Shown here: one piece after another, positions 1-64,000 of the stretch
How positions within the stretch are numbered: the stretch's first letter is position 1
Layout: every line of letters starts with the position of its first letter
NCBI GenBank assembly: GCA_029260075.1
Contig: JAJDDY010000028.1
Span: 1 to 64,000 of the forward strand
Reading direction: 5' to 3'
Source of the DNA: Phycisphaerae bacterium
Lineage (GTDB): Bacteria > Planctomycetota > Phycisphaerae > UBA1845
Length of the DNA: 64,000 nt
Notes under the pieces: generated by a model
What the model saw: the letters and a program-made list of their open reading frames with translations, nothing else
Database searches by the model: none
Told to the model about the DNA's origin: nothing
Made by a program: the position numbers and the translations under genes

Positions 1-34
1 AGTCCAGTCCCGCGAAAACAGTACAATCGTTCAT
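1..34 (-). CDS. 5' end of an IS110-like transposase gene (partial)
   Basis: Reading leftward from an ATG at 34-32, the first codons give MNDCTVFAGLD before the window ends. An AAGGAG ribosome-binding site lies 8 bases upstream. The motif (F-x-G-L-D near residue 10) is how many IS110/IS1111-family DEDD transposases begin, normally continuing V-H-K. Only eleven residues are visible, so the family is a guess; that a gene starts here is better supported, by the ribosome-binding site. It diverges from the regulator gene that begins at 185. Confidence 0.4.
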   Translation of the reverse strand, partial: MNDCTVFAGLD

Positions 35-128
35 GCTCGTTGCTCCTTTGTGTTAGCTGGGCTAGCCTTTCGAAAACGCTTGACGACGCTCGATAAACTA
101 ACCCGGGAGCAACGGGCTTTCATCCCCA

Positions 129-146
129 TCTGAAAGAGACTTCCTA
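129..146. repeat. Solitary MITE terminal inverted repeat
   Basis: These 18 bases are the exact reverse complement of TAGGAAGTCTCTTTCAGA, the left end of the palindromic element at 22276-22391. The next few outward bases also nearly match. No core palindrome or second end is visible between 35 and 184, so this looks like a relic or solo end in the leader of the regulator gene. Confidence 0.55.
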
Positions 147-184
147 AACACGATCTAAGGCAACCGAGACGGAGGACTTCCTAC

Positions 185-889
185 GTGCTAAGTACTTCGA
201 TTGAAGATTATATCAAAGCGATCTACGGTCTTGAAGGTGAGCATCGTAAGGCCACGACGAAACGCATCGCGTCGTCCCTCGACGTCAAGATGGCGTCGGT
301 TACCGGTATGATCAAGCACCTCGCGGCCGAGGGTTACCTTCGGCACACGCCATACTATGGCGTACATCTTACCGAGAAGGGTCGCAAGATCGCCGTCAAG
401 ATGATCCGGCGTCACCGCATCATCGAACTATTCCTCTGCCGAACCTTAAGCCTGACTTGGGACGAGGTGGACGCTGACGCCGAGGTGCTCGAACACGCCG
501 TCAGCGATCGCCTGATCGAACGCATCAACGAATACCTCGGCAATCCGGAATTCGACCCACACGGCGCCCCTATTCCCACAAGAGACGGATCGGTACCGCC
601 GCGCCGCGGCAAGCCGCTCGATGAACTGTCCGAGGGCGATCGTGGTCACATCGTGGAAGTGGCGGACGACGACCCGGAATTCCTACGGTACCTCACCAAG
701 CTGAGGCTCAAGATCGGAACAGCCATTCGCCTGCGCGAGCGAGCGCCGTTCAACGGACCCATCACACTTCAGGTCGGCTCACGAAGGGTAGCCCTCGGTC
801 GTGAAGCCTCAGCCCAGATCCGCGTCGGCGTCGACCCCGAACCAAAAAGCAAGACGCGATCGACAACGCGGAAGCGTTCGCCGCGCTAG
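185..889 (+). CDS. DtxR/MntR-family metal-dependent transcriptional regulator
   Basis: Predicted cytosolic metal sensor that represses Mn or Fe uptake genes when metal-loaded. The 234-residue protein has an N-terminal winged helix (about 1-65; ATTKRIASSL then KMASVTGMIKHL is the helix-turn-helix), a metal-binding/dimerisation domain (about 70-140; RRHRIIELFL, LEHAVSDRL, DPHGAPIP) and a C-terminal FeoA/SH3-like domain (about 150-215). The DtxR metal-site Cys before PHG-PIP is Asp here, which is more MntR-like. The start is GTG with GGAGG about 8 bases upstream. A basic Ser/Arg tail ends the protein. No transporter gene is adjacent, so the regulon and the metal are unknown. Confidence 0.85.
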   Translation: MLSTSIEDYIKAIYGLEGEHRKATTKRIASSLDVKMASVTGMIKHLAAEGYLRHTPYYGVHLTEKGRKIAVKMIRRHRIIELFLCRTLSLTWDEVDADAEVLEHAVSDRLIERINEYLGNPEFDPHGAPIPTRDGSVPPRRGKPLDELSEGDRGHIVEVADDDPEFLRYLTKLRLKIGTAIRLRERAPFNGPITLQVGSRRVALGREASAQIRVGVDPEPKSKTRSTTRKRSPR

Positions 890-932
890 CAGGCTGTTGA
901 GCAAGTGTGGCAACGGATTCCAGCCGGTGATC
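890..932 (+). repeat. GTGFQPV-type extragenic palindrome
   Basis: After the regulator stop codon comes the leader AGGCTGTTGA and then a diverged copy of the hairpin CACCGGCTTCCAGCCGGTG (here AACGGATTCCAGCCGGTG). The same unit recurs at least nine more times in the window, always between genes. One stem arm carries mismatches. Confidence 0.7.
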
Positions 933-1111
933 AATCAGTCGGGTGGCCCATGGCCTTTGCCGCGGGGGAGCCGAATATTGCGCCGATGGACCGGTGACAT
1001 GGCCCTACGCCGAGCCCTCGCAACAGACTGACCGTCTCACGTCGCGTGCGCTCCCCATCGGTGTCCAAGAAATACGCGTTCCGAGCGATCGGAGGCATCG
1101 AATCAAGTCGT

Positions 1112-1154
1112 CAAAAAAAGCGACCCCCTCCGAGAATCACTCGGCGGGGGTCGC
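1112..1154 (-). terminator. Intrinsic terminator for the triplicate-repeat lipoprotein gene
   Basis: On the minus strand GCGACCCCC pairs with GGGGGTCGC across a loop of about 17 bases, followed by a run of seven T. It lies about 35 bases past the stop codon of the gene at 1187-3475 and has the form of a Rho-independent terminator. Confidence 0.8.
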
Positions 1155-1186
1155 TGTGCGGTTGCGCTGCTGAACAGCCTATTCCG

Positions 1187-3475
1187 CTACCTGTTCGCTC
1201 CGTTGTTGTTCGCTGTGGAGTCGTCGCTGTCCTGCCCGTTGATCAAACCGTGCAGCCAGCATGGCGGCACAAGAATCTTGAGCAGTAGCGGGCAGTCATC
1301 GTTGGTGGCCGTCGTTTGGTTATCGGCTGACGGCGTTGAGCTCGTGCTGCCCTTGTACGCTGCCAACTGAGACGACGTGCCGGCGCTATTCTTGGCCGCC
1401 TTGTTTCCGTTGATCAGACCGTGCAACCAACATGGCGGCACGAGCAACTTGATCAGCGGTGGGCACTCATCGTTGGTCGCGTTGTCTTCCACTTGGGTTG
1501 CGGGCGTAGAGGTCGCGGTATTCTTGTACGCCGCCAATTGCGACGACGATCCGCTGGTGTTGTCGGCCGTCTTGTCCCCGTTGATCAACCCGTGCAGCCA
1601 ACAGGGTGGCACGAGCAGTTTCACGAGTAGCGGGCAATCGTTGCTCGTTGCCACGTTGTCGTCCTGAGACTGAGTCGTTTGGTTCGATCCACCGAACGAC
1701 GCGGTAACAACAGGTGTGGTCGGTCCGTTCGACGTGAACGAGTCTTGCGCCGAGGCCGTCGGCTCCGTCATCTCGCCGTAGCCGGTCATGTCATCGTACG
1801 ACTCCATGCACGGGTTGCCGTCGTCGTCGAACGTTGTCTGCTCGGTCGGGACGTACGAGTCTTCCGGTGGCCCGGAGACCATCATCGTGTTCGTTGACGT
1901 GTCGTCCGAGCTGTCCGTCTCGGTTACGGTAAGAACTTGTTCTTCTTCGTCAGGCATGACTTCGGTCACGGTCTTGCAGCATTGCGCTTGACCAACCTCG
2001 TACGAAACGGTGCCACCGGCTTGCATGCCACGCACGGTCGGGACGAACACGTTTTGCGACGCCTGAACGCGCACAGTCATCAGCGACTCGCGCTGAACCG
2101 CCATGCGCAGCTTGAACGGCAGGGTCTCACCGACGAAGGTGGCGGCAAGCATGCGCGTATCGCCTTGGCGGTGGAGGATTTCGGTTGATTCGGCCATGCT
2201 CGCGACGGTTTCGCGCGCTTCGTTCAGGTCGTCGAGCTGGCGATCGATCGACGCCAACGACTCTTTCAGACGCTGCCGCGATCGCTCGAGCGAAATGCGC
2301 ATCGGGCTCTCAGGACTTGAGTCCGCAAAGAGCGTGTCGATCTGGCGTTTTTCCGTCTGGAATTGCGTACGCTCACGGAATAGGCGATCCTGCTCGCGGA
2401 CCAACGCACCGGCTTGGGTGCCTGGTGCGATGAGCTCACTAATAAACGCCAGCGCTACACGACGGTCGCGAAGGTCGCTCATCTGCTGGTCCAACTGCTG
2501 CATGGCGCCGACCGTCTGCTGCAGCCATCGTTCGTTGCGAACAAATTTCTTGTCGTTGTTGTAAAGATGGTCCGTCATGAGGAACAGACCCTTGCGGCGT
2601 TCGAGGCGGTCAGCCACTTCGCCGAACAGCGTATAGGTACGGCTCAGTTCGTTGTAGAGTGAATCGACGCGGCGCATCTTCCACTGCGCCTCGTCATAGT
2701 CCGCAACAAGAACGATCTTGGTCAGCGAATCGCCTTCGTTCAGCGACGCCAGTTCCGCGCGGCTGATGGCCGGACGAGTTGTGGCTTGAAAGACCGGCTC
2801 GCCGCCCGGCATGATTAGCACTTCGGCGCCGCTTAGGAAGTGGTTCCAACCGTTGGTGCGTGACGTACGCGCTCGCAGTTCCGACTGAATGGTCTGGTCG
2901 ATGCTTCGCTCGAGTCGGTCGTACGCCTGCAGTTGGGTGGCAAACTGATTGAACACTTCGCCGTCGGCGGAATTGGGCGCACCGCGCAGGTCGAGGTCAA
3001 ACGCGAGCTGATGTTTCTGCTGGGGAATGCTTTCTTGCCATCCGTACAGCACGTCCAGAAGATCGAACCCGCGACCGTTTACGTCAAGCCAGCCCTGCAT
3101 GAACGCATCGTGCTCTCGATCAACGTACGCGAACGTGTACGACCCGGGTGTCAACGATGCGACACCGTGCGTCATGTCGTTGCCGTTGAACGTGCCGCCC
3201 CAAAGTGCGACGTGGTGGGGCACGCCTTCAGCACCGGTCGGGTGTTCGAATCCTTCCGGCATGGCCGACCCGTCTGACGGGTTGACGCTGGCGAGCGTCG
3301 CGTCCGTGTTGCCTTCCATGTCCTCCGCCGGCGTCCAGTCCGTTGGCATCATGAAGCGAACGGATACGGCCGTCATGCTGGTTTGGAGGGTACTCGTGTT
3401 CGTCTGCCCACGCATGCATCCCGCTACCATAAGTGGTAGCACCAACATGCCCAACCGTCCTGTGTGATGTCTCAT
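1187..3475 (-). CDS. Coiled-coil lipoprotein with three C-terminal Cys-rich repeats; function unknown
   Basis: I do not recognise this family. The 762-residue protein begins with a lipoprotein signal (GMLVLPLMVAGC, lipobox VAGC), so it should be anchored to a membrane outside the cytoplasm. Residues about 150-260 are mixed; about 285-430 are Arg/Glu/Gln/Leu-rich and probably coiled coil. A Ser/Thr/Asp/Glu-rich linker follows. The C-terminus carries three copies of CPLLVKLLVPPCWLHGLING (variants CPPLIK, CPLLLK) spaced about 57 residues apart, separated by Asn/Thr/Ser-rich linkers that share SSQLAAYK. The start was placed at an ATG with GGAG 11 bases upstream, which puts the signal peptide at the N-terminus; an upstream start at 3529 is open but less likely. 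A strong terminator follows, so the gene is probably monocistronic. Confidence 0.75.
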   Translation of the reverse strand: MRHHTGRLGMLVLPLMVAGCMRGQTNTSTLQTSMTAVSVRFMMPTDWTPAEDMEGNTDATLASVNPSDGSAMPEGFEHPTGAEGVPHHVALWGGTFNGNDMTHGVASLTPGSYTFAYVDREHDAFMQGWLDVNGRGFDLLDVLYGWQESIPQQKHQLAFDLDLRGAPNSADGEVFNQFATQLQAYDRLERSIDQTIQSELRARTSRTNGWNHFLSGAEVLIMPGGEPVFQATTRPAISRAELASLNEGDSLTKIVLVADYDEAQWKMRRVDSLYNELSRTYTLFGEVADRLERRKGLFLMTDHLYNNDKKFVRNERWLQQTVGAMQQLDQQMSDLRDRRVALAFISELIAPGTQAGALVREQDRLFRERTQFQTEKRQIDTLFADSSPESPMRISLERSRQRLKESLASIDRQLDDLNEARETVASMAESTEILHRQGDTRMLAATFVGETLPFKLRMAVQRESLMTVRVQASQNVFVPTVRGMQAGGTVSYEVGQAQCCKTVTEVMPDEEEQVLTVTETDSSDDTSTNTMMVSGPPEDSYVPTEQTTFDDDGNPCMESYDDMTGYGEMTEPTASAQDSFTSNGPTTPVVTASFGGSNQTTQSQDDNVATSNDCPLLVKLLVPPCWLHGLINGDKTADNTSGSSSQLAAYKNTATSTPATQVEDNATNDECPPLIKLLVPPCWLHGLINGNKAAKNSAGTSSQLAAYKGSTSSTPSADNQTTATNDDCPLLLKILVPPCWLHGLINGQDSDDSTANNNGANR

Positions 3476-4107
3476 CCTCAACGCTCCTACCTCGAACAAA
3501 CCACTCTGCTGACAGAATCCATGAATCACTATTATTCAAAACTTGCCGCGTCGATCCGACGTTTCGGACGACGGCGCCTCTCCCGGCGCGCGACCGCACG
3601 ACAAGCGGGCGAACGATGGGTGACTTCCCGATCGATCCGCGCGCCGAGATCACAGGCCGCTACAATTCGTCGGCCTACGAAATGGTGGGCTGGAATTCAT
3701 AATGGTCGCGGAGGGCGAGACTATTCGTCGGAGCGGCAACGTCCTGAAACAAACCCCGAAATCGATAGATTTGCCCTGTTCCGATAACGGTGGTTGTGGA
3801 CGGGGGTATGTCGTCGGGCATGTGGTCGAGCGTTAGGAGTCTGTTGAAGAAGTGTGGCACCGGCTTCCAGCCGGTGATCTATTAGCTCCTATCCACGTTT
3901 GACCGAGCGCAGCCCGTCGACACGGACAACGAAGGAGGTGCTATGTCGGGAATTCAGTTTTCTTAACAGGCTGTTAGGTGAGAAGCATGTCGATGAAGCG
4001 GTGCCTCGGCATGCCATCGGTGATCAATTGACGAGTTGTGGCGATGGACGGGCGACGCGCTCGTGTCACGGGGGCGGCCGGTCGCACAGTCAGCTTCAAC
4101 GGGCCCG
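3476..4107. other. Intergenic stretch with one palindrome and no gene seen
   Basis: Short open frames here have no ribosome-binding site or recognisable product. The stretch holds the promoter side of the lipoprotein gene, the palindrome at 3850-3879, and near 3966 a second copy of the leader sequence CAGGCTGTTA without a proper hairpin. Confidence 0.5.
3850..3879 (+). repeat. GTGFQPV-type extragenic palindrome (consensus copy)
   Basis: A perfect 8-bp stem with a 3-base loop, CACCGGCT-TCC-AGCCGGTG, is preceded by AAGTGTGG and followed by ATC. This is the consensus form of the family in this window. Confidence 0.8.
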
Positions 4108-4770
4108 TTACGGGCCGTCGCTGCACGCTCCGGTGTGATCGACGTTTACGCCGGCGATGTTCGCCTCGCACGCGTTAGCAAAGGTGTTGCCGTCGCATCC
4201 ACAAACCGGATCGAACAGTTGGATACAAGCCTCCACACGCTCGACGCAGACGCCTTGAAAGTCGCAGCAGCACTGACCGTCGTCCATCTTGCAGAACTCG
4301 CCTTCGTTGCAAGACAGTCCGGCAATACCACCGCACACGCGACCACCGCATTCGCCCTCATGGTCTACGTTCACTCCTGCGGCGTCCGCCACGCACGCAT
4401 TCGAATACGTAGCGCCATCGCAGCCACACACCGGCGAAAAGATCTCGGTGCAAACCTGCGGCACTGCGATACACACGCCAACGGTCTCCGTCGGCGAGCA
4501 CACACCCGCGACCAGCTTGCAAAACGTTCCCGCCGGGCAGGGCGCATGGTCCGAACCGCCGCATTGCGCCATGCACCCCGCGAATCCAAGACCCGCCGCG
4601 ACAAGCAGCACCAGACTGATTCCCCGCGCGATCGTACCGACTCCGGGTCTACCGTGCGTGGATCGAAGTCCGAACGCGAGGGCCGTCGAACGGTCGTCCA
4701 AACCGATCGTGTTCAAGTCTGCAGTATTCATTGTGCGGGGATTCTGATCGATATGTTCAACTTCGCTCAT
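4108..4770 (-). CDS. Lipoprotein with two Kazal-type protease inhibitor domains
   Basis: Predicted exported inhibitor of serine proteases, or a Kazal/follistatin-like binding module. After a hydrophobic segment ending in the lipobox GFAGC, the protein has two Kazal signatures: PVCGCDGATYSNAC with a distal GEC, and PVCGCDGNTFANAC with a distal GAC, each with Cys spacing typical of the fold. Extra Cys-rich linkers (CPAGTFCK, CNEGEFCK) precede each domain. Length is 220 residues from the ATG at 4770, chosen because AAAGG lies 8 bases upstream; a GTG two codons earlier is possible. The roughly 45-residue tail before the hydrophobic segment is long for a signal peptide, so the true start may be the ATG near 4731. 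No protease gene is adjacent. Confidence 0.8.
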   Translation of the reverse strand: MSEVEHIDQNPRTMNTADLNTIGLDDRSTALAFGLRSTHGRPGVGTIARGISLVLLVAAGLGFAGCMAQCGGSDHAPCPAGTFCKLVAGVCSPTETVGVCIAVPQVCTEIFSPVCGCDGATYSNACVADAAGVNVDHEGECGGRVCGGIAGLSCNEGEFCKMDDGQCCCDFQGVCVERVEACIQLFDPVCGCDGNTFANACEANIAGVNVDHTGACSDGP

Positions 4771-5230
4771 CAGCACGGCCTTTCAGTCTCTAATCGTGGC
4801 GCACGTATAGGACACCGGTTGCTGGATGCCCTGCCCGAAGCGCATGGCCTAGTACTCCGTTACAGCTAGATCTACGGGTTTGCGACGGCATCGGAGCCGT
4901 GGCGCCAGCCGGGGGCCGGTCCCACCGCTAGCGCGGAGGGCTCTGGCCGGTGCGCCTGGCCCCGCTGGTGCGGGCGACGACAACCCGAATAGTAAGGTGT
5001 GACGGAACGCTAGGTTTGCAGTTTTCGTCGCACCACCTGCAATACTACAACCGCCCAAGTGGCTGGCCAATACCCACAAACGACAAACGAATTGGTCTAA
5101 ACAAGACCTACGGCGCTGCTGGTTAAGTAGCGGCGTGGTCGTCGTCGGAGCGAGCGCGTCGGGCTGAGCAGTGTGCTAACCATGGTCACCAGCGCGACTT
5201 TGTCATCGCGTCGTACGCATGTGAAGCCCA
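4771..5230. other. Intergenic stretch with a palindromic repeat, no gene seen
   Basis: Open frames here lack ribosome-binding sites and recognisable products. The stretch contains the GCTAGCGG-type palindrome at 4894-4943 and otherwise unassigned sequence between the Kazal gene leader and the next terminator. Confidence 0.5.
4894..4943. repeat. GCTAGCGG-type extragenic palindrome, copy 1
   Basis: The segment starts GAGCCGTGGCGCCAGCC, has CCACCGCTAGCG in the middle and ends GGGCTC, so its outer ends can pair. The same unit occurs in opposite orientation at 11031-11083, about 80 percent alike by eye. Confidence 0.65.
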
Positions 5231-5265
5231 ACAAAAAACCCCCAGCCGACATAGCGGCTGGGGGC
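5231..5265 (-). terminator. Intrinsic terminator of the 1236-residue secreted protein gene
   Basis: On the minus strand CCCCCAGCCG pairs perfectly with CGGCTGGGGG across a 5-base loop and is followed directly by TTTTTTG. It lies about 50 bases after the stop codon at 5317. Confidence 0.9.
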
Positions 5266-5316
5266 GGAGGTGATGAGTTCAAATTCGTCGACCCCGCATG
5301 AGGTCGCATTATTACG

Positions 5317-8300
5317 CTACGGCGTTCCGCAGCAGATACCGCAAGCGGGCAACAGCGTATCCAACGCCGGGACCAACGCGAAACCACCGTTGAGCTGATC
5401 GATCACGCCGAGAATATCCGGCGGAGCCATCAGTCCACTATGGTCGACATCGCTGCTGTACATGCCGTGCGGCGGCGGCGTGCCCTTGATGTAGTCGATC
5501 AAAGCCACAACGTCCGTGGTATCAGCGGCCGCATCAGCGTTCGAGTTGGCTGCATGGGCCGTCAGGCCAATGCTGAACGCGGTGTTGTTGCCATCGGTGT
5601 ACGTCACACGCGTAACGGCATCCGGTGTGATCGGCCGACCGAGCAGCAACGTAAACGTGCCGTCAAGGTTGTCGGTGATCGTGAACACCGTATTGGATGC
5701 GCCGCTGACCAGGTCGGTTTCGCAAATGTTCCAGCATGTTCGATCATCAATGCCGGGCGGTCCGGCTACGGTGATTTCGCGGATGCCGAGCAAGTCCGAT
5801 GAGTTCAAGAGCGACGATGTCTGCCGCGCATCCACGGTTCCATCGAGCGGATCGAGGAACGTTATGGGTCCGAGCGGACAACCGTCGAAACTGACGGAGA
5901 GGTCGCCGGCCGGTGTGGCACCGCCACGACCGCCGATGCGGACCTTGTAGCACGTGTCCTTGACGACCGGGATCGTCGAACACGAACCCAGCGTGCATCC
6001 GGCCTCGCCGCAGAAGGAGTTGCACTCGATTTCGTCGAAGGAATCCACCGGACAGCCGCAACCCTCGTAGATGGTCATGGTCGTGTCGGGTGTGCTTGGA
6101 TCGTCCAAACCGCACGTGTCAAACCGCGCCGTGCCGGTCACGGGTGCAATCCAGTCGAACCACAGGTCGTTCTGAAGAAGTCCGCTGCACGTGGGCGACG
6201 GGCAATCGAACGTGACCGGTCCGTTGCCGGTTGCATCACCGGAAAGGTCAAACGGCACATCGACTACAGTGTCGAATCCAAGAAACTCCGAGTTGGCGCA
6301 CAGGTCGTTATCCGGCGGCGGCAGTTCGCCAACGCACGGGGTTCCGATCGTCATCCGGTAGCGTCCCCTGTGCGCCGAGGTCTTCGCGGACACCATGATG
6401 TAATACATACGCCCGGGTGTGAGATTGGGCATGCACAGCTTGGAGTTGTTTGGCTGTGGGAACCCGCCAGGCGATGCGCAGCTATTCCCTGCGTCATCAT
6501 TACAGGCGATGGGCATCAGGGTCATGCAGGCGGTCTCTTCGTCGAACACACAAACCGACCCGTCACTGCAGTCCTGCCGCGAAACGCGACACGTGGCGAG
6601 ATTTGTGCAGATACCGCGATCGGGATTGGCCGGCGCGAAGACCTGCAACAATGAATCGTCGGCTGGGAGATCTGTACCGTCTTGCCCCACTGAACCGACG
6701 CTGCCGCACGTGGACAGCGAGACGGACACGGTCGTATCCGCAGGGTTCGCAGGTTCTGGCGCTATGAATTTTAGCCAGATCGTTCCGATACCAGGTCCGC
6801 CCGGGTCGTCTCCTTTGCAGCAGACGCCGGGGTCGAACGCGCCATTTGTCGACGTGACGACGTTGAACTCGTCGGCCGAAGGAATCTCAATCAGCACGGC
6901 GCCATTCTGACCAATTCCAGCGCATTCGTCGTAGACCGGGGCGCCGTTGCAACTCGCTTGAGTCGCCGCGCTCGCCGCGCAAAGGTCGTCCCAATGGACA
7001 TCGCAGCAGAAGAAGTCGACGTTGCGACAGACGTCGGTGCAGCAGAAGACGTTGCCGCAGCCAGGAACACCGGGGCATGACCCACGGTCGCCCGCTCCAC
7101 CACCCTGTACACAGGCAGAGTTGAAGATTGTACCTGACGGGTCACAGGGATTGCCGTCTTCGGGTCCGCCGATACAGAACGCCTCGCGCGGTGCCGAGCA
7201 GTCGCCTTCACGCCCCAGACACGCGCCGACAGGACAACGTTGTCCAGCGATATTACAGAACGAGCCACGATCGAAGAACCGGGGATCAGTCACGGGTTCG
7301 ATGAAGGCGCACTCGCGCTCGGTAACATCCAAGCAGGCGTCGTCGAACGTGCAGCAGGACGATTGACCGCACGGCTTGTTGCCGTTGAAGCTGAACGGAC
7401 CGGGGCAGTCGCCGCCCGGGCATTCCGACTGACGCGTACAGTCCAGGCCGTCGTTAGCGCCGCCCACGCATTGCTTGGTGCAGATGGTGCCCTGTTGCCA
7501 GAGTGTTCGGAACGGGCAGTTTATCTCGGGAACGTCACGGCAGACGGACTCACCAACGCACGTGCCGTCTGTGCAGTTGGTCGATCCTGGTGGGCATATG
7601 CAGTCTAACTGACTCGCACACGTCAACCCATCGAACGGCCCGCCGATGCACGATCGGTCGTTGGTGACGACCATGTCGCAGCAGGCGCCCATCGGGGCTG
7701 GCGCTTCGCAGTAGATCGTGATATCGAAGGCTGAAATGCAATTGTTTCCGATGTCGATGAATTCCCACTCCACGCCTCTATGCACCGCGATCAGATCCTG
7801 TGTGGATCCGATCTGCGCACCGGTGCACGTGCTGATGGGTCCGACGGCTCCACTGGTCGACTTGAAGACCATCCAGTAGTCTTCCTCCGTCAGCAGGATG
7901 GGCGTCGAAAAATCTTTACGCAACACCTGAACGTTATCTCCGAAGACGGTCAGCGTTCGCGACGCTCCTGGAACCCCTCCGCCGTCCAGTGGGTCGGCGT
8001 TGTCCAGGGTTCGATGAAGTTGGGCCTCAATACCGCCGGAACTGTTAAAACGCTCGCCTTTGACGCGTACTTCGAACGCGACCATGTTGCATGCGTTGGG
8101 ACCGACGCTGATTCTGATGTCGTCTGCGAATACGGTATTTGAATTTCCAGGGAGGTAGGCCCGCCCCGAGTGATTGCTGTCCGCGTATCCTGGGTAAGAT
8201 CTGCGGCAGGTGCCCCGCGTGAATACCTCAGCATTGAACGTGGCGTGCGGTGAACGTGGGAACCCACCGAAACTAGAAGCGCAGGGAAAACTCGGAAAAT

Positions 8301-9027
8301 CGAAGGTGTCTGCAGAGAAACCGACGAGCGCCGGACCGCCAACGACGACACCGGCGTTGGCTCGGCTGAACCGCACGGAGAGAAACAATTCGCGTCCGAT
8401 CCGAACGGTGACGGTCGGCGGAATCTCGAACACGATCGTGAAGTTCTGATTGCCGCCCGGATCGGGCACCCCGGTAGAGTCGAACGTACCGGAAACCTCA
8501 AATGTTCCAGAGACGTCGGTTATGGGTGTCGACGTGAAGCTCGACCCCGGACATACCGAGTACAAAGCATACTCGACCTGAAATGGCTCGGTGAACGGCT
8601 TGGCGGGGGACCCGTCCTGAGCGACGTTGCCGGATACGTCCAACGTGAATTTGTCCAGCGTGCAGCGGGAAGCGCCAGTCGTGGTGATGTCGTCGGCGAT
8701 GCGGATATCCGCGCCGGGCGAAAAGATAGCTTCGCCCAACTGTGCGCTATACACCGGATCGGCTACGGTGCCAGCTGCCACGCCGCCACCTTCCCCGACG
8801 ATGACACGCTCCATGATCGTGCCGGGCGTAAGCACCGACAGCTTTCCCGGAGGGATCGAGCGGGCTTCATCGCCGATGACGCGGACGTTCGATCGACTAA
8901 CCGGACGGACGCCGGCCTTGACGATCTGTTTATCAGCCGCACTGGCCATGGGTACGGCCAAGGCACAAACGCAGGACACACTTAACAACCACCGCGTTCG
9001 AATTCGCATTATCATCATCATCCTCAT
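5317..9027 (-). CDS. Large secreted Cys-rich protein with C-terminal dockerin-like repeats
   Basis: Predicted cell-surface or extracellular protein of unknown role, 1236 residues. A Met-rich start (MRMMMIMRIR) leads into a signal peptide ending about MASAA. Residues about 30-420 are beta-rich, with FSADTFDFPSFPC and similar stretches. The middle (about 440-760) is full of Cys motifs such as CIGGPFDGLTCASQLDC and CVGGANDGLDC. Residues about 760-1130 hold two PPC-like beta segments (DECAGIGQNGAVLIEIP, DNDLCANSEFLGFDTVVDVP). The C-terminus has paired dockerin-type Ca-binding helices, NSNADAAADTTDVVALIDYI and DVDHSGLMAPPDILGVIDQL, then LLPACGICC. Several in-frame Met codons make the start uncertain by a few residues. 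It is followed by its own strong terminator. Confidence 0.8.
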   Translation of the reverse strand: MRMMMIMRIRTRWLLSVSCVCALAVPMASAADKQIVKAGVRPVSRSNVRVIGDEARSIPPGKLSVLTPGTIMERVIVGEGGGVAAGTVADPVYSAQLGEAIFSPGADIRIADDITTTGASRCTLDKFTLDVSGNVAQDGSPAKPFTEPFQVEYALYSVCPGSSFTSTPITDVSGTFEVSGTFDSTGVPDPGGNQNFTIVFEIPPTVTVRIGRELFLSVRFSRANAGVVVGGPALVGFSADTFDFPSFPCASSFGGFPRSPHATFNAEVFTRGTCRRSYPGYADSNHSGRAYLPGNSNTVFADDIRISVGPNACNMVAFEVRVKGERFNSSGGIEAQLHRTLDNADPLDGGGVPGASRTLTVFGDNVQVLRKDFSTPILLTEEDYWMVFKSTSGAVGPISTCTGAQIGSTQDLIAVHRGVEWEFIDIGNNCISAFDITIYCEAPAPMGACCDMVVTNDRSCIGGPFDGLTCASQLDCICPPGSTNCTDGTCVGESVCRDVPEINCPFRTLWQQGTICTKQCVGGANDGLDCTRQSECPGGDCPGPFSFNGNKPCGQSSCCTFDDACLDVTERECAFIEPVTDPRFFDRGSFCNIAGQRCPVGACLGREGDCSAPREAFCIGGPEDGNPCDPSGTIFNSACVQGGGAGDRGSCPGVPGCGNVFCCTDVCRNVDFFCCDVHWDDLCAASAATQASCNGAPVYDECAGIGQNGAVLIEIPSADEFNVVTSTNGAFDPGVCCKGDDPGGPGIGTIWLKFIAPEPANPADTTVSVSLSTCGSVGSVGQDGTDLPADDSLLQVFAPANPDRGICTNLATCRVSRQDCSDGSVCVFDEETACMTLMPIACNDDAGNSCASPGGFPQPNNSKLCMPNLTPGRMYYIMVSAKTSAHRGRYRMTIGTPCVGELPPPDNDLCANSEFLGFDTVVDVPFDLSGDATGNGPVTFDCPSPTCSGLLQNDLWFDWIAPVTGTARFDTCGLDDPSTPDTTMTIYEGCGCPVDSFDEIECNSFCGEAGCTLGSCSTIPVVKDTCYKVRIGGRGGATPAGDLSVSFDGCPLGPITFLDPLDGTVDARQTSSLLNSSDLLGIREITVAGPPGIDDRTCWNICETDLVSGASNTVFTITDNLDGTFTLLLGRPITPDAVTRVTYTDGNNTAFSIGLTAHAANSNADAAADTTDVVALIDYIKGTPPPHGMYSSDVDHSGLMAPPDILGVIDQLNGGFALVPALDTLLPACGICCGTP

Positions 9028-10028
9028 TGTTGCCAGACACCTGGATAGAAAGTGGGTTTGACCCCTAGTTGTCGCCGTCAGCCTACGTGTGGACGCAGAT
9101 CCGAGGGACTCCCGCACAGAACGACATCCCAACCACTAGCGCCGCTCCCCGTCCGCACAGTGTGCGAACCCGACGCAACCAACGGGCTTCTGCGAGGAAC
9201 CTGGAGACGAATGGATCGCCCCCACGCACAGCCCCCCAATAGCGCTTCTTCCCGAAACCTGAAGAGGCAAGCAACGGACTGCATCCAACACCCCGGAAAC
9301 CGAGCGTCAAAGCACGGATTCACTTGGACACAACTGCATCCGTTCCCATAAACCTCCACCGAAGTAAGGATAGTCGTCTGCAGGGGCTGTGTCAAGGTCT
9401 GGCGCTTTCGATTGACCGAGGTTTCGCCGGTTGGGCGACCGCCTGCTCTGAGCGCAAATCACACAGATCACGGGCCGGACCTTGCTCGTCCTCAGTCGAT
9501 CCGGAGACGAATATTCGGACCGAAATCGCACACAACGTCGAGATCTTGCCGCCAGTATCTGCCGTGACATGGTGCCTACAGAGCCGGCAGGAATGTGGGG
9601 TCAAGAAGTCACATTCGCACGCTGCCGAAGCCGGACGCGATACCGCGCGGCGTGTTATCGGTCTTCCGGCCGTCAGTGGGTCGCCCTCGGCCGACGGTCA
9701 AACCGCGAGGACTGAAGCCTGTCTTTTCGGAAGGCGTCGACACCGCGAAGCAGTTGGAGCAAGCAGGGCGGTAGGAGCGAACAGCTAGCAGTACGGCGAA
9801 GAGGTGTGGCCCTGCCTTCCAGCGGGTGATCCACTAGCGATTTCCGCCTTCTGACGGGGACGCGGCCCGTTGTCATGTGCGGGATACTTCCTTATGCGTC
9901 ATCAACCCTTCAGTGCAAAGTAAGCCGTTGCACAGGCTTCTAGCCTGCACGACCCGCGATTACGGTGCAGGCGAGATGCTTGCGCTGCGTGTTCATGACG
10001 ACTTTGCGCTGCAGCGTCAGTCCGGGGA
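9028..10028. other. 1-kb non-coding stretch with one degenerate palindrome
   Basis: No open frame in this interval has a convincing ribosome-binding site or a recognisable product, and composition is ordinary. It contains the upstream region of the secreted protein gene and the palindrome at 9801-9831. I see no RNA gene. Confidence 0.5.
9801..9831 (+). repeat. GTGFQPV-type palindrome, degenerate copy
   Basis: GAGGTGTGGCCCTGCCTTCC followed by AGCGGGTGATCC is a mutated version of the hairpin unit at 3850-3879. The two stem arms no longer pair perfectly. Confidence 0.5.
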
Positions 10029-10844
10029 TCATTTCGGCGTGCTTGCGCTCTTGCGCGATTCGGACGTTCGACGCGTCCGCCCGGCGATCCCTCGGTGACT
10101 TTCTTCCGCGAGAAATCGGACCAACTCCATCGCCGGCCCGTCGGTCACGTGCTCGGTCAAGCGCGCCACCGCCTGTCCGAATGATCCGGTTTGATTGAAG
10201 AGCGTGCGATAAGCCGCGCGGATTTCCGCCACCTGTTCAAGTGACAGGCCGGCGCGGCGCAGGCCGACGCGGTTGATTCCGGCCACACGTCCGTCGGCAT
10301 CGCATAGCGCGTACGGAACGACATCCATGGACACGCGAGCGCCGCCTGAGATCATCGTGAGCGTGCCGATTCTCGCGAACTGATGGATCGCGGCGCCGCC
10401 GCCTATGGTAGCACGATCCCCGACGAAGACGTGCCCGGCGAGAAGCACGTTGTTGATCAGGGTCACATGGTCACCCACGACGCAGTTGTGCCCGACATGG
10501 GCACCGGCCAGAAGAAAGCACTCGGCTCCTACGACCGTCTCCGAGTCCGGTATTGTCCCCCGGTGAATCGTTACGTATTCGCGCAGCACGGTACCGCGAC
10601 CGATCCGGCAATGGGTTCGCTGTCCCTGGTACTTCGTGTCCTGCGGCGCATGCCCGACGACCACGCCCGGGTGTAGCTCGCAGTCTTCGCCAATATCGGT
10701 CCATCCGGTGAGGTAGACGCCCTTGCACAACCGGCATCCCGCCCCGACGCGCACATTGGCCTCAATGACGCAAAACGGGCCGACCTCGACGCTCTCGTGT
10801 ACTTCGGCTTTGGGGTCGATCAGTGCCGTGGGGTGGATACTCAT
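10029..10844 (-). CDS. lpxA: Acyl-ACP--UDP-N-acetylglucosamine O-acyltransferase
   Basis: First enzyme of lipid A synthesis: transfers a 3-hydroxyacyl chain from ACP to the 3-OH of UDP-GlcNAc in the cytosol. The 271-residue protein begins MSIHPTALIDPKAEVHESV and runs through left-handed beta-helix hexapeptide repeats to about residue 185. HAPQDTKYQG is the LpxA signature; AHVGHNCVVGDHV should hold the catalytic His. A C-terminal helical domain follows (AGLSLEQVAEIRAAYRTLF). Length fits the family. An AAAGG sits 5 bases before the ATG. No other lpx gene is nearby, so the pathway must be dispersed. Its presence supports an LPS-type outer membrane, at least in gene content. Confidence 0.92.
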   Translation of the reverse strand: MSIHPTALIDPKAEVHESVEVGPFCVIEANVRVGAGCRLCKGVYLTGWTDIGEDCELHPGVVVGHAPQDTKYQGQRTHCRIGRGTVLREYVTIHRGTIPDSETVVGAECFLLAGAHVGHNCVVGDHVTLINNVLLAGHVFVGDRATIGGGAAIHQFARIGTLTMISGGARVSMDVVPYALCDADGRVAGINRVGLRRAGLSLEQVAEIRAAYRTLFNQTGSFGQAVARLTEHVTDGPAMELVRFLAEESHRGIAGRTRRTSESRKSASTPK

Positions 10845-11030
10845 TGGAGCCTTTCTTCGTATGCCTGTCTACGTCTAAGCCACACGGTCCCGGCATTCGA
10901 CCATTACAGCGCAAGCCGGAAACCGCATCCGCACCGGATTGTCGGCCGTTTCCAACAGGCTGCGAGTGCAGTGTTACACCTTATCTTCGGGTTGTCGCGC
11001 CGGCACGACCGGAACCAGACGCGCGGGTCA

Positions 11031-11083
11031 GAGCCCACCGCGCTAGCGGTGGAACCAGTCCGCGGGCTGGCGCCCGTGGCTCT
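11031..11083. repeat. GCTAGCGG-type extragenic palindrome, copy 2
   Basis: GAGCCCACCGCGCTAGCGG at one end and GGCGCCCGTGGCTCT at the other form an outer inverted repeat. The unit is the reverse-complement counterpart of 4894-4943. It lies between lpxA and the uracil-DNA glycosylase gene; the rest of 10845-11142 shows nothing else. Confidence 0.65.
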
Positions 11084-11142
11084 GGGGCCGCACGAACCGA
11101 CGAGCCAATCCCGAAACCCACAAGAGGACGTGTGACGCAGCA

Positions 11143-11910
11143 CTAACGCCCACCCGTGTGCGGCGCTAGTCCCAATCGTGCCATAACCATTTGAAGATCT
11201 TCCCATGTGTTGGATTTTTTCTCGGGGCTGCGCAATAGGTAGGCAGGGTGATACGTCGGCATCAGTGGTACGGACGGGCCTTCGCCGGCGACGCCGGACA
11301 GGAAGTAATCGTGAAATCGCCCGCGCAGTTTTCCAATCGGAGCCGCGGTGTGCAGGAGTGTCTTCGCCGCCGGCGCGCCCAGCGCGACCAGTAGCTCCGG
11401 CCCGATGATTTTGATTTGCCGCCGAAGGTAGTCGCCACATGCGAAGATTTCGTCGGACGACGGGTCGCGGTTTTCGGGCGGTCGACACTTCAGCACGTTG
11501 CAGATGAACACGTCTTCACGAGTCAGCCCCATGGCCGTGATCATTTTGGTCAGCAACTGCCCAGCCCTACCGACGAATGCCAGCCCTTGCTTGTCCTCTT
11601 CAAAGCCGGGTGCTTCACCCACAAACACGAGTCGGGCGTCGGCGTTACCCTGGCCGAATACCGTCTGCGTGCGCGTGGTGGACAAACCACACCGCGTACA
11701 GCCCTTGACCTCGCCATCGTCGATGAGCTTGAGGCTGGCTGTCTTCTCAGCGACCGACGCAAGATCGGCCGGTGCGCCGCGACTCGATGAGCGTGCGGTC
11801 TTGGGCAAGTCCACCATCGGCAAGCTTCGCACGCCGAGCAGGCGGTCGGAATTAAACTGTTGACGGAGGGCGGCGCGAATTGTCGTCGATGGCTTCATGT
11901 GCATAATCAT
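11143..11910 (-). CDS. Family 4 (Fe-S) uracil-DNA glycosylase
   Basis: Excises uracil from DNA as the first step of base-excision repair; this family carries a [4Fe-4S] cluster. Evidence: CTRCGL supplies two cluster Cys, with two more in NVLKCRPPENRD and FACGDYL; GEAPGFEEDKQGLAFVGRAG is the family 4 motif that binds the uracil and phosphate; MPTYHPAYLLR is the second catalytic motif. Length is 255 residues from the ATG at 11910, somewhat longer than the usual 200 because of a roughly 65-residue N-terminal extension. GGAG lies 13 bases upstream; starts at 11898 or a TTG at 11934 are also possible. It diverges from the hydrolase gene that starts about 40 bases away. Confidence 0.88.
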   Translation of the reverse strand: MIMHMKPSTTIRAALRQQFNSDRLLGVRSLPMVDLPKTARSSSRGAPADLASVAEKTASLKLIDDGEVKGCTRCGLSTTRTQTVFGQGNADARLVFVGEAPGFEEDKQGLAFVGRAGQLLTKMITAMGLTREDVFICNVLKCRPPENRDPSSDEIFACGDYLRRQIKIIGPELLVALGAPAAKTLLHTAAPIGKLRGRFHDYFLSGVAGEGPSVPLMPTYHPAYLLRSPEKKSNTWEDLQMVMARLGLAPHTGGR

Positions 11911-11948
11911 CGCGTGAAGTGTTCTCCGGTTCAAGCTACGATGTGTTC

Positions 11949-12797
11949 ATGGCCAAGTTTGAAGAAATATCCGTTGCCCTGACGAACGACTACCAGGCCT
12001 ACGCGCGGTATTGGCAGCCCGACACGCTTCGCGGCGCCGTTTTGTACCACCACGGTATCCAATCTCACTGCGGATGGTACGAATCGTCGCCGGCCCGCCT
12101 ATGCGACGCTGGTTTCGCCGTTCTTCAGATTGACCGTCGTGGAAGCGGGCACAACGAAGCGGACCGCGGACATGCCGAATCAGCCGATCAGCTTGTGGCT
12201 GACTCACACGCCGCCCGTCGAGAACTCACAAGGCGTAGCGGCGTGGGGCGTCATCACCTCGTGGGCGTAAGTTGGGGTGGAAAACTGGTGGCGGCGGACT
12301 ACGTGATTGATCCGTCGAACGTCGCGAGTCTCTCCCTGGTGACGCCTGGACTGTTTCCGTTGGTCGGCGTATCCAAGGAGACGATGAGCAAGATCGGATT
12401 TGCTATGATCTATGAACAATCCCGTCTGTTCGATATTCCGCTCAACGATCCGAAACTGTTCACGTCCAGTGCGGATTGGCAGGCGTTCCACGGGCGCGAC
12501 GCCCTGACCCTGACCCAATGTACCGCGGGGTTCTACCTGGCGTCGCGGCGCATGGATCGCATGATCGCCAAACTCCCACAAGCCACGCCTACGCCGATTC
12601 ATTTCCTGCTTGCCGGTGAGGAGCTGATCATCGATAACCCAAAGACCGAGGCGTATATCGAGAGCTTCGATTGGCCAAACGTTACGACCACGCGATACCC
12701 CGCATCGAAACATTCCATCGAGTTCGAACCCGATGCGGAACAATACATGACCGACCTGACGGCATTCATCTGTGAGGCCGCGGATCGGGCGTCGTAG
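11949..12797 (+). CDS. Alpha/beta hydrolase, serine aminopeptidase/monoacylglycerol lipase-like
   Basis: Predicted cytosolic serine hydrolase; substrate unknown, lipid ester or lysophospholipid most likely by family. The 282-residue protein has the oxyanion segment YHHGIQSHCGWY, the nucleophile elbow GVSWGG (Ser in GxSxG), an acid residue probably in LLAGEELIID, and the catalytic His in SKHSIEF. A cap region lies at about 145-215. The start was set at ATG 11949 (MAKFEEI); a GTG at 11919 in the same frame lacks support and neither has a clear ribosome-binding site. The stop codon TAG at 12795-12797 is also the first three bases of a MITE-like element. Confidence 0.82.
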   Translation: MAKFEEISVALTNDYQAYARYWQPDTLRGAVLYHHGIQSHCGWYESSPARLCDAGFAVLQIDRRGSGHNEADRGHAESADQLVADSHAARRELTRRSGVGRHHLVGVSWGGKLVAADYVIDPSNVASLSLVTPGLFPLVGVSKETMSKIGFAMIYEQSRLFDIPLNDPKLFTSSADWQAFHGRDALTLTQCTAGFYLASRRMDRMIAKLPQATPTPIHFLLAGEELIIDNPKTEAYIESFDWPNVTTTRYPASKHSIEFEPDAEQYMTDLTAFICEAADRAS

Positions 12798-12957
12798 TGC
12801 TCGGGCGCACATCGAATGACGGGTTTACCGAGTCATGCCCGTAAGGAAGCGGACGTTGGCAACCCGGTCGTAACAGGCTGAGAGCGCTCCACACGGTTGC
12901 CGCTCGGATCGTACGCGCCCGTCGCTTGGTCCGGTATTCCCCGGTGACAAGAAATTC
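12795..12957. mobile_element. Degenerate MITE-like palindromic element (TAGTGCT family)
   Basis: It starts TAGTGCT and continues with ATGACGGGTTTACCGAG and CGTAAGGAAGCGGACGTT, which match the elements at 31050-31203 and 32159-32311. The right half is eroded (CCGCTCGGATCG, CGCCCGTC, then GTGACAA), so the right end is approximate. Its leading TAG is the stop codon of the hydrolase gene. Confidence 0.55.
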
Positions 12958-12993
12958 TTTGGTGGTGGACGGAAAGGTCTTGCTATCGATCAA

Positions 12994-13022
12994 TTGTCTA
13001 CAGTACTATGGACATATAGCTA
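12994..13022 (+). promoter_or_regulatory. Candidate sigma-70-type promoter of the cytochrome operon
   Basis: TTGTCT and TAGCTA are separated by 17 bases in an AT-rich island (ACTATGGACATATAGC), about 78 bases before the cytochrome start codon. The match to consensus is moderate. Confidence 0.3.
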
Positions 13023-13099
13023 AATAGCCGCAACCGGCTTCGGCGCGTCCCCGTGCGGCGCGACGCAGCCACATTGGATCGTTTGAAGGAGGCGGAGTC

Positions 13100-15178
13100 A
13101 TGCGACTGCTTTCCAACTATCGTCCGCTGGGGCCATCCGAAGCCGCGGCGGAGTGGCGTTCACGTCTGCTGGCCATCACGATGATCGGGCTCGCGATCGA
13201 AACCGTGACCGGTCTGCTTATCTACCTTGCGCCGTTCAGCATATTCAATCAGTACGGCGTGTTGATGCACACGATCATCGGTATCGCGTGGCTTCCGATC
13301 ATGGGGTGGTACTCGGCACGACATTGGTGGTTGCGGTCCCGCGGCGCGTTCAACCACGTACAACTCCTGGGTTACCTCGCCTTCTTGCTGATTGCCGTGT
13401 GCCTCGTGACCGGCGTGCTGTTGACTGTTCAGGCTGTGTTCGGAACGCGGATCAACTACACGCACAGTTTGATTCACCTTGTAACCGGGTTGGCGCTAAT
13501 CTTTTTCGTCGTGTCCCATGTTCTGGTCGTATGGGTGCGCAAGAGTTTCGCGGCGGAAGTGGCGCTGCCGCTACGTGATGCGAAGCGTGCCCATCTTCGT
13601 TGGCTTGGACTCGGTACGTGCCTTGTCATGGTCTTGCTTGCCGGCGCGGCGGCGGTCCACAGGGAGCCCAGTGTTCACAACGAGTTTCCCGACGACTATA
13701 GCTGGAAGTTCGGCAAAGACCGGCCCTTCGCCCCATCGCTCGTTCGCACCGAAAGTGAATGGGCGTACGACCCGGGAACGCTTTCCGGCTCACGAGGATG
13801 TGGGACGGGCGGGTGTCACTCGGACATTCTGGAGGAATGGGAGCCGAGCGCCCACCGCTTTTCCTCTGCCGACGTAGCGTTTCAAGCGGTGCAACGTTTG
13901 ATGCTTGAGCAAGAAGGCGCGGAATCCACGCGATACTGTGCAGGTTGTCACGACCCCGTCGCGCTGCTGTCCGGAAGCAAGAACGTCAATGTGGCCGGTT
14001 TGACATCCGTCGGTGCCGACGAGGGCAGCTCGTGCGTGGTGTGTCACTCGATTACTCAGACGGATGTACGTGGCAACGCCGACTACACCGTAACCCAGCC
14101 CGTTCGCTACATTGGCGAGCGCAAGGAAGGGCGAATCAACAAGTGGGTCAGCGATTTCTTGATCCGTGCCTACCCGAAGCAACACAAGGAAAGCTTCGCT
14201 CGCCCGCTCCTTAAGACGGCCGAGTTCTGCGCCGCGTGCCACAAGCAATTCATCAACGAGGAGGTGAACCAGATCGGCTGGGTACAATTGCAGAACCAGT
14301 ACGACAATTGGCGAAAGAGTCGGTGGTACCACGAAGGCGACGACCGGAAGACCATCACCTGTCGCGAATGCCACATGCCGCTCGTCGATGCCGAAGATCC
14401 GGCGTCGGGTGACGCCGCTGATTACAACCGAGCTCCGGATGACGGCAAGCACCGCTCCCATAGATTCCTGGCGTCCAATCAGTTCATGCCCGTGCTTATG
14501 GACCTCCCCGGCGGAAAAAAACAGGTCGAACTGACGGAGCAGTGGCTTCGCGGAGAAATAGAGGTGCCGGAGATCGCGGACAAGTGGTCGTCCGGACCGG
14601 TGATCCGGCTCGAACTTCGTGGACCGGAACGCGTCGCTCCCGGAGACCCGGTGGATGTCCAAGTCATTCTAACCAACAACAAGACAGGCCACAGCTTCCC
14701 GACCGGACCGCTTGACATTATTCGAAGTTGGGTCGAGCTTACCGTTGTCGACGCGGACGGTAAGCAGATCTACCAAACGGGCGTACCTGATGAGAAGGGA
14801 AAGCTGACGGAGGGCACGCTGGTGTTCAAGGCCGAAGGGATCGACCGCTACGGCAAAGACATTGACCGTCATAATCTCTGGGAGATGGTCGGGGCGCGGT
14901 TCAAGCGAACGCTCTATCCTGGAACCAGCGATACCGGCGTCTATTCATTTGCGTGCCCTGGACTTGTCACGCCGGCGGTCAAGGAAGAGGATACAAAGGA
15001 GCACCAAGTCGCGTTCGCGGCACCGGGCTCCAATGGTTCACTCAAGGTTACGGCGGTATTGAACTACCAAAAAGCTGACGCCGTGTTCCTGGACCGTTTG
15101 TTCGGAGAGGAGGCTGGAATTCGCACGCCCATCACGACGATTTCCAGCGATTCGATGACGATCCGGGTGGACAAGTAG
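13100..15178 (+). CDS. Membrane cytochrome b561-like/pentahaem cytochrome c fusion
   Basis: Predicted membrane-bound electron carrier linking the quinone pool to the periplasm. Residues about 20-185 contain five hydrophobic segments with His residues (VLMHTIIG, YTHSLIHLVTG, VVSHVLVVW) typical of a b-type haem bundle. The exported part has five haem c attachment motifs: CGTGGCH (about 233, an unusual CX4CH), CAGCH (about 279), CVVCH (about 311), CAACH (about 376) and CRECH (about 420). The remaining 200 residues are beta-rich, with HSFPTGPLDIIRSWVELTV, seen in cytochrome c554-like proteins. AAGGAGG precedes the ATG. The next gene's ATG follows the TAG stop with no gap, so the two are translated together. 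The partner and terminal acceptor are not known. Confidence 0.85.
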   Translation: MRLLSNYRPLGPSEAAAEWRSRLLAITMIGLAIETVTGLLIYLAPFSIFNQYGVLMHTIIGIAWLPIMGWYSARHWWLRSRGAFNHVQLLGYLAFLLIAVCLVTGVLLTVQAVFGTRINYTHSLIHLVTGLALIFFVVSHVLVVWVRKSFAAEVALPLRDAKRAHLRWLGLGTCLVMVLLAGAAAVHREPSVHNEFPDDYSWKFGKDRPFAPSLVRTESEWAYDPGTLSGSRGCGTGGCHSDILEEWEPSAHRFSSADVAFQAVQRLMLEQEGAESTRYCAGCHDPVALLSGSKNVNVAGLTSVGADEGSSCVVCHSITQTDVRGNADYTVTQPVRYIGERKEGRINKWVSDFLIRAYPKQHKESFARPLLKTAEFCAACHKQFINEEVNQIGWVQLQNQYDNWRKSRWYHEGDDRKTITCRECHMPLVDAEDPASGDAADYNRAPDDGKHRSHRFLASNQFMPVLMDLPGGKKQVELTEQWLRGEIEVPEIADKWSSGPVIRLELRGPERVAPGDPVDVQVILTNNKTGHSFPTGPLDIIRSWVELTVVDADGKQIYQTGVPDEKGKLTEGTLVFKAEGIDRYGKDIDRHNLWEMVGARFKRTLYPGTSDTGVYSFACPGLVTPAVKEEDTKEHQVAFAAPGSNGSLKVTAVLNYQKADAVFLDRLFGEEAGIRTPITTISSDSMTIRVDK

Positions 15179-17050
15179 ATGGGCGTAGCGTCGTGGAACA
15201 AGCGACACCGGCTGCTTGTTGCATGGACACTTCGAAGCGGTGTCGTGCTGGTTGCGGTAGTTGTCGTGTCGATAGCGACACTGGGCGACAAAGAGGAGGC
15301 CGTCCTCCCGGGTGCAGAGGTTGATGGGTTGACGTCCATGCTCACGCGGAAAGCGGGCACGGACGATTCCACGATCCGATTCGAAGATCGGTCGACCGAG
15401 TCCGGTATCACCTTTCGTCACTTTCCCGCCCAGCGTTCGTCGTTGCTTCCCGAAGACATGGGCTCCGGCGTCGCATGTGGAGACTACGACGGTGACGGAC
15501 TGACGGACGTGTTTCTCGTCAACTTCGCCGGACCGATTACCGAGCCCCTTCCCGGTGCCGAGAAGGGATTCACGGCACAGCAACCTGAGCACACGGCACA
15601 GCACATGGCGCAAGGTGGGGGGAATATCGCGTCGTGCCGACTCTACCGGAACGTCGGAGACTTCCGTTTTGAAGATGTGACAGAATCCAGCGGGCTGGGT
15701 CTGATCGCCTTCGCCATGGGCGCAGCCTGGGGCGATTACGACAACGATGGTGATCTTGATCTATACGTGACCGCGTACGGCAACAACGCGCTGTTTGCTA
15801 ACGACGGACACGGTCGGTTTGTTGACGTGACCGCGGAAACGGGAACGCAAGACGATCGATTCAGCACGGGATGTTCGTGGTCGGACTATGACCGCGACGG
15901 CGACGTCGACCTGTATGTCAGTAACTATGTGGCCTTCGAATTTCGCGAAGCCGATCGAGATGTGACCACGCGACAGTATGGCAGTGAACAACCTTATACA
16001 CTGAATCCTTCGGCGTATGCTCCGCAGCCCAACTCCTTGTTTCGTAACGACGGCGATGGCCGTTTCACCAACGTCGCCGACACCGCCGGCGTAGCCAACC
16101 CGACCGGGCGAAGCCTCGCGATAAGTTGGGCTGACCTCAGTAACGACGGGTTGCCCGATCTCTACATCGCCAACGATGTCTCTAACAACGGCGTCTACCG
16201 CAATCGGGGCGATGGCACGTTTGAAGATGTGGGGCCCGCCTCGCTGGCTGGCGATTATCGCGGCGCGATGGGGCTGGCCGTCGATGATTTTGACGGCGAT
16301 CAAGATCTTGATCTGTTGGTGACCCATTGGATCGCGCAAGAGAACGCACTTTTTCGCAACATGTTGATTGACCCGTTGTTCGATGCGCAGGCAGCCACCC
16401 GCCTCTGGTTCCTCGACTCGGCGGATGAATTGGGGTTGGGGCAGCAGTCGCTCGACACGGTCGGTTGGGCGACGGGTTTTGTCGACTTCGATAACGACGG
16501 CAAGCGTGATCTCTGGGTCGTCAACGGAAGTACGTTTGCGACGCTGGAGGATCGCCGCGTGCTGATTCCTCAGCGTTCGCTCATCTTTCGCAATCGCGGC
16601 CGCACAGGCTACATCGAGGTCGGTGCGACAACGTGCAAACGGCTGTCCGAGCCTATGGTCGGGCGCGGTGGCGCTATGGCGGATTTCGATCGGGATGGGC
16701 GCGTTGACTTGATTATCCAGCAACATGGCGGCGCGCCGGTCGTGCTGCGCAATACGTCCGACTCGGGTGGTCACTGGTTGGCCGTTCGCCTTCGCCAGAA
16801 CAAGCACAATCGATTCGCCCTCGGCGCCCGAGTCTACGTCGTCTCCCAACACGGTACGCAAATGGTCGAGATCGGGGCGAGTCCGTCTTACCTCTCGCAG
16901 GATGACGTGACCGGTCACTTCGGTCTCGGGCCCGATCCGTCGATTGAGGCGATTCGTATCGTGTGGCCCGACGGCAGCGAGGAGCGTCACGATCACCCCA
17001 AGCTCGACCAGACCATCACATACCAGCACGATCCTAAATATCCGGTATGA
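15179..17050 (+). CDS. CRTAC1-like FG-GAP/ASPIC-UnbV repeat protein
   Basis: Predicted membrane-anchored extracytoplasmic beta-propeller; exact role unknown. One N-terminal membrane segment (SGVVLVAVVVVSIATLG) is followed by FG-GAP/VCBS repeats with Ca-binding DxDxDG loops: GDYDGDGLTDVFLVN, GDYDNDGDLDLYV, SDYDRDGDVDLYVSN, VDFDNDGKRDLWVVNG. The C-terminal ASPIC/UnbV domain (about 540-600) is seen as FALGARVYV, SPSYLSQDD, HFGLG and IRIVWPDGS. It begins immediately after the cytochrome stop codon and is followed 73 bases later by a related TPR protein, which suggests one functional unit. Residues about 125-134 (GAEKGFTAQQ) are encoded by a copy of a palindromic repeat found elsewhere outside genes. 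Confidence 0.88.
   Translation: MGVASWNKRHRLLVAWTLRSGVVLVAVVVVSIATLGDKEEAVLPGAEVDGLTSMLTRKAGTDDSTIRFEDRSTESGITFRHFPAQRSSLLPEDMGSGVACGDYDGDGLTDVFLVNFAGPITEPLPGAEKGFTAQQPEHTAQHMAQGGGNIASCRLYRNVGDFRFEDVTESSGLGLIAFAMGAAWGDYDNDGDLDLYVTAYGNNALFANDGHGRFVDVTAETGTQDDRFSTGCSWSDYDRDGDVDLYVSNYVAFEFREADRDVTTRQYGSEQPYTLNPSAYAPQPNSLFRNDGDGRFTNVADTAGVANPTGRSLAISWADLSNDGLPDLYIANDVSNNGVYRNRGDGTFEDVGPASLAGDYRGAMGLAVDDFDGDQDLDLLVTHWIAQENALFRNMLIDPLFDAQAATRLWFLDSADELGLGQQSLDTVGWATGFVDFDNDGKRDLWVVNGSTFATLEDRRVLIPQRSLIFRNRGRTGYIEVGATTCKRLSEPMVGRGGAMADFDRDGRVDLIIQQHGGAPVVLRNTSDSGGHWLAVRLRQNKHNRFALGARVYVVSQHGTQMVEIGASPSYLSQDDVTGHFGLGPDPSIEAIRIVWPDGSEERHDHPKLDQTITYQHDPKYPV
15554..15581. repeat. Palindromic repeat inside the CRTAC1-like coding sequence
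   Basis: GTGCCGAGAAGGGATTCACG followed by GCACAGC matches the intergenic copy at 20634-20661 in 26 of 28 bases. The copy is in frame and adds residues GAEKGFTAQQ between two FG-GAP repeats. Confidence 0.75.
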
Positions 17051-17123
17051 TCCCCACCGCTCGGGGTTCAAGACCTGCGCAAGGTGCGGTGCGCTTGTTC
17101 GCGTCGGCATGTAGGAGTGAGTC

Positions 17124-20100
17124 GTGCGTAGCCAAACAGTCTGGTTGACGGTGGTGTTGTCCTGTGGCGTCGTGTGGTTTGTCGATGGCTGTAGCAGGAA
17201 GGGCGACGACGACTTCGTCGGTCTGATGAACCGCGGCAAGGCCTACCTTGAAAACCGAAACTCGAAAGACGCAATTCGGGTTTTGACTCAGGCGGTCGAC
17301 ATCAACCCAAACTCGGCGCCCGCGCTGCGAAACCTGGGTCGCGCGTACCGTCTCGCACGACAACACCCCGAAGCGCTCGACGTACTCAACCGTGCCGCGC
17401 AAGCTGATGGCGAATCGGCGACCACAAACTATTTGATCGGACTGACGTACCTCAGTTTGAGCAAACCAGCGGACGCGGTGCCCTTTCTGGAACAGGCTGT
17501 ACGCCTTGATCCGAATGACGCAACCTTACGTTTTCAACTGGCCAGCGCGTACGACGTGGTGAGCAAACCGGACAAGGCGTTCGAGCAACTTCACGAGACC
17601 GTTCGACTCGATCACCTCCACGCCAGTGCGCACTTTAAGCTGCAAACGCACGCCCGCCGGGCCGGTGATAGGGAGGCGTTCCAAGAACATAGTCGGGAGT
17701 TCATGCGACTTCGCCGTTTGTTCGGCGACCAGACGCGATCGGCCGAAGCCCTTGAACAGTGTCGCCATACGCGACCCGAGGCTGCCGAAGCGCCGGTGGT
17801 TGCGCTTGCAGCTACTGAGTCGATCGATGTTCGCTTTGTAGATGCAACGGCGTCGGCATTTGCGTCAAAGACCGATCGGTCGGCGTCGGCCGTCGATGTC
17901 TTGTCGGTGGACCACTCCGGTCGGGCTACGCTGATCGCCGTCGGGTCAGACGGACAGCTCGGGCTTCTCACCATGAATTCGTCGGGCGTGTTCGATCGCA
18001 GCATCGTGGACGGCGGTCCGTCGAATGTAGCGTCCGTCGAGCGCTGCGTGGTGGTGAACTTTGACGACGATGTTCCTGCGGGAAAGAAATACGACCCGAA
18101 GATTCATGCGATCGATGATGTGGTGTTGGGCGGGGCAGATTGTTTGCGATTGCTCAAGGGAGTTAGGGAAGGGACGGAGGAACGTAGGGACGGAGGTAAA
18201 GAGGGACATAGGGACGACGGGACGGTGGGTGAGGACGCGTTGCGTTTTGCGGGGGTTCGCGATGTTACTGACGTTGCGGGGATGGGCGACGTTTCAGGCG
18301 GTGCGTTTCGGTTTGTGGACTATGAGCACGACGGCGATCTTGATGTTGTGCTGTCGCAACGCGGCGGTCTTCAACTATGGCAGAACAACGGGGGTGGCCG
18401 ATTTGACGACGTGACCGCAAAGGCGGGGCTTTCCGCCACCGGGTTGTGGGTCGGAGGCGTCGACGCGGCGGTTGACATCGTGGCTGTTGACCTGAACGCG
18501 GATGTTGCGGTTGATCTGATTGTGGCACGCGGCGATCGGCCTACGATAGTTTTTGAGAATCAGCGAGCGGGCGTGTTTTCGCTCATGGCTGATCCGCCCG
18601 GTCCTTGGCCGGCTGCGGATCGAGTGCTTGCCAACGACCTGGATAACGACGGTGTTGTCGATGTCGTCCTACTCACGCCGGATGAGGCTGTGGTTCTGTC
18701 TCAGGCAGCCACGAAACGACACCACATACCGCTCGGGTTCAGCACCTTAACGGACGCGGCGCTCGTCGATTTTGACAACGACGGTCTGCTCGATCTTGTC
18801 GTCGCGGGTACGCCGTCTGTTGAAGCACGCGATGAGGGCGACGTGGCCAAGTCTGGGGCCATGCTGTTGTTTCGCAACGACGGAAGTGCGGGGTGGTCCG
18901 ACGTGTCGACAGGCACCGGGCTCGCGAGCATCGTCATGCGTCCGGCGCGAAAGATTCTTCCGGTCGACATCGACGCCGACGGCGACTCCGACTTAGTCGT
19001 TGTGTCTGAAGATGGTCTGTTGCACCTGCTACGCAACGACGGCGGTTCCGCCAATGGGCAGTTGAAAATCAGACTGACGACGGTCAAGACGAATTCGACC
19101 GGTCTTGGTACGCACATCGAACTGCGCCGTGGCCGGTGGTTGGCCACACGAACGGTCGACAGCCGGGTGATCGAAATCGGACTCGGTCGGCGTACCAAGC
19201 TCGATTCGCTGCAAACGGTTTGGACCAACGGCGTGGTCGACAATCAGATCGATGTGGTCGTATCCGCCCCGCATGATGCGGCCTCGTTGGAGCGATCCGC
19301 GCCGCCGATTCAACTTGAAGAAAAGAACGTCGCGACCGGTTCCTGTCCGCTATTCTACGCGTGGGACGGAAGTCGGTTCCGCTTCGTTACGGACCTGCTG
19401 GGCAATTCACCGATCGGGTTGCCGCTGTCGCGCGACCAGCTCTTGCCGGCAGATCCCGATGAAATAGTCTACCTCGGCGACGCGTCGCAATTTCCGCCGC
19501 GCGATGGCACGTACCACGTCGTGATTACGGACGAATTCCGCGAGATCGCCTACATCGACAACGTCCGACTGATGGCCGTCGATCATCGCGCAGATGTCGA
19601 AATTCATCCCACGGACAAGCTAATGCCGCCGCCGTTTCCCGAGTCTGAGCTTTGGGCGTTGGTTGCGTCGAACAAGTTGGTTGACGCCGTCGGCGGTGAC
19701 GGGATCAATCGAACAGATGCGCTGCAAACCATAGACGGCGTGTATGCGCCGCCGGGGGTAGCACTGCCGGCGCCTTATCGTGGCATGACCCATCCGCTCG
19801 CCCTGACGCTCGACTTCGGCCCGCTCGACTCTGCGCAACCGCTCGTGCTTGCCCTGACCGGCTGGCTTCAATACGGCGACGGCAGCACGAACATCGCCCT
19901 ATCACAGGACCGATCGCTCACGATCATCAGCCCGACGTTGTCTGTAGAGACTTCGGACGGAACGTGGATGGACGTCGACGCCACGGTGGGCATGCCGGCG
20001 GGTAAGACCAAGACTATTCTCGTCGACTTGGCTGGTCGATTGCCGGTGGGCGCGCGGCGCCTTCGACTCACGACTACGTTCGAGATTCGTTGGGACCGGA

Positions 20101-20591
20101 TCGCTCTGTTTGAACGACGCGACCTGTCGTCTGAGCGAATACACGAAGTGGAGCCTTCGACCGCTGAGCTGAGTTGGCGGGGTGTCTCCGAACTGGCGCA
20201 ACGCAAAGCTGGTCATCCGTGGACGCCGGACTTCGACACGGTCTACCAACAGCCGCCGTGGCGGACGACGCTTGAGGGTTGGTGTACGCGATATGGCGAT
20301 GTGTTGGAGTTGGTCGACGCATGGGATGATAAGATGGCTGTGCTGAACTGCGGCGACGCGCTCACCTTGACGTTCGCGGTGAGTGATCTGCCGCCCGCGC
20401 CGACGGGTATGCGTCGCACGTTCTTCTTCTACTCTGTCGGTTGGGACAAAGACGGCGACTACAACGTGATCGGCGGGGACCGAGTGGGCCCGTTGCCGAC
20501 CAGTGATCGAGCGACGCCGGTGAATGACGACTGGCGCCGGCGATACAACACCCGATGGGTCGATCGCAATCGGTTTCGGTACGTGGAGTGA
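17124..20591 (+). CDS. TPR + FG-GAP lipoprotein with conserved C-terminal beta domain
   Basis: Predicted extracytoplasmic lipoprotein of 1155 residues; function unknown. A signal with lipobox-like FVDGC is followed by four to five TPR units (about 30-180; NRGKAYLENRNSKDAIRVL, IGLTYLSLSKPADAVPFLEQ). FG-GAP-type loops follow (DYEHDGDLDVVLSQRGG, DLDNDGVVDVVLL, DFDNDGLLDLVVAG, DIDADGDSDLVVV), then an ASPIC/UnbV-like segment (about 660-710). The last 400 residues begin CPLFYAWDGSRFRFVTDLLG, a region I recall beside CRTAC1 repeats in Acidobacteria. Start: GTG with AGGAG 7 bases upstream. Probably cotranscribed with the two genes before it. Residues about 344-371 are a charged low-complexity insert encoded by a purine-rich repeat. 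Confidence 0.82.
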   Translation: MRSQTVWLTVVLSCGVVWFVDGCSRKGDDDFVGLMNRGKAYLENRNSKDAIRVLTQAVDINPNSAPALRNLGRAYRLARQHPEALDVLNRAAQADGESATTNYLIGLTYLSLSKPADAVPFLEQAVRLDPNDATLRFQLASAYDVVSKPDKAFEQLHETVRLDHLHASAHFKLQTHARRAGDREAFQEHSREFMRLRRLFGDQTRSAEALEQCRHTRPEAAEAPVVALAATESIDVRFVDATASAFASKTDRSASAVDVLSVDHSGRATLIAVGSDGQLGLLTMNSSGVFDRSIVDGGPSNVASVERCVVVNFDDDVPAGKKYDPKIHAIDDVVLGGADCLRLLKGVREGTEERRDGGKEGHRDDGTVGEDALRFAGVRDVTDVAGMGDVSGGAFRFVDYEHDGDLDVVLSQRGGLQLWQNNGGGRFDDVTAKAGLSATGLWVGGVDAAVDIVAVDLNADVAVDLIVARGDRPTIVFENQRAGVFSLMADPPGPWPAADRVLANDLDNDGVVDVVLLTPDEAVVLSQAATKRHHIPLGFSTLTDAALVDFDNDGLLDLVVAGTPSVEARDEGDVAKSGAMLLFRNDGSAGWSDVSTGTGLASIVMRPARKILPVDIDADGDSDLVVVSEDGLLHLLRNDGGSANGQLKIRLTTVKTNSTGLGTHIELRRGRWLATRTVDSRVIEIGLGRRTKLDSLQTVWTNGVVDNQIDVVVSAPHDAASLERSAPPIQLEEKNVATGSCPLFYAWDGSRFRFVTDLLGNSPIGLPLSRDQLLPADPDEIVYLGDASQFPPRDGTYHVVITDEFREIAYIDNVRLMAVDHRADVEIHPTDKLMPPPFPESELWALVASNKLVDAVGGDGINRTDALQTIDGVYAPPGVALPAPYRGMTHPLALTLDFGPLDSAQPLVLALTGWLQYGDGSTNIALSQDRSLTIISPTLSVETSDGTWMDVDATVGMPAGKTKTILVDLAGRLPVGARRLRLTTTFEIRWDRIALFERRDLSSERIHEVEPSTAELSWRGVSELAQRKAGHPWTPDFDTVYQQPPWRTTLEGWCTRYGDVLELVDAWDDKMAVLNCGDALTLTFAVSDLPPAPTGMRRTFFFYSVGWDKDGDYNVIGGDRVGPLPTSDRATPVNDDWRRRYNTRWVDRNRFRYVE
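18156..18237 (+). repeat. Purine-rich GGGACG repeat inserted in coding sequence
   Basis: The segment repeats AGGGACGGAGG-like units (AGGGAAGGGACGGAGG, AGGGACATAGGGACGACGGG) and encodes Glu/Gly/Arg/Asp-rich, low-complexity residues within the TPR/FG-GAP protein. It keeps the reading frame. Confidence 0.55.
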
Positions 20592-20633
20592 GTCAGTTCC
20601 TGCTGCCCCGTAGTAAGTCCGCTCGCGCTGCCC

Positions 20634-20751
20634 CGTGCCGAGAAAGGATTCACGGCACAGCTTATCAGTTCGTGCATCTCGCTGGTGCGTGAATCCCTTC
20701 TCGCACCTCCGCATCCGCGAATTCGCTGGTGCGTGAATCCTTTCTCGCACC
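20634..20751. repeat. Cluster of three GTGCSGAGAAAGGATTCACG hairpins
   Basis: Copies lie at 20634-20661, 20684-20707 and 20728-20751, the last two in opposite orientation (GGTGCGTGAATCCTTTCTCG then CACC). Each has a 6-bp stem, GTGCCG/CGGCAC or GGTGCG/CGCACC. They follow the stop codon of the TPR/FG-GAP gene, and one further copy is inside the CRTAC1-like gene. Confidence 0.7.
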
Positions 20752-20860
20752 TTCGCCCGCGTTAATCCGTTCCCAACGCCTACTCATTGAATTGCGATCG
20801 TCCGTTCTCTATGATCGTGTGTAGGCCGTGCGGGGTTCGGGGGAGTTCGAGCAACACGTC

Positions 20861-21985
20861 ATGAGAACTGTAGGGGTATTGGTCGTCTGTGCGTGGACCG
20901 TCGCGTCGGCGCCGCTACGCGCCGATGAAACGCTGTTTCGCTACGAGGGTAACGTTCATCCGCTCGAAGCGGGAGCGCTGGTCGGGAGTCTCTGCGAAGA
21001 TCCGTGCAGCGACTCCGTCGAGGACGGACACTATGTGCTTCGGTGGCGCATCGAGGGAGATTTGGTGAATTTTCAGTTTCAGATCACCACCGTTGAAGAG
21101 CCGCCCCCGCCGCCGAATTTCTGGGTGGAGTGGCGGTTTCGCTCGAACCATCCGCTAACTCCCTCGTCGTTCACCTGCGACGCAGGTTTCAAGGTGCAAC
21201 TTCCGCCAATCCTAGAGCCGGTCCACATGTACGGCGATGCAGCGTTTAACAATAGCGGGGATTTCGGGATTTCAGGGTTTGAGTTGGACGAGTTCCACGT
21301 CTTCCGCTTCGAGTCCATTGACGGTGTCGATTACACCCTTGCTGTCGATGGGACGGTTTTTGCTCATCTGACCGGTGATACCTTTATTCGGTCCACCTCT
21401 GTTGCGCTGCGTGGACAAGGAGGCTGCATAGGCGACTCGTTCCCCAATATGATCAACGAGTGGGATTTCGTTCGGTACGGGACGATTTCGTTTGGCGAGA
21501 AAGTTATCGCCTCCGATCCGCCGCAGGGTCTCGTGGACGCACGCAAGCCGCTTGATCGATTCACCGTCACCTTCGACTCGGCCAACTACGTCTACATCGA
21601 TGACGTGCTTGTTGAGACCACTGGCAACGAAACACCCGTCGTCCTGATGACCCGCCGCCGAGAAAACGACGAGCCCGACACGGTCGAGATCGTGCTTGAT
21701 CGACCCTTAGCCTTCGGCGAAACCACCAGCTTCACCATGACCGACGCCGGGCCCCCGCCCATCGACGGCGTCAACGTGATAGAATATTACTTCGCAACCG
21801 GCGACTTCGACAACGATGGAGCCGTAACCCTCACCGACCACGCCCAACTATCAAACTGCATGACCGGCCCCGATACGAAATCCACATCCAAGACCTGCAC
21901 CGCCTTTGACTTCACCGCCGACAAAGCCATCGACCTCTGGGACTTCGCTTTTTTCCAGACGGTATTCACCGGCGACACGCCATGA
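20861..21985 (+). CDS. Secreted protein with C-terminal dockerin-like domain
   Basis: Predicted extracellular protein, 374 residues, function unknown. A short signal peptide (MRTVGVLVVCAWTVASAPLRA) is followed by a beta-sandwich-like domain (about 20-200; YEGNVHPLEAGALVGSL, FRFESIDGVDYTLAVDGTV), consistent with a LamG/concanavalin-type fold. A second beta segment covers about 205-310. The C-terminus has dockerin-type Ca loops, GDFDNDGAVTLTDHAQLSNC and DFTADKAIDLWDFAFFQTVF. The start at 20861 puts the signal peptide first; GGGAG lies rather far upstream (about 15 bases), and a start at 20828 is open. The C-terminal module is shared in type with the two very large secreted proteins in the window. 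Confidence 0.75.
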   Translation: MRTVGVLVVCAWTVASAPLRADETLFRYEGNVHPLEAGALVGSLCEDPCSDSVEDGHYVLRWRIEGDLVNFQFQITTVEEPPPPPNFWVEWRFRSNHPLTPSSFTCDAGFKVQLPPILEPVHMYGDAAFNNSGDFGISGFELDEFHVFRFESIDGVDYTLAVDGTVFAHLTGDTFIRSTSVALRGQGGCIGDSFPNMINEWDFVRYGTISFGEKVIASDPPQGLVDARKPLDRFTVTFDSANYVYIDDVLVETTGNETPVVLMTRRRENDEPDTVEIVLDRPLAFGETTSFTMTDAGPPPIDGVNVIEYYFATGDFDNDGAVTLTDHAQLSNCMTGPDTKSTSKTCTAFDFTADKAIDLWDFAFFQTVFTGDTP

Positions 21986-22020
21986 CCTTGTGATCATCCC
22001 GCTTTGATCTGCAAGTAATT

Positions 22021-22110
22021 TGTCGGGACGAGATGGGAATCGCGTCCCAGCGTAACTGCGGTGGTGAACAGAGAGGGTGTCGGGACGAGATGGTAGTCTC
22101 GTCCCAGCTT
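22021..22110. repeat. Two GGGACGAGA hairpins
   Basis: TGTCGGGACGAGATGG followed by CGTCCCAGC occurs at 22021-22051 and 22078-22110. GGGACGAGA pairs with TCTCGTCCC in the second copy and imperfectly in the first. They open a roughly 400-base block between genes that is almost entirely repeats. Confidence 0.65.
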
Positions 22111-22118
22111 GCCAATGG

Positions 22119-22221
22119 GATCACCGGCTGGAAGCCGGTGCCACACTTGGTTCACAACCGGCTGGAAGGTAGTGTCACACTTGCTTCACAACCGACTGGA
22201 AAGTGGTCCCACAGTGACTTG
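22119..22221 (-). repeat. Three tandem GTGFQPV-type palindromes, decaying
   Basis: A consensus copy (22119-22148) is followed by two degraded copies at 22151-22182 and 22185-22221 (ACCGGCTGGAAGGTAGTGTC, ACCGACTGGAAAGTGGTCCC). They are in the reverse orientation relative to 3850-3879. Confidence 0.7.
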
Positions 22222-22275
22222 CTGTTGTACAGCGGTCTGTTAGCGAAAGCCCACGCGGGTCCGTTAGCACGTGTC

Positions 22276-22391
22276 TAGGAAGTCTCTTTCAGAGCCGCGC
22301 CCGTAAGGAAGCGGTCCGGTTTCAACTTCAAAAAACCGCTCCCTGACAGTCGCGGCTCGGTTCGAAGCGCCCCTTCTGAAACACCCTCCTA
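22276..22391. mobile_element. MITE-like palindromic element (TAGGA family), 116 bp
   Basis: Ends TAGGAAGTCTCTTTCAGA and TAGGAGGGTGTTTCAGAAG (read inward) form imperfect terminal inverted repeats starting with TA. The interior is the shared palindrome GCCGCGCCCGTAAGGAAGCG paired with CCGCTCCCTGACAGTCGCGG. Its last three bases, read on the minus strand, are the TAG stop codon of purM. Confidence 0.7.
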
Positions 22392-23453
22392 GCGGAAGCG
22401 CACGCGGCCGCCGCCTCGTGTGATTTGGCCGAGCAAGAAGGGTTCTTCGCCCGCACGACGTAGCGCTCGCATGACGCCGTTGGCGAAGCGTGGGCGCACG
22501 ATCATGACGAAGCCGACGCCCATGTTGAAGACCTTGAACAGCTCGGCGCGCGAAACGCCTTTTTGCCGAAGCCAGTCAAACACCGGCGGCGGCTGCCACG
22601 ATGATCGAAGAACCGTAGCGTCGCAGTTGGACGGCAGGGCTCGGGCGAGGTTTTCCTTCAGTCCGCCGCCCGTGATGTGGGCCATGGCTGTGATGACGCG
22701 CTTGACGCGATAGGCTTGGAGCACCGCGCGAACCGCAGACACGTAGATCTTTGTTGGTCGGAGCAGGGCGTCGCCCAGCGACTCGCCGAGTCCGTCGTAC
22801 GTGCGACTTAGCTGTCCCCGTCGGCGCTTGACCACAGCCCGCACCAACGAATAGCCGTTCGAGTGGACTCCGCTTGATGGCAGCCCGATCAGCACATCGC
22901 CGGACGCTACGCGGCTGCCGTCGATGATGCGGTTGTGTTCGACCACGCCCACCGCGAACCCGGCGAGGTCGAAGTCGCCGCGACGGTAGAGGTCGGGCAT
23001 TTCGGCCGTCTCACCGCCGAGCAGGGCACAGCCGGCCTGTCGACAACCGTCGGCCACCCCAATGATGACGTCCCTGAGGTGCTTGGGGTCGAGCTTGTTG
23101 ACCGCGAGGTAGTCGAGAAAAAAGAGCGGTTCCGCTCCGCAGCAGATCAGGTCGTTAACGTTCATGGCCACAAGATCGATGCCGATCGTCGACAGCTTCT
23201 TCATTTCGATGGCAATGAGCACCTTGGTGCCCACGCCGTCGGTGCAGCCCACGAGGACGGGGCGTTTGTAGTTACGGCGAAAGAGTTGCTCGTCGTAATC
23301 CAGCCGAAACAGCCCGGCAAACCCCCCGTGGCGATTCGAAAAGACCCGAGGTCCGTAGGTGCTGCGCATGGCCCCTTCGATGGTCGAAACCCACCGCGTA
23401 TTCGCGTGGACGTCGACGCCGGAGTCTTTGTAGGTGATCGAAGCTTTCGCCAT
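22389..23453 (-). CDS. purM: Phosphoribosylformylglycinamidine cyclo-ligase (AIR synthase)
   Basis: Catalyses ATP-dependent closure of FGAM to aminoimidazole ribotide, the fifth step of de novo purine synthesis. The 354-residue protein has the family start ITYKDSGVDVHA, the ATP-binding GCTDGVGTKVLIA, IDLVAMNVNDLICCGAEPLF, GGETAEMP and GLPSSGVHSNGYSLVR, and ends with a divergent but complete C-terminal domain (ITGGGLKENLARALP, VFNMGVGFVMIV). Start at ATG 23453 fits family length; an in-frame start at 23528 would add 25 residues without support. The gene is not in a pur operon here; purF lies about 4.4 kb away on the same strand. The stop codon is the end of a MITE-like element. Confidence 0.93.
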   Translation of the reverse strand: MAKASITYKDSGVDVHANTRWVSTIEGAMRSTYGPRVFSNRHGGFAGLFRLDYDEQLFRRNYKRPVLVGCTDGVGTKVLIAIEMKKLSTIGIDLVAMNVNDLICCGAEPLFFLDYLAVNKLDPKHLRDVIIGVADGCRQAGCALLGGETAEMPDLYRRGDFDLAGFAVGVVEHNRIIDGSRVASGDVLIGLPSSGVHSNGYSLVRAVVKRRRGQLSRTYDGLGESLGDALLRPTKIYVSAVRAVLQAYRVKRVITAMAHITGGGLKENLARALPSNCDATVLRSSWQPPPVFDWLRQKGVSRAELFKVFNMGVGFVMIVRPRFANGVMRALRRAGEEPFLLGQITRGGGRVRFR

Positions 23454-23635
23454 GGCGCGCGTAGTGTACGTTTGTTTCGTCAGAACGAAAAGCTGGGCCT
23501 TGATGCGCCAGATCGAAGGTTTCGCCATACTACCACACGTGTTCCTGCGGGTTGTTCACGGATTGTTGGAATTCCTCGGGCGTCGCCGGTGTTTAGTATG
23601 GGTGAAGTAGAAGGTTTTCAAGAAAGGTGACGCGG

Positions 23636-23719
23636 ATGATTCCTGGACTCGTTCTGGTTGTGGCCATGTTCGTGGCGACGGCTGCTTTGATCTTGGCGGG
23701 CTGGCTCTTGGCTGACTGA
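23636..23719 (+). CDS. 27-residue hydrophobic membrane peptide
   Basis: A small gene with a good ribosome-binding site (AGAAAGG 8 bases before ATG). It encodes MIPGLVLVVAMFVATAALIL followed by AGWLLAD, a single membrane-spanning segment with almost no soluble part. It sits alone between divergent purM and the aminotransferase gene. The hydrophobic run is uninterrupted, which supports a real product, but 27 codons could also arise by chance. Function unknown. Confidence 0.5.
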   Translation: MIPGLVLVVAMFVATAALILAGWLLAD

Positions 23720-23981
23720 TCGTGCTTCGGCATGGATCGTGAGGTCGGGATACGCCGGACGCGCACTTCCGATATGCTCCCCAATCGAGGTGGAATATGG
23801 CATTTCTTCGAGGAGACGCCTTCAAGCGAAGGCGTTATCATCACTCGCGTGCCCAACGCCGTTCATGAACTGACGTTCGAAGAACGTTGGCCAAGCGTGC
23901 GGCCCGGAACCGCACGGCGGACCGATCGAAGCGCCCGGAACGGGCCAGTCCGTGGCTGGTCGCGTCGCGAACTGAGGACCG

Positions 23982-25301
23982 ATGACCAATCAGCGAGATG
24001 CCGACATGAGTGAATCCGACAGCTGCGTGGTTGAGGTTCATCTCAACGAGCACGTGAAGGGCATCGCACCGTCAGCGACTGTGGCCATCAACGATCGATC
24101 GAACGAGTTGCTGCGCCAAGGTCGAGATATCTTCAAGCTCGGGCTGGGACAGTCGCCGTTTCCTGTCCCCGATGTCGTCGTCGAGTCGCTTCGCGAACAT
24201 GCCGGTGAGAAGGATTATCTTCCGGTGCAGGGTCTTGCGGCGTTGCGCGATGCGGTCGCGGAACATCATCGACGCACGTTCGGTATCGACTGTGACGCCG
24301 AGGACGTGTTGATCGGTCCGGGGTCGAAGGAACTTATGTTCCTGTTGCAACTGGTCTTCTATGGCGATCTGGTCATACCGACGCCGACGTGGGTTTCGTA
24401 CGCACCGCAGGCACGCATCGTTGGCAGCCCGGTTCACTTCGTACCGACATCGAGCGACGAGAATTGGCATCTGACTCCGGCGCGGTTTGAACGCGTGTGC
24501 GAGAAGAATCATCAACGCGCGCGATTGGTCATACTGACGTACCCCTCGAACCCGACGGGGACGACGATCCCGCATGATCACTTGGAGGACTTGGCAGACA
24601 TCGCCCGGCGCGAGCGCGTGCTGCTGCTGTCTGATGAGATTTATGGCAAGCTTCACCACACCGGCGACCATGAGTCCATCGTTCCGTATTATCCAAAAGG
24701 TACGATCTTTAGCGGCGGGTTGAGCAAATGGTGCGGCGCCGGTGGGTGGCGGTTGGGAGTGTTTGTGTTTCCCAAGTGCCTTGGTTGGCTTCGCGACGCG
24801 ATGGCGGCTGTGGCGACTGAGACGTTCACTTCGACGTGTGCTCCGATCCAACACGCTGCGATTCGGGCGTTCGAGGGTGGACCGGAGATTGACGACTATC
24901 TGGACAACGCACGCCGAGTGCTCCGCGCTTTGGGCAATCTTCTCGCGCGACGACTGCGTTCAGCCGGTGCCGAGGTGTGCGATCCGGAAGGAGGATTCTA
25001 CCTCTTCCCCGACTTTTCCAGCATGCGTGACCGGCTTGCCAAGAGAAAAATCTTTACCAGCAATCAACTTTGCCGGCGCATACTGGACGATATCGGAGTA
25101 GCCGTATTGCCTGGTAGTGCTTTCGGTCAGCCGCCGGAGCAGTTCACCGCAAGACTCGCCTATGTCGATTTCGACGGCCGCGAGGCGCTCGCCGCTGCTT
25201 CGGAGTTTCCGCAAGGTCAGCCGCTCGATGAAGCGTTCGTCGAGAAGCACTGCGTGCGGGTGGTCGAGGCGATCAATCGACTTGGCGACTGGTTTGTATA
25301 G
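23982..25301 (+). CDS. Class I/II PLP-dependent aminotransferase
   Basis: Predicted cytosolic transaminase using an amino acid donor and 2-oxoglutarate; the substrate cannot be read from sequence. The 439-residue protein shows LGLGQSPFPVPD near the N-terminus, YLPVQGLAALRDAVAEH, the substrate/PLP Asn in TYPSNPTGTTI, the PLP Asp/Tyr in LLSDEIYGKL, and the Schiff-base Lys in FSGGLSKWCGAGGWRLG, followed by the phosphate-binding Arg. The C-terminal domain is present (GVAVLPGSAFGQPPEQFTAR). Start ATG 23982 has GAGG 5 bases upstream; ATG 24006 is an alternative. Compared with AspC-type enzymes it has a roughly 40-residue insertion near the C-terminus. Confidence 0.87.
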   Translation: MTNQRDADMSESDSCVVEVHLNEHVKGIAPSATVAINDRSNELLRQGRDIFKLGLGQSPFPVPDVVVESLREHAGEKDYLPVQGLAALRDAVAEHHRRTFGIDCDAEDVLIGPGSKELMFLLQLVFYGDLVIPTPTWVSYAPQARIVGSPVHFVPTSSDENWHLTPARFERVCEKNHQRARLVILTYPSNPTGTTIPHDHLEDLADIARRERVLLLSDEIYGKLHHTGDHESIVPYYPKGTIFSGGLSKWCGAGGWRLGVFVFPKCLGWLRDAMAAVATETFTSTCAPIQHAAIRAFEGGPEIDDYLDNARRVLRALGNLLARRLRSAGAEVCDPEGGFYLFPDFSSMRDRLAKRKIFTSNQLCRRILDDIGVAVLPGSAFGQPPEQFTARLAYVDFDGREALAAASEFPQGQPLDEAFVEKHCVRVVEAINRLGDWFV

Positions 25302-25667
25302 AATCGATCCGCGAGACGGCACGGTGCGCGCGACGCAGGGGCCGGCAACGTAGTGACCGATTCGGACAGGATTGTGTCGGGTACGCATCGTCTCGCCGAC
25401 GATAAGAAAACGGCCTCGAGACTTCGATGGGTCGGAGGGAATCGCGTGCGTAAGACTGTCTTGCAGGATAAGCTTAACTTGACGGGCTGATTGGTCTTGG
25501 TACTTCGGTCTTCCCCTGTACGCGGTCGCTGGCCAATGGCGTCGCGCTCGGGCCTATGTTTTTCAATGGAATCGTTCGTTCGCGTGGTGCGGACGAACGA
25601 TTTTCGTTCAGTTTGTCGTTGCGACGTTTTCTTCCGTCTTTGTATAGAGTTACGTGTTAGGAGCCGC
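25302..25667. other. Leader region upstream of the MlaA-fusion gene
   Basis: No gene is seen. The frame of the next gene is open from 25491, but that part is Arg/Ser-rich, lacks a ribosome-binding site and would place the lipoprotein signal 100 residues in. No terminator or repeat was found. Confidence 0.45.
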
Positions 25668-27659
25668 ATGATTGTGACGACCAGCGAAGCCCGTCGTATT
25701 GCTGACGAGCGGCTCGGCTGGCAACCATCGCGACGTGTAGTGCTCGTCAGCAACTCCCGCCTATGCTTCTGCTTACTTTTTGCGATCGTAGCTGTCGGCG
25801 GCTGTTCAACCGCGGTGCAGCGGAACGATTGGAGCGCTTACACTGGTCCCGGTGCAGAACACTTCCGCAAGCAAGAATACAAGCTTCCCTATGTCCCTGA
25901 CCCGCTGGAGCCGACGAATCGGGTCGCTTGGGCCGCGAACGATTTCGTGTTGTTCGGCGTGATTGAACCGGTCACGGCCGTTTGGCGTTTTCTCGTTCCA
26001 CAATGCATCCGGTCACACTTGGTCAATGCGGCCGAGAACATTACCTATCCAGTTCGGGCGGTGAACAACCTCCTGCAAGGGAAATTCGACAAGGCACGCG
26101 ATGAGACACACCGTTTTGTTATCAACACCACGGTCGGCGTGCTGGGGTTGTTCGACCCGGCGGCGGAGTGGGGTATCGCCCCCGCACCGGAGGATCTTGG
26201 CCTGACGTTCGTCCAATGGGGTTGGACGGACAGCCATTATGTTGTGGTTCCCTTCCTCGGTCCAAGCACCGTGCGTGACGCGATCGGCGAGTTCGGAGAC
26301 CTGTTCCTCGACCCCACGACATATTTCTACCCTGCAGGCTGGGTGACACGTTTCGTCGAGGGGAGCGAAGTCATCGGCGGAGCCAAGCACTTTGTGCGAA
26401 CGAACTACGATGCCTATGGGCTCGTACGTCAGGGCTGGACGATCAGCCGCTCGCCCAACGTTGTCGAGTTGGAGGCGGCGGACGGCGCCGGTCCAGCCGC
26501 ACAAACACTTGGCGTCGCGTTGCTCAGGAATCATGATCTCCGTTTCTTCTCACGCGCCCGTTCGCTGGCCGTCGAATTGCAGTCCACAGGTGAAAAGCTT
26601 CCGTACGAGGTTTGGATGCATCCCGGCGTGGCGCCGATCATCTACATCGTGCCCGGAATGGGCGCGCACCGCCGAGCAAGCGAGGTGCTCGCGCTGGCGA
26701 GCATGGCCTATCAAGACGGCTTCTCGGTTGTGACGATCAGCAGCGCATTCAATTTCGAGTTCATGCAGAAGGCTGCCACGGTCCCGACGCCCGGGTTCGC
26801 CCCGGCCGATGCGGGCGACGTACACACGGCGCTGAGCGCCATCTCCCGCGATCTTGAACAACGGTTTCCGAATCGGATTGGTGCGCAGGTTATGATGGGG
26901 CTGTCGCTCGGGGCATTCCATGGGTTGTACATCGCAGCAGGAGCGGCCGGCGCCGACGATTCGCTGATCGACTTCGATCGCTACGTCCTGCTAAACCCCC
27001 CGGTCGCGCTACGCTATGCGGCAGAACAGCTCGACACTTTCTACAATGTGCCGCTGACGTTCCCCGAAGCGCATCGCGATGAGCATGTTCGGGCCATCTT
27101 GAGCAGGATCGCTGGGGACGTCGTAGTCGATTCCAACGCTCCCGCCGAGGGAATACTCCTCTCTGAAGACGACGCCAAGTTCTTGATCGGGCTGAGCTTT
27201 CGCGTCGTCTTGCACGACACCATCTGGTGCAGTCAAGATCGACACGACAGCGGCGTGTTGAAGAGTCCACTCGATCGTTGGCGTCGAGCGCCCGTCTCCG
27301 ACGAAATCTTCGACTTCTCGTTTATCGAATACTTCTATGCGTTCGTGTTGCCCTGGTACACGGGGGACGAGTATTCGATCGACGCTGAGCGAGCAATGTT
27401 CACCCTGCTTGATGCCAGATCATTGACGCGTACGCTTCCGCGCGACGGAACGGTGCGCGTTTTTTCGAGCGAGAATGATTTCCTACTGACCGGTGACGAT
27501 CGACATTGGTTGATCGACACACTTGGTGAGTCGAACGTAACGTTTGAACCAACAGGCGGCCACGCAGGATCACTTCGCAAGCCGGAAGTGCAGCAGAGGA
27601 TCATGAATTCGCTGGAAGATCTGCTTCCGGTTGGTCCGCCAACCAGCACGGACGATTGA
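25668..27659 (+). CDS. MlaA (VacJ)-like lipoprotein fused to an alpha/beta hydrolase domain
   Basis: N-terminal part: outer-membrane lipoprotein of the Mla system, which removes phospholipids from the outer leaflet. Seen as lipobox VAVGGC, VPDPLEPTNRVAWAANDFV, NLLQGKFDKARDETHRFVIN and APAPEDLGLTFVQWGW (about 40-250). C-terminal part (about 290-660): an alpha/beta hydrolase-like region with IIYIVPGMGAH as oxyanion segment, the nucleophile elbow GLSLGAFHG, and a candidate catalytic His in EPTGGHAGSLR. Ordinary MlaA proteins are about 250 residues; this one is 663. AGGAG lies 5 bases before the ATG. No mlaBCDEF genes are adjacent. The fusion suggests coupled extraction and cleavage of lipids, but this is inference. 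Confidence 0.8.
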   Translation: MIVTTSEARRIADERLGWQPSRRVVLVSNSRLCFCLLFAIVAVGGCSTAVQRNDWSAYTGPGAEHFRKQEYKLPYVPDPLEPTNRVAWAANDFVLFGVIEPVTAVWRFLVPQCIRSHLVNAAENITYPVRAVNNLLQGKFDKARDETHRFVINTTVGVLGLFDPAAEWGIAPAPEDLGLTFVQWGWTDSHYVVVPFLGPSTVRDAIGEFGDLFLDPTTYFYPAGWVTRFVEGSEVIGGAKHFVRTNYDAYGLVRQGWTISRSPNVVELEAADGAGPAAQTLGVALLRNHDLRFFSRARSLAVELQSTGEKLPYEVWMHPGVAPIIYIVPGMGAHRRASEVLALASMAYQDGFSVVTISSAFNFEFMQKAATVPTPGFAPADAGDVHTALSAISRDLEQRFPNRIGAQVMMGLSLGAFHGLYIAAGAAGADDSLIDFDRYVLLNPPVALRYAAEQLDTFYNVPLTFPEAHRDEHVRAILSRIAGDVVVDSNAPAEGILLSEDDAKFLIGLSFRVVLHDTIWCSQDRHDSGVLKSPLDRWRRAPVSDEIFDFSFIEYFYAFVLPWYTGDEYSIDAERAMFTLLDARSLTRTLPRDGTVRVFSSENDFLLTGDDRHWLIDTLGESNVTFEPTGGHAGSLRKPEVQQRIMNSLEDLLPVGPPTSTDD

Positions 27660-27671
27660 GAAGCGCTAACG

Positions 27672-27768
27672 GATCACCGGCTGGAAGCCGGTGCCACACT
27701 TCTTTGACCGGCTGCGCCGGTGGGACACTTTCTCGACGGCCTGAGTTGGCGCGACACGCTTGCCACCG
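27672..27768 (-). repeat. GTGFQPV-type palindromes behind the MlaA-fusion gene
   Basis: A consensus copy (27672-27701) is followed by decayed copies (GACCGGCTGCGCCGGTGGGA and GACGGCCTGAGTTGGCGCGA). The first hairpin starts 12 bases after the stop codon and is trailed by a short T-rich stretch, so it may end transcription. Confidence 0.65.
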
Positions 27769-27887
27769 CCAGCGCGAGCGCTACACCTCTTCCACAGCTT
27801 GTTCCGGTGCTAGCGTCCCGCAATAGTCCGTTTTGGTGCTGCGCTATGGCAACAGTCTGTATCGGCGCTTCGCACTGGCGACGGTTG

Positions 27888-29312
27888 CTACGTGAACATC
27901 TTGAGTTGTACGCGCTCCATGGCGAATTTTTCTACGGGTTCGGTGACGTCCATGGGGTAGTCGCCGGAGAAACACGCGGTGCAGTACATGTCCGGTTTCA
28001 TCTTGACGCAGGAGAGCATGCCTTCGTGGGAAATGAAGTATAGCGAGTCGACCTTGAGGAACTTGCGGATGTCTTCGACGGATCGATCTCGGGCGACAAG
28101 TTTTCGCGGATCGGGGAAGTCGATTCCGAAGTAGCAGGGGTTTCGAATGGGTGGGCTGGCCACACGCAGGTGTACTTCGCGTGCGCCGGCGTCGCGCAAC
28201 GCGCCGATTTTTCCTCGGGTCGTCGTGCCCCGAACGACCGAGTCTTCCACCACGACCAGCCGTTTGCCAGCCACCGCCTCTTTGATCACGTTGAGCTTCA
28301 TTTTGACGGCCATGTCGCGGCCGGACTGAGTCGGAAGAATGAACGATCGACCGGCGTAGTGGCTTGTCGTAAACGCTCGACCGTAGGGGATGCCACTTGC
28401 CTCTGCGTATCCCGTGGCGGCACACTGAGCGCAAGTCGGAACGGGTACCACCACATCGGCTTCGACCGGGGATTCTTTCGCCAAACGGGCACCCATGGCT
28501 TTGCGCACCATGTGTACGTTTTCGCCGAACACGAGACTCGACGGGTCGGCGAAATAAATCTGTTCGAAGATGCATTGGGCCGCGCGGCCGTTGGTGCTAC
28601 CGCCGAACCGCCGACTGCTGATACCCTCGTCGTCGATGGTGACGATTTCGCCGGGCTTGACGTCGCGAACATACGTGGCGTCGATCATGTCGAACGCCTT
28701 GGTTTCGGAAGCGACGACGTGGGCGCCGTTTTTGGTTCTGCCAATGCAAAGCGGCCGAAACCCGAGCGGATCGCGCACGGCCACCAAGCGGTCGGGAAAC
28801 AACATGAGCAAGGAGTAGGCACCCTGGAGGTGGTTGAGCACGTGGTTGAGCGGGTTCTTCTTGCTCTGGTGCGCCGGTTTCGCGAGCAGGTGGATGATCA
28901 CCTCGGTGTCGCTGGTGGTTTGAAAAATATGACCGACTTTTTCGTAGTTTCGCCGGAGCAAGGCGGCGTTGATCAGGTTCCCGTTGTGCGCGACCGCCAC
29001 TTGACCACCGGCGTAGCTGAAGAGCAGCGGCTGCGCGTTGCTGTTGGTGCATGATCCGGTGGTGGAATATCGAACATGGCCGATGGCGATGCGGCCACGA
29101 ATTTTGGAAAGGCTCGTTTCATCGAAAACGCGGCTGACCAAACCGAGACCGGCGTGGCGCAGCAACTCTTCGCCGTTGGTGGTAACGATGCCGGCCGATT
29201 CCTGCCCGCGGTGCTGAAGGGCGTAGAGGCCCAACTGCGTTAGGTAGGCTGCTTCGTCCTCGCCCCAAACGCCAAACAAGCCACAATGATGTCGGATCGA
29301 TGAATCGGTCAC
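27888..29312 (-). CDS. purF: Amidophosphoribosyltransferase
   Basis: Commits PRPP to purine synthesis by transferring ammonia from glutamine, giving phosphoribosylamine. The 474-residue protein starts with a nine-residue propeptide before the catalytic Cys (RHHCGLFGVWG), as in the cleaved, Fe-S-type enzymes. The glutaminase half has YALQHRGQESAGI and GHVRYSTTGS; the transferase half has the PRPP loop VVVEDSVVRGTTTR and Cys residues CYFGIDFP and CTACFSGDYP that could ligate an Fe-S cluster. A GTG at 29312 was chosen because it gives the usual propeptide; no clear ribosome-binding site is seen and a GTG at 29360 is also open. Confidence 0.93.
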   Translation of the reverse strand: MTDSSIRHHCGLFGVWGEDEAAYLTQLGLYALQHRGQESAGIVTTNGEELLRHAGLGLVSRVFDETSLSKIRGRIAIGHVRYSTTGSCTNSNAQPLLFSYAGGQVAVAHNGNLINAALLRRNYEKVGHIFQTTSDTEVIIHLLAKPAHQSKKNPLNHVLNHLQGAYSLLMLFPDRLVAVRDPLGFRPLCIGRTKNGAHVVASETKAFDMIDATYVRDVKPGEIVTIDDEGISSRRFGGSTNGRAAQCIFEQIYFADPSSLVFGENVHMVRKAMGARLAKESPVEADVVVPVPTCAQCAATGYAEASGIPYGRAFTTSHYAGRSFILPTQSGRDMAVKMKLNVIKEAVAGKRLVVVEDSVVRGTTTRGKIGALRDAGAREVHLRVASPPIRNPCYFGIDFPDPRKLVARDRSVEDIRKFLKVDSLYFISHEGMLSCVKMKPDMYCTACFSGDYPMDVTEPVEKFAMERVQLKMFT

Positions 29313-29695
29313 GTTGCGCCCGTCGGTTTCACGAAGCACGACCGAAACCGAACGAAGCACGGTCGATTCCGGTGCTGGTCGACAATTCTTGCGGTGCGGC
29401 GTCCGCGTTGGACGCCGCGCGGTTTCGGCCTTATGTTCCGCCTGTTGGTTGGTCGAGCCGGGATCATAGGGCGATCCCTCCGATCGGTCAACCGCGACGG
29501 TGTTCGCGCGACGTGTGTCGAAGCGTACTGAGACCGCCGGTTCGCAGAATCAAGAGGCATGTGTGTTGTCGTCTCCTGTTCATCGAGCGGTGCGTTCCAT
29601 GCCAATGGCTGCATGGAAATGGTCGCGCAAACCACCGTGCATTCGCCACGTTCGCGTACTCGTATTCACCAACCCACGTTGATCCGGAAGATCAT
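29313..29695. other. Divergent promoter region between purF and the acetyltransferase gene
   Basis: No gene or repeat seen. Frames open on both strands belong to upstream extensions without ribosome-binding sites. Confidence 0.45.
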
Positions 29696-30889
29696 ATGAT
29701 GGACGCATCGTTTGACATTGGACCGCCAAGCGACGCGACGGAGCTCGCCGCTTTCGCACAGATTGCGAGTGTGTCGCTGGCTTTCTCGCAATCTGCATCG
29801 CCGAGCGATTGGGTCGACCGCGAAGGGCATGACAACGTTCGCGTGGTGCGGCGCGGCGGGCGCCTGGTCGGTGGGCTGGTCTCGCAACCAATGGGGCAGT
29901 GGTTCGGTGGGCGAAGTGTGCCCATGGCTGGTATTCGCGGCGTGGCGGTCGCACCGGAACATCGGGGTATCGGTGCGGCCTCAGCGCTGATGCGATCGGT
30001 CCTTGTGGAACAGCGTGAACTGGGCATGGCGATATCTGCGCTTTTCCCAGCCACCAAGCCGGTCTATCGGCGATGCGGGTTCGAAGACGCCGGCGTCCGT
30101 GTAGTGTATCGACTCAAGGGAGACGCGATTCGCGCGTTCGATCGATCGGTGACGTTGCGTCCGGTCGAACAAGCCGATCACGAGACGATTCATCGATTGC
30201 ACGCCCACCGGGCGCGCCGAACGACGGGCAACTTGGACCGTAGCCCGTTCATCTGGCAACGATTCCTCGAACCGTCGCCGCCGTGGCGATTGCCGGTGCG
30301 GGGGTACATCGCGGAACACGAAGGTGAGGCGGAGGGCTATGTGATGATCACGCAGAACGAGGGCGACGAAGCGCATCGTGAAATTCAGGCGTTGGATTAT
30401 GTGGCGATGACGCCGCGCGCCGCGGGTCGCATCATGCGGTTCATCGCCGACCATTGGTCGGTGTTCGGCACGACGACGTGGGTCGGCGCCCCGGTCGACC
30501 CCGTATTGCTCATGATGAACGAACAAGCTTGGCGCGTGCACGATCGAATCGACTGGATGCTACGGATTCTCGATGTACCTGCCGCGCTGACCGCCCGGGG
30601 CTACTCCACCGCCGTGCGCGCTGAATTACACTTGGATATTTCCGACGACCTCATTGACGAGAATTCATCTCGTTTCGTTGTGGACGTTGCCGACGGTCGG
30701 GCGTCGGTGCGACGGGGCGGTGATGGCCTCATTCGGTGCGACATACGCGGTCTTGCGACTATGTACACCGGACACCTGACGGCCACACAGCTTGCGACCA
30801 CGGGCTATGTCGAAGGGTCCGCCACCGCGCTGTCCGCCGCCGACGCCGTCTTCGCCGGATGTTCTCCGTGGATGTCCGACATGTTCTGA
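29696..30889 (+). CDS. Eis-like GNAT acetyltransferase
   Basis: Predicted acetyl-CoA-dependent N-acetyltransferase of the Eis type, which acetylate amines such as aminoglycosides or protein lysines; the substrate here is unknown. The 397-residue protein has a first GNAT domain with the CoA loop VAVAPEHRGIGAASALM, a second GNAT-like domain (about 150-280) and a C-terminal SCP2-like domain (about 290-397; GRASVRRGGDGLIRCDI). It ends with Phe, and in Eis the C-terminal carboxylate is the general base. Two Met codons (29696, 29699) follow GGAAG at a good distance; the open frame upstream has no start signal. Confidence 0.82.
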   Translation: MMDASFDIGPPSDATELAAFAQIASVSLAFSQSASPSDWVDREGHDNVRVVRRGGRLVGGLVSQPMGQWFGGRSVPMAGIRGVAVAPEHRGIGAASALMRSVLVEQRELGMAISALFPATKPVYRRCGFEDAGVRVVYRLKGDAIRAFDRSVTLRPVEQADHETIHRLHAHRARRTTGNLDRSPFIWQRFLEPSPPWRLPVRGYIAEHEGEAEGYVMITQNEGDEAHREIQALDYVAMTPRAAGRIMRFIADHWSVFGTTTWVGAPVDPVLLMMNEQAWRVHDRIDWMLRILDVPAALTARGYSTAVRAELHLDISDDLIDENSSRFVVDVADGRASVRRGGDGLIRCDIRGLATMYTGHLTATQLATTGYVEGSATALSAADAVFAGCSPWMSDMF

Positions 30890-30955
30890 TTTTGAGTTAT
30901 CGACTGGTTGCACGACCACTCGGTCGGGGCGATTGCTCGAGAAGCGTGGCGCTCG

Positions 30956-30989
30956 AGAAGCGTGGCACCGCCTTCCAGCTGATGATCCA
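30956..30989 (+). repeat. GTGFQPV-type palindrome, degenerate copy
   Basis: GAAGCGTGGCACCGCCTTCC followed by AGCTGATGATCC, about 65 bases after the acetyltransferase stop codon. The preceding 15 bases (CGAGAAGCGTGGC) are duplicated in tandem. Confidence 0.5.
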
Positions 30990-31049
30990 TTGACGTTATT
31001 CCGCTTCTTGACCGTCGCCCATCCCCTTCGCGCAGAGGCGTGAATCGTC

Positions 31050-31203
31050 TAGTGCTTTGTCACAGCTAGAATGAAGGGTTTACCGAGCCGCGACCGTGAG
31101 GAAGCGGACGTTTGTAATCCGCTCGTGACAGCTCAAGAAACGCTCCCTCACGGTCGCGGCTCGGATCGGACGAACCCGTCATTTGAGTCGTGATAAGGCA
31201 CTA
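31050..31203. mobile_element. MITE-like palindromic element (TAGTGCT family), left copy
   Basis: A 154-bp imperfect palindrome with ends TAGTGCTTTGTCACAGCTAG and, read inward from the other side, TAGTGCCTTATCACGACTC. The core is GAGCCGCGACCGTGAGGAAG against CTCCCTCACGGTCGCGGCTC. It is the reverse complement of the copy at 32159-32311. Its right-hand terminal TAG (minus strand) is the stop codon of the lipid kinase gene. Confidence 0.8.
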
Positions 31204-32148
31204 TCCGCGCGACTTGGGAAGCATGATGCGAACTGCGCCGGGCAGTGCGGTGATGGCTGCGGGTGTGTGGCCGATTCGCTCTCCGTCGGCCCATAGTTCG
31301 AGCGGGGGGTCGGTTTCGATGGTCAGGCGCTCGGTGCGTATGATTTGCACCTCGGGGGCTTCGACGTGTCGTCCGCGCAAGACACGACCTACCATCGCCA
31401 GCGTGCGCAGGGTTCGCATGTGGTTGATGACGCACAGGTCGAGCAGGCCGTCGGTTGGTGCGGCGCCGGGGACGATGGGGATGGCGCCGCCGTAGGTGGA
31501 TGTGTTGGCGCTCGACGCTAGGAACACCGGGCGTTCGATCGTGCCGAAGTCGCCGCTGATTTTGAGTTGTTGTGGCACGTAGCGGAAGAGCACGCGGAGG
31601 GCGCCGTAGAGATAGGCCATCGTGCCGGTAATGGGCACGCGCATCGTATCGACATAGCTCGAAACGGCCGCGTCGATGCCGATCGTAGCCACCGTGCAGA
31701 AGCATCGATCATTGACGCGACCGAGATCGATGGGCATTGGGGTGCCTTCGGCTAAGACGTCGGCGATGAATTCCGCCTTCCGCGATATGCCCAGCGCCCG
31801 GCCGAAATCGTTGCACCGACCGGAGGGCGCCAGGCCCATTACCGGAACCACGGTGTCCCTGTTTGCGTCGTTGGCGTTTGTGTTCTTAAGCGAAACGAGT
31901 CCGTTGGCGATCTCTTGAATTGTGCCATCGCCGCCGCACGCGACGATGCAATCAGGCTGTGCGTCTTCCGTCTGCCCCTGTTCCATTACCATGGCTTCGG
32001 CGTCGCCGGAGCGCGTGGTTCGACGGACCGTTACGTTGTGCCCGCGATCGCGAAGCTCTTGTGCGACGGCCTTGGCTGTGCGCAGACCGCGTCCACGACC
32101 CGACACCGGGTTGACGACGATCAGGAAGGTTCGGATTTTGTTAGTCAC
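31201..32148 (-). CDS. Diacylglycerol kinase-type lipid kinase (YegS/BmrU-like)
   Basis: Predicted soluble or membrane-associated kinase that phosphorylates diacylglycerol or a related lipid alcohol with ATP. The 315-residue protein has the nucleotide motif VVNPVSGRGRG, the catalytic CGGDGTIQEIANGL, VMGLAPSGRCNDFGRALG and a beta-sandwich C-terminal domain with LLDLCVINHM and ELWADGERIGHTPAAI. Length fits the family. The start codon is GTG with no strong ribosome-binding site. It lies just downstream, on the same strand, of the ether-lipid-like operon and is enclosed by two inverted MITE-like elements: one ends 10 bases before the start codon and the other supplies the TAG stop. Confidence 0.87.
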   Translation of the reverse strand: MTNKIRTFLIVVNPVSGRGRGLRTAKAVAQELRDRGHNVTVRRTTRSGDAEAMVMEQGQTEDAQPDCIVACGGDGTIQEIANGLVSLKNTNANDANRDTVVPVMGLAPSGRCNDFGRALGISRKAEFIADVLAEGTPMPIDLGRVNDRCFCTVATIGIDAAVSSYVDTMRVPITGTMAYLYGALRVLFRYVPQQLKISGDFGTIERPVFLASSANTSTYGGAIPIVPGAAPTDGLLDLCVINHMRTLRTLAMVGRVLRGRHVEAPEVQIIRTERLTIETDPPLELWADGERIGHTPAAITALPGAVRIMLPKSRG

Positions 32149-32158
32149 GCAAGTGCCC

Positions 32159-32311
32159 TAGTGCTTTGTCACGACTCAAATGACGGGTTGGTCCGATCCG
32201 AGCCGCGACCGTGAGGGAGTGTTCCTAGGCTGTCACGAGCGGATTTCAAACCTCCGCTTCCTTACGGTCGCGGCTCGGTAAACCCGTCATCCTAGCTGTG
32301 ACAAAGCACTA
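32159..32311. mobile_element. MITE-like palindromic element (TAGTGCT family), right copy
   Basis: A 153-bp imperfect palindrome from TAGTGCTTTGTCACGACTC to the inward-read end TAGTGCTTTGTCACAGCTAG. It inverts the copy at 31050-31203 and lies 10 bases upstream of the lipid kinase start codon. Confidence 0.8.
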
Positions 32312-32390
32312 GCAGCCTGTCGAACATGCCCGATACACCGGCATGCTGTCGGTACTTCGCCGAATGCCACGAGCTCCACCCCATCACAAG

Positions 32391-32436
32391 GAAAAAATCG
32401 CTATTGGATCACCGGCTGGAAGCCGGTGCCACACTT
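32391..32436 (-). terminator. Palindrome plus T run behind the ether-lipid-like operon
   Basis: On the minus strand a consensus GTGFQPV hairpin (32436-32407) is followed after about 10 bases by CGATTTTTTC. It begins 15 bases after the LarA-like stop codon. The hairpin and T run together could act as a terminator, although the distance to the T run is longer than ideal. Confidence 0.45.
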
Positions 32437-32450
32437 TAGTCAGCAGGCCG

Positions 32451-34037
32451 TTACGGAACGTCACAAATCAGGATCGGCGGGCAATGGAAATAGCACACAC
32501 GGGCATCCTTGCCGGCGTAGTCGTGGGCCATGCCGATCGCATGTTTCATTGAGGGGGCAGCGTCGTACCCCAAGCGATCAGTTACCAGCTTGCTCTTGGG
32601 ATTCACCGCGATCACCTTGCCAAGGTGGGCCGCACCGTGGGCCGCCCAATACCACATATAAAACGGATGCACGCCGTGGTAGGCGTAGGAGTGACGGTAC
32701 AAGTGGCGGTACCACTCGCTCTCCGCGTACTTTTTTTCAAATCGCTTACCCAACTCGTGGGGGTCGCGCGTCTGCGGAATCACATGCTCGAAGAAATCGA
32801 AGTATGACGGATGATGCAACAGGTTGAACGAATTCTCGAACGGGTGGACAACGATCATCACGCCACCCTTGCGAATGAACGGGCGGTTCTTGAAGAAGTT
32901 GAAGAAGTATCCCAACGCCAGACAGTGGATGAGTATCGGGTTGAGTGTGGAGTCGACGTTGTACGGGCCGATGGACGGCAGGCCTACGATCGCGATGTCG
33001 TAGTCGTTGGGCACGCTGACGAGCTGCTGACGGTAGGCGTTCACGAGCGTCTTGGGGTGGACTGCGTCGGTATCGCCGGCGTGGACGCCGGTCAGGCCGT
33101 ACGGGGCGGGTAGGGCGCTGTAGGCTTTGCGCCGCAGCGGACCGGGCAGCAGACGCAGCCCGATGCGACTGCCGTGATAATTCAACCGGTCGAGCATGCT
33201 CCAATTGTGCTCGCGTTTCTGAAGAAAGCCGAGAAGATTGTGAAACGTATCGCCGTTGAGCGACGTTTCGATGGTGAAGATCTTCATCTGCTCTTTGACC
33301 AGCGCACCCATGCGGTCGCACGAGCGGTGGAAGTCGCTTCGCTCGGGGTCCATGTAGCTCGACTCGTGCAGCATGGTCTTCGCGTTGTGGTGGTGGCGAA
33401 CGGATTTGTACGTAGCCAATCCGACCGGGACCGACTTGTGCCCTCCGTCCATCGTAGCCAAATTGATATTGACGTAGATCACTAGATCGGACTCGACGGC
33501 GCGACGGTTCAGCTCGACGTCTTCGTCTTCTTCGGTCTTGCCCAAGTGTGATAGGGCGTCGGGGTCTTCCGCATCGTGGTTGTAGAGTCGGTCCGGCCAG
33601 AACCGGTTGAAAATGGCTGATCCGACGAAGTGGCGAAGCTCAGCCGGTGTGCAACGGCGGTGCAGGCAAATCGCGCAGACGAGTTCAATATCTGTGACGC
33701 CGGCTTTGTCCAGCCGTTCAAGCACGACCTCCATAATCGTCTGGCGAATGTCCGGTGCGACCATGCGCGGCAGCGGGAGCGATACGTCGTCGAACGCGAT
33801 GGTCACCTTCATGCCCGGTTTGAGGTGGGCATTCAGCGGCTCGGTGCCTTCGGGGTTGTCGATGGCGTGGATGATGGCCGCCCGTCGATCCACGATCGGT
33901 TCGAGTGGTTCGTTTGGATAGATCACCGTTGTGCCGACCGGCAGGCGGTGGCGTTCATACCCCTCTCCGCAGTGAAAGAGAAAGGGCGGGTCCGCCGCTG
34001 TTACCGTGTGCAAGTTCGATCCGTTTTGCTGCGTCAT
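32451..34037 (-). CDS. LarA-like (lactate racemase N-terminal/DUF2088) protein
   Basis: Distant relative of the nickel-pincer lactate racemase LarA; the reaction here is unknown. The 528-residue protein has FDDVSLPLPR in place of the LarA substrate loop, LVCAICLHRRCTPAELRHFV resembling the His-containing helix, and MDGGHKSVPVG, which keeps the GG-x-K-S order around the Lys that LarA uses to bind its cofactor (alignment from memory). A Tyr/His/Trp-rich C-terminus (SYAYHGVHPFYMWYWAAHG) is unlike LarA. It is last in the four-gene operon: its ATG starts three bases after the dehydrogenase stop codon, so translation is probably coupled. Family membership is fairly secure, racemase activity is not. 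Confidence 0.72.
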   Translation of the reverse strand: MTQQNGSNLHTVTAADPPFLFHCGEGYERHRLPVGTTVIYPNEPLEPIVDRRAAIIHAIDNPEGTEPLNAHLKPGMKVTIAFDDVSLPLPRMVAPDIRQTIMEVVLERLDKAGVTDIELVCAICLHRRCTPAELRHFVGSAIFNRFWPDRLYNHDAEDPDALSHLGKTEEDEDVELNRRAVESDLVIYVNINLATMDGGHKSVPVGLATYKSVRHHHNAKTMLHESSYMDPERSDFHRSCDRMGALVKEQMKIFTIETSLNGDTFHNLLGFLQKREHNWSMLDRLNYHGSRIGLRLLPGPLRRKAYSALPAPYGLTGVHAGDTDAVHPKTLVNAYRQQLVSVPNDYDIAIVGLPSIGPYNVDSTLNPILIHCLALGYFFNFFKNRPFIRKGGVMIVVHPFENSFNLLHHPSYFDFFEHVIPQTRDPHELGKRFEKKYAESEWYRHLYRHSYAYHGVHPFYMWYWAAHGAAHLGKVIAVNPKSKLVTDRLGYDAAPSMKHAIGMAHDYAGKDARVCYFHCPPILICDVP

Positions 34038-34040
34038 GTA

Positions 34041-35288
34041 TTAGTCACCGTGATTCGGGGCAATGATCGTCTTCACAACGCCGCTCGTCCCGGTGTTGAG
34101 GGCGGAGCGTAACGCGGCTTGGTAATCACCAAGCTCGAATGGCGAACCGACCAGAGGCGTGAGCTTCGGTCCGAGCGACTGCATCAGATCGATCGCAATC
34201 TCGAACGTATCACGTACGCCGTCGGGTCGCCGCTCGGGACCGTATGCGTAAGCGGCCCGTACCGTCAACTCTTTGAACCAAAGGGGCGTCCAATCGATCG
34301 CCGCCGGGGCGCCCGGCATACCGACCAAGACGAATGTGCCGCCGCCTCGTGTGAATCGCAGACCGTCGTCGATCGACTGCGGCGTCCCTACGCAATCGAA
34401 AGTAACACCGGCGCCACCGATGACGGCGGGTTTGCCTAGCTCCGGGTCGAGCACTTCGGCGTCGAGCGCCTTGGCCCAAGCTGAAAATCGTGACGCCACC
34501 GAGCGGGGCGATTCGATCACTTCGTTGGCGCCCAGTCGTTTCGCATGCTCGCGTTGGTGATCGTGCCGGGCGATGGCGACGATTTGCGCCGAACACCCCA
34601 GACCGCGTAGGGCGGCGATTGTCAGCAAACCAATCGCACCACAGCCGATGACGAGCACACAATCGGAATCGCCCACCTCAGCGCGGAGGGCGCCGTGGAC
34701 AGCGCAGGCGAACGGCTCGATCAGCACAGCCGCTACGTCGTCGAGGGACTCGGGTATCTTATACAACTGCGACTGATGGGCGACGAACTGCTCGGAGAAT
34801 CCGCCCCCGGTGTCGCGACAGTAACCGGTTTGGATTCCGGAGGAGATGTCCCCACGAAGCACGTTGCGACAAAGGGCGTCGCGACCTTGGCTACAGGCGT
34901 CGCACGGCGGGCTGATTCCTCGCACTTCGCATCCCAGCGCCGGGTGCAGCACGACCCGGTCACCTTCGGCGACGCGGGTCACGTCGCGACCCGTTTCAAT
35001 CACCGTGCCCACGACTTCGTGGCCCATGACAAACGGCATGGACGTGATCGGCGCCAAGTAGGGGCTGCCTTTCGCGCAGATTGTGGCCAAGTCCGAACCG
35101 CAAACTCCGGTGAGGTGTGGGGCGACGCGAACCCATTGCTGCGTGGGCAAGTTCGAGGGCGATATGTCGCGTAGCGCGACGGGCGACACGGCGCCGGTGC
35201 AGAGGCTTCGACCGCGCGGGCCGAGCTTCGAGAGTAATTTGAGCATGCCGTAGCGAGGGATGCTTTTTCGATATTGAAGGGCCTTCAT
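34041..35288 (-). CDS. Zinc-type medium-chain alcohol dehydrogenase
   Basis: Predicted NAD(P)-dependent oxidoreductase interconverting an alcohol and an aldehyde or ketone. The 415-residue protein has the catalytic Zn Cys in HLTGVCGSDLATI, the GHE motif in MPFVMGHEVVGTV, a structural Zn lobe with CDACSQGRDALC, and the Rossmann loop VIGCGAIGLLTIAALRGLG. The N-terminal 45 residues are longer than usual. Its ATG overlaps the HAD stop codon by four bases (ATGA) and the LarA-like gene follows after three bases, so it is part of one operon. In an ether-lipid setting it might reduce a fatty aldehyde or oxidise an alcohol; the substrate is inferred only from context. Confidence 0.85.
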   Translation of the reverse strand: MKALQYRKSIPRYGMLKLLSKLGPRGRSLCTGAVSPVALRDISPSNLPTQQWVRVAPHLTGVCGSDLATICAKGSPYLAPITSMPFVMGHEVVGTVIETGRDVTRVAEGDRVVLHPALGCEVRGISPPCDACSQGRDALCRNVLRGDISSGIQTGYCRDTGGGFSEQFVAHQSQLYKIPESLDDVAAVLIEPFACAVHGALRAEVGDSDCVLVIGCGAIGLLTIAALRGLGCSAQIVAIARHDHQREHAKRLGANEVIESPRSVASRFSAWAKALDAEVLDPELGKPAVIGGAGVTFDCVGTPQSIDDGLRFTRGGGTFVLVGMPGAPAAIDWTPLWFKELTVRAAYAYGPERRPDGVRDTFEIAIDLMQSLGPKLTPLVGSPFELGDYQAALRSALNTGTSGVVKTIIAPNHGD

Positions 35289-36004
35289 GATGTACGCACC
35301 TTGTCGGCGCCGACGACCGGCCAGCGGTGGACCGGCCAGCCGCGTCGACGTGCGACAGCCGCCAGGGATTTGTCAGGGTTGACCGCATGGGGATGGCCGA
35401 CGGTTTCGAGCATGGGAAGATCGGCGATGCTGTCGCCGTAGGCGTGCGATGCTGACAGGTCGATCGAGTGGTCTTGGGCATAGGACCGGATGCGCCGAGC
35501 TTTTTCTTCGGTGCCCACGGGCGGGCCGGTTAGTGATCCGGTGAAACGACCCTGCGATTCGACCAGCGACGGGGCGATCAACTCGTCAACTTGAAGCTCC
35601 GCAGCCAGCGGGGCCATCGTGAAATCGACGGACCCGGTGACCAGGACGATGTGTCGACCGGCGTCGCGATGTTCGGCTACGCAATCCATCGCGTCGGGGA
35701 AGTATCGCGGTCTGATGACATCTTCATGGCAGTCGGCGACGAGGGCTTTGATATCCTCAACGGGGAGACCGGCGTAGCTTCGGTAGAATATGATGTTGAG
35801 TCGACCGCGATCGATACGATCGAGCACGAGGTAGTAGGCGCACTTGATCATGTAGACCGCCTGCCATAGTGATCGCCAGATCGCCGCCATGCGACGCCGC
35901 CGGAAGTACACGTAATAGTGAACGATGGTGGTCCGGGCGATGGTGCCATCCACATCGAAAAACGCCGCCTCGCGTCGACCGGCGGGCTCCTGATCTGTGG
36001 TCAC
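35285..36004 (-). CDS. HAD-superfamily IB phosphatase (SerB/CicA-like)
   Basis: Predicted phosphomonoesterase. The 239-residue protein has motif I AFFDVDGTIARTT (nucleophile and acid Asp), motif II HIVLVTGSVDF, and motif III AYGDSIADLPML, with a helical cap (YYVYFRRRRMAAIWRSLWQA) whose basic and aromatic character could bind a membrane or lipid. Start is a GTG that overlaps the stop codon of the megaenzyme gene by four bases (GTGA), and its own stop overlaps the dehydrogenase start. In related bacterial loci a HAD-IB phosphatase often accompanies an acyl-glycerol-phosphate acyltransferase, so a phosphatidate-like substrate is reasonable but unproven. Confidence 0.85.
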   Translation of the reverse strand: MTTDQEPAGRREAAFFDVDGTIARTTIVHYYVYFRRRRMAAIWRSLWQAVYMIKCAYYLVLDRIDRGRLNIIFYRSYAGLPVEDIKALVADCHEDVIRPRYFPDAMDCVAEHRDAGRHIVLVTGSVDFTMAPLAAELQVDELIAPSLVESQGRFTGSLTGPPVGTEEKARRIRSYAQDHSIDLSASHAYGDSIADLPMLETVGHPHAVNPDKSLAAVARRRGWPVHRWPVVGADKVRTS

Positions 36005-39000
36005 GCTTCGGCCTCGTCGGCGAGCGCCGCTACGGCGTCTTCCACGCGCTTGGCGAGGCCCCTTAGGGCGACGGATCGATCCGAACCCTCATCCGGCTCG
36101 GGCGGTTGAATCGGTTGGCCGAAGGTGACGGTGATTCCGCCGGGTCGAACGAAGCGCTGACCCTTGGGAAGCAGGTCGATGGATCGATGAACATAGACTG
36201 GAACAATGGGTACCTGCCGTTCCATGGCAAGCAAGGCGATGCCGATCTTGAAGGGTTGCAATTCTCCGCTGATCGACCGCGTACCCTCTGGGAACATGAG
36301 CAGCCCGTCGCTGCGGGTTAGGGCTTCGCTACATCGCCGAAGACCCATCAGCCCGTCGGACTTCCTGTCGAACGGGATCGTATCGAACAGGCGGCCGAAG
36401 AGCAGGCGTTTGATCGCCGAGTTGAAGAAATAATCCTCTGCCCCTGCGATCCAAACCCGTCGTTTTCCTCCGACCGCAGTGAGCACGGAAGGCGAATCGA
36501 GGTGTGAAGAGTGGTTCGGCGCGAGGATGAATGAACCGGTCGCGGGGATGTTGCGGCGGTCCACCGCTTGAACACGTACATACGTGTGCATGAACGCAGC
36601 CACACCGCCACGCACCAACCAGCGCAACGGCACGAGGGGCGTGGGGATGGTTCCGTTGACGGGCGCACTGTCGCCGCTGGCGGCGAGCCACTTCGCCGCC
36701 GCACCCGCAACGCGGGGCTTGCCCTTCTTCGGTCTGCGGTCGCCGATGAGCTTGACGAGGTCGCGAACGCGGGCGACGCTCGCAGCCTGCTCGCCGTCGA
36801 TGCGCATGTCGAAGTGCGACTCGATCGAACCAATCAGGTCCATCTTGCCGATGCTGTCGATGCCCAGGTCGAGATGTAGGTGTAGGCTGGAGGCGATCGC
36901 CGATGGTGGTCGTTGCACGGTTTGTGAAAGAATGCGGCGTACGATTTCGAGGTTCGCTGCTTCATAGGGCGGAGCGTTGCCGAACCCCCCGCCGTCATCT
37001 TCAGACGATGTATCATCCGTAAGGGGACTGCCCGTTTCGAGTTGCCCACCGACTACGCATTCGCGAATTACGCCGCGTTTCGCCTTCATGGTAGACGTTT
37101 TGGGCAGCTCCTTGTCCCAAAAATGCAGCGTGGCAATTCGCTGATGAGTCGGTAGGCCTTCCGAAGTCGACGCGACGGCCATGCGAATCTCGCGCTCGAC
37201 CGACGACCGATCCAACTCGGCAGCGGATGACGTATCGAGCACGATGACGGCGTGGACTTTTTCGCCCAATCCGTCTTCGGAGGTCATGCCGAACACGCAC
37301 AGTTCTTTGACGTAGGGTAGATCGCGATAGCGTGCTTCGACGTCGTCGGGGTAGACGTTTTTTCCGGCGCTTGTGACGATCAGGTCGGTGGACCGTCCGG
37401 TGAGAAAAAGATAGCCGTCGCCATCTCGTCGCCCAAGATCTCCGGTTCGAAGCCAACCGTCGACCAGAATCTTGTCGGTCGCTTCCTGATTGTGGAGGTA
37501 TCCGGACATGACGCTTTCGCCGCGCGCCCAGACTTCGCCGATGCCCTCAAGATTGGTGTTTCGGATCTCCAACTCCACGCCGGGTAGCGGTGGACCGACC
37601 GAGCCGGCGCGTGATGCTTGAGATGGACTAACCGTCAGCACCGGCGATGTCTCCGTAAGTCCGTAGCCTTCGTACACCTCGAACCCCATGCGCGAGAAAA
37701 AGTGGTACAGGTCGGGGTCGAGGCGCGACCCGCCACATACGAACTTGCGCAAACCACCGCCGAAGCGCTTGTGTACCGGTCGATACAGGACGCGGCCGAG
37801 ATTGTGTCCGCTCAGCGCGTTCAGCCAGCCTGCGATGCGGAAGACGGCACGCGTCGCCAGCCCTGACGCGGATACTTGTTTTTCGATTGATTCGCGAAAG
37901 AGTTGAAGTAAGCGCGGGACGACGAGCATGGCTGTCGTCCCCGTGGCCTGCATCGCGGTAAGTATTTCCGGGCCCTTCAACTGTTCGACGTTGGTGATCG
38001 TCGCGCCGCACATGAGAGGAACGAGGAATCCGCCGGTGAATTCAAACGCGTGGTACATCGGCAGCACGGAAAGCAGTTGGTCTGCCGGCCCAACGGGATG
38101 AACCCGTGTGAGTGCGGTGGCGTTGGCCAGTAGGTTGTTGTGGGTGAGCTGTACAGCCTTCGGAGAGACCGTCGTGCCCGAGGTGAACAGGATGGAGGCT
38201 ACGGCTTCGCGGTCTACGCTGACCGGGTCCGGAGCGTCGTCGCGCGAGGCGCCCGGGAGCGGAATGAACGGTTCTTCCAAGACAACCAATTCTGCATCGC
38301 CGTCACTTCGGGCCGTTTCGAGAGCGGCGTGCGTGGCGTTGGTCGCGCACATCAACTTCACGTCGGCAAACCGCGCGGCCAGCCAGGCTTCGGCGGGCGG
38401 GGTCTGCGGGTCGAGCGGAACCGCGGTCAATCCGGCGCGCATGGCCGCGAGGTAGGTCAGCCCCCACTCGGGGCAACTTTCGCCGCAGATGGCCACGCGG
38501 TCGCCCGGTTGTAGATTGCGCTCCAAGAATCGGCGCATGATCGTGCCGGTGGCTTGGAGGGCGTCGTCATAGGTGTATCGCGTCCAGCGATTGCCGCGTT
38601 TGATTTGGAGAAACGGTTTTTCTCCGAACTGTTCCGCCGCACGGCGAAAGACATCGAACACGTCACCGCCCGGCGGAAGGGGGGCGGGTTTCGCAAGGGA
38701 CGGATCCCAGGCGGCGGCGGCAAGAATACGCGGAGTGGGTTGTGCGGCGCTGCCCAATACGAACGATCGAAGACCGGGCACATGTCGGTTGATCATGTAG
38801 TCCGGCCAATCGATCCCACCGACGTCGAAGGGGTACGCCGCGCGATCTTCCGGATGCAGCTTGAGCGCGGCCGCTTGCATGGCGTCGTCGACGAAGCGGC
38901 AATCGAGGTGCGTATAGGGCCAGTAGATTTTTCCAAAGTAGAGCAACTGTTCGATCTGACGTGCGATGGCATTCAATCGGCGGAGGCGCCGCCCGGTGAA

Positions 39001-40275
39001 GCCGAAGAACTTGAACACCGACTGAAGACGCGCGACGCGCCGTTGCCGCGACTGCCAGCGCTTCATGAACGACGCTCGATCGACGAGGCGAAGCGACCCG
39101 GTTCGGATCGGTCGTCCGGCGTCGTCGCACATCGGGCGTTTGCGGAACGCGCGGTAGAGTGACAAGCTGATGTCTTTGACCAGAAACGGGTTGCGATCAC
39201 TGGAGGCGCAGTGGTAGACGGAAAGCCCATCGCTCCACGCGTCTCCAACCGGCAGCGTGGCGATCATTGCGTTGGCAACGAGATCGACCGGAATCAGGTC
39301 CAAGGCGACGTCGGGATCGCCGGGGAATTCTTTCAGCTTACCCTTGCCGAAGGCGACGATGATCGGGTCGGCCATGCGCAATCCGTCGATCCATCCGGGA
39401 AGAGGCTCTTCGTAGCTGCTTTCGATGATGGCGGGGCGAAAGATGACCAGCGGGACTTCACCACGATCGCGGATCGTGATCTGCTCGCCGATCCACTTCG
39501 TGAAGGTGTAGGTGTCGGCCCAACCGTGTTGGCGTGCTCGACTCATGCCAGCTTCGATCAGCACGCGGCGACACATTTCCGTATCGGCGCCGAACCGATG
39601 TCGAAGCTCCTTGGCTTCGCCGCGCAGCGATTCCACCAGCCCATCAAGATCGAACGCCCCCGAATCGGCGAGACGCGGCAGCGATTCGCGCGCCGACTCC
39701 GGAGCGGTGAAGTCTTCGATCACCGAGCCCACCCGCGTGCCGCAGACGTAGCAGGTAGACACTTGGAGCATGGGCACGTCGCCGCAGTCTTTGGCGAATT
39801 GGAGCAGGCGGACCGGGCCAAGCGTGTTGAGTTCGATCGCGAGGTCGATCCGCTCGTCGAATGTGACGGTCGCCGCGCTGTTGACCACGAGTGTGATGCG
39901 TTCCGTCAGCGACTTGTAGTCACCGAGCGACATGCCAAGGTGCTCTTCCGTAAGATCACCGGCGTACATGTGGATTTTCTTGTCGCAAAGTCGCTCGAAC
40001 CCACTGCCCAGCGAGGCCCGCAAGCGGTCGAACGCCCGTGATCCGAGCACCTCGCGCACGACACGCTGCTGCGCGGAGGGGCCGTTCGTGCGGGTGCGAA
40101 CCAGAAGGTGAATCCCTGCGAGGGTATCTACACAGCGGAGCAGTTTCTCGACGAAGGCCTTCGCCAGGAAGCCCGTGGTGCCGGTGATAAGAATGTGATG
40201 GCCTGCGAGCCGATCGCGGATTCGTTGCGGATCGCTCCTGCCGGGCGTTGGACTCTTGTTTACTTCAGCACTCAC
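36001..40275 (-). CDS. Four-domain acyl reductase-acyl ligase-ACP-acyltransferase, ElbD-like
   Basis: Multifunctional lipid enzyme, 1424 residues. Domain 1 (about 20-510) is a fatty acyl/thioester reductase: NAD(P) loop ILITGTTGFLAKAFVEKLL and catalytic YTFTK. Domain 2 (about 530-1080) is an AMP-dependent acyl ligase: FTSGTTVSPKAVQLTHNN, YEGYGLTETSPVL, GWLRTGDLGRRDGDG. Domain 3 (about 1110-1180) is an acyl carrier domain with the phosphopantetheine Ser in LGIDSIGKMDLIG. Domain 4 (about 1210-1424) is a PlsC-type acyltransferase with NHSSHLD and FPEGTRS. This order lets one protein activate a fatty acid, load it on the carrier, reduce it, and esterify a glycerol-phosphate-like acceptor. It resembles myxobacterial ElbD, needed for ether lipids, as I recall. 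GTG start; AAGGG 11 bases upstream. First gene of a tightly overlapping operon. Confidence 0.85.
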   Translation of the reverse strand: MSAEVNKSPTPGRSDPQRIRDRLAGHHILITGTTGFLAKAFVEKLLRCVDTLAGIHLLVRTRTNGPSAQQRVVREVLGSRAFDRLRASLGSGFERLCDKKIHMYAGDLTEEHLGMSLGDYKSLTERITLVVNSAATVTFDERIDLAIELNTLGPVRLLQFAKDCGDVPMLQVSTCYVCGTRVGSVIEDFTAPESARESLPRLADSGAFDLDGLVESLRGEAKELRHRFGADTEMCRRVLIEAGMSRARQHGWADTYTFTKWIGEQITIRDRGEVPLVIFRPAIIESSYEEPLPGWIDGLRMADPIIVAFGKGKLKEFPGDPDVALDLIPVDLVANAMIATLPVGDAWSDGLSVYHCASSDRNPFLVKDISLSLYRAFRKRPMCDDAGRPIRTGSLRLVDRASFMKRWQSRQRRVARLQSVFKFFGFTGRRLRRLNAIARQIEQLLYFGKIYWPYTHLDCRFVDDAMQAAALKLHPEDRAAYPFDVGGIDWPDYMINRHVPGLRSFVLGSAAQPTPRILAAAAWDPSLAKPAPLPPGGDVFDVFRRAAEQFGEKPFLQIKRGNRWTRYTYDDALQATGTIMRRFLERNLQPGDRVAICGESCPEWGLTYLAAMRAGLTAVPLDPQTPPAEAWLAARFADVKLMCATNATHAALETARSDGDAELVVLEEPFIPLPGASRDDAPDPVSVDREAVASILFTSGTTVSPKAVQLTHNNLLANATALTRVHPVGPADQLLSVLPMYHAFEFTGGFLVPLMCGATITNVEQLKGPEILTAMQATGTTAMLVVPRLLQLFRESIEKQVSASGLATRAVFRIAGWLNALSGHNLGRVLYRPVHKRFGGGLRKFVCGGSRLDPDLYHFFSRMGFEVYEGYGLTETSPVLTVSPSQASRAGSVGPPLPGVELEIRNTNLEGIGEVWARGESVMSGYLHNQEATDKILVDGWLRTGDLGRRDGDGYLFLTGRSTDLIVTSAGKNVYPDDVEARYRDLPYVKELCVFGMTSEDGLGEKVHAVIVLDTSSAAELDRSSVEREIRMAVASTSEGLPTHQRIATLHFWDKELPKTSTMKAKRGVIRECVVGGQLETGSPLTDDTSSEDDGGGFGNAPPYEAANLEIVRRILSQTVQRPPSAIASSLHLHLDLGIDSIGKMDLIGSIESHFDMRIDGEQAASVARVRDLVKLIGDRRPKKGKPRVAGAAAKWLAASGDSAPVNGTIPTPLVPLRWLVRGGVAAFMHTYVRVQAVDRRNIPATGSFILAPNHSSHLDSPSVLTAVGGKRRVWIAGAEDYFFNSAIKRLLFGRLFDTIPFDRKSDGLMGLRRCSEALTRSDGLLMFPEGTRSISGELQPFKIGIALLAMERQVPIVPVYVHRSIDLLPKGQRFVRPGGITVTFGQPIQPPEPDEGSDRSVALRGLAKRVEDAVAALADEAEA

Positions 40276-40383
40276 GATCGTTCAAACCCTTGACCGGGGA
40301 TACGCCGGGGACTCCGCTGCGGCTGGTAGTTTGTCGAAAACGCGTGCCAGCCCTCTTTGGCGGTCGATGCGCCGCGTGTTGAA

Positions 40384-40413
40384 CAAGCGGCGCACCGGCT
40401 TTAAGCCGGTGGT
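40384..40413 (+). repeat. GTGFQPV-type palindrome with altered loop
   Basis: CGCACCGGCTTTAAGCCGGT followed by GGTCC: the 8-bp stem is kept (ACCGGCTT/AAGCCGGT) but the central TCC has become TT-AA, so stem pairing is maintained while the loop changed. Confidence 0.65.
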
Positions 40414-40532
40414 CCGTTACGGCCTGTCCGTAGTGGATGCGGCTGCACCCTACGAAAGGGTCATTGTCGCCCGTATGGCCGAAAATGGCAACTATTGCGG
40501 CCCCTATCGCGGATGGCGCGCCTACTGTCTGC

Positions 40533-40671
40533 CTAAGAACGTGTGTGAGAAACGTGTTGGAGGGTTTGCGACGAACCGAGCCGCGCCCGTGAGGAAGCGG
40601 TTTTCACCCGCGAGCCCGGATCGCTTCCTTGCGGGCGCGGCTCGGCAAGAGGAATTGCACACACGTCGTAA
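40533..40671. mobile_element. MITE-like palindromic element with a third type of end
   Basis: The core GAGCCGCGCCCGTGAGGAAG against CTTCCTTGCGGGCGCGGCTC is the same as in the other elements, but the outer ends are TAAGAACGTGTGTGAGAAA and, read inward, TTACGACGTGTGTGCAA. Neither of the other two end types is present. Confidence 0.65.
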
Positions 40672-40767
40672 GATACGCAGGACGTGCGGAGAGCGTGCGG
40701 CAGGAGCGCGGAAGACGCGTCGTGCGGGATCCAGATTCACGCCCAATCGACCCGCAAACCGCGCGCG

Positions 40768-42702
40768 TCAACCGGACGACGAATCGTCACGCCCTGCGGA
40801 CGCGGGGTCCGCGATGTCACGGAGGGGAACTTCGAAGTCCATGGCTCCGGTGGTTACCACGACCTTCTGTTGTTGCAGGCGGACGCGGACCACTCTCGCT
40901 GATTTTCGTAGTGGTTTGAGAATCACCTGGTCGCCCGATTCGAGGCCATCCACCCATTGCGTCCAGGCGTCGAATTGATCCTGCTGACGAGATAGCTTGG
41001 CGCGATCGCGCTCGAATTGCTCGCGCTGCAAGTGGGCTTCCAGCCTGGCGTCTCGGGCTTCTTTTCGTGCCTCTTCCGCTTCGCGGCGTGTTCGTAGCGT
41101 ACCTGCGATTGCCTCGTTTAGGGCGGCGGAACGCCTGTCGAGAAACCCCTTGGCGAGCTTCACGAGTCGTGCAGCCATACCGAGGCGTTTGGCAATGATC
41201 AGCGCATTGCTGTTGCCGGGTTCGCCCAGACGCATGCGATAGGTCGGGCGCAGTGTTTCGGCGTCGAACTCGACCGAGCCGTTGTCCACGCGTTTGTTGG
41301 TATATGCCTCGGCCTTGAGCGCGGAGAGGTGCGTCGTTACCACCGCCGACGCCCCGAGTTTGCCCAGTTCTGCTAGTATCGCTCGCCCAATGGCGGCTCC
41401 TTCGTCGGGGTCGGTCCCGGCGCCGAGCTCGTCGATGAGTACGAGCGATCGCGATCCGCTGCAACGCAGGATGTTCAGTTGGGTCTGAAGATGCGAGCTG
41501 AACGTGCTGAGCGATTGCTGCAAACTTTGCTCGTCCCCGATGTCCAGGAAAATCTGGCGATATACGGGCAGGCGCGACCCGGCGCCCGCTGGAATGGGGA
41601 TGCCCGATTGCGTCATCAGCGCCATGAGCCCGATCGTCTTGAGGGCAACGGTCTTGCCGCCGGTGTTGGGTCCGGTGATCACCAGAACGTCGAAATCATC
41701 CCCGAGTCGCAGGTCGATGGGCACGACTTTCGCGGCTTCGCCTGTTGTTGCCGCTCGACGATCGAAGAGTTCGAGCAGCACGGGATGTCGCGCGTCGTGA
41801 AGTTCGAGGACGCCGTGTTCGTCGATCTCCGGATTCACGCAGTCATGCTTCCGACCATATACGCACTTCGCGTTGAGCAAGTCCAACACGCCGACCACCG
41901 TCAATGTGGCCATGATCGCCGGTTCGCTGGCGTGGATGCTTTGCGACAGGATTTTCAGGATGCGCGTAATTTCTTTGCTTTCCTCGTCGCGCAGGCGCAC
42001 GATCGTATTGTTGAGCTCGACGGACTCGGCGGGTTCGACGAAGAGCGTCGCCCCCGAGTCGGAACTGCGATGTACGATGCCTTCGATGCGTCCGCGATAT
42101 TCAGATTTGAGCGGCAGCACAAGCCGGTCGTTGTGGAAGGTGGCGCTGGCGTATTGCAACATGCGGGTGAAACTGGGCTGTCGAAGAAGACGATCGACGG
42201 CGACGCGAATGCGCTTGCGGGCTTGGTCCATCGCGCCGCGAACGGACGCCAATTTGGGTGTAGCTTCATCGCAAACGCGACCGCGTGGATCGATCCACGC
42301 GCTGATGGCTTCGCCGATGGGCGTCAGGTCGAAGAGTCGGTCACGTAGAGAATGTAGCGACGGCGCGGTGTCGCCTGCCCGCGCGAACCACGCGCACAGG
42401 TTGCCCGTCGCCCGGAGCGTTTCCCCCACATTCGCAAGTTCTTCCGGCTCGAGCGGCGCCGGCAAGCCAGAGGCTTCGACGAGGCGGCGGACGTCATGAA
42501 CTCCGCCCATCGGTGGCGCCCCGTGCTCTTCAATCAGCAGACGCATGTCGTGAACCTCGGCGAGCCGGTTGCGCACGACGTTCGTCTTGACCGACGGGCG
42601 CATCGATCGTGCGAGCTGCTTGCCCAATTCACAGGCGCAGCAGTTCGCGATCGCCTCGCGAATTTCGCCGAATTCCAGCTTGTCAAAGGTCGCGTCGTTC
42701 AC
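40768..42702 (-). CDS. MutS2-family ATPase lacking the Smr nuclease domain
   Basis: MutS2 proteins act in suppression of recombination or, in Bacillus, in rescue of collided ribosomes. The 644-residue protein has the MutS2 start MNDATFDKLEFGEIREAIA, a lever/core region (about 170-310; SSDSGATLFVEPAESVELNN), Walker A ITGPNTGGKTVALKT, Walker B SLVLIDELGAGTDPDEG and the helical/KOW-like tail GLESGDQVILKPL. Normal MutS2 is about 780 residues and ends in an Smr domain; here the protein stops after the KOW-like part and no Smr motif is present. No frameshift is visible, so the short form looks genuine. Transcribed away from the protease gene, with a shared upstream region. Confidence 0.88.
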   Translation of the reverse strand: MNDATFDKLEFGEIREAIANCCACELGKQLARSMRPSVKTNVVRNRLAEVHDMRLLIEEHGAPPMGGVHDVRRLVEASGLPAPLEPEELANVGETLRATGNLCAWFARAGDTAPSLHSLRDRLFDLTPIGEAISAWIDPRGRVCDEATPKLASVRGAMDQARKRIRVAVDRLLRQPSFTRMLQYASATFHNDRLVLPLKSEYRGRIEGIVHRSSDSGATLFVEPAESVELNNTIVRLRDEESKEITRILKILSQSIHASEPAIMATLTVVGVLDLLNAKCVYGRKHDCVNPEIDEHGVLELHDARHPVLLELFDRRAATTGEAAKVVPIDLRLGDDFDVLVITGPNTGGKTVALKTIGLMALMTQSGIPIPAGAGSRLPVYRQIFLDIGDEQSLQQSLSTFSSHLQTQLNILRCSGSRSLVLIDELGAGTDPDEGAAIGRAILAELGKLGASAVVTTHLSALKAEAYTNKRVDNGSVEFDAETLRPTYRMRLGEPGNSNALIIAKRLGMAARLVKLAKGFLDRRSAALNEAIAGTLRTRREAEEARKEARDARLEAHLQREQFERDRAKLSRQQDQFDAWTQWVDGLESGDQVILKPLRKSARVVRVRLQQQKVVVTTGAMDFEVPLRDIADPASAGRDDSSSG

Positions 42703-43040
42703 TGGTCCGATACCGATTCAGTCACATGGAGCATACGGTCAACAGCACTTACGTTAGGTTCGTCGTCTCGACATTTCGATCTATTCTTAGATCCCACTAC
42801 GGCTGGGGTTGCCGACATCGTCCGTATCTGCTTACGGTTTATTACGATCGGAGCCAAATCTCCGGCTATAATATACCAAGTCGCCCGCGGAATGCGGGTT
42901 TTGCTCGGACGCATCTAGGATAGAATGGCGAACGAGCCAAAACGTGATTGTCGCGCTGGCGGTAATCACGTTTGAACATTTCGATGACTCGACGTGGCCC
43001 CGTGTCTCTCGGACGCGGCGAAGACAGGAGAAGCGATCAT
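42703..43040. other. Divergent promoter region between mutS2 and the protease gene
   Basis: No gene seen. This is the most AT-rich part of its surroundings. A TATAAT at 42867-42872 is a perfect -10 hexamer on the plus strand, but no good -35 match lies 16-18 bases before it. Confidence 0.45.
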
Positions 43041-44186
43041 ATGACCAAAGAGGTCAACACAAGCCGAAGGGCGTCGCCCGGGTTCGTCAAGATGATCACC
43101 GTGGTGTGCCTCCTCACGATGTCCGGTGTCGCCACCGCTCAACTTCCCGAACGATACCATCTTGCCGACCTGAAGGCGTTGCAGGAAGCGTTCGTCGAGC
43201 TGGCCGAAAACGTTCGACCGTCGGTCGTTGCGATCCGGACCTACCAAGACGCCGGGGGTCGTTCCGATCAAACCGGTGTGCGGCGGATTCGACTTCCCTA
43301 CAGCCAAGGCTCGGGCATGATCATCGACAAAGCCGGGCACATCGCCACCAACCGCCACGTCATTGAAGACTCCGACGCCATCTCCGTGATCCTCAACAAC
43401 GGGCTTAAGTTCGACGCCGAAATCATCGCCACCGATCGCCGCAGCGATTTGGCGGTGCTCAAAATTGACGCCGAGCGACTGACGCCGGTCGTGTGGGGCG
43501 ACGGCAGTAAACTCAAGGTCAATCAGTGGGTTTTCGCGTGCGGAAACCCGTTTGGGCTGGCCAACTCTGATGGCCGTACGTCATTGACATATGGTGCGGT
43601 GAGTTCACTCCACAGGCAAATGACCGAGCGGCTTGGAAAGAATTCCGACGTTCAATACTACGGCAACATGATCGAAACGTCCGCGACCATCAATCCGGGC
43701 AACAGCGGCGGACCGCTCTTTGATGTCGACGGCAAGGTTGTCGGCGTGGTCACGGCCATCGAAACAAGTTCGGGCGTTAGCGAGGGGCATGGCTTTGCGA
43801 TTACCGTGGGTCGAAACACACGCCGCATATTGAAGTTGCTCGTGCGCGGAGAGGAAGTACATTATGGATTCCTCGGTGTTCAGGTTACTGAAGTCGATGC
43901 TTCCAGATCACCGATCGTGGTTCGCTCACGCGCCTACCGCGGCGCCGAGTTGACCGAGATTACGCCGTCCGAGGGACCGGCCGCTCGCGCCGGACTCAAA
44001 CCTCGCGACATCGTGATCGAATACGACGGCACGGCTGTCGAAAACTCCGACCATCTGATCCGGTTGGTGGGGTACACCCCGGTTGGTACGAAGATTCCTG
44101 TGACCTACCTGCGTCGCGGCGTCAAGCGTACCGCGATGGTCACCATCGGGGACCGGGCCACGCTGATGAAGCAAACCAGGCGATAG
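43041..44186 (+). CDS. HtrA/DegP-like periplasmic serine protease with one PDZ domain
   Basis: Predicted exported trypsin-fold protease of the envelope quality-control type. The 381-residue protein has a signal peptide (MITVVCLLTMSGVATAQ), the catalytic triad as His in IATNRHVIED, Asp in RRSDLAVLKI and Ser in INPGNSGGPLF, then a single PDZ domain (about 280-370; FLGVQVTEVD, AARAGLKPRDIVIEYDG, GTKIPVTYLRRG). DegP has two PDZ domains, so this is closer to the DegS/HtrA-short group, but without a membrane anchor other than the signal. AGGAG precedes the ATG by 10 bases. Not in an operon. Confidence 0.9.
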   Translation: MTKEVNTSRRASPGFVKMITVVCLLTMSGVATAQLPERYHLADLKALQEAFVELAENVRPSVVAIRTYQDAGGRSDQTGVRRIRLPYSQGSGMIIDKAGHIATNRHVIEDSDAISVILNNGLKFDAEIIATDRRSDLAVLKIDAERLTPVVWGDGSKLKVNQWVFACGNPFGLANSDGRTSLTYGAVSSLHRQMTERLGKNSDVQYYGNMIETSATINPGNSGGPLFDVDGKVVGVVTAIETSSGVSEGHGFAITVGRNTRRILKLLVRGEEVHYGFLGVQVTEVDASRSPIVVRSRAYRGAELTEITPSEGPAARAGLKPRDIVIEYDGTAVENSDHLIRLVGYTPVGTKIPVTYLRRGVKRTAMVTIGDRATLMKQTRR

Positions 44187-44312
44187 TCGGGCGGAGTTGG
44201 CGGAGTGTGGCAAGATCACTCGGGGAAACAAAGCGATTCCATATTGCTCCCACGTGGTTTTCGGTAATCTTGCTGGATTGTCTTAAATGGCTTGTTTGCA
44301 GTGTGTTGCGAA

Positions 44313-44386
<74 letters not shown>

Positions 44387-44649
44387 CGAAGTCCGAGCGA
44401 AACACGCCGGGGATGACCGAAGGCGATACCGGGATCGTTTGTCCAAGGGATCGCCTTTGGTGCGAGTAGGTTTATCGTCAGACCCGCCGTACGTCAAGAG
44501 CCGCACCTGCGAGCACCAAGACCATCGACGTCTTCCCGCTGTAGGGCCCGGAGTCCGCACTGGTTGAACCTCGCGCTTCGGGATCAGATACGGGCCGCAT
44601 GGCCTGCTACCAGGCACGGTGAGCGCGCCTGCGTCGGACTTCGAACGCG

Positions 44650-44768
44650 CTCAAGAAGTCTCTCCCATAGCCGCGTCTGTGAAGAAGCGATCTGTTCTCG
44701 AGTGCGAAAACCGCTCCCTGACAGTCGCGGCTCGCTTCGAAGCACGCCTTCCCGAAACACCCTCTTAG
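44650..44768. mobile_element. MITE-like palindromic element (TAGGA family), diverged copy
   Basis: CAAGAAGTCTCTCCCATAGC at the left and ACACCCTCTTAG at the right match the ends of 22276-22391 with several changes; the core AGCCGCGTCTGTGAAGAAGC against CCGCTCCCTGACAGTCGCGG is kept. It ends 17 bases before the phosphohexomutase stop codon, so unlike other copies it does not supply the stop. Confidence 0.65.
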
Positions 44769-44784
44769 CATTTGCCGTTGCTAC

Positions 44785-47142
44785 CTACGCCGGAGCGCCG
44801 ATCAACTCGCGGACGTCGCGCACGATCTGCGTTGTTGTGGCGCGGAGCTTGGCCTTGGCTTCGATCAGCCTCTCGCGTGATGGGTGCCCACCGAATAGCT
44901 GAACGTGGAATCGCAGGGCGTTCGACGTTCCCGATGGGCGAACGGTAAGGTGCGATTTGCGCTCGGCGTCAAAGAAGAAGCGGTAGCCTTCGTCGGGGAA
45001 GCCGGGCCAGTTGACCGCGTCGTACTTGCCCGTGCGGTAGGCGGTGGCGCTTTGGACGTTCAGTCCGCCGAGTTCCAGCGTCTGCCTGGATGAACCCCCG
45101 GCTTGACCGGCGAGCAGTTCCTCGACCTTGTCCAGGATGCCGCGTTTCTTCGTGTAGCCAGCCAGCCCTTCATACTCTCCGTCGATGGGGTCGGGCTCGT
45201 AGTGTGTGGCGTACAGGCCGATCTCCGGGTCGAGGAAAATCTTGTCGTCGAGCAGATCAATCAGGTTCGTGTTCCGCTCCTTCGCATACGCTGCGAGCTC
45301 AGCCACGAGGACGGCTGCGAATGTGCCGTCTTTGTCGCGAACGTGCCCACCCTCACCAAGCGACCGGGCGTCGGGCGGGGGGCCTCCGAGAAGTGAGAAC
45401 CCGTTGCTCTGTTCGAGCGCGGCGATGTTGATGCTCCGGCGGGTGTCGTCCATTGCCTCCCACGAATGGAAGGTCCGGTTGCAGCGCTCGTCGCTCGGCG
45501 TGCGGCGCCCCTCCACGTATTCGGGGAGCTTTCCACCCTCGGTAAGGCTTTCGGTGTCGAGGCCGGCGTGTAGATCCCAGACAGCGCGGGTTCCAGCGGC
45601 TAGCTGAGCGAACCCCACCCACGTCTTGAGCACCCCGAGTCCAAACTTGCGCGCGATGCACGGCAGCAGATCGGTGGTCGTGTGCGATAGGGTGATGAAC
45701 TTTTTTTCGGCGTCTTGAACGGCGCCGAAAGTTTCCACTTCGTGCAGCAGGCGATACCACAGCACGAGCGACCAGACGTCGTCGGCGGCCATGAGCGTGA
45801 AGTCGCTCGGTTCACCGGTGCCGGGGTGCGGATAGGCTATTCGTTGATGTTCGGGGACGTTTACGATGACGCCGCATCGGTCGGCGTCCGGGTCGGTGCC
45901 GATCAGCAGGTCGATTTCATCCCACGTGCCGGGGTATTCCTCTCGATACGCATTGACGGCGATGTCAGCCGCTCGCCAGTCGCCGGGGTCGGGTTGTTGC
46001 TCGTTGCCCGGATCGCTGCAGAACGCAGGAAACATACCGTCGAGCGCGTCGAGCTTGGTGATCCGGCGAACGTCGCTGATGCCGATTTCGTTGAGCAAAC
46101 GGGGCACGGCCTTGCGCCCCGAGCCGTTGAATGCGGAAAATGCGATCGAAAGCGGGCGGGTTGCGTTTCGGACCATGTCACCCTTGAGTACGAAACTCTT
46201 GCAGTGTTCGGCGTGCATGGTGTGCAGATCGATGATGCGGTTTTCGCATCTGGCGTAGAGGTCGCCGACGTTCGGCAGTGGATCGGCCAGCGGCACACCT
46301 TTGTGCTCGCCGGATGCTACCGTGCGGGCGTTTTTCTTTGTGACGCCACCGAGGAACCAGAGTCGATCTTTCGGAGCTTCATCGAGCGGTGTCGTCTTGA
46401 TGTCGCTGAACTCGGTTGTCTTGATGAAGTTTTGGTAGAGGTCGGCGCGTTCAGCCGGGTCGAACTGCGAGCCGTTTTGGCACGACAGCTTGAACCCGTT
46501 GTAGCGGAAGTCGTTGTGGCTTGCGGAGATAAAGACGCCGATGTCGGCGCCGAGCGTGGGCACTGCATAGGTCACGCTGGGGTAGAGGCAAGCTTCGTCG
46601 AACAAGTACACGGTGAAGTCGTAGGCGAGGAACAATTGCGCGATCAAGCGTGAGAAATCCGCCCCGCAAACACGGCTATCGAAACCGATGACCACCTTGC
46701 TTAGCGCCGGAGTGCGTTGGCGTCCGTATCTGGCTACCCCGGCTGAAGTTAGTAGATAGATCACGTCGTTGATCGTGTTGGGGCCCTTGATGATCGCGGC
46801 GTGGATGCCGTCGGTTTTGAGCTTGAGGACCACGTCTCGCGTAGCGCCCATTTTTTCTCGTATGCCGCCCGTGCCGAAGGCGACGTCTCGCGAGAAGGCG
46901 TTGGTCAGCGTCGTCCATTCGCGGTTGGCGATGGATTCACGAAGGGCGTGGCGCAGGTTGGGGGATATCGTGTCGAGCTCGTCGGCCAAGAGCCACTTGC
47001 GCAGGTTGGGCAGGGTTTTGGCGACGGCGTCATCGTAATAGCTTCCGGTGATGCCGCCGCTGTCGCGATGGGCGGCGAGATAGCTCTTGATACCCGCGTC
47101 CGCTTGTTCCAAGAGCGTCTGATCGTCTGTTGTGGTGAGCAC
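44785..47142 (-). CDS. Phosphoglucomutase/phosphomannomutase, long (PGM2-like) form
   Basis: Interconverts sugar 1- and 6-phosphates through a phosphoserine intermediate. The 785-residue protein has FGTGGIREKMGATRDVVLK near the N-terminus, the phosphoserine loop ISASHNDFRYNGFKL (Ser in SASHN), the Mg-binding IGTDPDADRCGVIVNV, and the phosphate-binding loop LTVRPSGTSNALRFHV at the end. Typical enzymes are 450-600 residues; this one has long insertions around 330-360 and 590-680 (WDLHAGLDTESLTEGG, DARSLGEGGHVRDKDGTFA). Start is a GTG with AAGGAG 6 bases upstream, strongly preferred to the open frame that extends to 47430. Substrate (glucose, mannose or ribose phosphate) cannot be decided. Confidence 0.9.
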   Translation of the reverse strand: MLTTTDDQTLLEQADAGIKSYLAAHRDSGGITGSYYDDAVAKTLPNLRKWLLADELDTISPNLRHALRESIANREWTTLTNAFSRDVAFGTGGIREKMGATRDVVLKLKTDGIHAAIIKGPNTINDVIYLLTSAGVARYGRQRTPALSKVVIGFDSRVCGADFSRLIAQLFLAYDFTVYLFDEACLYPSVTYAVPTLGADIGVFISASHNDFRYNGFKLSCQNGSQFDPAERADLYQNFIKTTEFSDIKTTPLDEAPKDRLWFLGGVTKKNARTVASGEHKGVPLADPLPNVGDLYARCENRIIDLHTMHAEHCKSFVLKGDMVRNATRPLSIAFSAFNGSGRKAVPRLLNEIGISDVRRITKLDALDGMFPAFCSDPGNEQQPDPGDWRAADIAVNAYREEYPGTWDEIDLLIGTDPDADRCGVIVNVPEHQRIAYPHPGTGEPSDFTLMAADDVWSLVLWYRLLHEVETFGAVQDAEKKFITLSHTTTDLLPCIARKFGLGVLKTWVGFAQLAAGTRAVWDLHAGLDTESLTEGGKLPEYVEGRRTPSDERCNRTFHSWEAMDDTRRSINIAALEQSNGFSLLGGPPPDARSLGEGGHVRDKDGTFAAVLVAELAAYAKERNTNLIDLLDDKIFLDPEIGLYATHYEPDPIDGEYEGLAGYTKKRGILDKVEELLAGQAGGSSRQTLELGGLNVQSATAYRTGKYDAVNWPGFPDEGYRFFFDAERKSHLTVRPSGTSNALRFHVQLFGGHPSRERLIEAKAKLRATTTQIVRDVRELIGAPA

Positions 47143-47537
47143 GTTGATCTCCTTGCGCCTGACACGCGATAGCTCGGTGCGCACGCCGAAGCGGGCGGCG
47201 CCCGGTGTTTTTTGGGATCGACTCGCGACGCCGTGACCGGTCGCCTGCGGCAACGTAGTGGGGCTCGGGATCGGCGTCAATTCACAACCCCGCGCCGAGC
47301 CGCCACAACACGTTAGTGTTACGAACCGGTGCGATATTCCCCTGTATCGGCGAATTCGCGCCGCGTCATTGCTTTGAACCACTCTCGCGACACCTCGATC
47401 GGATACCCAACATGCGAACGCCCGAAGCACGTCCGCGACCGGGACTTCGCCCCGAAATCATTGTCTTGCACAACGGTGGACGGCGCCCTACCATTCCGCG
47501 CTGGTTGAGGTCAAAATTCTATCAGGAGTGAATCGCA
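47143..47537. other. Intergenic region between mutase and CHRD genes
   Basis: No gene, RNA or repeat recognised. It should contain divergent promoters for the two flanking genes; no clear -10/-35 pair was found. Confidence 0.4.
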
Positions 47538-48038
47538 ATGACGAAATTGAGTGGCTGCACCATCGTATTGTCCGGGTTGGTTTTCCTCGCTGGGTGCGAC
47601 AGCGTGCCCCCGGACACCACGCCGCTGGCAAGAGTATTCCGTGCGAACCTATCCGGTCTCGCTGAGGTTCCGCCAAACGCCAGCGTCACCATCGGATTGG
47701 CCGACGTGGCTTTGACGGCGGACGGACTCGGGCTGGAATACCGTGTCGAGCTGCAAAACGCCTCGGGCATCACCCAGGCCCACATCCACGTTGGTGCCGC
47801 TGACGAAAACGGCGCGGTCGTCGCGTTCCTCTTTGGGGTTGACGAGAACGGCGTTTCGGGAAGCGGACGACTTGCCCAGGGCTTGCTGACTGCGGCTGAC
47901 CTGATTGGCGATCTTGAGGGCATGACGATCAGTGATCTGATGGATGACATCCGTGCAGGTAATGCCTATGTCAACGTCCATAGCTTGGACAACCCGACCG
48001 GCGAAGTTCGAGGCCAGTTGGGAACCATCGCCGGCTAG
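47538..48038 (+). CDS. CHRD-domain lipoprotein
   Basis: Predicted envelope lipoprotein of 166 residues; function unknown. It has a signal peptide with lipobox FLAGC and one CHRD domain, a fold first named from chordin and common in secreted bacterial proteins. Evidence: LSGLAEVPPNASVTIG, the central HIHVGAADENGAVVAFLF, and the ending AYVNVHSLDNPTGEVRGQLG. AGGAG lies about 9 bases before the ATG. The domain often occurs alone in a short exported protein, so the gene appears complete. No partner is evident nearby. Confidence 0.88.
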   Translation: MTKLSGCTIVLSGLVFLAGCDSVPPDTTPLARVFRANLSGLAEVPPNASVTIGLADVALTADGLGLEYRVELQNASGITQAHIHVGAADENGAVVAFLFGVDENGVSGSGRLAQGLLTAADLIGDLEGMTISDLMDDIRAGNAYVNVHSLDNPTGEVRGQLGTIAG

Positions 48039-48169
48039 TGCGTAATCGCCATGCGACTGGCGCATGAGTGGCATGGGTAAGCGCGAGCTTGCTCGTCGTT
48101 TCGAAGTCCGAGACGCACGGGCGGACCGGTTTGCCCATGTCACTCTGCCAGTTTGTCGACACAGCCTGC

Positions 48170-48305
48170 CAGGCTCCATATTCTTGCCGAGCAGTGTGTT
48201 GAGCTGCGTGCCAGCCTCCATGTACTCGGTGAACCGCCTGCTGAACAGCTTGCCGTAACGTCTGCCGAACATCCTTCCGAGTAGTTTGCCGAACAGTCTC
48301 GAATG
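48170..48305 (-). repeat. Degenerate 15-base periodic repeat
   Basis: On the minus strand, units such as CTGTTCGGCAAACTA, CTCGGAAGGATG, TTCGGCAGACGTTAC and GGCAAGCTGTTCAGC follow each other with a period of about 15 bases. The reading frame over them gives LFGKLLGRMFGRRYGKLFSR, but there is no start signal, so I treat it as non-coding. Confidence 0.45.
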
Positions 48306-48340
48306 GTCGGCGGAACGGTTTGTTGAGCGAGGATGCCACC

Positions 48341-48368
48341 TGTGTGGCACCGGATTCCAGCCGGTGAT
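48341..48368 (+). repeat. GTGFQPV-type palindrome between CHRD gene and rsmA
   Basis: TGTGTGGCACCGGATTCCAG followed by CCGGTGAT is one mismatch from consensus. It is the only other recognisable item in 48039-48427 besides the periodic repeat. Confidence 0.7.
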
Positions 48369-48427
48369 GAAAAACTTCCTCTGCGAGATCGTGCATGCGC
48401 CGATCGCCTTCGTTTGCACAGCTCCGC

Positions 48428-49303
48428 TTACGCAGACGCTACCGTCCGTACAATTTCAAGCCACTCGCCGACGCCAAACGATTCCGGTCTCCGTTTCGTG
48501 TCGAAGCGGCGGGACACCGCTTCCATCGCCGCATCACTCACGATGAGCCCGAGCGACGTGCGAAGCGTCTTCCGCCGGTGATCGAACGCGCCGCGCACGA
48601 TTTCGGAAAACCGCCGACGCTCGGCTTTGTCCCGGAATGGTTCAGGCTTCACCTTCATGCTCAGCATCACGGACTCAACGGCGGGGCGAGGCCAAAACAC
48701 TTCCGGCGAAAGCCGCGCGATGCGTTCCACGTCACTCAACGTTTGAGCGACGATGCTTAGCGGCCCGTACGTCTTACCACCCGGTTCGGCAAGGAGACGC
48801 TCGCCCACTTCGGCTTGAACCGTGAAGCAGAGCTGACGTACCTCCGGGAAGTCCACGAGAAGATTCATGATCAGTGGTGTGGCGATTTGGTAGGGCAAGT
48901 TGGCCACGAGTTTCACTTCGCCTGAGTCGCCGGTCGTTTGACTACGGAGCATCTCCGCGACATCCGATCGGATACGGTGCTTCGATTCGAGCACGTCGCC
49001 TTCCATGATCGTCACATTGTCGGCGACGGCGAATCGACTTCGGAGAATGGCAAGCAGATCGCGATCCAACTCGACGCAAATGACGCGTCCGGCGCAATCG
49101 ACAAGCAAATCCGTTAGGCCACCGGTCCCGCCGCCCACTTCGAGTACCGTGTCGGACGGACGCAAGTCTGCACTCGTCACAAGTCGCCGCATGAGGTTGC
49201 CGTCGATGAGGAAGTGTTGACCGAACCGCTTGCGAGGGCGCATCCCGGATTCCGCCAGCCGCCGGTCGATTTCGCGCTTGGTCTGTACGTGCGCGTTTTT
49301 CAT
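48428..49303 (-). CDS. rsmA: 16S rRNA dimethyladenosine transferase
   Basis: Dimethylates two adjacent adenines in the 3' hairpin of 16S rRNA during small-subunit assembly, using SAM (KsgA/Dim1 family). The 291-residue protein has RPRKRFGQHFLIDGNLMRR, the SAM loop VLEVGGGTGGLTDLL, VICVELDRDLLAIL, the catalytic motif VANLPYQIATPLI, and PRPAVESVMLSM. The C-terminal FGVGEWLEIVRTV is also family-like. Start ATG 49303 fits length; a GTG at 49339 is possible, neither with a strong ribosome-binding site. It appears monocistronic. Confidence 0.92.
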   Translation of the reverse strand: MKNAHVQTKREIDRRLAESGMRPRKRFGQHFLIDGNLMRRLVTSADLRPSDTVLEVGGGTGGLTDLLVDCAGRVICVELDRDLLAILRSRFAVADNVTIMEGDVLESKHRIRSDVAEMLRSQTTGDSGEVKLVANLPYQIATPLIMNLLVDFPEVRQLCFTVQAEVGERLLAEPGGKTYGPLSIVAQTLSDVERIARLSPEVFWPRPAVESVMLSMKVKPEPFRDKAERRRFSEIVRGAFDHRRKTLRTSLGLIVSDAAMEAVSRRFDTKRRPESFGVGEWLEIVRTVASA

Positions 49304-49499
49304 ATTCGGACGGTCTTCGGTTGGATGCAGGTCGGTCACGCGGACAGTATAGCAGATCGTCTGCGGCAAGCTCTAGGGCAGCCGTTCGTCGCGCCCGATG
49401 TGCAGACGGTGACACATTTCTGCGTATTGGGATCGCAAGATTCGGTGAAGCGCAGAAAAGGTGGCAGCGAAGAATTTTGAACCTCCTTGCGAGGCCTTC

Positions 49500-50048
49500 C
49501 ACGGGGGCGGAGGGTCAGCACCCGCCCATGTCGCTCGGCGACGTGTCAAGAAATGCTTCCTTACACGAATGGCACTGCCGCCGATTGTTGAAGAAAAGTA
49601 TCTGTGGCGCGGCCGTCATGTGTGTCTCGTCGACGGTTCGACCGTGAGCATGCCCGACACGCAGGAGCATCAAGCAGCCTACCCTCAGTTGGGCTCGCAG
49701 CGAAAGGGGCTCGGTTTCCCCGCAGCCCGCATTGTTGTGCTCTTGTCGTTGGCTACCGGCATGATTACGAACATGGCCATGGGTCCGTACCATGGCAAGA
49801 AGACCGGTGAAACAGCTCTCTTGCGCCAACTGTTCGGAAGATTCCGTCCAGGCGACATTCTGTTGGGTGATCGCTATTTCTGTTCGTACTTCATGCTCGC
49901 GCTTCTTATGGAATTGAAGATCGACTTCGTCACCCGAATACATCAGCTTCGATGGGTCGACTTTCGAAGCGGACGGCGCTTGGGAAAAGGTGATCATATC
50001 GCACGATGGGAACGTCCACAGAAGCTCGCGCGGTTCTCGGCATGCCAA
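49500..50048 (+). pseudogene. IS4-family transposase remnant
   Basis: The frame matches a DDE transposase of the IS4 family from about 49560: GRHVCLVDGSTVSMPDTQEH with the first catalytic Asp, LGFPAARIVVLLSLATGMI, and GDILLGDRYFCSYFMLALL with the second Asp. It runs normally to RLGKGDHIARWERPQ and then changes into unrelated sequence near 50048, so the catalytic Glu and C-terminal third are missing. The N-terminal third is also not recognisable in frame. No inverted repeats or target duplication were found. The element is dead, and its 3' end abuts an RHS fragment in the opposite direction. Confidence 0.8.
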
Positions 50049-50105
50049 CCATTCTGCCGCACACGCAGCCGCCCGTCAATAAAAGTAGAATGTCCCCTTT
50101 TCTTC

Positions 50106-50350
50106 TTAGTAGTATGTGTCGACGGTGCTGCCGGAACCTTCATACAAAACCGCCCGCTCGTCGACCCGAAGCGCACCGTGGCCATAACGACGCATGAGGA
50201 CGTCGGTTGTCTTGTCGTACTCAGCAATCACGTTCTGCCCATCGTGGTAATACTTCAAGTCCGTAACCACCGCATCCAATCCTTGATCGAACTTAGTCCA
50301 AGCGCTTGTCATACGCCCCAAAGCGTCGTATTGGCCGAGGCGGGGAGGTC
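50106..50350 (-). pseudogene. RHS/YD-repeat protein fragment
   Basis: The minus-strand frame reads LGQYDALGRMTSAW, YYHDGQNVIAEYDKTTDVLM, RRYGHGALRVDERAVLYEG, typical of the YD/RHS repeats that make up the shell of secreted polymorphic toxins and related wall proteins. Only about 80 residues are present, without start or C-terminal core, and a stop codon follows at 50106. It is a broken remnant of a much larger gene. Confidence 0.7.
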
Positions 50351-50397
50351 TTCGGAACAGAGGCCGCGGACACCAGTACGAGGATCAGCGCCAGCCC

Positions 50398-50886
50398 TCA
50401 GCCTATTGTATACAGGGCAAACGCGTGTCCAGTATGAGCATCCCACAACAGCTTCACGAGCGTGAGCTTCGGGTGAGAACCACGCCACTCGTAGACCTCC
50501 GGCGAGACCAGTCTGTTGGGAACCTGCCATTCAGTTCCTCCGTAATCAAAGTAGGTACTGAATATACTTCGCCAGAACCGTGGCAGGTCGTTGTGGGTTC
50601 GCAGCCTGTCATCCACAACATGGGGGTCAAGCTCAAGCGGGCGGAACGCAACCGTCTTGTCTATTGCAGCACGATTCGCAGTAAAACGCAGGAGTACGAA
50701 TGTGTCCCCTGGTCCGCCGGCGTAACGACGGTATGCTACAATGTCGTGCACAGACGAGGGCGGAGGCACCCCGAAGGCATACTCGAATTGCTGCGCGCCA
50801 TTCGGGTGCCGCCACGAGCTAACCAAGAACGCGACGGATACGCCCGCCAATCCGGCGAGGCTAACGATCCAAAGTCGTTTCAACAT
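50398..50886 (-). CDS. Membrane-anchored protein of unknown function
   Basis: I do not recognise this gene. The 162-residue product begins MLKRLWIVSLAGLAGVSVAF, an uncleaved or cleaved N-terminal membrane segment, followed by a soluble part with FEYAFGVPPPSSVHDIVAYR, GGPGDTFVLLRFTANR and FDYGGTEWQVPNRL. It sits just upstream (on the same strand) of an RHS fragment in a lower-GC patch. Small anchored proteins beside RHS genes are sometimes immunity proteins, but the order here is not typical. The start at 50886 gives the membrane segment at the N-terminus; a ribosome-binding site is not evident. Confidence 0.55.
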   Translation of the reverse strand: MLKRLWIVSLAGLAGVSVAFLVSSWRHPNGAQQFEYAFGVPPPSSVHDIVAYRRYAGGPGDTFVLLRFTANRAAIDKTVAFRPLELDPHVVDDRLRTHNDLPRFWRSIFSTYFDYGGTEWQVPNRLVSPEVYEWRGSHPKLTLVKLLWDAHTGHAFALYTIG

Positions 50887-50912
50887 GGCCAACCACGAGC
50901 AATCATTCTGAG

Positions 50913-51302
50913 CTATCCTCCACCGCAACCGCGCGGGACGTATGCCGTCCCACGCGGGTAATGATCTTGGAGACTAGCGTGCCAGTAGAAGCTCTTCCCC
51001 CCCAGAAGATTGAAATGAAAATGATCCCATGCCACAAACTCGGTATGGCAATTGGCCTGACGCTTCGTGCACTTCCTTCCTCCAACGCAGCACTTTTTGG
51101 ATATGTTGCAGATGGAGTAGCTTGTTATGTGAATGTTGCCAATCGAGAGCCAATCGGATCCGAAATATCCGCCAGGAGATTCTTTGAACGGGGCACTCCG
51201 GGCGGACCTTATGCATGTGACACTCTTCTCGTTGCAGTCAAGAAACCTTTGGGCGTTTCCAAGTGCCTCCGCCAGAATATCATCGCCGAGTGCTAGCTTC
51301 AT
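50913..51302 (-). CDS. Possible small Cys/His-rich orphan protein
   Basis: A 129-residue frame with AGG just before its ATG. It contains LALGDDILAEALGNAQRFLD, CCVGGRKCTKRQANC and VAWDHFHFNLLGGKSFYWH. Composition is lower in GC than surrounding genes. The product is not recognised, and the opposite strand and another frame are also open here, so coding status is doubtful. If real it precedes the orphan membrane protein on the same strand. Confidence 0.3.
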   Translation of the reverse strand: MKLALGDDILAEALGNAQRFLDCNEKSVTCIRSARSAPFKESPGGYFGSDWLSIGNIHITSYSICNISKKCCVGGRKCTKRQANCHTEFVAWDHFHFNLLGGKSFYWHASLQDHYPRGTAYVPRGCGGG

Positions 51303-51332
51303 GTCCTGTATCTGTTTAGCGCCCACGGTCGT

Positions 51333-52016
51333 TCATAGCCCCGCTTCGTCCGGAAGCTGACCGTATTCTACCGACCCGGCTGATGTCCCTGGCATCATTG
51401 TCCCGGCCGGATTTGCCGATGCATTCGGCCATCGTTTGCCGATGGATATTGATGCCGCGAAGCGAATGGCCGCATGGAAGCGGTTGATGGGAACCGCCAC
51501 GAGCGGGTCTCTTGCAAACTTTGCGAGTGCCTCGTTGATTGAGCTGAAATGCCGACGATTGAGAAAATCTTCATCAAACCGACGGTAGTCATAGTGACGA
51601 ATCCCGCCCGTGTGAGCCAGTAACTGCCGGACCGTGATCGGCCCTGACTTCATGGAAAACGCCTTGCAATAGGCTTGAATCGGCGCGTCAAGATCGAGTT
51701 TGCCGTGTTCTGCGAGCATCAGTGCCGCTACGGAAGTGATGGTCTTGCCAACGGAACCAAGAGGGTATCGAGTGTTGACGGTCGCAGGTGTTGCTTCATC
51801 CAGCTCGGCGAAACCAAGAGCGTGCGAATAAACGATCTCTCCATCTACCGAAACAGCGACGGAAATCGACGGCAATCGGTCGCCAGCTAACACTTTCCGA
51901 ATCAGTCGGTCTGCGCTGGCTTGCGGAGACGGCTGCTCAGCGATCGCGTCGATACCGATTGCCAGGAAAAATAGAAGCGTGAATCTTAGTCTTGCTTTAC
52001 CAATTCGTTGGACCAT
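51333..52016 (-). CDS. Truncated serine beta-lactamase-like hydrolase
   Basis: N-terminal half of a class C beta-lactamase/D-alanyl-D-alanine carboxypeptidase-like protein. A signal peptide (RFTLLFFLAIGIDAIAEQ) is followed by LPSISVAVSVDGEIVYSHAL, the nucleophile motif YPLGSVGKTITSVAALM (SxxK, Ser-Val-Gly-Lys) and VRQLLAHTGGIRHYD. After FARDPLVAVP the family sequence stops and 50 unrelated residues lead to a stop, so the YxN and KTG-type motifs are missing. Normal length is 350-400; this is 227. AAGGAG is 5 bases before the ATG. Probably inactive as an enzyme. Confidence 0.75.
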   Translation of the reverse strand: MVQRIGKARLRFTLLFFLAIGIDAIAEQPSPQASADRLIRKVLAGDRLPSISVAVSVDGEIVYSHALGFAELDEATPATVNTRYPLGSVGKTITSVAALMLAEHGKLDLDAPIQAYCKAFSMKSGPITVRQLLAHTGGIRHYDYRRFDEDFLNRRHFSSINEALAKFARDPLVAVPINRFHAAIRFAASISIGKRWPNASANPAGTMMPGTSAGSVEYGQLPDEAGL

Positions 52017-52240
52017 AACGACTCCTTCGCGATACGCATTGTCCTGCGCACCAATGTCCACGCTTCGCGCTTATCGGTCTCATTCGCAGTTGCAACATTT
52101 CAAATAGCTGAACGCTCGGGTCGAACCGGTGGATGCACACGTTGCGCCAATCGTCCTGACACCTTTTCTTCGTCGAATCACGCCTTCTTAGTGACCCCAG
52201 AGACGTGTAGCTGAGTTGATGCGAAACAAGGCGTTGCTAT

Positions 52241-52324
52241 TGCGGATGAGAGGACTCGAACCTCCACGGGGTTGCCCCCACTGGCACCTGAAGCCAGCGC
52301 GTCTGCCAATTCCGCCACATCCGC
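52241..52324 (-). tRNA. tRNA-Leu (anticodon CAG)
   Basis: 84 nt on the minus strand. Acceptor GCGGATG pairs with CATCCGC, discriminator A, no encoded CCA; D arm TGGCGGAATTGGCAGACG; anticodon stem CTGGC/GCCAG with loop TTCAGGT giving anticodon CAG; a long variable arm with GGGGC/GCCCC-like pairing (TGGGGGCAACCCCG); T arm GGAGGTTCGAGTCCTCT. The long variable arm is the class II feature expected for Leu. Confidence 0.95.
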
Positions 52325-52905
52325 TGCGGGTACTAACGATTCTTGTTGCCCGATATGGTCGCGAGTCGCAGATTGCCTTGCGTCTCGCAACACGCGACCC
52401 TGCCAGCGACACATGCCTGAGCCGGAGCTAACCCATCGACCGAGCGCGGCCATTGTCCGGCGTTTTCTTCTCGAAGTCAACCGGAGCATTCGTCGCTTGC
52501 GTTGCTCCCGTTCGTCGGCCTAGTCGCTTGCTGTACGAACTCGGCGCGGTGGGCTACAGCTTCCGGTGCCGCTGGGCGGGAGTACGACGTGCGGGTGTTG
52601 CCAACCGGTATCTCCCGAGCATAATCGGCGCAGGCGCCTTGCGCTTCTTGTTCGGGGGCCAGCGTGGCGTGGGCGTTTCGCGTATTGCGCGGACCCAACA
52701 CAATGCTCCTCTCATTAGCATGGGCAGCACGGGGGGAGCGGGTCGTTCACGCGGTGCCGATCCTTACCGTCGGATGCCGACGGATCATCGCGTTCGCCCT
52801 GGTTGCGGCGTGCAATTCAAAACATCTTGACATGGTCAACGGGCAGGTGGATTCGCAAAATCTCGGTCGCCAGCGCGCGACGTAACCGCATTTTGGAGGA
52901 ACGCG
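52325..52905. other. Intergenic region after tRNA-Leu, nothing recognised
   Basis: Open frames on both strands are Arg/Ala-rich shadows without start signals. No attachment-site duplication of the tRNA 3' end was noticed within the following 500 bases. The region precedes the TPR lipoprotein gene. Confidence 0.4.
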
Positions 52906-54558
52906 ATGCAGCGAACAACGAAGACGATCGCTACGGGACTGGGCTTGATGCTGCTGTCGGGTTGCAGTGCGTCGATGTCGCGCGTCAGTCGCGCGCAACT
53001 GTTCGACGGACTGGGTACGCATCGGCGCGCGATTGCGGCCGATTCGGAAGAAGCCCGCCGGTACATCAATCAGGGTTTGATTTTGGCCTATTCGTTTAAT
53101 CACGGCGAGGCCATCCGGTCGTATCGAGAGGCCGCAAGGCTAGATCCGACGAGCGCGATTGCGTGGTGGGGCGTGTCGCTGTGCAGCGGACCGAACTACA
53201 ACAATCCGAAGATGAATGAGGAGCGCAACGCGGCTTCTTGGGACGCCCTGCAGAAGGCGCTCGCCCGTATCGACAATGCCTCTCCCGTCGAGCGGGCGCT
53301 GATCGAAGCCTTGTCGCATCGTTACGCCAAGCCCTGGCCAGACGATCGCGCCGACTTGGAACAGGCTTATGCGGACGCGATGGCTAAGGTGTGGGCGGCG
53401 TATCCGAATGACTCTGATGTAGGTACGCTTTACGCCGAAGCCATGATGGTTCAAACCCCGTGGAAGCTCTACACGGCGGACTTTGATTTGGCTGAGAACA
53501 CGCCGAAGATTCTCGCGGTGCTTGAACGCGTCTTGGAAATGTCCCCGAACAACCCCGGCGCCAACCATCTGTACATTCACGCGGTCGAACCGAGCTCCAC
53601 CCCTGAACAGGGACTCGTCGCGGCCGATCGTTTGGCCGACATGGTCCCCGGCAGCGGTCACCTCAACCACATGCCGTCGCACATTTATGTCAAGACGGGT
53701 CGGTGGGAACAGGCGGTCGTACAGAACGAGAAGGCCATGAGGGCGGACGCGACGTACCTACGGCTTTCGCCGGAACAGACTGTTCAACATCTCTACATGA
53801 CGCACAACGCGCACATGCTGACGTACGCTGCGATGATGAGCGGGCGCGAGCGCGAGGCGATGGCGGCCGCACGAGCAATGTGGGCGAATATTCCCAAGAA
53901 GATTCTGCCAGGAGTCGGTCGCTACGTCGACAAATGGATGTGCTCGGTCTACGACGTCCAGAAGCGGTTCGGGCGATGGGACGACCTACTGGCGGAGTCG
54001 CCGCCGCCGTCATTCCTTACGATTACGACCGCCACGTGGCGGGCCGCTCGCGCCGTGGCCTATGCAGCGAAGAAGGACTTCGCTAACGCGGAGCGCGAAC
54101 ATGAGTTGTTCCGTCGCGCAAAGGCGGCCATTCCGGAAGACATCGAGTGGGGTCGCCAGGCCGCACAGAAGGTCTTGGAGGTGAGCGACTACTTCATAGC
54201 GGGTGAGATTGCGCTGCAGCGCGGCGACTGGTCGAGGGCGGCTGAACTGTTGGAGCAAAGCGCGGCGATCGAGGATACGCTTGGATATGGCGAGCCGCCG
54301 CAGTGGCTTCAGCCCGTCCGTCATACGCTCGGCGCCGTCTATCTCATGAGCGGTCGATACGCCGACGCGGAGCGCGCCTATCGCGAGGACTTGGCCAAGT
54401 GGAAGAACAACGGTTGGTCGTTGTATGGCTTGAGCCGTGCGCTCCATGGGCAGGGGGATATCGCAGAGGCCAAGAAGATCGAGGATCAATACCGCGAAGC
54501 CTGGTCCCACGCTGACGCGCTCACAACGACGAGTTGCAAGTGTATTCCGAAGACGTAA
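52906..54558 (+). CDS. TPR-repeat lipoprotein
   Basis: Predicted envelope lipoprotein of 550 residues; role unknown. The lipobox is LLSGC. Repeats begin at about 50: ARRYINQGLILAYSFNHGEA, IRSYREAARLDPTSAIAWWG; further helical hairpins run to the end, the last being LGAVYLMSGRYADAERAYRE and SLYGLSRALHGQGDIAEAKK. The central block has GANHLYIHAVEPSSTPEQGL and LNHMPSHIYVKTGRWEQAV; I recall this layout from planctomycete and proteobacterial TPR proteins without assigned function. GGAGG lies about 7 bases before the ATG. The protein ends with TTTSCKCIPKT. Confidence 0.85.
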   Translation: MQRTTKTIATGLGLMLLSGCSASMSRVSRAQLFDGLGTHRRAIAADSEEARRYINQGLILAYSFNHGEAIRSYREAARLDPTSAIAWWGVSLCSGPNYNNPKMNEERNAASWDALQKALARIDNASPVERALIEALSHRYAKPWPDDRADLEQAYADAMAKVWAAYPNDSDVGTLYAEAMMVQTPWKLYTADFDLAENTPKILAVLERVLEMSPNNPGANHLYIHAVEPSSTPEQGLVAADRLADMVPGSGHLNHMPSHIYVKTGRWEQAVVQNEKAMRADATYLRLSPEQTVQHLYMTHNAHMLTYAAMMSGREREAMAAARAMWANIPKKILPGVGRYVDKWMCSVYDVQKRFGRWDDLLAESPPPSFLTITTATWRAARAVAYAAKKDFANAEREHELFRRAKAAIPEDIEWGRQAAQKVLEVSDYFIAGEIALQRGDWSRAAELLEQSAAIEDTLGYGEPPQWLQPVRHTLGAVYLMSGRYADAERAYREDLAKWKNNGWSLYGLSRALHGQGDIAEAKKIEDQYREAWSHADALTTTSCKCIPKT

Positions 54559-54612
54559 GCGGTACGCGCGACGCACCGTGGAAGGTGACCACGCTACGCA
54601 CGTGCTGTCGGT

Positions 54613-54930
54613 CTACCTCCGAACGTACCGAATTTCGCCTTCGACTTCTTCCTCGTAGACCAAGGCTACGACAGAGCCCTTTCCGTCGAGCTCGAAGCGG
54701 ACCGGTTCGAACGTCCCCGGCGCCATGCTGATGTCCACTGCGTCTCTTCCGGCTGGGATGATACGAACAGGAAAATCGCCGAAGCGCATTGGTATTGTGT
54801 CGCCGTCTTGGGCGATGCTTCCGGTCCCCCAGTGTTGCTCGTAGTACGTTCCGAACTGCTTCGACATCGGAAGGGTGAGCGAGTCTGCAGTGACTTCGTG
54901 GTCCGTGAAATTCTCGTTCCAAGTTTTCAT
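54613..54930 (-). pseudogene. Possible C-terminal fragment of a serine hydrolase-like protein
   Basis: A 105-residue frame beginning MKTWNENFTDHEVTADSLTL and containing FGTYYEQHWGTGSIAQDGD and MAPGTFEPVRFELDGKGSV, which resembles the beta-rich tail (DUF3471-like) found at the end of many beta-lactamase-like hydrolases. The frame stays open upstream to about 55000 (FTDGASGALWWHGR), with no ribosome-binding site at the Met. It may be a relic of the same kind of gene as the truncated one at 51333-52016. Confidence 0.35.
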
Positions 54931-55357
54931 TCGTCCGTGCCACCACAGCGCCCCCGATGCGCCATCCGTAAACAGGCTATCGCCACGGGCTTCACGGCCG
55001 TGTGATTATTGGCCGCAAAGCAGGGCGCGGATTCGTGCTCGCTTTCGCCCGCGTCCGCGCTGCGAACGGGCGGACCGTTGCCTACAAGCGTGTGAACCCG
55101 TAACAACCACCGAGTACGACGGACGTGAGTCCGAGTGCCTCGCCGCACGCGTACAGCGCACCGCACATATTACTGGACCATCGGAACTTCGTTGTACGTC
55201 TTAGGTGCATTTGGTAAACTGTACCCGGGATCTTTAGGTTGCGCGGACAGGCACGCGCCAACGTTAGGTAATCGGCAAGGGAGCACGAATTGGGCGCTTG
55301 GTCGCTCCTTCAACTCGTTCCATATGCGATTTATCTGTGGCTGCACGGAGACAAGTT
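54931..55357. other. Intergenic region, nothing recognised
   Basis: Apart from the upstream extension of the fragment at 54613-54930 (to about 55000), no gene, RNA or repeat was recognised. It includes the leader of the Gly-rich secreted protein gene. Confidence 0.4.
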
Positions 55358-56599
55358 ATGAAATCTTGGAAGAGCTATGCATTGTCGGTCCTGCTTTTGT
55401 GGGCGGGCGGCGCGAACGCGCAAATCGACGTGGGGTCTGACGGATCGGACGGAGCGTTTGAACCAATCTCCAATACGGTGGTTGATCTGTCACTCGCTGG
55501 TACGGGCCCTGGTTCGGGTGTGTACGACGCAGCGGAGTGGGCCGTTGTATTCAACTATACGTCGGTGACGATTCCAGCCGGTGTGACGGTGACGTTCAAG
55601 CACCATCCATCCGGTGCGCCGGTCGTCTGGTTGGCCAGTGGCGACGTGACCATTACCGGTGCCGTCACGCTTGATGGTGAGGGTGACACCGGTGCGGCAG
55701 CCCGCGCGCCGATCGGTGGACCTGGTGGTTTCCGTGGCGGTCGTGCCTTTCTGAGTTTGGAGAGTGAAGGCGCGGGCGGGCACGGTCCCGGCGGCGGTAG
55801 TTACAGCACCGCGAATCTCCACCACGGTGTTGGCGGTAGCTATGGCACGCTCGGCGGGCTCGTTACGACGGAAATGACCTATGGCAACGAAAAGATAGTT
55901 CCGCTGATCGGCGGATCGGGTGGCGCCGCCGGGCGAACGAACGCGGCGCGTGGAAGCGGCGCCGGTGGTGGGGCCATACTCATCGCTGCGAACAACACCA
56001 TCACTCTGACGGGCACGCTTCGCGCCGATGGCGGCGGAACGCGCACTTGCTGCGGCGGTTTCTTCTCTGGCGGCGGTAGTGGCGGCGGTCTTCGGCTGGT
56101 GGCGGATGTCATTACCGGCGGCGGAGCATTGCTAGCTCGAGGTGGCGCTGGAGTGGGTGCCGGAGGTAAGGGACGCATTCGGGTCGAGGGCAACACGATT
56201 GCGCTGACGCACCCGGGCGATCCCGCATACACGCAGGATTTCCCCGACGTTCCGCCAATGATTTTCCCACCGGCGGCGTCGGCCATGGTCACCGTAACCA
56301 TGTTGACGATTGGTGGTGTGGATGTCGCGATTCCTGTCGATCCGTCGGCGAGTTTTGATTTCCCATCTCAGGACGTCAACGTGGACACTGTGGACCCGGT
56401 TACGGTACATGTGTCTGCCACCGATGTCCCGCTCGACTGGGTCGTCGAGGTCCGCGCCGTTGCGAAGTCCGGAGACGCTGTGACGGTAGTGGCCGATGCA
56501 CTCGCCGGGACCGAGGCGTCGTCGGCCACGACGGCGTTGATCACATTGCCACGCGGTTTCACTGCGATTCAAGCACGTGCTGCAGCGCCTTTGCCCTAG
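55358..56599 (+). CDS. Secreted Gly-rich beta protein of unknown function
   Basis: 413 residues with a signal peptide (SYALSVLLLWAGGANAQ). The first 100 residues look beta-helical or jelly-roll (VFNYTSVTIPAGVTVTFKHH, WLASGDVTITGAVTLDGEG); residues about 110-290 are extremely rich in Gly (GGPGGFRGGRAF, GAGGHGPGGGSYS, GGFFSGGGSGGGLRL, GGAGVGAGGKGRIRV). This resembles the surface proteins in which IPAGVTVTF and Gly loops form a repetitive beta structure. The last 110 residues are beta-rich. GGAG precedes the ATG by 7 bases. The next gene starts 102 bases later in the same direction; the pair may be cotranscribed. Confidence 0.75.
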   Translation: MKSWKSYALSVLLLWAGGANAQIDVGSDGSDGAFEPISNTVVDLSLAGTGPGSGVYDAAEWAVVFNYTSVTIPAGVTVTFKHHPSGAPVVWLASGDVTITGAVTLDGEGDTGAAARAPIGGPGGFRGGRAFLSLESEGAGGHGPGGGSYSTANLHHGVGGSYGTLGGLVTTEMTYGNEKIVPLIGGSGGAAGRTNAARGSGAGGGAILIAANNTITLTGTLRADGGGTRTCCGGFFSGGGSGGGLRLVADVITGGGALLARGGAGVGAGGKGRIRVEGNTIALTHPGDPAYTQDFPDVPPMIFPPAASAMVTVTMLTIGGVDVAIPVDPSASFDFPSQDVNVDTVDPVTVHVSATDVPLDWVVEVRAVAKSGDAVTVVADALAGTEASSATTALITLPRGFTAIQARAAAPLP

Positions 56600-56701
56600 T
56601 TTCCGACTGTCGGGTTGCGGGGCGTATCCGTAGTTCGTCGGCGACGTGGGACCCGTGTGTTTCGGACGTGCTTCTACTGAGCTCCGAATCGAGATTCGGC
56701 C

Positions 56702-59700
56702 ATGAATTTGCGAATGAGAAGGTGGCTCAACCTTGTTCTGCTCGCGGTGATCGCGCTCGCGGTCTCTTCGTTCGCGCCCGTCTTGTTTCCGAATCAGGTC
56801 GCGCGTGTTACGGCTGGCGGCGGGGCACCCCCGACCTTCGCGGTGACCGATTGGTCGGCTCGCGAATTCGTGGTGTACAATCGCACGACCGAGCCGTTCG
56901 CGATCGTTGATGCGGTGTCGCGCACGCTGAGTGTCAGGAATGAGCCCGTGGCTAACATCGTCACGACTGATGTAGTCAGTCGTGAGTTCACACTTCGCAA
57001 TCAAACCACCACACCGCCCGCGATTGTCGACACGATGTCGCGCGAGGCTTCGTTTTTCAATCAATCGACCGCGCCGATTATCATTGCCGACGCCGCGTCT
57101 CGCGCATTCAGCGTAAGCAACGAAGAGCCGCCTGCACTGCTGACCACCAACGCCATATCGCGCGAGTTCAGTATCTACGCGCCCGCGCCCGATTTGCTCG
57201 TTACGTCGGTGTCCGCGCCGGTCGAGGTTCGCGCGGGGGAGTCGTTCACCCTCGCCTACAGCGTGACCAATTCCGGCGACGCCGTGGCAACGGGAAGCTG
57301 GGTCGATCGCGTGTTCTTGTCCGACGACGATCAACTTGGCGGCGACACGGAGCTTCGTGCGTACCCCTTCGATGGACCACTGGCGATCGGCGAAACGTAT
57401 AGCCGCGCCGAAGTGTTCAACTTCACGGCCACACCGGGTGTGTATCACATTTTTGTCGTGGCTGACGCAGATGTCGATCTTGACGAGGCGGATGGCGACG
57501 ACAACAACGTGGCGTTTTCGATCATGAACGGCGCCGGGGTCGACTATGGGGCCACGGTGGCTGCGGACATTGACTTGGGTCTGGCTGGTACGCCCGTGAT
57601 CATCCGGGGGACGGCGTTCTGGGTCGACACGCTTGATCCCGCGCCGCAGGTCGAAGTCGCGGTACGGATTCGACTGAAGAATACGCGGCGGGAGTTTTTT
57701 CCGACGACGGACGTCGATGGTGCGTTTGCGTTTGTGTTTGATCCTGCGCCGGGCGAGGCCGGCGCGTATACGGTCTTTGCGAACCACCCGCTTGTTGATG
57801 AAGACCCCGCGGCGCCGCAGGATTCGTTCGTACTTGTTGGCATTCGAGCCGAGCCGGATTTCGAGTTCCACTCGATCGTCGCGGGAGACACCGTTGCGGG
57901 TGACGTGACACTGCGCAATCTTGGCGACACGCCTCTGTCCGGCGTGACCGCGATCGTCGCTGGGGCGCCAGCCAACGTGACTGTGGGCGTTACGGCGCCG
58001 ACGACGCTCGCGCCTTCGGAGGCGGGTGTGCTCAGTTTCATCATCGATACGGCGCCGGGCGTTGCTTCGCAGAGCGTTGTTCTGATAAATGTCACGACCG
58101 CAGAGGGTGCGTTGGAAACACTGGAGTTGGCGGTGAACGTTCGGTTGTCGGCGCCTGAGCTATCGGCGACGCCAAGCGCCCTGTCGACCGGAATGGTGCG
58201 CGGCGGGCAGGCCTTTGTGGACTTCACAGTGACCAACATCGGCGGACTAACGTCGGGACCGCTTACTATCGAAACGCCGGCGCTTCCGTGGTTGAGTGTG
58301 TCTAGTGCGCAGCCGCTCGCGCCGCTGGGGATCGGCGAGTCGGTCGTGATCACGCTCCGACTCGCTCCGGCTGCCGACCTTCCGCTCGGTCCCTACACGG
58401 GCGCCGTTGTCGTTAGCGATCCGACCACTTCGTTGAATGTGCCCTATGCGTTCAACGCCATCTCGACGGCGACGGGCAATCTGAATGTGTACGCTACGGA
58501 CGAGTTCACATATTGGGCGGCGGATACGCCGCCGGTTGCGGGCGCGGCTGTAACGTTGCGCGATGTGCTTACGGGCGACGTGGTTACCACGGGCTTGACC
58601 GACGCGAACGGGTTCGCGCTGTTCGAGGCGTTGACCGAAGCGTACTACGACGTCGAAGTCACCGCGCCGGATCACGGCAGCTTCCGTGGTGCGATTTTGG
58701 TTTCCGGTGGCCAGACCCGCGAGCTGGAAACGTTTCTGACTCGTCAGTTGGTGAACTATTCGTGGAGTGTGTTCCCCACGACGTTTGAGGATGAGTACCT
58801 GATTTCGATCGAGGCGCTGTTTGAGACGACCGTGCCGGCACCAGTGATTACGATCGAACCGGTGTCGGTTGACCTGCGTCTGATGCAGGGCGAGACGATG
58901 CAGGTCGATTTCACGATCACCAACCACGGGCTTATTACCGCGGACGCCGCTCGCCTTGCCGTGTTCGATCATCCGCAATACGAAATCACACCGCTCGTTG
59001 GCGAGATCGGCGATCTGCTTGCGCAAACGTCCGTCACAATACCGGTCGTGATACGCGACAAGTTCTTCTCGCCTGCGGTCGCCAGCGGCGGTTCCTCGTG
59101 CGTCGGCGTTCGATTTGAAGCCGTGTACAATTTGGTCTGCGGAATACGACGCTCTTATTCCGTCCCGGTGTTCTTCGCGATTCCGACCGGAAATTGCACT
59201 GGCGGCGGCGGTGGTGGCGGCGGGTTCGTTTTTCCTCCCGCGTGTGACAACTGTTCAGCCGACGTCCCGACCGGATTGCCCAAGTTTAGCGAGCCGATAC
59301 CGTGTTCCCGATGCAGCGACCTTACATGCCCGGCGTCGATCGCAAGTTGCTTCATCGGGTTTTCGCCGTTTGGGTGCGACTTGTCGTTGGCGCAGAATTG
59401 CGGCGACCTTGGGTCGTCGACCGGACTCCAGAATTGTGCGATGGGGGCGCTGAAAGGGTGCATTGCCGGGGTGGTTCCGTTCCTCGGTCCGTCCATCAAC
59501 CTCTTCGATTGTATTCGTACCATCCCGTGTGATTGCGACTGCGACCCGACCGATCCGGACTATCGAAATCCGAACTGTCCCAGCGCACGCGTTGCCGCCG
59601 TGGGGCCGCCGTTGGCGGCGTTTATCGCCGAGGCGCGAGATCCTCTTGTGCTCGACGTGACCCTGCATGCCAACCGCCTGGCGGTCATGTTGAACGCACT

Positions 59701-62416
59701 GGCTGAGCCGTTCGGTGATACCGACTGGCTTCGCTCACCGACAGATGTGGATGCGCAAATCCTCAGCGATTGGCTCAGCGCATACGGTGCAACCATCGAC
59801 GTCAGCACGGACGAAGGGGCGCATGTGTCCGCCGCAGAGCGTGCGCAGTTGCTTGCGCTTGGGCTTCCGAGTCATCGCACGGTCGCGCACGCTGAACTTT
59901 TTCTCGACCGTTGGAACCGCACGTTGGATTACGAAGCGTTGGGTATCTTCACCGTCGACGACGTGCCGGTGGGCATGAGTACGGACTTCATCGCCCGCGA
60001 CCATATGGATCAACTTGTGGCCGACGCGCTTGATGCGGAAGCGGCCAACGCCGCGCTAGGGTTCGACGATGCACTTGGCGGTCTGTACAACGCACTGGAT
60101 GTGCTTGCGCTGGCGAAGCAGCCGGCTTTTCCGCCGCAAACAGGAGGTGGGCAACAGTCTGCCGGCAGTATCGCAGCGCCTGAGGACGGCATTTGCGCTC
60201 GCGTCCGCATTCGCATCGAGCAAGAGGCCGTCATTTCGCGTTCGGCGTTCGCGGCGGTCTTCGAGCTCGAAAACGCAAGCGATGTTGACTCGCTCGATGC
60301 GGTTTCCGTTACGCTGTTCGTCAAGGATGAGAGCGGCGTGCTTGTGAATTCACTCTTCGGTGTTCCTGCTCCGGTCGTTACCGGGCTTCCCGCTGTGGAT
60401 GGAACGGGTTCACTCGGTCCTCAATCGTCAGCCTCCGCTAGTTGGTTGATCATTCCTTCGAGCGACGCCGCGCCTGCGCAGCCGACACTCTATCGGGTCA
60501 GTGGTGAGCTGACGTATGAACTCAATGGTGACGTCATTGTTGTGCCGCTCTTTCCCGCCGACATTACCGTGCTGCCCAATGCCCAACTCGACCTTGACTA
60601 TTTTCTCGAACGCATTGTCTTCAGCGATGATCCATTCACGCCGGAGATCGAACCGGCCGTTCCGTTCTCCCTGGGCGTTATCGTCCAAAACACTGGCGCG
60701 GGCGAGGCGCTGAAAATGCGAATCACTTCGGCGCAGCCACAAATCATCGAGAACGATCGTGGGTTGTTGATCGACTTCGCTATCATCGGTGCGCAGGTGG
60801 GTCTGTCGCCGGTGTCGCCGTCGCTTACTGTGGAACTAGGCACCATAGCACCGGGTGCCACGGCGCTCGCACGCTGGCTGATGACGTCGACGCTACAGGG
60901 ACAGTTCATCGAGTACGCCGCCACGTTCGAACACGTCAGCGGGCTGGGCGATCCGCGACTCTCGTTGATCAACAGCGTGGACATTTTCGAAATGACTCAT
61001 GTCGTGCGCGTGGACCTACCGTCGGATGATGGGCTTCCCGACTTCTTGACCAACGACACGGCCGATCCGTTGCGTATGGCCGACATGATCCATGGCAGCG
61101 ATGGGGCCGTGCTTCCGGTGAACGCCGTTACCGATGCAGTGATCGACGGTCCCCCAACGGGTAGCGATTTGGTCGTTCAGGTGACCACGACATCGGCGCC
61201 CGCTGGGTGGGTGTACATTCGTCTCGATGAGCCGAGCGCGAACCTGTTTGAGCTGGCCGGCGTGAGGCGGTCTGATGGGCGGGAGATATTGCTCGACGCG
61301 AATGCATGGCAAACGCACCGCTTCGTGCGTCCGCCGGATGCCCCCGACTTTCTTGAAGACCTCCTCCACATTGTCGACGTCGACTCGACGGGATCGTACA
61401 CCGTAACGTATGCCCCGTTCCCGGACGCCGACAATGACGACATTCCGGACCATGTGGACAACTGCGTTGATGCTCCCAATTTCGATCAAGCCGACGGAGA
61501 CGGGGATGGCGTCGGCGATGTGTGCGACAACTGCGCGACGGACGGCAATGCGGATCAGGCGGACGGAGATGGTGACGGCGCGGGCGACGCGTGTGACAAC
61601 TGTGCAGAGGTGGAGAACGAGGATCAGGCGAACAACGACGCCGACACGCTTGGAAATGTATGCGACAACTGCCCGTTGATCGATAATGAATCTCAGGCGG
61701 ACAGCGATGGCGACGGCACGGGGGAGTTGTGCGATAACTGCCCCGGCGTGGCCAACGCGGACCAAGCGGATTTCGACGGGGACGGCGTGGGCGATGTCTG
61801 CGACAACTGTGCGTGTCTTGCCAACGCCGATCAACTGGACGGCGGGTCCACCGGTGTCGGAGACGCTTGCGAAGGTGCTATGGTGATCGTGGCGAGCTTT
61901 CCGCCCACCGGTACCGTCGACGCGCGGACACCGACGACGCAAGACGGCAGCGAGCGCATTGGCCGCACGTCAGTAGAGATTACGCTCTCGGGAGACGCGT
62001 CGTTAGCCGTCGCCGCCGACTTCGCAATAACTGAACTCGGAGGCGATGGCTTCGCGCCAAACATTGAGTTGCTGATGCATCTGAGCGCCGACACGGTGGA
62101 GCTGACGCTCGATGGCCTGATAGAAGCCGGCGCCAGAACGGTGTTTACGCACAAGGCAAGTTGCACACGCGTCTGCGTGGGTCACTTGCCGGCTGACGCG
62201 GATCAGGACGGTCGAAGCGAACCGTCCGATGTTGCGGCCATCGTGAACAACCTTGAGGGGACGTGGCAGCCGCCCATGCAGATGTGGCAATGCGACGCGA
62301 ACCGAAACGGTGGTTGCAGTGCGTTGGATATTCTTTCCGTGATCGACCTGCTCAACGGTGGCGGCGTGAACGCTCCGTGGAACGGCCGGTCATTGCCCGC
62401 ATGCCCGCCTGAGTAG
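56702..62416 (+). CDS. Giant secreted protein: tandem repeats, CARDB, TSP3 and dockerin-like end
   Basis: Predicted surface or extracellular protein of 1904 residues, function unknown. After a signal peptide (LVLLAVIALAVSSFAP) come five tandem 26-30-residue units (about 47-165; DAVSRTLSVRNEPVANIV and DVVSREFTLRNQTTTPPAIV). A CARDB-type domain follows (about 175-275; ESFTLAYSVTNSGDAVATGS), then several Ig/COG1470-like segments and one CNA-B-like insert (about 600-680). A Gly run and a Cys cluster (about 838-965) contain CDNCSADVPTG and CDCDCDPTDP. Residues about 1576-1723 are six thrombospondin type 3 Ca repeats (DGDGVGDVCDNC). The end has dockerin-like helices DADQDGRSEPSDVAAIVNNL and ALDILSVIDLLNGGG, then SLPACPPE. 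Likely a Ca-dependent adhesin or matrix component. Confidence 0.8.
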   Translation: MNLRMRRWLNLVLLAVIALAVSSFAPVLFPNQVARVTAGGGAPPTFAVTDWSAREFVVYNRTTEPFAIVDAVSRTLSVRNEPVANIVTTDVVSREFTLRNQTTTPPAIVDTMSREASFFNQSTAPIIIADAASRAFSVSNEEPPALLTTNAISREFSIYAPAPDLLVTSVSAPVEVRAGESFTLAYSVTNSGDAVATGSWVDRVFLSDDDQLGGDTELRAYPFDGPLAIGETYSRAEVFNFTATPGVYHIFVVADADVDLDEADGDDNNVAFSIMNGAGVDYGATVAADIDLGLAGTPVIIRGTAFWVDTLDPAPQVEVAVRIRLKNTRREFFPTTDVDGAFAFVFDPAPGEAGAYTVFANHPLVDEDPAAPQDSFVLVGIRAEPDFEFHSIVAGDTVAGDVTLRNLGDTPLSGVTAIVAGAPANVTVGVTAPTTLAPSEAGVLSFIIDTAPGVASQSVVLINVTTAEGALETLELAVNVRLSAPELSATPSALSTGMVRGGQAFVDFTVTNIGGLTSGPLTIETPALPWLSVSSAQPLAPLGIGESVVITLRLAPAADLPLGPYTGAVVVSDPTTSLNVPYAFNAISTATGNLNVYATDEFTYWAADTPPVAGAAVTLRDVLTGDVVTTGLTDANGFALFEALTEAYYDVEVTAPDHGSFRGAILVSGGQTRELETFLTRQLVNYSWSVFPTTFEDEYLISIEALFETTVPAPVITIEPVSVDLRLMQGETMQVDFTITNHGLITADAARLAVFDHPQYEITPLVGEIGDLLAQTSVTIPVVIRDKFFSPAVASGGSSCVGVRFEAVYNLVCGIRRSYSVPVFFAIPTGNCTGGGGGGGGFVFPPACDNCSADVPTGLPKFSEPIPCSRCSDLTCPASIASCFIGFSPFGCDLSLAQNCGDLGSSTGLQNCAMGALKGCIAGVVPFLGPSINLFDCIRTIPCDCDCDPTDPDYRNPNCPSARVAAVGPPLAAFIAEARDPLVLDVTLHANRLAVMLNALAEPFGDTDWLRSPTDVDAQILSDWLSAYGATIDVSTDEGAHVSAAERAQLLALGLPSHRTVAHAELFLDRWNRTLDYEALGIFTVDDVPVGMSTDFIARDHMDQLVADALDAEAANAALGFDDALGGLYNALDVLALAKQPAFPPQTGGGQQSAGSIAAPEDGICARVRIRIEQEAVISRSAFAAVFELENASDVDSLDAVSVTLFVKDESGVLVNSLFGVPAPVVTGLPAVDGTGSLGPQSSASASWLIIPSSDAAPAQPTLYRVSGELTYELNGDVIVVPLFPADITVLPNAQLDLDYFLERIVFSDDPFTPEIEPAVPFSLGVIVQNTGAGEALKMRITSAQPQIIENDRGLLIDFAIIGAQVGLSPVSPSLTVELGTIAPGATALARWLMTSTLQGQFIEYAATFEHVSGLGDPRLSLINSVDIFEMTHVVRVDLPSDDGLPDFLTNDTADPLRMADMIHGSDGAVLPVNAVTDAVIDGPPTGSDLVVQVTTTSAPAGWVYIRLDEPSANLFELAGVRRSDGREILLDANAWQTHRFVRPPDAPDFLEDLLHIVDVDSTGSYTVTYAPFPDADNDDIPDHVDNCVDAPNFDQADGDGDGVGDVCDNCATDGNADQADGDGDGAGDACDNCAEVENEDQANNDADTLGNVCDNCPLIDNESQADSDGDGTGELCDNCPGVANADQADFDGDGVGDVCDNCACLANADQLDGGSTGVGDACEGAMVIVASFPPTGTVDARTPTTQDGSERIGRTSVEITLSGDASLAVAADFAITELGGDGFAPNIELLMHLSADTVELTLDGLIEAGARTVFTHKASCTRVCVGHLPADADQDGRSEPSDVAAIVNNLEGTWQPPMQMWQCDANRNGGCSALDILSVIDLLNGGGVNAPWNGRSLPACPPE

Positions 62417-62640
62417 CTGTACGCTGCACGTCCTGCTCCTGCCGCCGGTCGGTCGGCAGGCCCAACAGTACCTCCCTTGCTCGCATTGCCGCGAGAATCT
62501 TGCGCACTATCAGGGTGGGCGTGACTCTGTTACATTGCGTTCCGCGACGCAGTCGTGGCGGTCCGACGTACGCCTAAGCCGTCGTTTGACGAGTTGGCAA
62601 AAAGTGAAGCGTAGAAATTGTCCACGGGAGACAGCCGAAG
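62417..62640. other. Gap with a weak hairpin
   Basis: CCTGCCGCCGGTCGGTCGGCAGG-type pairing (6-7 bp) at 62438-62460 follows the giant gene, with no T run, so it is at best a weak terminator. Nothing else recognised; GGGAGA precedes the lsrF-like start. Confidence 0.35.
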
Positions 62641-63432
62641 ATGAATGCGATGGATTGGGGGATGAGCAATCGGCTCGCCGGAATCATCAAGCCCGACAGC
62701 GGGCGGTGTGTGATGCTGGCGATCGATCACGGATATTTTCAAGGCCCGACCACCGGGTTGGAGCGGCCTGGCGAGACGGTGGCGCCGCTGCTCGATCACG
62801 CGGACGCCCTGATGCTGACGCGCGGGGTTTTGCGGAACACGATCGACACCGCTCGGCGTATTCCGATCGTCCTGCGCGTGTCCGGTGGGACGAGCATTCT
62901 GAAGGACGACCTCTCGCAGGAAGATCTTACGGTCTCGATCGAAGATGCGATTCGGCTCAATGCGTCGGCGCTGGCGATCTCGGTGTTTGTGGGTTCGGAC
63001 AACGAAAAGCAGACGCTCACGAACCTGTCGCGTTTGGTTGATGACGGTCAGCGGTATGGCCTGCCTGTGCTTGCGGTGACGGCGGTGGGTAAGGACATGG
63101 TTCGCGAGGCGCGGTACCTCGGATTGGCTTGCCGCATTGCGGCGGAGCTCGGTGCCCAAGTGGTTAAAACGTACTACTGCGAGGGTTTCGAAAAGGTAGT
63201 CGCTGGATGCCCGGTGCCGATCGTGATTGCCGGTGGTAAGAAGATTGAGGAGCGGGACGCGCTTCGTTTGGCTCATCGGGCGGTGTCGGAAGGTGCGGCC
63301 GGCGTGGACATGGGGCGGAACATTTTTCAATCGCGATGGCCTGTGCAGATGATTCAGGCCGTGCGGAGCATAGTACACGAAGGCTTGACCGACGCCCAAG
63401 CGTGGGAGCGGTTTGAGCAGGCCATCGGCTGA
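62641..63432 (+). CDS. lsrF: LsrF-like class I aldolase/thiolase
   Basis: In Escherichia coli LsrF is a class I aldolase-fold thiolase that cleaves phosphorylated autoinducer-2 product (P-HPD) with CoA. This 263-residue protein matches LsrF through most of its length: [20 protein letters not shown] (written from GRCVMLAID onward), [53 protein letters not shown] (Schiff-base Lys in VKTYY), IVIAGGKK and [12 protein letters not shown]. coli LsrF is about 290 residues and has an extra N-terminal tail. No lsrK, lsrR or transporter is visible; instead a YciI-like gene and a class II aldolase gene follow, so the substrate may be another phosphorylated ketose. Starts with ATG after GGGAGA. Confidence 0.85.
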
Positions 63433-63445
63433 TTGGAGACGGGCG

Positions 63446-63742
63446 ATGGCGACGTTTGTCATGATCGGCTGGGACGGTCTCGAGGGTCCGGATCGCCGCG
63501 ATGTCCATCGGCGCGCTCACGTGGATCACATCACTTCGCTCGATCGAAGCGGTCGAATCGTCTTTGCCGGGCCGATTCGTGACGACACCGGCGCCAAGTC
63601 TATCGGTGCGGTCATCGTCTTCGGCGCCGACGATCTGGACGAAGCGCGGCGCACCGTCGACAGCGATCCTTACGTTGCGGGCGGTGTGTTCAAGACGGTA
63701 TCGGTGTCGCCCTTCAAGACCGTACTTCCGGAATCGAAATGA
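63446..63742 (+). CDS. YciI-like small protein
   Basis: A 98-residue protein of the YciI/dimeric alpha-beta barrel type. MATFVMIGWDGLEGPDRRDV opens the fold, HRRAHVDHITSLDRSGRIVF and AGPIRDDTGAKSIGAVIVFG give the central helix and sheet, and DSDPYVAGGVFKTVSVSPF is the usual ending of the family. Such proteins act as small dehydratase- or isomerase-like enzymes, mostly uncharacterised; LsrG, which works beside LsrF in E. coli, belongs to the same general dimeric-barrel fold. GGAGA is 5 bases before the ATG. It lies 13 bases after lsrF and overlaps the next gene by four bases, so one operon. Confidence 0.8.
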   Translation: MATFVMIGWDGLEGPDRRDVHRRAHVDHITSLDRSGRIVFAGPIRDDTGAKSIGAVIVFGADDLDEARRTVDSDPYVAGGVFKTVSVSPFKTVLPESK

Positions 63743-64000
63743 ACGATCGATGGTTGGATCAGGACGCCGCTTCTGCGATTGAGCGATGGGGCGACGTACA
63801 TGGCAAAGAGTTCGCCTTGCGTCTCTACACGGCGCGGCTGATCGGTTCTGACCCGAGTCTTGTGCTTCATGGCGGCGGCAACGTGTCGCTCAAGGGTCGA
63901 ACCCAGACGATTCTTGGCGACGTAATTGATACGATTTTCGTCAAAGGCTCTGGTGGCGATCTGGCCACGATCGATTCGACGGGTATGCCCGGTCTCGATC
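63739..64000 (+). CDS. Class II aldolase/adducin-family protein, 5' part
   Basis: The ATG overlaps the YciI-like stop codon (ATGA). The 87 visible residues read MNDRWLDQDAASAIERWGDV, SLVLHGGGNVSLKG and VKGSGGDLATIDSTGMPGL. GGGN-S-K and KGSGGDL are the substrate phosphate/Zn region of class II aldolases, in particular the long forms fused to a short-chain dehydrogenase (rhamnulose-phosphate aldolase type). The gene runs out of the window, so the fusion cannot be seen. It probably acts with the two upstream genes on a phosphorylated sugar. Confidence 0.75.
   Translation, partial: MNDRWLDQDAASAIERWGDVHGKEFALRLYTARLIGSDPSLVLHGGGNVSLKGRTQTILGDVIDTIFVKGSGGDLATIDSTGMPGLD

Follow-up and report, generated by a model that had tools for sequence, protein, structure and literature searches.

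A planctomycete operon links an ElbD-like megaenzyme to a single-histidine LarA homologue in a putative ether-lipid pathway

An operon in which an ElbD-like megaenzyme stands close to a homologue (LarAH) of LarA, the nickel-dependent lactate racemase, raises two questions: which lipid its enzymes produce, and what a nickel-pincer-type enzyme contributes to it. To our knowledge, no substrate has been assigned to the single-His LarA enzymes of groups 14/15, and many producers of bacterial ether lipids, including those of the soil brGDGT climate proxies, lack assigned ether-forming enzymes. We also know of some Acidobacteria without an elb cluster and of no solution to the mechanism of ElbD. Here we describe a gene set, conserved in at least four phyla, that unites a nickel-pincer enzyme with a fatty acyl reductase (FAR) and an acyltransferase for glycerol phosphate, which makes both the LarAH substrate and the ether-forming enzyme testable questions; its culturable carriers include Kribbella, Nocardioides, Solirubrobacter and Acidithrix. 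The likely output of the set in planctomycetes is an unusual kind of membrane lipid derived from fatty acids after their reduction.

Gene content and domains of the operon

The window, the whole 64,000-nucleotide stretch analysed from a Phycisphaerae bacterium (contig JAJDDY010000028.1), carries the following features.

36001..40275, minus strand: ElbD-like megaenzyme (MEGA), 1424 aa (Pfam/NCBIfam, intact motifs, full-length relatives)
38755..40188, minus strand: FAR domain of MEGA, residues 30-507 (Pfam NAD_binding_4 at 30-337, 2.9e-62, and Sterile at 432-507, 1.3e-8; GTTGF, YTFTK)
37060..38649, minus strand: acyl-AMP ligase domain of MEGA, residues about 543-1072 (Pfam AMP-binding at 543-927, 1.2e-72, then the AMP-binding C-terminal domain; TSGTTVSPK, YGLTE, TSTMKAKR)
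36745..36945, minus strand: acyl carrier (PP-binding) domain of MEGA, residues 1111-1177 (Pfam 9.1e-7; GIDSI)
36190..36573, minus strand: PlsC-type glycerol-phosphate acyltransferase domain of MEGA, residues 1235-1362 (Pfam 1.4e-20; HX4D at 1255, FPEGTRS at 1328)
35285..36004, minus strand: HAD-IB phosphatase, 239 aa (PF12710 3.1e-40; TIGR01490 157 bits, cut-off 98)
34041..35288, minus strand: Zn-dependent MDR alcohol dehydrogenase (ADH), 415 aa (Pfam ADH_N and ADH_zinc_N)
32451..34037, minus strand: LarAH14/15/16-family nickel-pincer-type enzyme, 528 aa (NF052592, 780.4 bits, curated cut-off 740)
31201..32148, minus strand: YegS/DgkB-type lipid kinase (DGK), 315 aa (Pfam DAGK_cat and YegS_C)

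The original prediction, made from the letters alone, had named the families of the first four proteins, and the Pfam search returned them: NAD_binding_4, AMP-binding, PP-binding and Acyltransferase in MEGA, and Lar_N (the former DUF2088) in the fourth protein. Its HAD phosphatase and Zn alcohol dehydrogenase were likewise identified by their Pfam domains. Catalytic motifs are intact throughout: GTTGF and YxxxK in the FAR region, TSGTT, YGLTE, TGDL and the A10 Lys in the ligase, GIDSI in the carrier, HSSHLD and FPEGTRS in PlsC, DVDGT and GDSIAD in HAD, CGSD and GHE in ADH. The latter is nearest to the Tdh/polyol dehydrogenase group, as judged by subthreshold NCBIfam matches to Tdh and polyol dehydrogenases. 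A FAR and an ADH would be just as much at home in a pathway to wax esters, aldehydes or glycolipids.

An open reading frame check of the window reproduced the predicted layout of four genes on the minus strand, with overlaps of 4 bases between MEGA and HAD and between HAD and ADH and a gap of 3 bases between ADH and LarAH. The conserved unit is larger than the four-gene operon first described, since a lipid kinase gene, lying 302 bases downstream of the LarAH gene, forms its fifth member. This kinase follows LarAH in nearly all family relatives examined, and with few exceptions among the relatives its gene adjoins that of LarAH or ADH; at two loci (L161 and L170) it is paired with LarAH alone. 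The operon MEGA-HAD-ADH-(LarAH)-DGK occurs in nearly all members of the host's family that we examined, and most of them preserve the gene order, so the arrangement is not a product of chance. Many relatives have a stand-alone PlsC upstream of MEGA; the window holds none. A promoter scan gave matches at chance level only. Full-length relatives of MEGA, 51-69% identical, occur in most genera of the host's family, and the relatives are Phycisphaerae/Planctomycetota MAGs, in agreement with the planctomycete-like genome suspected at the outset.

Co-occurrence and cross-phylum linkage

Among 51 genomes of the host's family, 39 have both MEGA and LarAH, 12 have neither, and none has one without the other (Fisher p = 6e-12, a value that is too small because of the kinship among these genomes). 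Across the phylum the match holds although the two genes often lie on different contigs: 13 of 119 genomes have both, 105 neither, none LarAH only and one (G116) MEGA only. The LarAH proteins form two clades that are 35% identical, clade A inside the operon and clade B elsewhere in the genome. They are mutually exclusive per genome, even within one genus (A in G048, B in G049), and in all 11 clade-B genomes examined the operon itself lacks LarAH. In one genus (g5), FAR, HAD, AMP-ligase, PlsC and DGK cluster together in the absence of both LarAH and ADH, hence the lipid parts can work without LarAH. We considered this cluster (L058) as an AGPS-bearing substitute and rejected the idea, as no AGPS is present.

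Similar neighbourhoods occur in other organisms. Domain-specific counts within 7 kb of 48 LarAH-homologue loci with enough flank gave HAD at 44, FAR at 43, PlsC at 43 and ADH at 38. Some LarAH loci (L087, L091) have no adjoining lipid genes. In Actinomycetota, Acidobacteriota and Chloroflexota the set of functions returns in different fusions: FAR, HAD and LarAH, in most cases ADH, and an acyltransferase for glycerol phosphate. HAD is fused to FAR in Actinomycetota (for instance Acidithrix, L112) and Acidobacteriota, and FAR to PlsC in a SAR202 locus (L085); the placement of ADH next to LarAH is conserved across phyla. The acyltransferase is PlsC or, in Acidobacteriota, PlsY. Searching the latter phylum from the FAR side, we found LarAH in 20/20 genomes with the FAR versus 30/129 others, ADH and LarAH near 9 of 11 FAR loci, and PlsY beside FAR-HAD in 9 of 11. 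On plasmids, a search for MEGA and LarAH found nothing beyond incomplete AMP-ligase/PlsC proteins in Rubrobacter and Ilyobacter and LarA proteins of the ordinary kind.

The original prediction called the LarA-like partner the least explained component of the locus; it turns out to be among the most tightly linked. Because the gene set travels with LarAH across at least four phyla, we suggest that LarAH carries out a missing step of lipid synthesis. The recurrence of PlsC or PlsY, in turn, suggests a glycerol-phosphate acceptor and a glycerophospholipid pathway.

FAR, acyl ligase and acyltransferase domains alone do not define an ether. No proven ether-forming gene lies in the operon, and ElbD homologues occur in bacteria in which ether lipids have not been detected, such as Pontiella (PMC11868695). 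AGPS was not found in the host genome (96.9% complete). The only FAD-oxidase_C protein of the host, a D-lactate/glycolate-dehydrogenase-like Fe-S fusion, was rejected as an AGPS-type ether former: its best PDB match is a D-lactate dehydrogenase at 154 bits, against 58 bits for AGPS. We therefore leave an appreciable minority chance to a non-ether lipid built on fatty alcohol or aldehyde, for example a wax-ester-like product or a long-chain-alcohol glycolipid, with PlsC acylating some other phosphorylated acceptor. The replacement of PlsC by PlsY, a glycerol-3-phosphate acyltransferase, in Acidobacteriota and the YegS-type kinase of the planctomycete operons both argue against it and point to glycerophospholipids.

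A LarA homologue with one catalytic histidine

Aligned by profile to LarA and 9q2u, LarAH keeps the NPN lysine K201, the Ni-binding H217, the ribose-contacting D84 and the first catalytic histidine, H126. The equivalent of the second catalytic histidine (H174) is N192, and that of the carboxylate/phosphate-binding arginine (R75) is L87. Asn and Leu occupy these positions in all 27 cluster-type LarAH sequences, among which the NPN and nickel residues are invariant. The AlphaFold model (pLDDT 92.4) has 9q3k as its best Foldseek match, with a TM-score of 0.77. The host encodes a single LarAH together with LarC and LarE. As proof of NPN use LarC is weakened by its occurrence in genomes devoid of any LarAH.

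Could LarAH nevertheless be an ordinary 2-hydroxy-acid epimerase, acting on glycerate, a 2-hydroxy fatty acid or a sugar acid to supply a head group or acyl chain? Every LarA homologue whose activity has been reported acts on 2-hydroxy acids (PMC11770544), the residues for cofactor and nickel are in place along with the first catalytic His, and single-His LarAHs have been suggested to be perhaps one-way epimerases (PMC12611868). However, the loss of the second histidine and of the substrate-binding arginine weakens the 2-hydroxy-acid role that was initially envisaged, a LarAH14 from Frankia was inactive in all seven 2-hydroxy-acid reactions assayed (PMC7583248), and the linked genes belong to lipid, not carbohydrate, metabolism. 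We consider this role unlikely; the other candidate of the original prediction, a glycerol- or dihydroxyacetone-like intermediate, would fit LarAH better. Our literature search found no assigned reaction for any LarAH14/15/16 member, and no discussion of their cross-phylum lipid gene context in the main texts of the LarAH papers.

A third role, inversion of the glycerol backbone through a hidden ketone (from the sn-glycerol-3-phosphate to the sn-glycerol-1-phosphate type, or their alkylated equivalents) to give unusual lipid stereochemistry, would match the inversion of secondary alcohols by LarA, the glycerol phosphates handled by the partner genes and a possibly one-directional single-His enzyme (PMC12611868), but is very improbable, as glycerol phosphates lack the carboxylate that activates known substrates. 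No more credence is due to LarAH as a hitchhiker that neither uses NPN nor takes part in lipid synthesis: group 16, one of the three merged in NF052592, was excluded by Desguin et al. for missing NPN residues (PMC7583248) and some loci stand apart from lipid genes, yet the NPN/Ni residues are invariant in the cluster type, 11 of 12 LarAH-carrying genomes from other groups encode LarC, and co-occurrence persists with the genes on different contigs.

Proposed pathway

We favour, at a probability of roughly 0.55, a dedicated pathway to a glycerophospholipid derived from fatty aldehyde or alcohol, most likely an alkyl ether, with an ElbD-like core and LarAH as an integral step. We infer its reactions and its ether product from domains and gene linkage. 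The MEGA ligase would load a fatty acid onto its own carrier domain, the FAR domain would reduce the thioester to an aldehyde or alcohol, and the PlsC domain would acylate the glycerol-phosphate backbone. LarAH possibly performs a hidden-redox step, shifting a hydride at C2 of the backbone so that the reduced chain is attached or a stereocentre set. The Zn-ADH could then reduce the resulting keto intermediate, in place of the alkyl-DHAP reductase of animals; HAD would take the phosphate off and the YegS-type kinase restore it for phospholipid synthesis.

Ether formation by LarAH itself is possible. In its specific form, a single-His, nickel-pincer-dependent enzyme taking the hydride from the C2 alcohol of (acyl-)glycerol-phosphate, the proposal is decidedly speculative and improbable. 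The hydride might be returned after exchange of the C1 substituent; alternatively, it might be passed to a hemiacetal arising with the fatty aldehyde from FAR, leading to alkyl-DHAP and reduction by Zn-ADH. If true, bacteria of the Planctomycetota, Acidobacteriota, Actinomycetota and Chloroflexota would have a route to ether lipids that needs neither oxygen nor flavin, and the NPN cofactor would have its first reaction outside the hydroxy acids.

Comparison with known systems

The eukaryotic and myxobacterial AGPS route to ether lipids consists of FAR1, GNPAT, AGPS and alkyl-DHAP reductase. The operon resembles it in its FAR, its acyltransferase and a dehydrogenase that may serve as alkyl-DHAP reductase, and differs in that the host genome is without AGPS.

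LarAH belongs by score to groups 14/15/16 (NF052592) and lacks the H174 equivalent, as do groups 14 and 15 (PMC12611868). Its closest solved structures (TM 0.77) are the single-His LarA proteins of Blautia wexlerae and Streptococcus plurextorum (9q3j, 9q2u/9q3k; PMC12611868), with which it shares the change of His174 to Asn and the NPN residues. They are about 20% identical to it, have Lys in place of R75 where LarAH has Leu, and occur in a context that suggested carbohydrate metabolism, whereas that of LarAH is lipid metabolism.

In the elb operon of Myxococcus xanthus (ElbA-E; MIBiG BGC0000871), an ether-lipid locus that serves as the precedent for MEGA, ElbD has the order FAR, ACS, ACP, acyltransferase, elbB is a HAD gene, and elbA and elbE encode NAD-epimerases (PMC9131029). 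The likeness to elb anticipated by the original prediction extends, at the level of published layout, to the domain order of MEGA and the neighbouring HAD-family phosphohydrolase; it stops at the ElbA/ElbE partners, which are replaced here by the Zn-MDR dehydrogenase, LarAH and the YegS kinase. A literature search found neither the family of ElbC named nor any link of lactate racemase with ether lipids. Finally, the PlsA/Ger systems of Clostridium, Thermotoga and Bacillota also lead to bacterial alkyl or alkenyl glycerol ethers, but by ester-to-ether reduction, with enzymes of another protein family that act directly on esters.

Gene content of the operon

The original prediction of four genes, joined by two overlaps of 4 bases each and a gap of 3 bases, was borne out by ORF calling, and searches against Pfam and NCBIfam returned the domains that it had named for all four products. 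The motifs for catalysis are, on inspection, complete in each domain of the operon proteins. In relatives, a YegS/DgkB-type lipid kinase comes after LarAH (after ADH in operons that have no LarAH), and the spacing is usually no more than about 110 bases; we therefore consider the kinase part of the unit.

36001-40275, minus strand: megaenzyme of 1424 aa with NAD_binding_4 and Sterile (together the fatty acyl reductase, FAR), acyl-AMP ligase, carrier and PlsC domains
35285-36004, minus strand: HAD-IB phosphatase (HAD)
34041-35288, minus strand: Zn-MDR dehydrogenase (ADH), nearest to threonine/polyol dehydrogenases
32451-34037, minus strand: LarA-like protein (LarAH)
31201-32148, minus strand: YegS/DgkB-type lipid kinase (DGK), directly downstream of the four-gene set

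Elsewhere in the window, a multihaem cytochrome-like protein is followed by two consecutive FG-GAP proteins, one with ASPIC/UnbV and the other with TPR repeats (13100-20591). Residues 136-320 of a 722-aa ORF (25491-27659) form an MlaA lipoprotein domain; the remainder has no Pfam match, and the ORF is far longer than the usual MlaA. A MutS2 homologue of 644 aa (40768-42702) covers model positions 2-566 of 790 with no Smr domain, and seems to lack the usual C-terminal part.

Conservation of the gene set

Scanning 84,980 species genomes with a LarAH alignment returned 80 loci, mostly from Actinomycetota, with further ones from Chloroflexota, Acidobacteriota, Poribacteria, Zixibacteria and other planctomycetes. 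Where flanking DNA sufficed (48 loci), HAD (44/48), FAR (43/48), PlsC (43/48) and ADH (38/48) were found within 7 kb of LarAH; three full megaenzymes were entered as FAR, one of them also adding to PlsC. Domain joining varies between phyla: Acidithrix (L112) has a FAR-HAD fusion, ADH, LarAH and PlsC; SAR202 (L085) has HAD, a FAR-PlsC fusion, ADH and LarAH; several Acidimicrobiia and Microthrix loci have only FAR-HAD, LarAH and PlsC, with LarAH in the middle (domains confirmed for L107).

Searching Acidobacteriota from the FAR side, with four candidates scored per genome, we found LarAH in 20 of 20 genomes with a FAR hit versus 30 of 129 others, and both ADH and LarAH nearby in nine of the 11 FAR loci examined. 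The gene adjoining FAR-HAD is PlsY in nine of the 11 (L173-L175, L177-L180, L183 and L185, with ADH and LarAH mostly close by; Pfam-confirmed in four, identified by homology in the rest) and PlsC in the other two. PlsY is a glycerol-3-phosphate acyltransferase, normally a housekeeping phospholipid gene. The PlsY/FAR-HAD set is a candidate for the unexplained ether-lipid synthesis of acidobacteria. Across phyla, FAR, HAD and LarAH recur with a glycerol-phosphate acyltransferase and usually with ADH; this common set points to a glycerophospholipid pathway.

On a Rubrobacter radiotolerans plasmid (L157, NZ_CP007515.1), one protein is 32% identical to the megaenzyme over the ligase-carrier-PlsC part and has no FAR match.

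Among 119 planctomycete genomes, 13 carry a full-length megaenzyme together with a LarAH scoring at least about 690 bits, and 105 carry neither, counting with these G100, which has only a weak partial LarAH match; the exception is G116, with the megaenzyme alone. The operon is complete in L166; in several genomes its genes are split over different contigs, with sub-pairs still kept (LarAH-DGK in L161 and L170, ADH-LarAH in L163, megaenzyme-HAD in L171).

Within the host's family, the megaenzyme and an NF052592-type LarAH occur in the same 39 of 51 genomes and are both absent from the other 12 (Fisher 6e-12, inflated by kinship of the genomes). LarAH here forms two clades, about 35% identical: clade A genes are almost always within the operon, and those of clade B lie elsewhere. 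No family genome carries both, the operons of the 11 clade-B genomes examined have no LarAH (L042, L048-L050, L053, L187-L192), and the clade changes within a single genus (A in the operon of G048, B elsewhere in G049). This looks like functional replacement, with shared ancestry accounting for part of the pattern.

In g5, a genus of this family, cluster L058 (G004:C4:660000-679000) encodes PlsC, a YegS-type kinase, two AMP ligases, an enoyl-CoA hydratase, a pyruvyl-transferase-like protein, a FAR-like protein and a HAD-FAR fusion, with LarAH and ADH both absent; it is possibly a second lipid pathway standing in for the operon.

Active site of the LarA homologue

LarAH is by score a member of NF052592 (LarAH14/15/16), at 780 bits against a cut-off of 740. 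In a profile alignment to LarA and recently solved single-histidine LarA enzymes, it retains the ribose Asp (D84), first catalytic His (H126), cofactor-linking Lys (K201) and Ni-binding His (H217); Asn192 occupies the H174 position and Leu87 that of R75. A comparison of 34 sequences drawn from several phyla shows no variation in these states among the 27 cluster-type members; the remaining seven (clade B) likewise have no His at the H174 position. LarAH thereby differs from two-base racemases of the LarA type. Its AlphaFold model (pLDDT 92.4) has 9q3k as best solved structural match (TM 0.77).

According to published work, H174 is missing from groups 14 and 15 and no single-histidine LarAH has been characterised (PMC12611868); a Frankia LarAH14 showed none of seven tested activities, and group 16 was considered not to bind the nickel-pincer cofactor, NPN (PMC7583248). 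The LarAH of this operon, however, has the NPN residues. LarC and LarE are present in the host genome, where a search for a second LarAH found none.

Proposed pathway and comparison with known systems

In animals the ether-forming enzyme is AGPS. None was found in the host genome, whose sole FAD-oxidase_C protein is ruled out as AGPS, being a D-lactate/glycolate-dehydrogenase-like fusion. For Myxococcus xanthus ElbD, ligase and carrier activities were demonstrated in vitro, and an iso-15:0 aldehyde is missing from elbD mutants (PMC9131029). By analogy, the megaenzyme would activate, then reduce a fatty acid. PlsC or PlsY would acylate a glycerol phosphate. LarAH is the only member of the gene set with no assignable lipid step; we propose for it a hidden-redox reaction at the glycerol backbone. 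ADH would act on a keto intermediate, and the phosphate would be adjusted by HAD and the lipid kinase. LarAH may form the ether, set the stereochemistry or act on something else. A search of open-access main texts found no literature linking a lactate racemase with ether lipids.

We do not file the locus as an elb operon, because the ElbA and ElbE partners are missing and the likeness to ElbD does not come from sequence comparison. That likeness lies in the domain architecture which the megaenzyme and ElbD have in common, and by analogy the two may work alike.
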